Below, piece by piece: positions 1 through 32,968 of a stretch of 32,968 nucleotides of DNA. Under the pieces are notes generated by a model that did no database searches, was not told the origin of the DNA, and was given only the letters and a program-made list of their open reading frames with translations. The stretch covers positions 1 through 32,968 of the forward strand of contig VXMO01000013.1 of assembly GCA_009841045.1 (NCBI GenBank), written 5' to 3'. Numbering within the stretch: position 1 is the first letter of the stretch; each line of letters begins with the position of its first letter. Origin of the DNA: Dehalococcoidia bacterium (GTDB lineage: Bacteria > Chloroflexota > Dehalococcoidia > UBA6926). The translations under genes were made by a program, and so were the position numbers.

Positions 1-1383
1 ACGGCATCCACTGTCACCCTTCCCCCTCCATCACGACCTGACTCTCCCATCGTTTCCCCTTCACTACCGGAAACACGGACGATCGATCGCTCTACCGATC
101 AATCGACTCGCAAGCGGCCCCGACGCCGACGCAAGGGCAAGCCGGTTTCTGAGAACGGACGCCCGAATCAGGCGTCGACAAACGGCACAAGTGAGCCACG
201 CAACCGCAAACGCAAGGCCGCCCCGCGCATTGAGGTGCAGGCGGGACCGTTCGAGCGCGACAAGACATTCGGCACGGTCTCCGTATCTGCACCGATTCGA
301 CGAGCGCTCGATGAGATGGGTTACGAGGAACCCACGCCCATTCAGGTAGAGGCCATTCCCGTCATGTTTGAAGGGCGGGACGTTGTCGGTCGCGCTCAGA
401 CAGGTACCGGTAAAACCACCGCCTTCGGCATCCCGATGATTGAGTTGCTTGACCCAACACGCCGAGAGGTACAGGGTATCGTTCTCGCCCCAACACGGGA
501 ACTGGCAGTGCAAGTGACGGGTGAACTGCGCCGATTGGCAAAGCACCGCGGAATCAAGGTCGTCACGCTCTATGGTGGCCAGAAGATAGACCTACAGTTG
601 AGGGCACTGCGGGAAACCCCGCAGATCATCGTTGGCACGCCGGGCCGCGTTCAGGATCATATGCAACGCGGAACGCTCAAGCTGAACAGCGTCCGAATCG
701 CCGTGCTTGATGAGGCCGACCAGATGCTGGACATCGGCTTTGCCGAGGATATGATCCGCATTCTCCGTGCCACGCCGCGCGCCCGCCAGACAGCTCTGTT
801 CTCCGCCACCGTGCCGTTCTTCATCCGACGCATGATCGAGAGATTCCTCCGCGACCCAGTCCACATCGGCATTGGCGAGGAGTCGGAGGCCGCCGACACG
901 ATTGAGCAGGTCTATTACGAGGTTGCATCGCAGGACAAGATGGCCGGCCTTGAAGAGGTGCTGCAAACGGAACTTGAGGGTGAAAAGGTCCTTATTTTCT
1001 GCCGCACGCAGGTTGGCGTGGACAGGCTAGCCCGGCGCCTCCAGCGCGCCAGGATTCGCGTGGAACCGATCCATGGCGGCATGAGGCAGAACCAACGCGA
1101 GGCGGTGATGCGCGCGTTCCGCTCCGGCGATCTCAAGGTGCTGGTGGCTACGAATGTTGCGTCGCGCGGTCTGGATATCCCGGAAATCTCCCACGTCATC
1201 AACTACGACATGCCCGGCAATCTTGAGGAATACATCCACCGCATCGGCCGCACGGGCCGTATCGGCAACGCCGGCAAGGCAGTCACTTTCGTTGGCGAAG
1301 ACGACTTTTCAATGTTGCAGACCATCAAGGAGCATGTCGGCGACGTTCTGACCAAGGGTCGTCTCAGCCTGTACGCCTACTAA
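1..1383 (+). CDS. DEAD-box ATP-dependent RNA helicase, 5' end missing
   Basis: Superfamily 2 RNA helicase that uses ATP to unwind RNA duplexes, probably in ribosome assembly or mRNA decay. The frame is open from base 1, so the gene starts outside the window; a GTG at 235 is possible, but the codons before it fit a real basic tail. Codons 1-80 form a disordered Arg/Lys-rich extension (RKRPRRRRKGK near codon 37). Then come the Q motif (PTPIQ), motif I AQTGTGKT (codons 132-139), PTREL, TPGR, DEAD (237-240), SAT (268-270), a complete RecA-2 domain and HRIGRTGR (413-420). The protein stops about 40 residues later, without the C-terminal basic or RRM extension of CsdA/DbpA-type helicases, so the basic RNA-binding tail is N-terminal here. 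The family is certain; the orthologue is not. Confidence 0.93.
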   Translation, partial: TASTVTLPPPSRPDSPIVSPSLPETRTIDRSTDQSTRKRPRRRRKGKPVSENGRPNQASTNGTSEPRNRKRKAAPRIEVQAGPFERDKTFGTVSVSAPIRRALDEMGYEEPTPIQVEAIPVMFEGRDVVGRAQTGTGKTTAFGIPMIELLDPTRREVQGIVLAPTRELAVQVTGELRRLAKHRGIKVVTLYGGQKIDLQLRALRETPQIIVGTPGRVQDHMQRGTLKLNSVRIAVLDEADQMLDIGFAEDMIRILRATPRARQTALFSATVPFFIRRMIERFLRDPVHIGIGEESEAADTIEQVYYEVASQDKMAGLEEVLQTELEGEKVLIFCRTQVGVDRLARRLQRARIRVEPIHGGMRQNQREAVMRAFRSGDLKVLVATNVASRGLDIPEISHVINYDMPGNLEEYIHRIGRTGRIGNAGKAVTFVGEDDFSMLQTIKEHVGDVLTKGRLSLYAY

Positions 1384-1395
1384 CTCCAGCTATTC

Positions 1396-1447
1396 GTCAT
1401 TCCCGCGAAAGCGGGAATCCAGTGTTCCCGTCATTCTGAGCGCAGCG
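1396..1447. repeat. Two short interspersed inverted repeats
   Basis: An 8-bp perfect stem (ATTCCCGC/GCGGGAAT) with a GAAA tetraloop at 1399-1418 is followed within 20 bases by a second imperfect inverted repeat (CATTCTGAG...GAAGAATCTG, about 1430-1456). Both resemble short palindromic elements scattered between genes in many bacteria. The first, just after the helicase stop, could also act as an RNA 3'-end stabiliser; it has no T-run, so it is not a classical terminator. Confidence 0.7.
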
Positions 1448-1526
1448 AAGAATCTGACACCCCGATTGCGCCCCCTGGCTAACTAATCCACAATGGATTT
1501 GGCAGAGCAAACCACCATCCAGACAA

Positions 1527-2897
1527 GTGCTCCAAACTCTCACCTACCACGTACGCCAATGGGATTACCGCCTTTTTGCGGCAATCCTGCTATTCCTGTC
1601 CCTCCCTAACCTCTACAACCTGTACCGAGTGAGCCTGATTGGAAACGAGATACCTGACACCGGCAGTTTGGCCATTGTTGCCCAGTGGCAATTCGTCGGA
1701 CTCATCGTTGAAGTGTTCCAGGAAGCGACGGTTTTGGCTGTCTTCTTTTTCCTGGGTTCTCAGGTCCGATCCGGTTCTGCCATACAACTTGATCGCGCCA
1801 AGAGCGTCATGTCCTTCATCTTCGGCGCGTCGTTCTTGTTCGCTGTCGTCGTTTTCCTGTTCCGCGGCGCATTTGTAGAACTTATTGGCACGCCGGAGGA
1901 GATTCGGACTCAAACGAGTGCGTTCTTGGCCATAAATGTCTTCAGCATCCCGTTCACCCTACTATCCGCCGCCATAGTCGTACTTTTCCAGGCATTGGGA
2001 ATGCGCCGCGTGGTGTTTGTGTTAGCGATTCTCAATGTCTTACTCCTATTTATCCTGGACAGCCTGCTCTTTGGAGGGCATAACTTCTCGCTCAATGCCG
2101 GTGTTGTTGGAGTTGGCTGGTCAACTCTCCTATCTAGCGCAATCCTCTTCGCCGTCGGCGTGGGCCTCCTGCTTGGCTCGCGCCGGATGCCGAGAGGCTA
2201 CCTGACCACTCTTCCATCCTTCGCTGACATGAGAGTCTATCTCCGCGTCGGTTTGGGCAGCGGCGTGGACAGCGCAATCAGAAACGCTGCCTATTTCATC
2301 ATGATTATTCGGCTGGTCAACACGATTGGCACAACAGAGATCAGCGGCTACTACGTGGCAATCCAGATACTGTGGAGCTTTATGCTGGTGCCCATCCTTG
2401 CGTTTGCCGACTCCTCCAAGGCCCTCGTCGCCCAAGACTCAGCCGACACGGAGCGTGTGCGTGTCATCTGGCGATCATCAATGCTGATAACTGGCGCCAT
2501 GATGCTCGTGTGGATCGCGCTGACACCGTGGCTCTCCACGTTTGCCAATGCGCTGTCCGATGATACGGATATCGTTCAGGCCGCGCTCACCGCGTTCGCA
2601 ATCCTGTTTGTGCCGTACATCTTGTTCTGCTTCAACACCGTGACCGACGCCGTGTTTTACGGCTTGGGCAAAACCCAATACATGGCCTACCAGTCAATCC
2701 TTACGAATGGCACAGTCTATGTGATTGCGTTCCTGTTATACGTGACGAGCATTTGGGATGTGACCTACACGGGAATCATGGTTCTGTTTGCGTTGGGGAT
2801 TCTCGTCGACACCGTCCTGACCCTGTGGTTCCTCTGGCGTGTACTGTCCGCAGACGGGGGGCGGCCGTTCGCGCTCACGACCGCACGCACCACCTAA
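1527..2897 (+). CDS. MATE-like multidrug/organic cation efflux transporter
   Basis: A 456-residue polytopic inner-membrane protein with about 12 hydrophobic segments in two similar halves: the first six within residues 15-220, a loop with basic residues (SRRMPRG), then six more to about residue 440. Length, topology and the pattern of the first helices fit the MATE (MatE) exporter family, which couples Na+ or H+ influx to export of drugs or other organic compounds. The substrate cannot be read from sequence. The start is a GTG at 1527 without a clear Shine-Dalgarno, so the true start could lie slightly downstream. The gene stands alone between repeat-containing spacers and converges on the M1 aminopeptidase. 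A flippase-like relative of the same superfamily is the main alternative. Confidence 0.65.
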   Translation: MLQTLTYHVRQWDYRLFAAILLFLSLPNLYNLYRVSLIGNEIPDTGSLAIVAQWQFVGLIVEVFQEATVLAVFFFLGSQVRSGSAIQLDRAKSVMSFIFGASFLFAVVVFLFRGAFVELIGTPEEIRTQTSAFLAINVFSIPFTLLSAAIVVLFQALGMRRVVFVLAILNVLLLFILDSLLFGGHNFSLNAGVVGVGWSTLLSSAILFAVGVGLLLGSRRMPRGYLTTLPSFADMRVYLRVGLGSGVDSAIRNAAYFIMIIRLVNTIGTTEISGYYVAIQILWSFMLVPILAFADSSKALVAQDSADTERVRVIWRSSMLITGAMMLVWIALTPWLSTFANALSDDTDIVQAALTAFAILFVPYILFCFNTVTDAVFYGLGKTQYMAYQSILTNGTVYVIAFLLYVTSIWDVTYTGIMVLFALGILVDTVLTLWFLWRVLSADGGRPFALTTARTT

Positions 2898-2905
2898 CGC
2901 CTTAT

Positions 2906-2946
2906 CCCCTACCCCCCTCTCCCTTGAGAAAGGGCAGGGTGAGGGG
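2906..2946. repeat. C/G-rich inverted repeat between convergent genes
   Basis: Imperfect inverted repeat: CCCCTCTCCCTT on one arm and AAGGG-CAG-GGTGAGGGG on the other, with a GAG loop. This is a widespread interspersed intergenic element type. It lies between the convergent transporter and aminopeptidase genes, so it may also help end both transcripts. No clear T-run follows on either strand. Confidence 0.65.
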
Positions 2947-2957
2947 ATTTACTTCCC

Positions 2958-5546
2958 CTACGTCAGCCACTCAGCCAATTCGTTCCGGTTCCGCTCCAGC
3001 CAGAGGCGATTGAGTTCGATTCGCTCCAAGGACTGCTGAATGGCTCTCGTCGCAGCCGGCGTTGGGTGCTCCTCGAAGAACGAGCGCACGTCCTGCGCGG
3101 CCTCCTCGGTCGCGAAACCGCCAGTGATAGACACGAGCCGCATGATGGCGAACCCTCCACCTGCGTAGCGACGCTCGAGTTCCGGCCAGTTGCTCTTCAT
3201 GAACTCCCACGTGAGGCTCAGACCGCGGAGATTGCCGCCCACCCCCATGAGGATGCGCGGCGCGTCCTGCACACGTATCTGGTCCTGGTCGACGGACATG
3301 TCCAGCGCCCGCTGCAAGAGCTCCGGCTGACTGAACTGCGTGAGTGCCATCTGCATCCGGACCTTCTCCTCCTGCAGATCGAACTCGCGCTCCAGCCGCT
3401 TCATGGTCTCGAAGGTCTCGTCGTTGCCTTGGTCCGCAGCCAGGTTGTAGACGAGGGCGCGCAGGTCGGGCCGTAGCGATGACTCATCCTCAAGGAAGCG
3501 TGCGAATCGTGCCGCGGCCTCCGACAGCACAGCCTCGTCGCCGAAGCCTCCTGCCGCGCTCAGGGCTACCGCCCGCAGCAGCGTTCGCAAGTGAGCCTCG
3601 TTCTCCGGCTGCTCCCAGCCGACCTTGCCGGCGATGGTCTGGGTCAGCCCTCGGGCAAACTCCTGGTAGCGTTCGAGATAGGGCTCATTGCGAGACAGCG
3701 CCTCGATGGCGCCGAGCTGGGATGCCATCGCCGCCCAGATGGTGTAGTCTTCGTCGTCCGTGTAGGCCTGTGCGAGCTCAAGGTAGTTGCGTGCCGGGAT
3801 ATGCCGGGCGCGGGCCAGCGCATACGTGTCCTCCAACAGTGTCAAGCGATCCGGCGCGGACAGTTCTCCCGTCCGCACGGCAGCGATTAGCCGATCAAGC
3901 TCATCCTGTTGGTAGCCAACACGATAGAATCCGGTGCCGCCCGCGTTGACCTTGATCCATCCGTCGCCGGACGCAGAGGGAACATCGATGGTCTCTGTGC
4001 GGCCTGTGAACAGCGCACGCGCCTCATCAGCGCTGCCCTGCGTCGTAATCCGCACCGGCACGTGCCAGAGAGTCTCATCGTCGTTCGGCCCCGAGTACAG
4101 AAAACGCCTCTGTGTGAGCGAAACACTCGCGCCGGAGTCTCCGCGTGTCGTTTCCGCCGTGACCACGGGATAGCCAACTTGTTTGACCCAGGAGTCCATC
4201 ATGCCGGGGATGTCCTGCCGTGCAGCGTCCCCCATCGCGCGCCACAGGTCTGCCCCTTCCGCGTTGGAGTACGCGAACTCGCGCATGTAGTTGTTCAGGC
4301 CGCTGCGGAAGGCGTCCGGGCCGATGTGTTGCTCCAACATGCGAAGGATGGACGCGCCTTTTTCATAGCTGATGGCATCAAAGAGCTGGCTGACTTCGTT
4401 GGGATTCCGTACCTCGGACTCGATTGGGTGGGAGTTCTCGAGTCCGTCGAGGCCCATGCCGGGCGCGACGTCTGTGGCGATGAACTGCGTCCAGATCGCC
4501 CAGTCCGGGAAGAGGGTGTCCGCCGCCTTGGCCGCCATCCATGATGCGAAACTCTCGTTGAGCCACAGATCGTTCCACCATGCCATGGTCACGAGATCGC
4601 CGAACCACATGTGCGCCATCTCATGCGCGACGATTTCCACGATGCGTTGGCGTGTTCCGGGTGAGGAGCTTGCCGGGTCGAAGAGCAGCGCCACTTCGCG
4701 GTACGTCACCGCGCCCCAGTTCTCCATTGCCCCCGCCGCGAAGTCCGGCAGCGCAATGTGGTCCAGCTTGCTCAAGGGGTAATCAACGCCGAAGTAATTG
4801 TTGTAGTAGTCCAGCAGGCGGACGGACGTTTCCAGCGCGAACTCTCCAAGCTCAACCTGCCCAATCGTTGCCCACACGCGGTTTAGCGTGCCGTTGGCCG
4901 ACCGCGCCTCGATGGACTCCATTTCACCGACGATAAAGGCGAGCAGATACGTGGACATGATTGGCGTAGTGGGGAAACTGACGCGCTGCGTGCCGGGGCC
5001 CTCAGGCTCAGGCGCGGACTCCAGCGTGTTGGAAATCGCCGAGAATCCTTCGGGAATGATCAAATCAACCTGGAACGTTGCCTTGATTGCCGGCTCGTCC
5101 CAGCAGGGGAAACACCGGCGCGCGTCAGAGGCCTCGAACTGTGTCGCCGCCATCCGCCGCTCAACCCCATTCTTGTCCCGGAACGTGCTCAGGTAGAAGC
5201 CGTGCAGCTGATCGTTCAGTATCCCGGTGAATGAAATCTCAAGGGTCCCCGATCCAACAGGCAGCGGCTCGCCAAAACTGATCGAGGCAGTCTCCTCGTC
5301 CTCGTTGTACGTTATCCCCGTCGATGCCGAGGTTTCGCCGCCACGCGGCGTGAACGTTGCAGAGCCTAATTCGAGCTCAATGGCGTTTAGGACAACCACA
5401 TTCGTGATTTCCGTCACAAGAACGTCAATGGCCACCGAACCCGTGAACGTAGCTTTTCCAAGGTCCGGCGTGAGTTCCAGCTTGTAGTGCGACGGCCTCA
5501 CGGACCGGGGTAGCAGGGTGAACCGATCATTTTCGTTTGTCGTCAT
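2958..5546 (-). CDS. M1 family zinc aminopeptidase (aminopeptidase N-like)
   Basis: An 862-residue metallopeptidase that removes N-terminal amino acids from peptides. The exopeptidase motif GAMEN is at residues 272-276. The zinc site is HEMAH (308-312) with the third ligand Glu331 in the NES segment, giving the family's HExxH-x18-E spacing. An N-terminal beta-rich domain occupies residues 10-205, the catalytic domain about 206-450, and a helical ERAP1-C-like domain about 520-850. No signal peptide is visible, so the enzyme is probably cytoplasmic and involved in peptide recycling. The ATG is preceded by a close GGAGAG. Length is typical of the family. It is transcribed divergently from the lipoprotein metalloprotease, and both handle peptides or proteins. 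Confidence 0.93.
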   Translation of the reverse strand: MTTNENDRFTLLPRSVRPSHYKLELTPDLGKATFTGSVAIDVLVTEITNVVVLNAIELELGSATFTPRGGETSASTGITYNEDEETASISFGEPLPVGSGTLEISFTGILNDQLHGFYLSTFRDKNGVERRMAATQFEASDARRCFPCWDEPAIKATFQVDLIIPEGFSAISNTLESAPEPEGPGTQRVSFPTTPIMSTYLLAFIVGEMESIEARSANGTLNRVWATIGQVELGEFALETSVRLLDYYNNYFGVDYPLSKLDHIALPDFAAGAMENWGAVTYREVALLFDPASSSPGTRQRIVEIVAHEMAHMWFGDLVTMAWWNDLWLNESFASWMAAKAADTLFPDWAIWTQFIATDVAPGMGLDGLENSHPIESEVRNPNEVSQLFDAISYEKGASILRMLEQHIGPDAFRSGLNNYMREFAYSNAEGADLWRAMGDAARQDIPGMMDSWVKQVGYPVVTAETTRGDSGASVSLTQRRFLYSGPNDDETLWHVPVRITTQGSADEARALFTGRTETIDVPSASGDGWIKVNAGGTGFYRVGYQQDELDRLIAAVRTGELSAPDRLTLLEDTYALARARHIPARNYLELAQAYTDDEDYTIWAAMASQLGAIEALSRNEPYLERYQEFARGLTQTIAGKVGWEQPENEAHLRTLLRAVALSAAGGFGDEAVLSEAAARFARFLEDESSLRPDLRALVYNLAADQGNDETFETMKRLEREFDLQEEKVRMQMALTQFSQPELLQRALDMSVDQDQIRVQDAPRILMGVGGNLRGLSLTWEFMKSNWPELERRYAGGGFAIMRLVSITGGFATEEAAQDVRSFFEEHPTPAATRAIQQSLERIELNRLWLERNRNELAEWLT

Positions 5547-5723
5547 CTCTCCGACTCTTCATGTGATTGGCCGGAACGCGCCAAGGTGCTCCGACATGTC
5601 TGTGATTGCTTAAAGAGTAGAATTGTGGACTATTTCTAAGCAAGGTGCAAGGCAGTGATCTGAACAAAAAATCCGTATACTGGGACAAAACCCGGTCCGA
5701 GTGGAGAATGGTTAACCACCACC
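5547..5723. promoter_or_regulatory. Divergent intergenic region, probable promoters
   Basis: 177 bases between two divergent genes, AT-richer than the surroundings. For the + strand gene a -10-like TATACT is at 5676-5681, without a good -35; another -10-like TAGAAT is at 5618-5623. No reliable minus-strand promoter could be picked. The region must hold both promoters, but the assignment is weak. Confidence 0.35.
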
Positions 5724-7442
5724 ATGACCCCCCAATCAGTTCTCCTGTCCACTGCCTCCCGACGTTGTCCCGAGGCCTTAGGTAAGTGTTCGGCTCTGAT
5801 TGTTGCGCTTCTGGTGCTCTTGATTGGCGCTTGTGGAGACGAAATCAGTCCAACGCAGACGCCTACGGAAAGTGTGATTGCGCCAACTTCGACAGCGACT
5901 GCCCTCTCGCCCACAGCGCGGCCCGATGACCAGGTTGAACTTGTGGAGACGAATGGCGACACATCGCCGCTAAGGAACCCCTCTGCAGAGTGGGCGGAAT
6001 GGAACACCTCCTTGGAACCGCAGCCATGGTGGAGGGATTCAGAGCCATATTCGTGCCACACACCCCCGAAGGAGGCGTCGCCGTGGATAGCAGCGGGAAT
6101 GGCGGATCTTGGCGGCTCCGACCCCTTGTCGCTCATTCGTTATTACGGAAATGGCAGCTACCTGCGGTACGGAGGCATGGGCTTTTACGGATGTACTCTC
6201 ACGAAGAAATACTCTGACGCTACCCACCTTGACTCGCCCAAGGATCCCACCTACTACTCGCTGGGCAATCTGGACATTGACATCGACATTGTGCGGGTGC
6301 CGCCGAATGCGACCGGATGGTTTCAGGACGATGGCGAACGAGAGTCAATGAGCATGGAAGAAGCCGTAGCGCTTTTTAATGCGCATGTCAGTCCCTACTA
6401 CGCAAGGATCTCGGATGGCAAACTTAACATGCGATTCCGCGCGGGCGTTGAATTCACCCTGGAAGGCGAGGCTTCTCCCGACGATGTGCTTTCCCAACAT
6501 ATGTACGTCATTGGCGCGCAGGACTGTCGCGGCGAACAGAAGGAAAGTGGACAGTGCAATTCCGAGGCTCTCGGCGGATTAAATCGTATTCTGCTTACCG
6601 ACGTCACCGAGGACACTGGAGGGTTTGCGTGGAACGGAAGCGCGCAATTCGGCCTGGTTAACCTGCGTCAGGCCAACATGGAGACGATTGTTCATGAGAT
6701 CGGCCATGGCTGGATGTTTTGGCCACATTCATATACAGAGGTTCTATGGCGTCCAGGAGGCGCCGACTCTGCACTTGATGTTCCTAATCCCTATAGCAAT
6801 ATATTCGATATGATGTCCAGTCTTAGCCTAACTCCTGTGTTGGGTTGGCATCCGGATATGCCGTCCACGCTAGCGATTAACCGATATGCCGCAGGATGGA
6901 TTGATGCAGAAGAAGTCGCGTTGCACATTACTGAGGAAGGCAGGTATACACTGCAACCGCCTCGTCAGGGTGGGCATCAATTCCTTGTTGTCTCATCCGG
7001 CCGCCCCTATGCCTTTACAACACTTGAAGTATTGGAAGAACGTAGTCCCGCCCATATTGAGGAATACCCCCAGGTGTTTGATCCGTCGGCGCCCGGGCAG
7101 CGTCGACCGCTGCGTTACCAGGGCGTCTTCATCAGTCGTTACGACCAATCTACCGGCACAGGCTCCCAAGCCCGGCTTGGCCCTGCCCTCTATGACCAAC
7201 GCAACCCCGATTTCGAGACCGACGTAGGGTGGGGGAGGGACGACTACTCTGTGGTTCCGGACGGCGAGACGCGGGACATCGGGGGTGGCGTGCGAGTCGC
7301 CGTCTCGCGCAATACGGACGGCAGCTATGAGGTGACAATCACCGGCGGACGGATTGCCCCATTCGAACAGTGGTGCAATCCCTTTTGGTTTGCGGGCTAC
7401 GAGTATGACACCGGCTGCGCGCTGGAGGGCAGGCTGGAATAG
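5724..7442 (+). CDS. Secreted lipoprotein with M6/metzincin-like zinc protease site
   Basis: A 572-residue predicted surface lipoprotein. A basic N-terminus and hydrophobic segment (about 22-36) end in the lipobox I-G-A-C, with Cys37 as the lipidation site. A Thr/Pro-rich linker (about 40-70) follows. The zinc site is HEIGH (324-328) with another His at 335, and a Met-turn-like F-D-M-M (361-364) lies after an N-P-Y-S-N segment. This arrangement recalls M6 (immune inhibitor A-like) and other metzincin proteases, but the third His is one residue further than in HExxHxxGxxH. The C-terminal part (about 400-545) looks beta-rich and may be a binding domain. It probably degrades extracellular protein. 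No strong Shine-Dalgarno precedes the ATG. The exact family is inferred. Confidence 0.7.
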   Translation: MTPQSVLLSTASRRCPEALGKCSALIVALLVLLIGACGDEISPTQTPTESVIAPTSTATALSPTARPDDQVELVETNGDTSPLRNPSAEWAEWNTSLEPQPWWRDSEPYSCHTPPKEASPWIAAGMADLGGSDPLSLIRYYGNGSYLRYGGMGFYGCTLTKKYSDATHLDSPKDPTYYSLGNLDIDIDIVRVPPNATGWFQDDGERESMSMEEAVALFNAHVSPYYARISDGKLNMRFRAGVEFTLEGEASPDDVLSQHMYVIGAQDCRGEQKESGQCNSEALGGLNRILLTDVTEDTGGFAWNGSAQFGLVNLRQANMETIVHEIGHGWMFWPHSYTEVLWRPGGADSALDVPNPYSNIFDMMSSLSLTPVLGWHPDMPSTLAINRYAAGWIDAEEVALHITEEGRYTLQPPRQGGHQFLVVSSGRPYAFTTLEVLEERSPAHIEEYPQVFDPSAPGQRRPLRYQGVFISRYDQSTGTGSQARLGPALYDQRNPDFETDVGWGRDDYSVVPDGETRDIGGGVRVAVSRNTDGSYEVTITGGRIAPFEQWCNPFWFAGYEYDTGCALEGRLE

Positions 7443-7475
7443 GGATGAAATCCGCCTCTCTATTGTCTGCGGCCT

Positions 7476-8774
7476 TCAACGAGCTACGAGCTCGGATAGC
7501 GAGACGGGCCTCGCCAGGAGCATCGCGAGAGCGCTGAGAACATAGAGCGCGGCGAAGAGAATGAACGCCGGCAGGTATGTATCAATCAGGTCGTAGGAGA
7601 GCGTGCCGATGATGGGGCCGCCGGCCTGCACGATGACCTGGAACGGGGTGGTGAAGCCGCGAATCGCCCCCTGATGCCGCCTGCCGTAGTAATCCGCCCA
7701 AACCAGGTTCATCAGCATCGGCAGCGAGCCGAACGACAAGCCGTGCACGAGCGAAAACACCAGCGCCGTTGGCACGTCATCTGTGATGATGAGCAGCCCG
7801 ACGCCGGCCGTCGCGAACGAGAAGGCCAGCGCCATCACGAACCGCACGTGCATGCGCTCGGCCACAAACCCGACGATTAACGACCCTGTCGCACCTATGA
7901 GCGACCACACAGTCAGAATCATCGCGGCTTGCGCTTCTGACATTCCCTGGTCGGTCATGTATGGAAAGAGATTGAAGTTGATGCCGCCGATGTTGAACGC
8001 GAGGGCGCTGGTGGCAAAGAGGATCAGGTAAAAGGCGCGCGTGCGCAGCGCTTGCGCCAGCGTGAACGATGCCTCTTCGCTGGCGGCATACGACTGCGGC
8101 GACTCAAGACCGTCAGAGTCCTCATCTGTGGGACTGTCGCCGTCCGGACGCAACCCCATGTCCTCGGGCTGCCGCCGGAGGAACAGCGCGACTGGCACGA
8201 GGGTCATCACCCACACCAACCCTCCAAGTGCGATTGCCGCGCTCTGCCAGCCCGAACGCAATACGAAAAATGTCGCATAGGGCGGGAAGAGCGCCTGTCC
8301 AAAGCGGATGCCTGTAATGGAGAACGACATGGCCCGACCGCGCCGTCGAATGAACCACTTGGCCACCACGACACCTGCCACGATGGATAGAAAACCCGTG
8401 TTGAGGGCGCGGTTCGTGATGATGATGGCGTAGAACTGCCAGATTTCAGAGATCTGGCTCAAGGACATCACAACTCCGCCCAGCAACATGAAGGCGATGA
8501 GCGTCGGTATCCGCGGGCCGCGCCTGTCCAGGATCGGCCCGATTAAAACGGCGAGGCCGGCGCCGACGATTCCTCCGATTCCGATGGCGGTTGAGAAGGT
8601 CGTGCGGCTCCACCCAAAGTCTTCAGTGATCGGCTTGACGAAGACGCTGATGGCCGGGTTGTACTGTGCTGTCTGGGCAACCGAGACGATAAACATCGTC
8701 GCGACAATCACCCACCCGTAGTAGAAGCGCCGTCCCAAGAGGGGCGGCGCAGGCGTTTTCGGCCTCGTCTCCAT
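7476..8774 (-). CDS. Major facilitator superfamily transporter
   Basis: A 432-residue membrane protein with about 12 hydrophobic helices. It has an N-terminal YYGWVIV segment, a conserved loop with D-R-R-G-P-R between helices 2 and 3, and a charged central loop (about 205-240, rich in Asp/Glu/Ser) before the second six helices. The pattern resembles the oxalate/formate and monocarboxylate (OFA/MCT-type) branch of the MFS, so a small carboxylate is a reasonable but unproven substrate. The stop lies 33 bases from the convergent lipoprotein gene. A -10-like TAATCT (8787-8782 on the minus strand) sits only 7 bases before the ATG and no Shine-Dalgarno is visible, so the mRNA may be leaderless. Confidence 0.85.
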   Translation of the reverse strand: METRPKTPAPPLLGRRFYYGWVIVATMFIVSVAQTAQYNPAISVFVKPITEDFGWSRTTFSTAIGIGGIVGAGLAVLIGPILDRRGPRIPTLIAFMLLGGVVMSLSQISEIWQFYAIIITNRALNTGFLSIVAGVVVAKWFIRRRGRAMSFSITGIRFGQALFPPYATFFVLRSGWQSAAIALGGLVWVMTLVPVALFLRRQPEDMGLRPDGDSPTDEDSDGLESPQSYAASEEASFTLAQALRTRAFYLILFATSALAFNIGGINFNLFPYMTDQGMSEAQAAMILTVWSLIGATGSLIVGFVAERMHVRFVMALAFSFATAGVGLLIITDDVPTALVFSLVHGLSFGSLPMLMNLVWADYYGRRHQGAIRGFTTPFQVIVQAGGPIIGTLSYDLIDTYLPAFILFAALYVLSALAMLLARPVSLSELVAR

Positions 8775-8835
8775 ACACCACAGATTAGCCGCTTGCCCAT
8801 CTCAAAAGCGCGGTGTCCAGTCTCAATTGGCGGGA

Positions 8836-8841
8836 TACAAT
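8836..8841 (+). promoter_or_regulatory. Probable -10 box (TACAAT) directly before a gene
   Basis: TACAAT, preceded by GA, lies 9 bases before the ATG at 8851. No convincing -35 is visible. If used, transcription would start at or next to the ATG, giving a leaderless mRNA. It also argues against the in-frame TTG at 8827 as the start codon. Confidence 0.5.
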
Positions 8842-8850
8842 GAAACGACT

Positions 8851-9369
8851 ATGTCCGACGCGACCTACACCGTCATCCTGGAGCCCGAACCTGAGGGTGG
8901 GTATTCAGTGCATTGTCCGGCGTTGCCGGGCTGCGTGGCACAGGGTGAAAGCCGAGACGAGGCTCTTGATGCCATAGCAGCCGCCATTCAGCAGTCGCTT
9001 TCGGCGTGGGCGGAGGACGATATGGCCCCACCGGCGGATTCCGTCGACTATCTGGGTGATGAGCTGTATGAAATCCTCGCCGCTCGCGCCGACGACAATC
9101 TGTCGCTCACGTGTGAGACGGTCGAAGTCCAGGTTGCTATTGGCGACCAGCGTCAGAGCGCGTTTGAGGACGAACGTCCGCCCGTCCTTACTGTGCCGGG
9201 GGAGCCCGGCTCGGAGATGATCAAGCGCGGCGCGCACAAAGCTCTCATTCGCCACTCCGGCATGACGCCGGAAGAATTCGAAATTTACATCCGGACAGAG
9301 GCCCGCATGACGGAGCTGCACATTAGGAACCTCAGCCGCCCGACGGGCCCCCAGGTGGCGGGCGGGTAA
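8851..9369 (+). CDS. HicB-like (UPF0150 fold) protein, orphan
   Basis: A 172-residue protein. Residues 1-50 match the HicB/UPF0150 pattern: a beta strand TYTVILEPEPEGGYSV, the C-P-A-L-P-G-C turn, then a helix starting S-R-D-E-A-L. In toxin-antitoxin pairs this domain binds the HicA toxin. No HicA-like gene lies beside it, and the rest (about 60-172) is not a recognised DNA-binding domain. The C-terminal part has a charged helix (EEFEIYIRTEARM). It may be a free-standing regulator or adaptor, not an antitoxin. An upstream in-frame TTG (8827) would add eight residues, but it overlaps a likely -10 box, so the ATG at 8851 is preferred. Confidence 0.75.
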   Translation: MSDATYTVILEPEPEGGYSVHCPALPGCVAQGESRDEALDAIAAAIQQSLSAWAEDDMAPPADSVDYLGDELYEILAARADDNLSLTCETVEVQVAIGDQRQSAFEDERPPVLTVPGEPGSEMIKRGAHKALIRHSGMTPEEFEIYIRTEARMTELHIRNLSRPTGPQVAGG

Positions 9370-9414
9370 GCCGCTCCTGACGTGCACTGCTTACATGCCG
9401 GCACGCAATCCAGA

Positions 9415-9444
9415 TTGACCTTTCAATAGGAAAGACGGTATAAT
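9415..9444 (+). promoter_or_regulatory. Near-consensus sigma-70 promoter of the pheS run
   Basis: TTGACC (9415-9420), an 18-base spacer, and a perfect TATAAT (9439-9444). Transcription should start near 9451, directly before a hairpin and about 70 bases before the pheS ATG. Confidence 0.85.
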
Positions 9445-9454
9445 CCCCGCTGTT

Positions 9455-9478
9455 GTCCGTCAGGAGACGGACGTTTTT
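9455..9478 (+). terminator. Hairpin plus T-run in the pheS leader (possible attenuator)
   Basis: A perfect 7-bp stem GTCCGTC (9455-9461) / GACGGAC (9466-9472) with an AGGA loop is followed by G and TTTTT (9474-9478). It has the form of an intrinsic terminator, placed at the very start of the transcript from the strong promoter and before pheS. It is therefore more likely an attenuator or a 5'-end stabilising stem than the terminator of the previous gene, whose stop is about 85 bases upstream. No leader peptide or T-box sequence was recognised. Confidence 0.6.
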
Positions 9479-9522
9479 CATTGTGGTTATCGAGTACGGA
9501 CAGTCACAAAAGCGCGGGGAAC

Positions 9523-10578
9523 ATGTCCACACTCACTGACGAACTAACGGACGTTGAAATCAGCGCGCTCGCTGAGCTTGAGCGCATCTCGGACAGGGAT
9601 GCGTTGGAGCAATGGCGCGTGACATGGCAGGGTCGTCGACAGGGTCGCCTCCCCAAGTTACTGGAGCAGCTACCGACACTCCCCATTGAGGATCGGCGTG
9701 AGGCCGGCCAGCTCGCCAATCGAGTGCGGTCTGCTCTTGAGAATGCCTACGAGGAGCGACGCTCCGTCCTTGAACACGCGAATGTGGCACAGAGGCTGTC
9801 CGCGGAAGCGATTGATGTGACGCTGCCCGGACGCGGTGTCCCTTCCGGGGGGTTGCATCCCACGACACAGACGATGCGGGAGATCATCGACGCTTTCAGA
9901 CCGATGGGATTCCGAGTTGTCGAGGGCCCCGAGGTGGAATGGGACTACTACAACTTTGAGGCGCTGAACATCCCGGCAGACCATCCGGCCCGTGATCAGT
10001 GGGACACGCTGTGGTTGGACATCGAGGATGATGACGGCAAGCGACCCCTGCTGCTGCGCACACATACATCGCCCATGCAGGTACGAATCATGGAGGCGCA
10101 GCAGCCTCCCATCCGCGTTCTCATCCCGGGACGCGTGTTCCGACATGAGGCGACGGACGCTTCGCATGAATCGGTCTTCTTCCAGGTTGAAGGTCTTGCA
10201 GTTGATCGCGGCATCACCTTCGCCGACCTCAAAGGGACGTTGTACGCCTTTGCACGCCGTATGTTTGGCCCCGACCGCCAGGTCCGCTTCCGCTGCGACT
10301 TTTTTCCGTTCGTGGAGCCGGGCGTGGACATGGCTATTGACTGCTTCGCGTGCCGAGAACAGGAGGGTTGCCGTGTCTGCAGCCAAACCGGTTGGCTGGA
10401 GATCATGGGCGCCGGAATGGTGCATCCCGAGGTCTTGAGGCGCGTCGGCTACGACCCTGACGAATACACAGGTTTCGCATTCGGCATGGGGCCGGAGCGT
10501 ATTGCGATGCTGCGTCACGGCATTGATGACATCCGGCATTTCTATGCCAACGATTTGAATTTTCTTGAGCAGTTCTAG
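9523..10578 (+). CDS. pheS: Phenylalanine--tRNA ligase alpha subunit
   Basis: Catalytic alpha subunit of the cytoplasmic (alpha-beta)2 enzyme that charges tRNA-Phe. The 351 residues comprise an N-terminal coiled-coil arm (about 1-85) and a class II synthetase core: HPTTQTMREI (motif 1 region), FRHEATDASH (motif 2) and GFAFGMGPERIAML (motif 3). Within the core lies a four-cysteine cluster, C274xxC277 and C283xxC286, probably a small zinc or structural knuckle seen in a subset of bacterial PheS. The ATG at 9523 is preferred because GGGGA precedes it and the resulting length fits; an in-frame TTG at 9481 would add 14 residues directly after the leader T-run. It is the first gene of the run leading to pheT. 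Confidence 0.96.
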   Translation: MSTLTDELTDVEISALAELERISDRDALEQWRVTWQGRRQGRLPKLLEQLPTLPIEDRREAGQLANRVRSALENAYEERRSVLEHANVAQRLSAEAIDVTLPGRGVPSGGLHPTTQTMREIIDAFRPMGFRVVEGPEVEWDYYNFEALNIPADHPARDQWDTLWLDIEDDDGKRPLLLRTHTSPMQVRIMEAQQPPIRVLIPGRVFRHEATDASHESVFFQVEGLAVDRGITFADLKGTLYAFARRMFGPDRQVRFRCDFFPFVEPGVDMAIDCFACREQEGCRVCSQTGWLEIMGAGMVHPEVLRRVGYDPDEYTGFAFGMGPERIAMLRHGIDDIRHFYANDLNFLEQF

Positions 10579-10638
10579 CTCGGTGGGAATAGCGCGAGGG
10601 AAGGAGCAAAGGGCTCCGACATCCAGAAGGAGGATGAG

Positions 10639-10905
10639 ATGACTGAACGGGCAGAGAAGGCCGCGGTGACGCTAACCATGACACTGACACCAGAAGAGGT
10701 AGGCACGCTCCTGGGCTGCCTCGGTTTTGCGGCAGAAAGGTCGACCGTGGACGACCGGCAGGTCATCTACATGGAATTAGCTGATAGGATGCGTGATGCG
10801 CAGCGTGAGATGCTCGGCCCGATGTCTGTTGCCGAGGGCATGGCTGTCGTGAGAGAGGTCCAGGATATAGAGAAGGCTACGGTTGCACATCTACGCTACG
10901 AATAA
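10639..10905 (+). CDS. Unknown 88-residue protein between pheS and pheT
   Basis: Small acidic, mainly helical soluble protein that I do not recognise. Residues 10-20 are Thr-rich (V-T-L-T-M-T-L-T-P-E-E), followed by an amphipathic helical region with A-D-R-M-R-D-A-Q-R-E. The start is well supported: AGAAGGAGG lies about 5-8 bases before the ATG. It sits 60 bases after pheS and 27 before the zinc-ribbon gene, so it is probably co-transcribed with the synthetase genes. No function can be given. Confidence 0.7.
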   Translation: MTERAEKAAVTLTMTLTPEEVGTLLGCLGFAAERSTVDDRQVIYMELADRMRDAQREMLGPMSVAEGMAVVREVQDIEKATVAHLRYE

Positions 10906-10932
10906 TCGCCCGGTGGGGGGCGCGCAAGCCGA

Positions 10933-11262
10933 ATGACGACGCCCGGCGCTCCCATACCCACCCAGCAGAATTGCCCGAGCTGCAATGCCCTCGTGTACTA
11001 CGAGGGCTATAGCCAGTTGCCGTCGAACCTCGTACCGCATCGTTTCCATTGCCATGCGTGCTGGAATGTGTACCTTGTACGGTCAACGTCTCACAAGCAA
11101 CCACGCTTTCGGATTACGATGAGGCATATGGTCGCGGAATCGAGTGACCTTGCGACTGCGGAAACTATCGCAAGCCAGGGACACGATAGCGGTGACGAAC
11201 AGCCAGAGGATGCGGGCGGCGAAGGTGGGTCACCAGATACGGAAACTGATCGAACGGAGTAA
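10933..11262 (+). CDS. Small zinc-ribbon protein, unknown function
   Basis: A 109-residue protein with two CxxC knuckles, C14-P-S-C17 and C40-H-A-C43, 22 residues apart, typical of a zinc ribbon. The segment between them carries Y-Y-E-G-Y. The last 35 residues are acidic and probably disordered (Asp, Glu, Gly, Ser rich). It ends 9 bases before pheT, so it belongs to the same transcript. It could bind nucleic acid or protein; its role near the synthetase is unknown. No strong Shine-Dalgarno is visible before the ATG at 10933. Confidence 0.7.
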   Translation: MTTPGAPIPTQQNCPSCNALVYYEGYSQLPSNLVPHRFHCHACWNVYLVRSTSHKQPRFRITMRHMVAESSDLATAETIASQGHDSGDEQPEDAGGEGGSPDTETDRTE

Positions 11263-11271
11263 GACAACGCG

Positions 11272-13734
11272 ATGCGCGTGTCACTCAAGTGGCTGCGAGA
11301 ATACGTCGATTTTGATCTGACGCCTGAAGATCTGGCGCATCGGCTGACCATGGCCGGTCTTGAGGTCGGCGCAATCGAGCGCGTTGGCGGGGATTGGGAC
11401 AACGTTCTGGTCGGCCACGTTGAGCGGCTTAGACCACACCCCAACGCGGACCGCCTTAAGCTGGCCACTGTCGATACCGGTTCCGAGCAATTGGAAGTGA
11501 TCTGCGGCGCTCCGAATGTCGAGGGTGGCCAAAAGATCGTACTGGCCAGAGTCGGGGCGACACTTACGAATCCGCAGACAGGCAACCAGGAGACGCTCAA
11601 GGCGGCGCGCATCCGTGGCGTCGTCTCGGAGGGCATGATTTGCTCCGAGCGTGAGCTTGGGCTTGGCGACGACCACGAAGGCATTCTCGTCTTGCCGGAC
11701 GATGCTGTTCCGGGCATGCCGCTGGAAGACTACCTGGGTGACGTTATTCTCGACGTTGAAGTTACGGCCAACCGGCCTGACTGCCTGTCCATGCTCGGCG
11801 TGGCGTGGGAGGTTGGGGCCCTGACAGGCAACCCGGTACGTGTGCCGTCGCTGGAGTACGCGGAGGACGGAGACCCAATAACGACGAAAGACTTGGTTGA
11901 CCTGCGCGCCCCGGAGTTCGCGCCGCGCTATACGTCCGCCTTAATCACCGGCGTAACAGTCGGCCCCGCGCCCGGTTGGATGCAGTTGCGGTTGAAGTCC
12001 GCCGGAGTGCGTCCAATCTCCAACGTGGTGGACATCACGAACTACGTCATGTTGGAGGTCGGGCAGCCGCTGCACGCATTTGATCGGGATACTATCGCAG
12101 GCGGCAAGCTAATCGTCCGCCGCGCAACACCGGAGGAGCCGCTCACCACGCTGGATGGTCGCACGCACTCGCTCTCGACCGAAGATCTTGTGATTGCGGA
12201 TGAGAACGGACCCGTGGGTCTTGGCGGCATCATGGGCGGCGGCAACTCGGAGGTCTCGGATTCCACCACGGACATCATTTTGGAGTCCGCGTCATTCGCC
12301 TTTGCGAGCACGCGCCGCACAGTCCAGCGTCGCCGGATCGAGGTGGGCGGCAAGCGCGGAACCGAGGCCTCTCAACGCTTTGAACGCAACCTGCCGATAA
12401 CACTGCCGCCCGTCGGGCTTCGCCGCGCTGCCAAGATGCTGGTGGAACTCTGTGGCGGACTGGCGGCAAAGGGCATCGCAGACGACTGGCCGGACCGCCA
12501 GGAGCCGGCGATTGTCACGATGACATCGGAACGCATGAAGCAGGTGATGGGCTCGGACCCGGGACGCGAGGTCTCAGAGCGGACGCTGCGCTCACTGGGC
12601 TTTGAGTTGGCGGCCACGGACAGACCGGATGGCGAATACACCATCGACGCCGTTGTCCCGTATTGGCGGACGGACATTGGAATCCCGGACGATCTTATCG
12701 AAGAGGTGGCGCGAATTGTGGGCTACGATGTGGTTCCCGTCACCCTGCTCCCATCAACGGGTGAGCCTGAGCTGCCGGATCCCTTGACGCAGATTAAGGA
12801 CGACGTGCGCGACACTCTTGTGATGCTTGGCAATCGGGAAACAATCTCCTATCCGCTCGTCCCGATGGAGTTGCTGCAGGCCACGATTCCCGGGGATGCG
12901 CCGCAGGACCCGCTGCGCGTCTGGAATCGCATGTCGCCAGACCAGGAGTATCTGAGGACATCACTACGCGGCAGTCTGTTACGGACACTCGCGAACAACG
13001 AGCGTGGCATCGGCAGGGAATCGTACCGACTCTTCGAGATCGGGCAGGCATACTTGCCACATGGCCCGCGCCATCAGCCGGAGGAACGGACGTATGTGAC
13101 CGGCGTGTTGGCGGGAACGCGGGCGAATCGGTCGTGGATAGAGGGCAATGAGGCTGTTCCGGACGAGATGGACTTCTTTGACGCAAAGGGGCTTGTCGAG
13201 AGCCTTCTTGGCGCGATAGGTGTTCGCGCGCGGTACGAGGTTGCGGAAGACCGCATTCTTGCGCACGGACGCACGGCGCACCTACTGCCGGAAGATGGCG
13301 GGCGACCATTCGGAACTATTGGAGAGGTCCATCCTGATACTCTCGCGGCGCTGGATATCCGCACTCCCCGCGTTGTGCTCTATGAGATTAATCTGCATGC
13401 CGTGTTGGACCATCGACGTGAGGCGGAACGAACCTGGCAGTCCGTTTCCCGCTACCCGAGTGTGCTGCGGGAGCTTTCACTGCTCATTGATGAGGGAGCG
13501 CCGGCGGGGCTGGTGAGTGATATCATCCGGGACTTTCCATCCATCGTGCGTTCATCTCTTGTGGATGTCTACCAAGGACCACAGGTGCCGGACGGCAAGA
13601 AATCCCTCGCGTTTTCGCTTGTCTGGCAGTCGCCAACACGCACATTGACGGATACTGAAGTGGATGTCGCGGAGACGCAGTTGCTGGATAAACTGCAACG
13701 AGAGGCGGGCGCGACTCTCCGTTCACAGGCATGA
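11272..13734 (+). CDS. pheT: Phenylalanine--tRNA ligase beta subunit
   Basis: An 820-residue partner of PheS that recognises tRNA-Phe and edits mischarged Tyr-tRNA. It starts with the conserved MRVSLKWLREYVD. A tRNA-binding (EMAP-like) domain follows at about 40-155 (HPNADRLKLATVDTG). The B3/B4 editing domain is at about 210-390, with the G-G-K-R-G-T-E-A-S-Q-R-F-E-R segment near 361. The B5 domain is at about 414-490, a catalytic-like core at about 500-700, and the anticodon-binding FDX-ACB domain at about 724-820. All expected domains are present and the length is normal to slightly long. It is separated from pheS by two small genes instead of being adjacent. GGAG lies somewhat far upstream of the ATG. 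Confidence 0.97.
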   Translation: MRVSLKWLREYVDFDLTPEDLAHRLTMAGLEVGAIERVGGDWDNVLVGHVERLRPHPNADRLKLATVDTGSEQLEVICGAPNVEGGQKIVLARVGATLTNPQTGNQETLKAARIRGVVSEGMICSERELGLGDDHEGILVLPDDAVPGMPLEDYLGDVILDVEVTANRPDCLSMLGVAWEVGALTGNPVRVPSLEYAEDGDPITTKDLVDLRAPEFAPRYTSALITGVTVGPAPGWMQLRLKSAGVRPISNVVDITNYVMLEVGQPLHAFDRDTIAGGKLIVRRATPEEPLTTLDGRTHSLSTEDLVIADENGPVGLGGIMGGGNSEVSDSTTDIILESASFAFASTRRTVQRRRIEVGGKRGTEASQRFERNLPITLPPVGLRRAAKMLVELCGGLAAKGIADDWPDRQEPAIVTMTSERMKQVMGSDPGREVSERTLRSLGFELAATDRPDGEYTIDAVVPYWRTDIGIPDDLIEEVARIVGYDVVPVTLLPSTGEPELPDPLTQIKDDVRDTLVMLGNRETISYPLVPMELLQATIPGDAPQDPLRVWNRMSPDQEYLRTSLRGSLLRTLANNERGIGRESYRLFEIGQAYLPHGPRHQPEERTYVTGVLAGTRANRSWIEGNEAVPDEMDFFDAKGLVESLLGAIGVRARYEVAEDRILAHGRTAHLLPEDGGRPFGTIGEVHPDTLAALDIRTPRVVLYEINLHAVLDHRREAERTWQSVSRYPSVLRELSLLIDEGAPAGLVSDIIRDFPSIVRSSLVDVYQGPQVPDGKKSLAFSLVWQSPTRTLTDTEVDVAETQLLDKLQREAGATLRSQA

Positions 13735-13773
13735 TGGGGATGCGCCCTTCAAAGTGAGAGGCGCATTGGGGCG

Positions 13774-15084
13774 ATGACGACAGATACAGGCATGATTCTT
13801 GTAGAAGAGGCGCTTGAGCGCGTCCTGGCCGATATTCGGCCTCTGACGCCTACGCGTGTCCCGCTTGCCGACGCCAACGGTCTTGTGCTTGCGGATGACG
13901 TGCGCTCCGCAATCTCTATCCCGCCGCTCCCGAACTCCGCCATGGATGGCTACGCGGTGCGAGCGGAGGATGTGGCCGCAGCGGCGCAAAGCTCGCCCGT
14001 TGTTTTGCCTGTGATCGGCGAGATTGCGGCAGGATCGCCGCCCGAACCTGCCGTTACGCCGGGCACCGTCGTCCGTATCATGACCGGCGCCCCCGTCCCA
14101 CCCGGCGCGGACACAATCGTCCGCTTTGAGGACACGGACGAGGAGAACCGTCGGGCGACCGGACAGCCACTGGATGCCATCACAATCTATGCCTCCCCAA
14201 GGGTTGGCACTTCCGTCCGTGCCGCCGGTGAGGACGTGCAGGCAGGTCAGGTGGTGCTGGCGAAGGGCATGGAGTTGACGCCTGCGCGGCTAGGTGTGCT
14301 GGCCTCCGTCGGCATGGCGAACGTTCCTGTCTACCCTCGTCCCGTGGTTGCGATCCTCGCGTCCGGCAATGAGATTGCCGCGCCCGGTGATGAGCTGGGA
14401 GTAGGACACATCTATGACATCAACACATACACAGTGCAGGGACTTGTTCAGCAGATGGGCGCAATCGCGCGCCCGCTGGGCATCGCCCGCGATACGGAGG
14501 AATCTGTCCGTCAACATGTGGAGCAGTCTCGAGAGGCCGATTTCCTGATCACGTCCGCCGGCGCCTCTGTCGGCTACTACGATCTGGTGAAGGAAATCCT
14601 GCAGTCACTTGGCGACGTCCGCGTGTGGGCGGTACGAATGCGCCCGGGCAAGCCCGTCGTGTTCGGAATACTGCGAGGGACGCCGGACGAGCCGTGGGGG
14701 AGAGATGTGCCCCATCTTGGCTTGCCGGGCAATCCGGTGAGCGCAATGGTCGTGTTCCACATGCTGGCGCGTCCGGCGCTGCGCAAGATGATGGGACACC
14801 AGACCTGGGACTCGCCATCACTGACGGCTGTGCTGGATGATCCAATCGAGAACGAGGACGGCCGCCGCGTGTATGCCCGGGCCCATGTCTATCGCGGCGA
14901 TGAGGGGCGGATGCACGCGCGGCTGTCCGGTCCGCAGGGTTCGAATATATTGACCGCCATGGCGCGGGCGAACGGTCTGGCGATCTGTCCCGAGGGCGTG
15001 AAACGCCTTGAAGCGGGCGACGAGACGCGCGTGGAACTGCTGGGGGAGACGGGAATCTCGGGCAGCGCTTCTGTGGACGAATGA
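13774..15084 (+). CDS. moeA: Molybdopterin molybdenumtransferase MoeA
   Basis: Cytoplasmic enzyme that inserts molybdate into adenylated molybdopterin, the last step of molybdenum cofactor synthesis. The 436 residues show the MoeA pattern. The N-terminal domains contain P-N-S-A-M-D-G-Y-A-V-R-A near residue 56 and a G-E-I-A-A-G-S stretch. The MoCF-binding domain (about 175-320) has S-G-N-E-I, T-S-A-G-A-S-V-G (usually T-S-G-G-V-S-V-G), P-G-K-P-V-V-F-G (about 291) and G-L-P-G-N-P-V-S (about 316). A C-terminal beta domain covers about 345-415. It begins 39 bases after pheT and overlaps the next gene by four bases (ATGA), suggesting translational coupling. No other cofactor gene lies in the window, so molybdoenzymes are expected elsewhere in the genome. 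Confidence 0.93.
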   Translation: MTTDTGMILVEEALERVLADIRPLTPTRVPLADANGLVLADDVRSAISIPPLPNSAMDGYAVRAEDVAAAAQSSPVVLPVIGEIAAGSPPEPAVTPGTVVRIMTGAPVPPGADTIVRFEDTDEENRRATGQPLDAITIYASPRVGTSVRAAGEDVQAGQVVLAKGMELTPARLGVLASVGMANVPVYPRPVVAILASGNEIAAPGDELGVGHIYDINTYTVQGLVQQMGAIARPLGIARDTEESVRQHVEQSREADFLITSAGASVGYYDLVKEILQSLGDVRVWAVRMRPGKPVVFGILRGTPDEPWGRDVPHLGLPGNPVSAMVVFHMLARPALRKMMGHQTWDSPSLTAVLDDPIENEDGRRVYARAHVYRGDEGRMHARLSGPQGSNILTAMARANGLAICPEGVKRLEAGDETRVELLGETGISGSASVDE

Positions 15085-16034
15085 ACCCACACTTTTGGGG
15101 TCGCGTCGTGATGGCGCTTCTGGGCATCATCGTTGCCCTAATCGCCATCGTCTCCTGGACGATGGTCTCGCAGGCCGTGGTTGCGGAGCGTGAGCCGGTT
15201 GAAACGACTCCCTCTGAATACGGCATGGCCTATGAGAACATCGAGTTCTTGCCGCGCATGCCGGAGGAACGGGCGGAGGAAAATCCCATAACGCTGAGGG
15301 GTTGGTGGATCCCGCGTCCTGCGCAGGCCGAAGGCCCGGAATCGGCAATTGTTGTGGTTCACGGTGTTGACTCGAACCGTGCCCGCGATCCCGAACCGTA
15401 CATGCCATTGATTCGAGACCTCCATGAGAGAGGCTTTGCACTATTGATGTTTGACTTGCGGGCCCACGGTGAATCGGACGGCGAGGTGATGTCCGCCGGT
15501 TATTACGAACGCTACGACGTGCTGGGCGCGATGGATGTGGCAGAGGACAGGTACGGCATCCCGACGCAGCGCATTGGCGTATTGGGATTCTCGATGGGAG
15601 GGGTTGCTGCGCTGTTGGGAGCTACAGAAGAGCCGCGGTTGCGCGCTCTTGTGGTCGACAGTGCCTTTGCGAACATTGATGACCTGTTTGCGGTCGAAGT
15701 GGCTGATCGAACGCCGCTTCCGGAGTGGACGGTAAACGTCGTGAAGCCGGGTATGGAGGTCGTGGCGCGAGTGCGTTACGGAATACGACTTTCAGCCCTC
15801 AAGCCTGAGGAATTCGTGGGCGAGATCGACTTCCCTCTTCTGTTCACACACGCGGAGGACGACGACAGGATCGCCGCTGATCACTCGGAACGCATTGCGG
15901 CGGCGGCCACGCATCCGGAGACCCGCCTGCAATCATTCCCGTCCGGTGGCCACAGCGCAGCGTTTAGCGAGCATGCCGAGGAGTATCTCGACGTGGTGAC
16001 GGAGTACTTCCAAGGGCGATTCGACGGCACGTGA
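15081..16034 (+). CDS. Membrane-anchored alpha/beta hydrolase
   Basis: A 317-residue serine hydrolase with one N-terminal hydrophobic helix (about residues 9-30), which should anchor it to the membrane with the catalytic domain outside. The alpha/beta core shows the oxyanion strand V-V-V-H-G-V-D (91-97), the nucleophile elbow G-F-S-M-G-G with Ser171, a candidate acid among Asp260-262 (H-A-E-D-D-D-R) and the catalytic His291 (G-G-H-S). This layout fits the esterase/acyl-hydrolase group often called DUF1749/BAAT-like or peptidase S9-like. The substrate is unknown. Its start ATG overlaps the moeA stop by four bases, so the two are translated together. A transport or lipid role would be guesswork. 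Confidence 0.88.
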   Translation: MNPHFWGRVVMALLGIIVALIAIVSWTMVSQAVVAEREPVETTPSEYGMAYENIEFLPRMPEERAEENPITLRGWWIPRPAQAEGPESAIVVVHGVDSNRARDPEPYMPLIRDLHERGFALLMFDLRAHGESDGEVMSAGYYERYDVLGAMDVAEDRYGIPTQRIGVLGFSMGGVAALLGATEEPRLRALVVDSAFANIDDLFAVEVADRTPLPEWTVNVVKPGMEVVARVRYGIRLSALKPEEFVGEIDFPLLFTHAEDDDRIAADHSERIAAAATHPETRLQSFPSGGHSAAFSEHAEEYLDVVTEYFQGRFDGT

Positions 16035-16039
16035 GTCAA

Positions 16040-16069
16040 TTGACACTTTTGCCCGTCCGCGCCTAGAAT
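16040..16069 (+). promoter_or_regulatory. Near-consensus promoter of the RAM/AsnC gene
   Basis: TTGACA (16040-16045), an 18-base spacer and TAGAAT (16064-16069) lie 46 bases before the GTG start. It is the best -35 in the window and suggests strong, independent expression of the small gene. Confidence 0.85.
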
Positions 16070-16088
16070 AAGCCGCCTTTAGCGGCTT
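16070..16088. promoter_or_regulatory. Palindrome at the transcription start (possible operator)
   Basis: Perfect 7-bp inverted repeat AAGCCGC (16070-16076) / GCGGCTT (16082-16088) with a CTTTA centre. It covers the predicted transcription start of the promoter ending at 16069. Its position suits a repressor operator; only part of it would be in the RNA, so an RNA stem is less likely. Confidence 0.45.
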
Positions 16089-16115
16089 CGGTGGGCTGAG
16101 ATTTTGGGGGTTAAA

Positions 16116-16352
16116 GTGGCCACTCGCGCTTTCATACTAGTAGAGACTTCCGTTGGCAAGACGCAGGATGTTGTCGAGGAGCTCAAGAAGGTTCCAGAGA
16201 TGACGTCCGTTGACGCGGTGACAGGTCCGTACGACGTCATTGCAACGATCGAAGCAGAGGATCTCAACACGGTCGGCAGCCTCGTTGCGAGCCGCATCCA
16301 CACCATCGGAGGTATTCTGCGGACCGTCACTTGTCTCTCAGTTTCACTTTGA
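16116..16352 (+). CDS. Stand-alone RAM/AsnC ligand-binding domain protein
   Basis: A 78-residue protein consisting only of the Lrp/AsnC effector (RAM) domain, without a DNA-binding helix-turn-helix. The ferredoxin-like pattern is clear: strand T-R-A-F-I-L-V-E-T, the helix V-V-E-E-L-K-K-V, then V-D-A-V-T-G-P-Y-D-V-I-A. Stand-alone RAM proteins form rings that bind amino acids or other small molecules and may tune full-length Lrp regulators or enzymes. The GTG at 16116 is chosen because GGGGG ends five bases before it and the product starts like its relatives; a TTG at 16104 would overlap the Shine-Dalgarno. It has its own strong promoter and lies just before the ACAD cluster. Confidence 0.9.
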   Translation: MATRAFILVETSVGKTQDVVEELKKVPEMTSVDAVTGPYDVIATIEAEDLNTVGSLVASRIHTIGGILRTVTCLSVSL

Positions 16353-16464
16353 TGTGACACAGACCCGGTGCGACAAAGCGATCGTGACCTGACAGCTTCC
16401 TGATACTGACTGCAGTTGAGCGGAAAGCAACGCGTCAAGGGACATAGACGCAGGGAGAACGGCG

Positions 16465-17652
16465 ATGGATTTCCGATTTTCTCAAGAAGACGAAGCGTTT
16501 CGCCGGGAAGTGAGAGAATTCGTCAACGCCGAGTGGGATCCCAAGGGATACGACTCAGTCGGCGCGTCCATCGCCTCCTATGATCTCCACACTCACGAGG
16601 CCATAGACCTTGTCAAGGAATGGCAGCTCAAGCTCGCCGATAAGGGTTGGTGGACTCTGCACTGGCCCACTGAGTTCGGCGGGCAGGGCGCGCCCATCTC
16701 CCGCCAGCTGATTTATCGCGAGGAAATGGCCTACTGGGGCGCGCCGTCATCGGGCGCGAGCGACCTTGTTGGGCCTGTCCTGATGTACCACGGAAATGAA
16801 TGGCACCGAGACGAACTGCTGCCTCACTACGCCACTGCCGAGATTGAGTTCTGCCGCCTGCTCTCCGAGCCCGGTGCGGGATCTGATCTTGCAAGCGTGC
16901 AGACACGGGCGGTGGAAGACGGCGATGATTTCATCGTCACCGGCCAGAAGATCTGGACCTCCATGGCGGAGATGGCCGATTACGGACAGGCGCTTGTTCG
17001 CACCGATCCCGAAGCGGCCAAGCATCGTGGCCTGACCTATCTCATCATCGATATGAAATCGCCGGGCATCATTCTCCGCCCGCTGTACGACATGCTTGGA
17101 CGCCGCCGATGGAGTGAGGTCTTCATGGATGAGGTGCGTGTGCCGAAGCGCAACATGGTTGGAGAAGTCAACCGCGGCTGGTACGCAACCATGACGCACC
17201 TGTCGTTTGAGCGTTCCAACATCGGGGGGCCGGCGCGGATGCTGCGCACGGTTGAGGAGTTCATTGACTACGCGCGTGAGGTAAAGGTGAACGGAGAGCC
17301 GCTGCTGAATGATGTGCGAGTGCGGCACGTGCTAGCTGACATGCGTCTGCAGATTGAGGTGGCGCGGATGATCTCTTACCGCGTGGCGTGGATGCAGACA
17401 CGTGGTGAGATTCCCGTCAAGGAGTCATCGCAGACCAAGCTGTGGGGCGATGCGCTGCACCAGGGCATCTATCGGGGAATTGCCTCTATCCTGAATGATT
17501 ACGGGCAGTTGCGGCCGGAGGACAAGTGGGCACCGGCAGGGCGCTTCATGGGCGTGAACTCCATCCTCGCGACGGGGCTTAGCATTGGTGGCGGCACACG
17601 AGAGGTTCAGAAGAACATCATCGCGCAACGGGCGCTGGGACTGCCGCGGTAG
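16465..17652 (+). CDS. Acyl-CoA dehydrogenase, large form, class A (copy 1)
   Basis: A 395-residue FAD enzyme expected to oxidise an acyl-CoA at the alpha-beta bond. It has an N-terminal helical domain (MDFRFSQEDEAFRREVREF), a beta domain with L-L-S-E-P-G-A-G-S-D-L and G-Q-K-I-W-T-S-M, and the motif L-S-F-E-R with Glu249, which aligns with the catalytic Glu of isovaleryl-CoA and long-chain dehydrogenases. The medium-chain-type Glu is replaced in the C-terminal S-I-G-G-G-T-R-E-V-Q-K segment. The usual R-x-x-F-G...F-Q and Q-x-H-G-x-x-G flavin contacts are not seen. It ends in IIAQRALGLPR. AGGGAGA lies six bases before the ATG. The substrate is unknown. It is the first of eight paralogues. Confidence 0.92.
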   Translation: MDFRFSQEDEAFRREVREFVNAEWDPKGYDSVGASIASYDLHTHEAIDLVKEWQLKLADKGWWTLHWPTEFGGQGAPISRQLIYREEMAYWGAPSSGASDLVGPVLMYHGNEWHRDELLPHYATAEIEFCRLLSEPGAGSDLASVQTRAVEDGDDFIVTGQKIWTSMAEMADYGQALVRTDPEAAKHRGLTYLIIDMKSPGIILRPLYDMLGRRRWSEVFMDEVRVPKRNMVGEVNRGWYATMTHLSFERSNIGGPARMLRTVEEFIDYAREVKVNGEPLLNDVRVRHVLADMRLQIEVARMISYRVAWMQTRGEIPVKESSQTKLWGDALHQGIYRGIASILNDYGQLRPEDKWAPAGRFMGVNSILATGLSIGGGTREVQKNIIAQRALGLPR

Positions 17653-17780
17653 GCTCTCTTTTTGTCCCCCACAGCTACCTGCGTGGTATGCTGACAACGG
17701 TTGCGAATTGGAAAGAAACCGCGTTCAGCGGCTGACAGTGACGGCGCGCCTCAGGCACGCCGGTGGGGAGGCAGGCACCA

Positions 17781-18986
17781 ATGGATTTCACGTTTGCGCC
17801 GGAAGATGAGGCGTTTCGACAGGAAATTCGAGAGTTCGTCCGGCGGGAATGGGATCCCAAGGACTACAACACTGATTTGAACGTCTTCGGCTACGACTTT
17901 GACAGTGCCGAGTATCGCGAGGACGCCAAGGTCTTTCAGAAGAAGCTGGTTGAAAAGGGCTACTGGACGATGGCGTGGCCGGAGGAGTACGGCGGACAGG
18001 GACTCCCGTTGTCCCGACAGGTCATCTACGCTGACGAACTTGCGTATGCAGGCGCGCCGCAAGGAAGCCCCGGGGCGAATATCACCGGCGCGATCATGTA
18101 CCACGCCGATGACTCCATCAAGAACGAGTTTCTTGGCAAGATGGCGACCAATGACATCGACTGGGCGCAGGGCTTCTCCGAGCCAAACGCCGGCACTGAC
18201 CTCGCCAGCTTGACCACGCGCGCCGTTGAGGACGGCGACGATTTCGTCGTCACCGGCCAGAAGATATGGTCGTCCGGCTCACACTACGCCAACTGGTACC
18301 ACGTGCTGACGCGCACGGACCCGTCCGCGCCCAAGCACCGCGGCATCACGTACCTGATCATGCAGTTGAAGGACGATGACGGGAACCAGATGCCCGGCAT
18401 CACACTGCGGCCTCTTTATGACATGTTTGGCCGACGCCGCTGGAATGAGGTCTTCATGGATGAGGTTCGCGTTCCCAAGCGGCAGGTCATCGGCGAGGTG
18501 AACCGGGGTTGGTACGCTGCCATGACGACGCTCAACTTCGAGCGGGCGGGTGGCACGGGTGCGAGAAACGTTGCCGTGCTGGAGAAGTTCCTCGACATGG
18601 CCAAGAACCTCAAGTTCAACGGCGAGCCAGTTCTCAATGACCCCCTCGTCAGGAATCAGCTCGCGGACCTGCGCATTCGTGTTGAGACTGGCCGCATGCT
18701 TTCACTGCGCCTCATCTGGCTACAGTCCAAGGGCGAGGTGCCGCAGTCTGAGAGCCTGATTGCCAACCTGTATTCGTCGATGATGGCGAAGTTCAACTTC
18801 TGGCCTGCCCTGGCACAGATTATGGGGCCGTATCGCGCCCTGCTGCAGGGTGAGAGCCGCTCCCCGGACAACGGGATGTACGGCACGAACTATGCGCTTT
18901 CGATGGTGACGGGTTACGCGGGCGGCGGTGGCATCCTGCTCGCTCCGGGCCTGATTGCGCAGAGAGGGCTTGGTCTGCCGAGGTAG
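17781..18986 (+). CDS. Acyl-CoA dehydrogenase, large form, class B (copy 2)
   Basis: A 401-residue paralogue. The N-terminus is MDFTFAPEDEAFRQEIREF, followed by G-F-S-E-P-N-A-G-T-D-L-A-S-L and the class-specific G-Q-K-I-W-S-S-G-S-H-Y-A-N-W-Y-H segment. L-N-F-E-R gives the likely catalytic base Glu254. Class B differs from class A at the C-terminus, where GGT-x-E-[IV]-Q is replaced by G-Y-A-G-G-G-G-I-L-L-A-P before LIAQRGLGLPR, and it carries an extra N-F-W-P-A-L-A...G-P-Y-R-A-L-L region. The ATG at 17781 is chosen (GGGGAGG nine bases upstream) over an in-frame GTG at 17763 that overlaps that site. A weak promoter-like TTGTCC-19-TATGCT lies at 17662-17692. Confidence 0.92.
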   Translation: MDFTFAPEDEAFRQEIREFVRREWDPKDYNTDLNVFGYDFDSAEYREDAKVFQKKLVEKGYWTMAWPEEYGGQGLPLSRQVIYADELAYAGAPQGSPGANITGAIMYHADDSIKNEFLGKMATNDIDWAQGFSEPNAGTDLASLTTRAVEDGDDFVVTGQKIWSSGSHYANWYHVLTRTDPSAPKHRGITYLIMQLKDDDGNQMPGITLRPLYDMFGRRRWNEVFMDEVRVPKRQVIGEVNRGWYAAMTTLNFERAGGTGARNVAVLEKFLDMAKNLKFNGEPVLNDPLVRNQLADLRIRVETGRMLSLRLIWLQSKGEVPQSESLIANLYSSMMAKFNFWPALAQIMGPYRALLQGESRSPDNGMYGTNYALSMVTGYAGGGGILLAPGLIAQRGLGLPR

Positions 18987-19059
18987 CCTATTCCAACGCT
19001 AGCCAACACCATGTGGAGACTCGGGGCATAGACGCCCCAACTCGGTAAGGATCTCGTCA

Positions 19060-20748
19060 ATGTCAAACATGAGTGGGGGCGAGGCGCTTGTCGCGTCTCT
19101 TGTGAAAGAAGGCGTCGAGGTCGTTTTCGGCATCCCGGGCATCCACATGTCCGGTATTGTCGCTGCCATGCGTGATGAGCCCTCGCTGCGGCTGGTTACC
19201 ACGCGCCATGAGGCTGGAGCGGCACACATGGCGGACGGCTACGCCCGCGTCTCCGGCAAACCGGGAGTGTGCCTGGTAGTGCCGGGCGCGGGGCTGTACA
19301 ACGCGGCCTCCGGTCTGGCAACGGCGTATGCCCGGTCTTCACCCGTTCTGACCATCGTAGGCCAGATCCCGCGTAACCTAATCGGCAAGGGGCTGGGAGC
19401 GGTGCATGAGGTCGTCGATCAGGCAGAAGTTGTGCGTCCGGTAAGCAAGTGGCGCAGGCAGGTTCTGCGGCCCCGGGATATTCCGGACGCCATGACAGAG
19501 GCGTTTCGCCAGATGCGAACAGGCCGTCCAAGGCCCGTTCTGGTTGAACTTCCGCCGGAGGCGGGAGTTGAGCGAGAAGAGGTAACCCTGCGTGACCCCG
19601 CGCCTGTCTCCCACATTGTTCCCAGCGCCGATGATCTCCGCAGAGCGGTTGACGTCATCATGGAGTCCCGACTGCCCATTATCTACGCCGGAGGCGGCGT
19701 GGCGCAATCCAATGCAGAAGCGTTGCTTGTGCGGCTTGCTGAGGAGACCAATATCCCGGTTGTTACCTCAAGCGGCGGCAAGGGAACGATTCCGGATGAC
19801 CATCCCTTCTCCTACGGCTCCTGCTTCGGCCCGCGCGCCGAGATGGATGAGATGAACCAGATCTATGAGGTTCTGGCCTCCGCCGACGTCGTCATCGGAA
19901 TTGGCGCGCGATTCTCCATGGGCAATCCGGCCGGAGAATCGTCCACGCTCATCAACATCAACATTGATGATTCGGAGTTGACTCGGGTTCAGTCGAATAC
20001 GATCCCGCTGCACGGAGACGCGGGAGCCACGATTGAGGCGTTGCTGCCGTTGCTTGCGGAAGCTGGCGCTCAGGATCGACCGTCCCCGGAAGAGGCGGTC
20101 GAAGTGACCAAGAGGCTCATCGCTCACTACGATATTCGCGATGAGGAGCCACAGTATCCGATCCTTGAGATGATGTGGAATACCCTGCCTGAGGAAACCG
20201 TCATCGCCTGGGACGTTACGCAATTCGGCTACTACGCGCGATCACACTACCGGGTGAATCGACCCAAGACGTACATCGATTCCGGCTATTCGTTCAACCT
20301 GGGGTATGCGTTTCCCACGGCTATGGGCATCAAGGTGGCGCGGCCGGATGAGCCGGTCGTTTGTGTAACGGGCGACGGCGGCTTTATGTTCAACGCAACC
20401 GAGTTGGCAACCGCCGTGCAGTACGGCATCAATATTGTTACTGTCGTGTTCCGGGATAACGCATACGGCAACGTCGCGCGCGATCTCCATAACTACTTCG
20501 GCGGCACGTATGGTACTGAACTGCGAAATCCCGATCTCGCCCAATTTGCGGAGTCGTTCGGCGCGGTCGGCCTGCGAGCGGGCGACCCGCAAGATCTGGC
20601 GTCGCTACTGCCCGAGGCCTTGTCCCGAAATGCCCCGGTTCTAATCGACGTGCCGCTCACGGACATATCGCTGCCTCCGGCAAAAATGTTCAGAGGACAG
20701 GCGCAGCCCCCATGGACCATGCCACAAGAAGGTCTGATAGACAGTTAA
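19060..20748 (+). CDS. ThDP-dependent enzyme, acetolactate synthase-like (IlvB family)
   Basis: A 562-residue thiamine diphosphate enzyme with the three-domain layout of the family: Pyr domain (about 1-170), central domain (about 190-330, with Y-A-G-G-G-V-A) and PP domain (about 370-550). The activating Glu51 is in T-R-H-E-A-G-A-A-H-M-A-D-G-Y-A-R, and the ThDP/Mg motif G-D-G-G-F (438-442) runs to Asn467 and N471 in R-D-N-A-Y-G-N. Relatives include acetolactate synthase, benzoylformate decarboxylase and 2-hydroxyacyl-CoA lyase; which reaction this one catalyses cannot be read. No IlvN or branched-chain pathway gene is near. Its place among ACADs suggests a role in acyl or 2-keto/2-hydroxy acid breakdown. 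A small GGGGC/GCCCC stem (19023-19038) lies in the leader. Confidence 0.88.
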   Translation: MSNMSGGEALVASLVKEGVEVVFGIPGIHMSGIVAAMRDEPSLRLVTTRHEAGAAHMADGYARVSGKPGVCLVVPGAGLYNAASGLATAYARSSPVLTIVGQIPRNLIGKGLGAVHEVVDQAEVVRPVSKWRRQVLRPRDIPDAMTEAFRQMRTGRPRPVLVELPPEAGVEREEVTLRDPAPVSHIVPSADDLRRAVDVIMESRLPIIYAGGGVAQSNAEALLVRLAEETNIPVVTSSGGKGTIPDDHPFSYGSCFGPRAEMDEMNQIYEVLASADVVIGIGARFSMGNPAGESSTLININIDDSELTRVQSNTIPLHGDAGATIEALLPLLAEAGAQDRPSPEEAVEVTKRLIAHYDIRDEEPQYPILEMMWNTLPEETVIAWDVTQFGYYARSHYRVNRPKTYIDSGYSFNLGYAFPTAMGIKVARPDEPVVCVTGDGGFMFNATELATAVQYGINIVTVVFRDNAYGNVARDLHNYFGGTYGTELRNPDLAQFAESFGAVGLRAGDPQDLASLLPEALSRNAPVLIDVPLTDISLPPAKMFRGQAQPPWTMPQEGLIDS

Positions 20749-20798
20749 ACGTCCTTTCCCGCATCGCCCCGCCACGCTATTGCGCTGTATGATTAGCC

Positions 20799-20826
20799 CG
20801 TCAAAGGGGTAGCCGTTCATTTGACG
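20799..20826 (+). promoter_or_regulatory. Leader stem-loop before ACAD copy 3
   Basis: CGTCAAA (20799-20805) and TTTGACG (20820-20826) form a 7-bp stem around a 14-base loop, ending three bases before the Shine-Dalgarno GAGGGAG (20829-20835). It may affect translation start or be an operator. No protein target is known. Confidence 0.4.
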
Positions 20827-20843
20827 GCGAGGGAGTACACGCC

Positions 20844-22043
20844 ATGGATTTCAGGTTCTCCGCTGAGGATGAAGCTTTCCGGCAGGAGGTTCGCGACTTC
20901 GTTCAGAGCGAGTGGGACGACCGCGGCTATGACCTCGTCTCCACGATGAACACGTCGTGGCATCTTGATGACAACGCCGCCCTCGCTTTACAGCATGAAT
21001 TCGAGCAGAAGCTTGTGCAAAAGGGCTGGTGGACGATGCACTGGCCAAAGGAGTTCGGCGGCCAGGACGCCGGCATTGAACGGCAACTCGTCTATCGCGA
21101 GGAGATGGCGTACCAGGGAGCGCCGTCCGCGCAGGGCGGCGGACTAGTCGCGCCGCTCCTGATGATTCACGGGCAGGACTGGCAGAAGGAGTATTTTATC
21201 CCCCGCCTTGCTAACGCTGAATTTGAGTTCGCGCAGGGATTCTCGGAGCCGAATGCCGGTTCGGACCTCGGCTCACTGACCACACGCGCCGTCGCGGACG
21301 GCGACGATTTCGTTATCAACGGCCAGAAGATCTGGACGTCAACCGCCCACCACCCTCGCGCCAAGTGGGGGCATATACTTGTGCGGACGGATCCGGACGC
21401 CGCCAAGCATCGTGGCATCTCCTATTTCCTCATCGACATGGAGTCCCCGGGTATCTCTTTGCGCCCGCTGTACGACATGCTTGGGCGTCGACGATGGTCG
21501 GAGTGGTTCCTTGAGGACGTTCGTATTCCTGCTCAAAATCTTGTCGGAGAACTCAACCGTGGCTGGTACGCCGCTATGACGACACTTTCGTTCGAGCGCG
21601 CGTCCGTTGACATTCCCGCGGCGCTGCTCCGCGAATGGGAAAAGATTGTCGACTACCTTGGCACGACGAATATCAATGGAGAGCCGTTCACAGCGAATCC
21701 CATTGTGCGCAACGAGATGGCAGACCTGCGGATCTATGTCGAGCTGGGGCGTATGCTGGCGTACCGTGTGGCATGGATGCAGACGAAGGGTCTAATGCCG
21801 CAGGCGGAGGGATCGATTGCTCGCGTCTGGGCCGGCGAGGCGACACAGCGCATATTCCGCACCGGCGCTCGTCTCATGCAGGACATGGGCACGCTCATCC
21901 CCGGCGGCCCGTCTCGATGGTCGCCGATGGGCGGCTATATCGGCGCCAACCACTACCTCTCGACGGGGCGCACATTCGGCGGCGGCACCAAGGAGATTCA
22001 GCGCAACATCATCGCGCAACGGGGGTTGGGGCTGCCGAGGTAG
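20844..22043 (+). CDS. Acyl-CoA dehydrogenase, large form, class A (copy 3)
   Basis: A 399-residue paralogue, closest in style to copy 1: MDFRFSAEDEAFRQEVRDF, W-W-T-M-H-W-P-K-E-F-G-G-Q, then G-F-S-E-P-N-A-G-S-D-L and G-Q-K-I-W-T-S-T-A-H-H. L-S-F-E-R gives Glu251 at the isovaleryl-type catalytic position. The C-terminus has F-G-G-G-T-K-E-I-Q-R and ends IIAQRGLGLPR. GAGGGAG is eight bases before the ATG. Weak -35/-10-like hexamers (TTTCCC 20755-20760, TATTGC 20778-20783, 17-base gap) precede the leader stem. The C-terminal half overlaps, in another frame, a long open frame leading into the HNH gene; only the part after 22082 of that frame looks real. Confidence 0.92.
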   Translation: MDFRFSAEDEAFRQEVRDFVQSEWDDRGYDLVSTMNTSWHLDDNAALALQHEFEQKLVQKGWWTMHWPKEFGGQDAGIERQLVYREEMAYQGAPSAQGGGLVAPLLMIHGQDWQKEYFIPRLANAEFEFAQGFSEPNAGSDLGSLTTRAVADGDDFVINGQKIWTSTAHHPRAKWGHILVRTDPDAAKHRGISYFLIDMESPGISLRPLYDMLGRRRWSEWFLEDVRIPAQNLVGELNRGWYAAMTTLSFERASVDIPAALLREWEKIVDYLGTTNINGEPFTANPIVRNEMADLRIYVELGRMLAYRVAWMQTKGLMPQAEGSIARVWAGEATQRIFRTGARLMQDMGTLIPGGPSRWSPMGGYIGANHYLSTGRTFGGGTKEIQRNIIAQRGLGLPR

Positions 22044-22081
22044 AGCGCCGGATTCATCTTGGGCAAAAGGGCAATGTCGCT

Positions 22082-22477
22082 ATGATGGAGCGCGAATGGG
22101 CGCAGTGCGCGTACTGCGCTGACCCGTTTACTGATTTCGGGCCCAAGCCGACGTGGGAGCACGTGATTCCGCTTGATCGCGGGGGATGCGATCACCTCGC
22201 CAACCTCGTGCAGGCGTGTCCAGACTGCAACCGCGCCCTTACCGGGCTGAATGAGCGCGGCACACTGACACCCATCGAATGGTGGGCACGACAGGAATGG
22301 TTCCGCGACGGGCCTGAGGACGTGACCTCATTCGACTACGCGGGGTGGTCTCAGCAGCAACGGCAGGACGCGCTCAATCGCGCCGCATATTGGGAGGCGC
22401 GAGCCCGCTGGCACCTCCAATTCGAGTGCATGACGAACCCGCACGGTCAGATTTCGCCCTTGCATCACGACGATTAG
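22082..22477 (+). CDS. HNH endonuclease-domain protein
   Basis: A 131-residue protein with a clear HNH/McrA-type fold. C9xxC12 and C46xxC49-N50 form the structural zinc site. Glu26-His27 in W-E-H-V-I-P-L-D-R-G-G stands for the usual D/E-H metal and catalytic pair, and Asn41 in A-N-L-V completes the HNH pattern. The C-terminal half (about 55-131) is Trp-rich and not recognised. Such small proteins may be restriction-type, phage-derived or housekeeping nucleases. It lies 38 bases after copy 3, inside a metabolic cluster, with no phage gene or methylase beside it. The start could be either of two adjacent ATGs (22082 or 22085). The frame is open far upstream across copy 3, but that part is a shadow. 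Confidence 0.85.
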   Translation: MMEREWAQCAYCADPFTDFGPKPTWEHVIPLDRGGCDHLANLVQACPDCNRALTGLNERGTLTPIEWWARQEWFRDGPEDVTSFDYAGWSQQQRQDALNRAAYWEARARWHLQFECMTNPHGQISPLHHDD

Positions 22478-22505
22478 AGAATCCGCTCCTTCTTACGTGC
22501 GGCTC

Positions 22506-22534
22506 TTTACCGCGTCCAACACGAGTGCTAGAGT
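22506..22534 (+). promoter_or_regulatory. Promoter of ACAD copy 4 (TTTACC / TGC-TAGAGT)
   Basis: TTTACC (22506-22511), a 17-base spacer ending in TGC (extended -10), and TAGAGT (22529-22534), 89 bases before the ATG. The same pattern occurs before copies 5 and 6. Confidence 0.6.
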
Positions 22535-22622
22535 GCGCCTAGCTTTGTGACGGGTATTGGCCGCCGCGCTTTGAACGGCGGTAATCATCGCGCGGGCGAT
22601 GAGTGGGGCAGGAGGCGCTCCG

Positions 22623-23834
22623 ATGGATTTTCGGGAAGACCCACAGGATCAGGCATTTCGCACCCAGGTGCGTGATTTCATCACCAAGAACTGGGACGAC
22701 AAGGGCTTTGACGGCCACAGCATGGCAGTCCGCTCCTGGGACTTCGATATGCAGGAGTCCCGCGAGAACGACAAGGAGTTTGTGAAGAAGCTTGTCGACA
22801 AGGGCTGGTACACGATGACCTGGCCCAAGGAGTTTGGCGGCGGGGATTATCCCATCAGCCAGCAGTTTATCTACAAGGAAGAGCTGGCCTATGCCAATGC
22901 CCCGAACGGCTCACCGCAGTCCAATATCACCGGCGCGCTCATGTTCCATGCCTCGGATGAAGTGAAGGACGAGTTCCTGCCTCGAATGGCGAACGGCGAC
23001 ATTGAGTGGGCGCAGGGCTTCTCCGAGCCGAACGCCGGCACGGATCTTGCCTCTCTACAGACCCGCGCTGTGGAGGACGGCGATGATTTTGTCATCACCG
23101 GCCAGAAGATATGGTCGTCGGGCGCGCATCTGGCGGACTGGTACCACGTGCTCGTCCGCACGGACCCGGAGGCCCCCAAGCACCGTGGCATCACCTATCT
23201 GCTGGTCAATCTCAAAGATGAAGAGGGCACCCGCCCGGACGGCCTGACCCTGCGGCCTTTGTATGACATGATGGGCCGCTGGCGCTGGTGCGAGGTCTTC
23301 ATGGACGGCCTCCGCGTGCCGAAGAAGTACGTGCTGGGAGAGGTCAACCGCGGCTGGTATGCCGCCATGACCACGCTGAACTTTGAGCGAACCGGCACCG
23401 AGGGCCCCGTTCGCCATATCGGCATCCTTGAGAGGTTCATTGACATGCTCAAGGAGGCGACGTTCAACGGGGAGCCGGTGCTCAGTGATCCGATGGTTCG
23501 GCACAAGCTGGCTGATCTGCGTGTCACCATCGAGGCCGATAGGCAGCTCGCCAACCGTGTGGCGTGGATGCAGGCGCGAGGCGATGTGCCTCAGCATGAG
23601 GGCGCGATCTCCGGCTACCGCAACCAGGTGACAGCCAAGCTGCACTTCTGGCCGACACTCGCCAAGATCATCGGCGACTACGGCATCCTGAATCGTGGCG
23701 AGGGCAGGGCGCCCCATAACGGCTACTACGGCGCCTACAATGCCATCTCGCTGTCACTGGGATTCGGCGGTGGCGGCGGCATCCTGCTCGGGCCGAACAT
23801 CATCGCGCAACGGGGACTGGGACTGCCGAGATAA
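22623..23834 (+). CDS. Acyl-CoA dehydrogenase, large form, class B (copy 4)
   Basis: A 403-residue class B paralogue: MDFREDPQDQAFRTQVRDF, W-P-K-E-F-G-G-G-D-Y-P, G-F-S-E-P-N-A-G-T-D-L-A-S-L and G-Q-K-I-W-S-S-G-A-H-L-A-D-W-Y-H. L-N-F-E-R gives Glu255 as the likely base. It has M-G-R-W-R-W-C-E where the others have G-R-R-R-W-[NS]-E, so a usually conserved Arg-Arg pair is changed. The C-terminus has F-G-G-G-G-G-I-L-L-G-P-N and IIAQRGLGLPR. The ATG at 22623 has AGGAGG seven bases upstream; a GTG at 22599 would precede that site. A strong terminator follows at 23867-23905. Confidence 0.92.
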   Translation: MDFREDPQDQAFRTQVRDFITKNWDDKGFDGHSMAVRSWDFDMQESRENDKEFVKKLVDKGWYTMTWPKEFGGGDYPISQQFIYKEELAYANAPNGSPQSNITGALMFHASDEVKDEFLPRMANGDIEWAQGFSEPNAGTDLASLQTRAVEDGDDFVITGQKIWSSGAHLADWYHVLVRTDPEAPKHRGITYLLVNLKDEEGTRPDGLTLRPLYDMMGRWRWCEVFMDGLRVPKKYVLGEVNRGWYAAMTTLNFERTGTEGPVRHIGILERFIDMLKEATFNGEPVLSDPMVRHKLADLRVTIEADRQLANRVAWMQARGDVPQHEGAISGYRNQVTAKLHFWPTLAKIIGDYGILNRGEGRAPHNGYYGAYNAISLSLGFGGGGGILLGPNIIAQRGLGLPR

Positions 23835-23866
23835 GCAGCTTTCTCGCTCCCGATTGGAAGTAAATG

Positions 23867-23905
23867 GCCCCCCGCGCCCTTAAGTGGCGCGGGGGGCTTG
23901 TTTAT
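23867..23905 (+). terminator. Strong rho-independent terminator
   Basis: A perfect 12-bp GC-rich stem (23867-23878 with 23886-23897, arms GCCCCCCGCGCC / GGCGCGGGGGGC) with a CTTAAGT loop is followed by TTGTTTAT. It separates ACAD copy 4 from the solute-binding protein gene. Confidence 0.88.
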
Positions 23906-23934
23906 CATTGCGAGCCCTCACTGTTGCCGTCCCG

Positions 23935-23940
23935 TAAAAT
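23935..23940 (+). promoter_or_regulatory. Probable -10 box (TAAAAT) of the solute-binding gene
   Basis: TAAAAT lies 41 bases before the GTG at 23982 and after the terminator. The -35 is unclear (TTGCGA at 23908-23913 is 21 bases away). Confidence 0.4.
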
Positions 23941-23981
23941 GGAATAGCGGGAGCAGTGAGATCGGTCGAGGAGTGTGTTCT

Positions 23982-25922
23982 GTGTCAAAGTTTGTCTCTT
24001 TGCGGCGACTAGCGCTAATTGTGTCTGTGTGGGGCATTACTGCATTTATTCTCATGGCCTGCGGGAACGAAGAGCCGACGCCGGGCTCGCGAGATTCCGG
24101 TCAGCCATCGCCTTCTGTCAGTGTCATTGCTCCCACCGCGACTATCACGCCTATACCCACAGCAACCACCCGTCCCATCGCGCCGCCGACGGCGACACCG
24201 GATGCCGACGCGGGGCTGTCCGTCACGGATCGGCTCAAGGCGAACGCAGAGGGGTTCCAGTACGTCACGGGCGAATACGGTGGAGAAATCACGATTGCCA
24301 CCATCTCTGATCCACTAACGTTCAACTTGGCGATTGCGAAGGACGCCTCATCATCAGGAGTACTGTCTTACCTATTTGAGGGCCTAACTGAAACCTCATG
24401 GTTGACCGACCATGTCGAACCCTCTTTGGCAAGGTCGTGGGAGGCATCAGAGGACGGGATGACGTGGACATTCCACCTGCGTGACGATGTCTTTTGGCAC
24501 GACGGCAGGCCGTTCACAGCCCGCGACGTTGAGTTCACCTTCAATCGGATCATCTACAACGACGATATCCCGGCGAGCGCAAGGCCAGCCTTCAATTTCC
24601 GTTTTCTGGATGAGGAGACCGGGGAGTGGCGAGAAAAACCCATGACCGTCGTCGCGGTGGATGAATATACAGTTGTATGCATCTTGCCGCAGCCGTTCGC
24701 CCCGTTCCTGCGGGCGATGGGCACAGCCATCTATCCGCGGCACATTCTCGAAAAGCACGTGGATGATGGGACGTTTGTCACAACATGGGACATTAACACT
24801 GCCCCGTCCGACATCATCGGCACGGGCCCCTTCACCATCGAAACCTATATGCCGGGAGAGCGCGTCGTCATGGCGCGGAACCCCAATTACTGGTTGAAGG
24901 ACAATGAGGGCAATACACTGCCGTACCTGGATCAAGTCGTGCATCGGATTGTTCCCGAATTGGAGGACGAGCTCACGTATTTCCTGTCTGGCCAGACCGA
25001 TATCCATGGGGTACTCGGAAAGGAATATGCTCAGCTGGAGCCATTGCAGGAAGACCAGAACTTCACGATCTACAAGCGCGGCCCCACCTTTGGCACGACT
25101 TTCCTGGCATTCAATATGAACCCGGGCCGCAATGCTGAGACCGGGGAGTTGTACCTTGACCCTCGCAAACTTGAGTGGTTTAGCAACACGCAATTCCGGC
25201 AGGCTGTCGCCCACGTCATTGACAAGGAACGCATCATTGATGAAGCACAGCACGGATTCGGCTACCCACAGTGGTCGTCCATCAGTCCGGCCGCAGGCGA
25301 TTTCCATAATCCGGACGTTCGGAAGTACGAATACAGCATCGACAAGGCGAATGAGATCCTCAACGACCTGGGATGGGTCGATACGGATGGCGACGGAATC
25401 CGTGAAGATGCGAACGGCGAGAATATAGTGTTCGCGTTGACAACAAATGAAGGAAATAGCGTCCGGCAGACCGTCGGTTCAATCGCCCATGAGGGGATGC
25501 GCGCTATTGGTCTGGACGTTGACTATTCCGTGGTTGACTTTGGCGAGATCGTTGGCCAGTTGACCACCTCTTACGATTGGGAAGCCATCGTTATCGGCTT
25601 CAGCGGAGGAACGGACCCCCACGGCGGAATAAATCTCTGGCATAGCAGTGAAGGCTTGCATCTTTGGTATCCCAACCAGCCCGAACCGGCCACGGACTGG
25701 GAGGCCGAAATCGACGCGCTCTACATCAATGCCAGCAAGGAACTAGATCGCCAACAGCGCGTGGAGTTGTACCACCAGGCGCAGGCGATTGTGGCGGAGA
25801 ACGTGCCAATCATCTATACAACGCTTGGGGAGAGAATCGCCGCTGTCCGCAACGTGTTTGGAAACATGACGGCCACGCTGTATGGCCTGTTTGATTTGAG
25901 GTACGTGTATAGGACGGACTAG
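23982..25922 (+). CDS. ABC transporter solute-binding lipoprotein, family 5 (peptide-type)
   Basis: A 646-residue lipoprotein of the DppA/OppA/NikA-type (SBP_bac_5). The short signal has basic residues L-R-R then a hydrophobic stretch ending in the lipobox L-M-A-C with Cys27. A Pro/Thr-rich linker (about 40-75) is followed by the binding domain: F-E-G-L-T-E near 130 and W-T-F-H-L-R-D-D-V-F-W-H-D-G-R-P-F-T-A-R-D-V, the family signature. The binding fold runs to the end, and an S-G-G-T-D-P-H-G stretch lies in the C-terminal third. The ligand may be a peptide or another small molecule. No permease or ATPase gene is near, so it works with a distant ABC system. The GTG at 23982 has GAGGAG eight bases upstream; an upstream TTG overlaps the terminator and is rejected. 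Confidence 0.88.
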   Translation: MSKFVSLRRLALIVSVWGITAFILMACGNEEPTPGSRDSGQPSPSVSVIAPTATITPIPTATTRPIAPPTATPDADAGLSVTDRLKANAEGFQYVTGEYGGEITIATISDPLTFNLAIAKDASSSGVLSYLFEGLTETSWLTDHVEPSLARSWEASEDGMTWTFHLRDDVFWHDGRPFTARDVEFTFNRIIYNDDIPASARPAFNFRFLDEETGEWREKPMTVVAVDEYTVVCILPQPFAPFLRAMGTAIYPRHILEKHVDDGTFVTTWDINTAPSDIIGTGPFTIETYMPGERVVMARNPNYWLKDNEGNTLPYLDQVVHRIVPELEDELTYFLSGQTDIHGVLGKEYAQLEPLQEDQNFTIYKRGPTFGTTFLAFNMNPGRNAETGELYLDPRKLEWFSNTQFRQAVAHVIDKERIIDEAQHGFGYPQWSSISPAAGDFHNPDVRKYEYSIDKANEILNDLGWVDTDGDGIREDANGENIVFALTTNEGNSVRQTVGSIAHEGMRAIGLDVDYSVVDFGEIVGQLTTSYDWEAIVIGFSGGTDPHGGINLWHSSEGLHLWYPNQPEPATDWEAEIDALYINASKELDRQQRVELYHQAQAIVAENVPIIYTTLGERIAAVRNVFGNMTATLYGLFDLRYVYRTD

Positions 25923-25978
25923 TAGTATTCGTGTCCGCTACACTGGGGCGTCAGCAGTGGGAGTAGGGATGCAGGCTC

Positions 25979-26389
25979 ATGGAATTCAATACTGACCTGA
26001 ACTATATCGGTATCATCGCGGCGACGATTGTTCCGTTTGTGATTGGCGGCGCGTGGTACTCACCCATCCTCTTCGCCAAGCCGTGGATGCGTGAGAACGG
26101 TTTCACTGAGGACGACCATCAGGGCAATCTGCTCCGCATGTTCGGCGGCTCCGCCATCATGCTGCTCATCGCGGCCTACGTGCTCTCACTGGTCATTGGA
26201 GATGATTCGTCGATTGTTGAAGGGTTGCGCATCGGGCTGGCCGTTGGAGCCGCGTTCGTTGCTGCTGCCTTTGCCGTCACATACCTGTTCGAGAAGAAAT
26301 CGCCAACCCTTTTCGTCATCAACGCTGGCTATCACGTCGTCACGTTCACCGTGATGGGCGCGATTATCGGTGCGACGTCCACTCTGTAG
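25979..26389 (+). CDS. DUF1761-type small membrane protein
   Basis: A 136-residue membrane protein with about four hydrophobic helices (roughly residues 9-29, 55-72, 83-105, 112-134). The pattern G-G-A-W-Y-S-P-I-L-F-A-K-P-W with a following G-F-T-E-D-D segment is characteristic of DUF1761, whose function is unknown. It stands 56 bases after the solute-binding gene and could be co-transcribed or use a -10-like TACACT at 25939-25944. Nothing links it to ACAD chemistry other than position. Confidence 0.8.
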   Translation: MEFNTDLNYIGIIAATIVPFVIGGAWYSPILFAKPWMRENGFTEDDHQGNLLRMFGGSAIMLLIAAYVLSLVIGDDSSIVEGLRIGLAVGAAFVAAAFAVTYLFEKKSPTLFVINAGYHVVTFTVMGAIIGATSTL

Positions 26390-26406
26390 CAGCCCCCTGA
26401 CGCATC

Positions 26407-26435
26407 TTTACCCTGTACGCGCGTGGTGCTACATT
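26407..26435 (+). promoter_or_regulatory. Promoter of ACAD copy 5 (TTTACC / TGC-TACATT)
   Basis: TTTACC (26407-26412), a 17-base spacer ending in TGC, and TACATT (26430-26435), 73 bases before the ATG. It shares the pattern seen before copies 4 and 6. Confidence 0.6.
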
Positions 26436-26507
26436 GCGCGCATGAAGGCGGCGCCGTCGCGATAACGGCACCGTGAATCATCGTTGAACGATGAAGGGAG
26501 AGGCAGG

Positions 26508-27719
26508 ATGGATTTCTCAACGAACCCCGCCGACGAGGCTTTCCGAGCCGAGCTGCGCGAGTTTCTTGCCAAAGAGTGGGACCCCAAGGACTACGACGCC
26601 TACGCGATGAACGTGTGGTCGTACGACTATGACAATCCGGGCGCTCGCGACCATGCTGAGAACTTTCAGAAAAAGCTGATTGATCGCGGGTGGTGGACGA
26701 TGGCGTGGCCGGAGGAATATGGTGGACAGGACGCGCCCATTTCCCGCCAGCTCGTCTACTCGGAGGAGATGGCTTACCACAACGCGCCGGCCTCGCAGCC
26801 GCAGGCGAACGTCGCTGGCGCGATCATGATCCACGGCACGGACTGGATGAAGGACACGTTCCTGGACGGGATGCGCAACAACACCGTCAACTGGGCGCAG
26901 GGTTTCTCCGAGCCGAACGCCGGTACAGACTTGGCATCCCTTTCCACGCGTGGTGTGGAGGACGGCGATGATTTCGTCGTCACCGGCCAGAAGATATGGT
27001 CGTCCGGTTCTCACTTCGCCAACTGGTACCACGTGTTGGTGCGAACTGACCCCGAGGCCCCGAAGCACCGGGGCATCACGTACCTCGCCATGCAGCTCAA
27101 GGACGATGAGGGCAACCAGATGCCCGGCATCACCCTGCGGCCCCTGTACGACATGCTCGGCCGCCGCCGCTGGAACGAGGTGTTCATGGATGAGGTCCGT
27201 GTGCCGCGTCACCAGATCATCGGCGAGGTCAATCGCGGGTGGTACGCAGCGATGACCACGCTCAACTTTGAGCGGACCGGCATCGACAGCGCCGCGCGCC
27301 TGATTGGTGTGCTTGATCGTTACCTCCAAGAGATGCGCGGCGTGACGTTCAACGGCGAGTCGCCGCTCAAGGATGATGTCATTCGCCATATCCTTGCGGA
27401 CGCAAGGATCACGCTTGAAGCCGACCGTATGCTGGCATACCGCGTGGCGTGGATGCAGGCGAATGGCGAAGTGCCGCAGGCAGAGGGTGCGATCTCAGGT
27501 TATCGGGCACTGGCAACGGCCAAGTTCACTTTCTGGCCCGCGCTGGCCAAGGCGATTGGTCCCTACAGGGCACTGTTGAAGGGCGAGAGCCGCGCGCCGG
27601 GCGACGGCAAGTACGGCACGAACTACGCGCTGTCCATGACGACGGGCTTCGGCGGCGGCGGTGGACTGGCGTTGGGGCCCAACATCATCGCACAACGCGG
27701 GCTGGGGCTGCCGAGGTAG
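26508..27719 (+). CDS. Acyl-CoA dehydrogenase, large form, class B (copy 5)
   Basis: A 403-residue class B paralogue, very like copy 2: W-T-M-A-W-P-E-E-Y-G-G-Q, G-Q-K-I-W-S-S-G-S-H-F-A-N-W-Y-H and the K-D-D-E-G-N-Q-M-P-G-I-T-L-R-P-L-Y-D-M loop. A 38-base stretch (26970-27007) is identical to 18240-18277 in copy 2, including silent positions. L-N-F-E-R gives Glu255. The C-terminus is F-G-G-G-G-G-L-A-L-G-P-N then IIAQRGLGLPR. The ATG at 26508 has AAGGGAG seven bases upstream; a GTG at 26484 is less likely. A perfect palindrome follows 23 bases after the stop. Confidence 0.92.
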   Translation: MDFSTNPADEAFRAELREFLAKEWDPKDYDAYAMNVWSYDYDNPGARDHAENFQKKLIDRGWWTMAWPEEYGGQDAPISRQLVYSEEMAYHNAPASQPQANVAGAIMIHGTDWMKDTFLDGMRNNTVNWAQGFSEPNAGTDLASLSTRGVEDGDDFVVTGQKIWSSGSHFANWYHVLVRTDPEAPKHRGITYLAMQLKDDEGNQMPGITLRPLYDMLGRRRWNEVFMDEVRVPRHQIIGEVNRGWYAAMTTLNFERTGIDSAARLIGVLDRYLQEMRGVTFNGESPLKDDVIRHILADARITLEADRMLAYRVAWMQANGEVPQAEGAISGYRALATAKFTFWPALAKAIGPYRALLKGESRAPGDGKYGTNYALSMTTGFGGGGGLALGPNIIAQRGLGLPR

Positions 27720-27742
27720 TTTCTGTCAGAAGACGATGACAG

Positions 27743-27766
27743 AGGGGCGGCTCGCGAGCCGCCCCT
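27743..27766. repeat. Perfect 24-base GC-rich palindrome
   Basis: AGGGGCGGCT-CG and its exact reverse complement, 12 bases per arm, lie after ACAD copy 5. As RNA it gives a 10-bp stem with a CGCG loop, followed by ACGTTATT. It resembles a common dispersed intergenic repeat and could act as a weak terminator. Confidence 0.75.
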
Positions 27767-27845
27767 ACGTTATTCTGCAAAGGGAGAGAATACCGCCAAG
27801 CGGACTGGGAACATAGCGAACCGCATAAGTCACTCCAAATCCCCA

Positions 27846-29036
27846 ATGACTCTCTTTGTCGACAATCGCATACGAATCGGGTCTATTTTCGTTGCCTTGA
27901 TAGTGGCGCTTACCCTCATCGCGTGTACTTCGACGGAAGAGGAACAAGAGGCGGAGCCGTTCACGATTGGCGTGATGGAGTCGCTGACGGGTCCCGGTGA
28001 GACGTACGGAACGGTGGCGAGCCAGGCAAAGCAGATGGCTGCTGATGAGATTAACGCTGCGGGTGGTATTGATGGCCGTCCGCTTGAGTTTGTCATCGAG
28101 GATTCAAAGTGTGCTGCGCAGGATGCCATCGCCGCATATAACAAGCTTACGCAAGTCGATGGCATGAAGATCATCCTTGGCCCCTCATGCAGCAGCGCCA
28201 TGCTTGCCGTTGCTCCTTTGGCAGAAGAGGACGGGGTCATTCTCTTCTCGGGCCTAGCGAGCAACCCCGATATCGCCAATGCCGGAGACTACATATTCCG
28301 TACGCAAATCAGTGATGTCTTTGTCGGCAGGGACACCGGAAACACATTGTGGGCAGACGGAATCCGCACGCTGGCAACAATCACGGAAACGACGGACTAC
28401 GCGGAAGGTGTTCGGCGGACCTCAGTTGCACAATTCGAATTGCGTGGCGGCGAGGTAGTCGCTGCAGAAAAGTACCTGTCGGACACACTCGATTTCCGGG
28501 TGCATCTGACCAAGCTCTTTGAAGCTAATCCGGATGCCCTCCACATAGCGCCCCAATCCGAGTTCTCGGCAGGCTCAATCATGAAGCAGGCCAAAGAGCT
28601 GGGCTATACGGGCCTGATTTATGCGGAAACCGTGTCCGTTGGAACGACAGCCCTTGAGATTGCCGGTGAGGCGGCAACGGGCGTGAAAGCCATCACGGCT
28701 GACCTTGACCCCGCAAACGAAAAGGCACAGCAAGTCCTCGCAGATTTTAGAGATAGGTATGACTACGTGACATTGCCCTGGCACCTGGGGTCTGCTTATG
28801 ACGATGTCTATATTGCCGCCGAGTGTCTCAAGCAGACAGGCGATGACAGCGACGCCGACGGTTTTCGAGATTGTCTGTATGAAATCACGTGGAGTGGCGC
28901 TATCGGCGACGATTACAGCTTTGATGCGAATGGAGAGGTCGTCGGTCTATCCCGGGTCGTCGTGGAGGTCCTGCCACTCGCGGAAAGGACTGAGGACGTC
29001 AAGTATAGGGTGATTGGTCCAGCGCCACGGTCGTAA
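27846..29036 (+). CDS. ABC solute-binding lipoprotein, branched-chain amino acid type
   Basis: A 396-residue lipoprotein of the LivJ-like (Peripla_BP_6) family. The signal is hydrophobic residues 11-26 and the lipobox L-I-A-C with Cys27, followed by a Glu-rich linker. Then comes the typical start F-T-I-G-V-M-E-S-L-T-G-P-G with A-A-D-E-I-N-A-A-G-G-I-D-G-R-P-L, and I-L-G-P-S-C-S-S near residue 115. Two lobes cover about 40-390. Ligands in the family include branched-chain amino acids, amides, urea and aromatic acids. No LivHMGF-type genes are near. The ATG lacks a good Shine-Dalgarno. It could feed or sense substrates for the ACADs on either side. Confidence 0.88.
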   Translation: MTLFVDNRIRIGSIFVALIVALTLIACTSTEEEQEAEPFTIGVMESLTGPGETYGTVASQAKQMAADEINAAGGIDGRPLEFVIEDSKCAAQDAIAAYNKLTQVDGMKIILGPSCSSAMLAVAPLAEEDGVILFSGLASNPDIANAGDYIFRTQISDVFVGRDTGNTLWADGIRTLATITETTDYAEGVRRTSVAQFELRGGEVVAAEKYLSDTLDFRVHLTKLFEANPDALHIAPQSEFSAGSIMKQAKELGYTGLIYAETVSVGTTALEIAGEAATGVKAITADLDPANEKAQQVLADFRDRYDYVTLPWHLGSAYDDVYIAAECLKQTGDDSDADGFRDCLYEITWSGAIGDDYSFDANGEVVGLSRVVVEVLPLAERTEDVKYRVIGPAPRS

Positions 29037-29049
29037 TGCTTGCTGAGGC

Positions 29050-29079
29050 TTTACCTTAGACACGTGTGCGTGCTATCGT
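29050..29079 (+). promoter_or_regulatory. Promoter of ACAD copy 6 (TTTACC / TGC-TATCGT)
   Basis: TTTACC (29050-29055), an 18-base spacer ending in TGC, and TATCGT (29074-29079), 81 bases before the ATG of copy 6. It probably drives copies 6, 7 and the small subunit together. Confidence 0.6.
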
Positions 29080-29159
29080 TCACGGGTTGAGTCAGGGGGG
29101 CAACTCGTTGGCCGTCACGACGTGTCGGCTGAGTTGTAGATAAAGGGGGAGTGGGCTAC

Positions 29160-30362
29160 ATGGACTTCCGATTTACGCCGGAAGCGCAACAGATTCAGCA
29201 AGAGGCCATCGAGTTCACCCGCAAGGAATGGGAACCCGGCAAGTGGGATACCCAGATTCTTGTCAATTGGCACCACCAGGTGGATGAGGCCGAAGAGGCC
29301 GTTAACGAATTTGAGAAGAAGCTGGTCAACAAGGGCTGGTGGACAATGCACTGGCCCAGCGAATTTGGGGGACAGGATGCCTCCATTGAGGTCCAGCTTG
29401 CGTACCGCGAGGCGATGTCCTACGCAGGCGCGCCTGCATCACTGGGTGGCGGCCTCGTCGCTCCCGTCCTGATGCTCGCAGCGCCCAAGTGGATGCAGGA
29501 TGAGTTCCTGCCGGGCATTGCGAGCGCGGACCTCGAATTCTCGCAGGGTTTCTCAGAGCCTGACGCAGGCTCCGATCTCGGATCGCTCAAGACGCGTGCC
29601 GTCCGTGACGGTGACGACTATCTCATCAGCGGTCAGAAGATCTGGGGGACGTACCGCAACCCGTGGATTCACATTCTTGTGCGAACGGATCCCGACGCGC
29701 CCAAGCATCGCGGCATAACCTATCTCCTCGCGCCCCTGAAGGACGCGGACGGCGAGTTCATGCCAGGCGTGCAGGTACGCAAGATTCCTGACGCGCTTGG
29801 TCGGCATCGCTGGGACGAGCTGTTCATGGAGAATTGGCGCGTTCCTGCGCGATACATCCTCGGCGAGGAGAATCGCGGTTGGTACACGGCGATGACGACG
29901 CTCTCATTTGAGCGCTCTAACATCCAGGCGCCCGCAACGATGCAGCGACAGATTGAGGAATACATAGCCTTTGTCCGCGAGTTGAAGGCAACACGCGGGT
30001 TCAGCCCGCTGGATGATGCTCCGTTCCGCAACCAAATGGCTAATCTCCGCATCGAGATTGAGACCCTGCGCATGATTGCTTACAGGGTCGGTTGGATGCA
30101 GAGCCGCGGCGAGATTCCCCAGAAGGAATCCTCCATGAGCAAGCTCTGGGCGGATGTTCAGTACCAGAAGACGATGAAGACTCTTGCTCGTGGCCTCCAG
30201 GAGTATGGCAATTTGCTGCCGACACAGGAGGGCATCGACATGCCGAACGAGGGATTCCTGAATAATCGCGCGTTCATGTCCGGCACGCTTAGCGTCGCCG
30301 GTGGCACAACTGAAGTGCAGCGCCAGATCATCGCGCAGCGAGGATTGGGCCTGCCGCGCTAA
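29160..30362 (+). CDS. Acyl-CoA dehydrogenase, large form, class A (copy 6)
   Basis: A 400-residue paralogue forming a tight pair with copy 7: MDFRFTPEAQQIQQEAIEF, a G-F-S-E-P-D-A-G-S-D-L segment (Asp where the other copies have Asn or Gly), A-V-R-D-G-D-D-Y and G-Q-K-I-W-G-T-Y-R-N. It keeps L-S-F-E-R with Glu251. It has F-M-E-N-W-R-V-P-A-R instead of F-M-D-E-V-R-V-P. The C-terminus is V-A-G-G-T-T-E-V-Q-R then IIAQRGLGLPR. The ATG at 29160 has AAGGGGGA nine bases upstream; the GTG at 29151 overlaps it less well. It leads a probable three-gene unit ending with the small-form ACAD. Confidence 0.92.
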   Translation: MDFRFTPEAQQIQQEAIEFTRKEWEPGKWDTQILVNWHHQVDEAEEAVNEFEKKLVNKGWWTMHWPSEFGGQDASIEVQLAYREAMSYAGAPASLGGGLVAPVLMLAAPKWMQDEFLPGIASADLEFSQGFSEPDAGSDLGSLKTRAVRDGDDYLISGQKIWGTYRNPWIHILVRTDPDAPKHRGITYLLAPLKDADGEFMPGVQVRKIPDALGRHRWDELFMENWRVPARYILGEENRGWYTAMTTLSFERSNIQAPATMQRQIEEYIAFVRELKATRGFSPLDDAPFRNQMANLRIEIETLRMIAYRVGWMQSRGEIPQKESSMSKLWADVQYQKTMKTLARGLQEYGNLLPTQEGIDMPNEGFLNNRAFMSGTLSVAGGTTEVQRQIIAQRGLGLPR

Positions 30363-30410
30363 CGGCGAGAACGAGAATCCCGCCGAAGGGTAAGAGCAAA
30401 GGAGGAGAGA

Positions 30411-31628
30411 GTGGACTTTCGATTTTCGGCCGAGGCGCAGGCCATCCGGGATGAGGCCGAGGATTTTGTCAAGAAAGAGTGGCAAAATCCGGGCTATGAC
30501 CTGACAGGCGGCCTTGCCGGTTGGCACGGCAACGAGGAAGAACGAGAAGCCGGCCACGAGGTTGCACGCCAATTCGCCAAGAAACTCGTCAAGCAGGGTT
30601 GGTATACCATGCACTGGCCGAGCGAATACGGTGGCCAGGATGCCTCCATCGAAAAGCAGCTCGCTTACCGCGAGGTCATGTCCTACAACGATGCGCCGGC
30701 GTCCCTGGGCGGCGGCCTTGTTGCTCCCGTTCTCATGGTGCACGGGCAGGACTGGCAGAAAGACCTCTTTCTGCCGTTGCTGGCCAACGCGGACATCGAG
30801 TTCGCGCAGGGATTCTCGGAGCCGGATGCTGGTTCCGACCTCGCCGGACTCAAGACACGCGCGGTCCGCGACGGCGACGACTATGTCGTCAGTGGGCAGA
30901 AGATCTGGGGCACATACCGCAACGACTGGATTCACATCCTTGTGCGGACGGATCCGGATGCTCCCAAGCACCGCGGCATCACATATCTGCTGGCACGGCT
31001 GAAGGATGAGGACGGCAACTACATGCCGGGCATCCAGGTTCGCGGCATCAAGGACGGTACAAACAATCACCGCTGGGATGAACTGTTCATGGAGAACTGG
31101 CGTGTTCCGGCAAACAACATCATCGGTGAAGAGAATCGCGGCTGGTATGCGGCGATGACGACGCTTTCGTTTGAGCGATCCAACATCGGCCGTCCGGCGC
31201 AGTTGCTGCGCACGCTGGAGCAGTTCATCGACTGGGGTGGCATGGTGCGCGATGAGGGCGGCGACACCCCGCTTGACAGGGCCGAGATTCGCCATCGTCT
31301 TGCCGAGTGGCGTGTTCGCATCGAGACGCTCCGCTCCCTCTGCTACCGCGTGGGCTGGATGCAGAGCGAAGGCATGATTCCGCAGAAGGAATCCTCGATG
31401 GTCAAGTTCTTCGGCGATGAGCTTTTCCAGCACATCTACCGTGGCCTGGCGCAGATCATGGACGGTTACGGCAACCTGCTGCCAACGAATAACGAGCGCT
31501 TCTCGTTGCCGGACGACGGTTTCCTGCCTGCCCGTGGCTGGCAGAGCATCGGTACAAGCATCGGCGGCGGCACGCGCGAGATCCAGAAGAACATCATCGC
31601 GCAGCGAGGTCTTGGCCTCCCGCGCTAA
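30411..31628 (+). CDS. Acyl-CoA dehydrogenase, large form, class A (copy 7)
   Basis: A 405-residue tandem paralogue of copy 6, 48 bases downstream and sharing G-F-S-E-P-D-A-G-S-D-L, A-V-R-D-G-D-D-Y, G-Q-K-I-W-G-T-Y-R-N and F-M-E-N-W-R-V-P. L-S-F-E-R gives Glu255. The C-terminus is S-I-G-G-G-T-R-E-I-Q-K then IIAQRGLGLPR. It starts with GTG, supported by GGAGG five bases upstream and by the conserved first residues (V/M-DFRFSAEAQ). No promoter fits in the 48-base gap, so it should be read from the copy 6 promoter. The pair probably arose by a local duplication. Confidence 0.92.
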   Translation: MDFRFSAEAQAIRDEAEDFVKKEWQNPGYDLTGGLAGWHGNEEEREAGHEVARQFAKKLVKQGWYTMHWPSEYGGQDASIEKQLAYREVMSYNDAPASLGGGLVAPVLMVHGQDWQKDLFLPLLANADIEFAQGFSEPDAGSDLAGLKTRAVRDGDDYVVSGQKIWGTYRNDWIHILVRTDPDAPKHRGITYLLARLKDEDGNYMPGIQVRGIKDGTNNHRWDELFMENWRVPANNIIGEENRGWYAAMTTLSFERSNIGRPAQLLRTLEQFIDWGGMVRDEGGDTPLDRAEIRHRLAEWRVRIETLRSLCYRVGWMQSEGMIPQKESSMVKFFGDELFQHIYRGLAQIMDGYGNLLPTNNERFSLPDDGFLPARGWQSIGTSIGGGTREIQKNIIAQRGLGLPR

Positions 31629-31704
31629 TCGCGGCCATACAACGCATACAGATTCCCGCTTTGGTGGGTGACACAAGAAAGAACAAGGGATACAGGAGGG
31701 GAAA

Positions 31705-32829
31705 ATGGATCTGGGACTTACTGAAGACCAGGAAATGCTGCGCTCGATGGCCCGAGAGTTCATTGAGCAGGAGACACCGCGCACTTTCGTCCGGGACATG
31801 GAAGAGGATGACCGCGGCTTCACAGCAGACATGTGGCAGAAGATCGCCCAGGTTGGGTGGCTCGGCCTGATCGTTCCTGAGGAGCACGGCGGAACCGGCC
31901 AGAACCTGGTCGATCTGGGCATCCTCCTGGAAGAGGTTGGCCATGGCGTCATGCCGGGCCCTTTCTTCAACACCGCGCTCACAACCGTTGCAATCCTTGA
32001 TGCCGGTTCAGATGCGCAGAAGGCTGATTACCTGCCGAGGATCGCAGCAGGTGACCTCATTGCGACCACGGCCATTTTGGAGCCGTATTCCCGCCTCGAT
32101 GCCAACGGCATCAACCTTGAGGCTGCGGCGTCCGGCAACGGCTACACGCTTAACGGAACCAAGATGTTTGTTGAGAACGCTCATGCAGCGGATCTCCTGT
32201 TGGTCGCCGCACGAACGGGCGGCTCCGGCGAAGATGGCATCACGCTACTGCTGGTTGATGCGCAGAGCGACGGTGTGTCCGTCGACAAGCTCAAGACCAT
32301 CGCCACGGACAACCAGTGCGAGGTCACGTTCAACAACGTCTCCGTTCCGGGCGCCAACGTTCTCGGTGAGGCCGGCAATGGCTGGTCCGTCCTTCGCCTG
32401 CTCCTACAGAAGGGCGCCGCGCTGCGCTGCTGCCAGATGGTGGGGGCGTTGCAAGAGGTCCTGGATATGACCGTTGAGTACGTGAAGAACCGTGTGCAGT
32501 TCGGTCGCCCAATCGGCTCCTTCCAGGCCATCCAGCACTATTGCGCGAACATGGCGACGGACGTTGACGGCTCCCGCTTCATCACCTACCAGGCGATTTG
32601 GCGGCTGGGCGAAGGACTGCCCTCCGACCTGGAGGTTTCCTCCGCGAAGGCGTGGGTCAGCGACTCCGCGCAGCGTGTGGCCGCCACGGCGCACCAGTGC
32701 CACGGCGCTATCGGCTTCACGCAGGAGCACGACCTGCAGTTGTTCACGCGCCGCCTCAAGGCGTGGGAGGTCTCCTTCGGCGATGGTGACTACCATCGCG
32801 AGCGCGTCGCGCAGGCGATGGACATCTAG
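31705..32829 (+). CDS. Acyl-CoA dehydrogenase, small form, likely partner subunit (copy 8)
   Basis: A 374-residue ACAD-fold protein distinct from the seven others. It starts MDLGLTEDQEMLRSMAREF and has classical flavin-contact motifs: R-V-Q-F-G-R-P-I-G-S-F-Q-A-I-Q-H (about 261-276) and Q-C-H-G-A-I-G-F-T (about 332-340). The isovaleryl-type catalytic Glu is replaced (a Gly falls there by hand alignment), and the medium-chain-type site reads F-G-D-G-D with no Glu. A complete flavin side without a base matches the non-catalytic subunit of heterotetrameric mycobacterial dehydrogenases (FadE26-FadE27 and FadE28-FadE29 type). It follows copy 7 by 76 bases with AGGAGG five bases before the ATG, so co-expression with copies 6 and 7 is likely. 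A weak GTTCC/GGAAC stem follows at about 32853-32866. Confidence 0.9.
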   Translation: MDLGLTEDQEMLRSMAREFIEQETPRTFVRDMEEDDRGFTADMWQKIAQVGWLGLIVPEEHGGTGQNLVDLGILLEEVGHGVMPGPFFNTALTTVAILDAGSDAQKADYLPRIAAGDLIATTAILEPYSRLDANGINLEAAASGNGYTLNGTKMFVENAHAADLLLVAARTGGSGEDGITLLLVDAQSDGVSVDKLKTIATDNQCEVTFNNVSVPGANVLGEAGNGWSVLRLLLQKGAALRCCQMVGALQEVLDMTVEYVKNRVQFGRPIGSFQAIQHYCANMATDVDGSRFITYQAIWRLGEGLPSDLEVSSAKAWVSDSAQRVAATAHQCHGAIGFTQEHDLQLFTRRLKAWEVSFGDGDYHRERVAQAMDI

Positions 32830-32875
32830 TCACTAGCTGCTAGATAATCGCCCGTTCCAAGAGGAACAAAACGGC

Positions 32876-32968
32876 GGGGGGGGGGGGGGGGGGCGCCCCC
32901 CCCCGGGATTTTTTTTTAATATTTTTTTTTTATATAATAGGGGCGGGGTATTGGTGTGTTATAAAAAA
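32876..32968. other. Low-complexity window end, probable assembly artefact
   Basis: A run of 18 G (32876-32893), a nine-C run (32896-32904), T-runs of 9 and 10 bases and TA-rich bases to the end. This composition occurs nowhere else in the window and looks like sequencing or assembly error at a contig end. No feature is called here. Confidence 0.8.

Follow-up and report, generated by a model that had tools for sequence, protein, structure and literature searches.

Our analysis of the genome of a Dehalococcoidia bacterium (UBA6926; GCA_009841045.1) suggests, with a probability of roughly 70%, that many catalytic large subunits (alpha) of acyl-CoA dehydrogenases (ACADs) share one small subunit (beta), encoded in trans, in heteromeric enzymes of the ChsE4-ChsE5 type. 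The stretch analysed, here called the window, comprises positions 1-32,968 of the forward strand of contig VXMO01000013.1 (32,968 nucleotides). Gene counts, motifs, selection and synteny point to the sharing of beta, and motifs together with homology point to a physical alpha-beta assembly.

Results

One small form accompanies many large forms

The genome (1.95 Mb, 90.9% complete) encodes 17 ACADs, a number returned by each of three Pfam searches and complemented by two profile searches: 14 large forms, one small form and two others. Seven of the large forms lie in the window and seven elsewhere in the genome. A sequence-only reading of the window had proposed seven candidate catalytic subunits with one partner; the single partner stands, but the alphas number 14 genome-wide, and no matching beta for each alpha was found in the genome. 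This ratio departs from the rule of one beta per alpha, which is usual for alpha2-beta2 ACADs though not strictly defining. Since 14 genes for the catalytic half stand against one partner gene, the single partner probably serves all of them.

The alphas and beta each carry the three Pfam ACAD domains, and hence a full ACAD fold. The A4 and beta genes are 76 bp apart, and A3, A4 and beta form an apparent operon; most other alphas in the genome are not adjacent to a beta gene.

Table 1 Large and small ACAD genes of the window and their diagnostic motifs.
Feature	Position	Strand	Basis
Alpha A1 (large, catalytic), 395 aa, Glu249	16465..17652	+	ORF; Pfam PF02771/02770/00441; motifs
Alpha B1, 407 aa, likelier start 17781 (profile); GGGT-x-E replaced by GGGGIL	17763..18986	+	
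Alpha A2, 399 aa	20844..22043	+	ORF, Pfam domains, motifs
Alpha B2, 411 aa, likelier start 22623; GGGG variant	22599..23834	+	
Alpha B3, 411 aa, likelier start 26508; GGGG variant	26484..27719	+	
Alpha A3, 403 aa, likelier start 29160	29151..30362	+	
Alpha A4, 405 aa, directly 5' of beta	30411..31628	+	ORF, motifs, AlphaFold model
Catalytic Glu255 codon of A4 (F-E-R)	31173..31175	+	Alignment; E255 invariant
Beta (small, putative ADP-ribose-binding), 374 aa, sole beta of the genome	31705..32829	+	ORF, Pfam, motifs, profiles, model
Beta motif RVQFGRPIGSFQAIQ (R263, F266, G267, Q274)	32491..32535	+	Sequence; conservation in relatives
Beta motif QCHGAIG (Q331, G334, G337)	32695..32715	+	Sequence; kept in 71/74 relatives

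Catalytic and cofactor motifs are divided between the two forms

Motifs were scored after aligning the genome's 17 ACADs, with R280, Q291 and Q349 in MCAD numbering. Every one of the 14 alphas has the catalytic Glu at the IVD/LCAD position (13 as F-E-R, one as A-E-R on another contig) and keeps the W-x-[ST] flavin-ring motif. MCAD-R280 has a counterpart in a single alpha, the C29 copy, whose Arg there is fortuitous; Q291 occurs in none of the 14 and a complete Q-x-H-G-x-x-G in none. The alignment therefore bears out the earlier claim that the seven large forms of the window possess the F-E-R Glu and lack the flavin motifs (R280, Q291 and Q349); their Glu had been placed at residues 249-255, and it is indeed present, but at about residue 260 in some large forms with upstream starts. 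Beta has R263, F266-G267, Q274, Q331 and G334; its IVD and MCAD base positions are occupied by Gly and Phe, respectively, and W-x-[ST] is gone. The small form does hold both flavin motifs and has Glu at neither base position, as had been read from it. These losses are those of a beta.

Neither the large forms nor the small form combine the Glu and the ADP-ribose motifs in one chain, as a homotetramer would, a combination that is seen in the C33 protein of the same genome; rather, only one subunit has the Glu and the other has the ADP-ribose motifs, the pattern of alpha2-beta2 ACADs. Homomeric large forms are unlikely. Among relatives from other genomes, the Glu is present in 103/103 large forms versus 0/74 small forms, with R280 in 73/74 and Q291 in 72/74 of the small ones. 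That these relatives are split in the same way means that the motif division is not a matter of chance.

The two forms resemble known heteromeric ACADs

In ACADs split in this way, alpha holds the isoalloxazine, Glu and substrate and beta the ADP-ribose (PMC11153573), and the heteromer is essential for activity (PMC8399759). The analogy with mycobacterial FadE pairs drawn in the sequence-only reading agrees with these subunit roles, in sequence and in fold. By sequence, the best PDB matches of the alphas are 4x28_A and 6wy8_B; by fold, the four best matches of the A4 AlphaFold model (6wy8_B, 6wy9_A, 4x28_B and 4x28_A) are all alpha chains of alpha2-beta2 ACADs. The models match ACADs with best TM values of ~0.8 for A4 and ~0.9 for beta. 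Beta also matches the solved beta chains 6wy8_A and 4x28_D well, yet these are outscored by ordinary homotetrameric ACADs.

ChsE4-ChsE5 (FadE26-FadE27 of Mycobacterium tuberculosis, PDB 4x28) likewise has its sole Glu and the flavin-ring site in the large subunit and the ADP-ribose motifs in the small one, and its alpha chain ranks first or close to first among the sequence and fold matches of the window's large forms, at ~30% identity. It is known as a gene pair with one beta per alpha, unlike the 14:1 found here, and it acts on a steroid side chain, whereas the likeness of our alphas is one of sequence and fold. The steroid ACAD Tcur3481-Tcur3483 of Thermomonospora curvata (PDB 6wy8/6wy9), whose chain 6wy8_B heads the fold matches of A4, shares with the large forms a conserved C-terminal GGG motif and the G-L-G-x-P-R end; it too is one alpha-beta pair, unlike the genome here. 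Against NCBIfam, each of the seven large forms of the window scores highest with PimC, and beta has PimD as its second-best match, these being the large and small subunits of pimeloyl-CoA dehydrogenase (TIGR03204/TIGR03203), but scores of 154-211 against a cut-off of 624 bits for PimC, and 198 against 653 for PimD, led us to reject this identity. The best reading of these sequences is that the large forms and beta would be heteromeric ACADs of a known type, the ChsE-type architecture having been described already.

Large forms descend from one alpha, and those testable are under purifying selection

All 14 alphas derive from a single ancestral alpha (tree support 100/100). Orthologue pairs of beta and of the testable alphas gave dN/dS values of 0.04-0.09, implying strong purifying selection; comparisons against G004 were saturated. 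In six alphas (those at 17763, 22599 and 26484, one on C17 and two on C19) the GGGT flavin motif has lost its Thr, and four of these also lack the Glu of the GGGT-x-E motif; the C19a alpha contains an in-frame TGA in this assembly. Not all 14 alphas need therefore be active enzymes. That most large forms are decaying, functionless duplicates, as this TGA and the fast growth in copy number might imply, is nevertheless barely credible: the dN/dS values largely refute it for the tested copies, the Glu is kept throughout, and orthologues, including those of C19a, are intact in sister genomes.

The beta:alpha divergence ratio had medians of 0.75-0.85 where several alphas accompany beta, versus 0.92-1.28 where one does (species pairs being non-independent); beta was slower than its alpha in the former case.

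An igr-like operon on contig C19 contains an alpha, a CoA-transferase, a second alpha, and MaoC, thiolase/aldolase and ChsH2 domains. The igr operon of steroid degraders comprises ChsE1-ChsE2, ChsH1-ChsH2 and Ltp2. Both have alpha ACADs, a MaoC-like hydratase, a thiolase/aldolase-like protein and ChsH2 zinc-ribbon/OB domains; the C19 cluster differs in that a type III CoA-transferase is present and the partner ACAD gene is absent, no beta being found among its genes.

Skewed alpha:beta counts recur in other genomes

The sister genome G002 also has a ratio of 14:1, with no second beta found in the 10 kb downstream of its beta, and G001 and G004 have one beta each. In four members of another Dehalococcoidia family the ratios are about 14:1, 10:1, 10:1 and 10:1; a 97%-complete genome in 10 contigs has 8:1, with no alpha in the 14 kb surroundings of its beta, and one 10-contig genome has 10:2. 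Counted by eye, ~37 of 294 Dehalococcoidia genomes show at least six alpha-type and at most two beta-type matches, in a census that scored up to six candidates per genome and whose alpha counts are lower bounds. Of 74 related cases, 53 have beta immediately 3' to an alpha, and the A-A-B layout occurs in 19.

Possible alternative partners or missing genes

We regard it as rather unlikely that beta partners A4 alone, or A4 and perhaps A3, and that the remaining alphas are homomers or alpha-alpha' heteromers that hold FAD differently. The apparent A3-A4-beta operon, the common A-A-B layout, the many alphas unlinked to beta and the altered flavin motif of some alphas would all fit such restricted pairing. 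Against it, all 14 alphas resemble A4 in lacking Q291 and the full ADP motif set, they share its Glu and W-x-[ST], and they go back to one ancestral alpha; moreover, the igr-like operon has alphas but no beta, and known members depend on being heteromeric (PMC8399759).

Beyond the beta gene the contig runs for another 139 bp before it ends, and further betas might lie in the ~9% of the genome missing from the assembly, which would bring the true ratio nearer to pairs. We consider this very unlikely, given the single beta of G002, G001 and G004, the like skew in near-complete genomes of other families, and a chance of ~1e-4 that a second beta went missing from every one of the four genomes, if completeness is independent among them. 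Comparably improbable is that other ACADs partner some alphas, the most plausible being the C44 protein (L010:8833-10053), which has R/Q/Q-GG ADP motifs, a Met where the base Glu would stand and Glu at neither base position. On the beta profile, however, it scores 177 bits versus 598 for beta; it resembles homomeric short-chain ACADs, keeps Ser at the T168 position, which true betas have lost, and neighbours a metallo-hydrolase and a peptidase but no alpha.

Discussion

Sharing of one beta among many alphas could work as follows. With the FAD occupancy and substrates that we infer for these enzymes, the alpha body of an alpha-beta dimer would contribute the flavin-ring site together with the catalytic Glu and a pocket for the substrate, and the Arg, Gln and Q-x-H-G motifs of beta would cross the dimer interface and grip that FAD by its ADP-ribose end. 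A second, mirror-image site would be inactive, since beta lacks the Glu and alpha the ADP motif. About 13 alpha duplications would have taken place in the family as beta stayed single, so that one beta would assemble in trans with many alphas: made from the A3-A4-beta operon, it would also partner alphas outside the operon. Each alpha presumably acts on a different CoA-activated substrate, and electrons from all of them may pass to the single ETF.

We lean towards a single cofactor-holding beta being the universal partner of about a dozen interchangeable catalytic alphas, a layout that several Dehalococcoidia families may have reached either through the radiation of one alpha (the window's family, G006) or through the retention of many old alphas alongside one beta (G131, G025). 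Such a many-to-one arrangement appears to be undescribed in the literature searched, where we found nothing relevant on ACADs of SAR202 or sponge Chloroflexota.

If beta is shared in this way, counting ACAD genes in an annotation would give the wrong number of enzymes, and the single beta would form a bottleneck: if it were lost, an entire set of oxidations would go with it. The system would also let one test directly how one heteromeric interface continues to fit many partners as they diverge. In this widespread, uncultured class, the ACAD substrate range would then evolve through the exchange of catalytic subunits on a constant partner, much like a shared scaffold.

An ACAD cluster with divided active-site motifs

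The window makes up one whole contig of a 63-contig, 1.95-Mb genome that is 90.9% complete and whose closest named relatives are Chloroflexota/Dehalococcoidia metagenome genomes. It encodes seven large ACADs (395–411 residues) and one small ACAD (374 residues, 98% identical to that of isolate APA_bin_32), all eight carrying the three ACAD Pfam domains, with a large-large-small layout at the end of the cluster. Other genes are interspersed, including that of a TPP enzyme, which may be part of the same catabolism as the surrounding ACADs.

Features of the window and of other contigs (L numbers denote loci)
Feature	Location	Description
ACAD cluster	window 16465–32829, + strand	seven large forms, one small form
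Altered-motif large forms	window 17763–18986, 22599–23834, 26484–27719; L015:7916–9121 (contig C17)	GGGG-x-L/A instead of GGGT-x-E
TPP enzyme	window 19060–20748	between ACAD genes; acetolactate-synthase-like, closest subfamily PRK08266
ABC solute-binding proteins, two	window 23898 and 27846	between ACAD genes
DUF1761 protein	window 25979	between ACAD genes
A3, large form	window 29151–30362	
A4, large form	window 30411–31628	AlphaFold model pLDDT 85.8
Small form	window 31705–32829	directly downstream of A4; AlphaFold model pLDDT 93
C44 protein	L010:8833–10053	ACAD fold, FAD motifs
LRR protein, contig C18	L013:12840–13895	between large-form genes
C19 operon	L014:452–7981	alpha, tandem type III CoA-transferase, alpha, MaoC-like (FAS1_DH), thiolase/lipid-transfer-type (Ltp-like), ChsH2 zinc-ribbon/OB
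First C19 alpha	L014:about 338–1525	in-frame TGA early in gene
G006 large forms	L174–L176	four in tandem

In ordinary ACADs, as established for MCAD, the ADP portion of the FAD in the neighbouring subunit is held by an Arg/Gln/Q-x-H-G set. The W-x-[ST] motif packs on the flavin ring. We compared these motifs in an alignment of all 17 ACADs of the genome and in one with 177 relatives from other genomes. In this genome, all large forms share the catalytic Glu at the isovaleryl/long-chain position (as F-E-R, once A-E-R), W-x-[ST] and the Gly-rich C-terminal turn, but the Arg/Gln/Q-x-H-G set is absent from all of them; the small form shows the reverse pattern. Elsewhere, Glu is present in 103 of 103 large relatives, whose common residues at Q291 do not include Gln, and in 0 of 74 small relatives, which retain R280 (73/74), Q291 (72/74) and Q349 (71/74). 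The motif split noticed in the sequence-only reading is confirmed.

The best solved sequence relatives of the large forms are 4x28_A (ChsE4) and 6wy8_B (Tcur3483), and the four best fold matches of the A4 model (6wy8_B, 6wy9_A, 4x28_B and 4x28_A) are all alpha chains of alpha2-beta2 enzymes. The model of the small form matches ACADs generally, with 6wy8_C/A among the best 36 fold matches; by sequence, 6wy8_A and 4x28_D match, though not top-ranked. Together with the motif division, the alpha matches bear out the suggested likeness to heteromeric ACADs. In such enzymes, alpha binds isoalloxazine and substrate and has the Glu, and beta binds ADP-ribose (PMC11153573); each interface holds one FAD, and the heteromeric state is indispensable (PMC8399759). 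Because this published division is the one seen here, the mechanism is predicted, by homology, to be shared.

Several large forms depart from the consensus. The GGGG-x-L/A alphas are a sub-clade that keeps the catalytic Glu and strong conservation, and the alpha pair on contig C19 has GGGR-E where others have GGGT-x-E. The Thr is not essential, since Tcur3483 has Val there. Alphas of G006, a genome of the same order with a separate alpha radiation, keep the Glu with Phe/Gly replacing W-x-[ST]. All three variants may reflect altered flavin geometry or lost activity.

Many alphas and a single beta

Each of three domain searches returned 17 ACADs in the genome: 14 large forms, one small form, the C44 protein and, on contig C33, an ordinary ACAD that combines Glu with the ADP motifs. 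The C44 protein, which has Met at the MCAD base position and lacks Glu there and at the other known position, is probably not an ordinary dehydrogenase; its gene neighbours encode an M20 peptidase and a metallo-beta-lactamase-fold protein. The seven large forms outside the window lie on contigs C14, C17, C18 (two), C19 (two) and C29. The TGA in the first C19 alpha, whose orthologue in the sister genome G002 is intact, could be an assembly error, a true nonsense mutation or a readthrough site.

Profile searches found 14 alphas and one beta in G002, with no second beta in the 10 kb beyond it. The related genomes G001 and G004 carry one beta each alongside about 11 and 9–10 alphas, respectively, and G003 (69% complete) has about 16 alphas with no beta found. 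If absences are independent, the probability that a second beta is missing from our genome, G001, G002 and G004 alike is about 1e-4.

Class-wide profiles applied to 10 genomes gave alpha:beta ratios of about 14:1 (G081), 10:1 (G131, G139 and G159), 8:1 (G025; 10 contigs, 97%), 10:2 (G006; 10 contigs, 94%) and 6:2 (G078, one contig); in G145 (one contig, frameshifted), a single clear beta accompanies numerous alpha fragments. Paired layouts also exist, as G009 (about 5:5) and G023 (2:2) show. No alpha was found within 14 kb of sequence surrounding the G025 beta. In a census using the best six candidates per genome, in which alpha counts are minima and beta counts maxima, about 37 of 294 genomes had six or more alphas with no more than two betas. 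The idea of many catalytic subunits and one partner stands, with 14:1 in this genome and recurrence in the class.

Descent and constraint

The 14 alphas form one clade (support 100/100 in two trees), as do, separately, the eight G006 alphas tested. Those of G131 and G025 are scattered over the tree; therefore, one beta there accompanies several old alpha lineages. Low dN/dS against G001 or G003 (0.043–0.092 for seven different alphas with usable orthologues, 0.065 for beta) shows that the copies tested are being retained.

In 53 of the 74 related cases, an alpha gene immediately precedes beta (A-B 28, A-A-B 19); A3, A4 and beta of the window follow the A-A-B pattern. At one-alpha A-B loci, the divergence of beta equals that of alpha or, at close range, exceeds it (median beta/alpha ratios 1.28, 1.02 and 0.92 in three identity bands); at several-alpha loci beta diverges more slowly (0.85, 0.85 and 0.75); the window's family gives 0.76–0.91. 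These ratios, from non-independent species pairs and possibly truncated loci, fit a beta constrained by several partners.

An operon without its own beta

The igr-type operons encode the dehydrogenation, hydration and retro-aldol cleavage that take off a three-carbon side chain (PMC12502768; PMC8399759). The C19 operon resembles these in gene content, but a whole-genome ACAD domain search found no beta gene in it. Its genes hint that a Dehalococcoidia genome encodes the removal of steroid-like or branched side chains. A beta from elsewhere, the genome's sole one being that of the window, would complete the operon, and this is the simplest way for it to work. ETF, for which the genome has one alpha subunit gene, would take electrons from the alpha-beta dehydrogenases.

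Other alphas are located among unrelated genes, such as ruvC. The repeats of the C18 LRR protein resemble LRR effector families of plant pathogens far below cut-offs, and it is probably a plain LRR protein.

We consider it likely (probability about 0.7) that the single beta serves alphas beyond its own operon. We found no earlier report of such sharing in the literature searched, key subscription papers being outside its reach. The window's enzymes are best read as heteromeric ACADs of a known type; the unusual many-to-one alpha:beta ratio, which recurs in the class, appears to be the new element.
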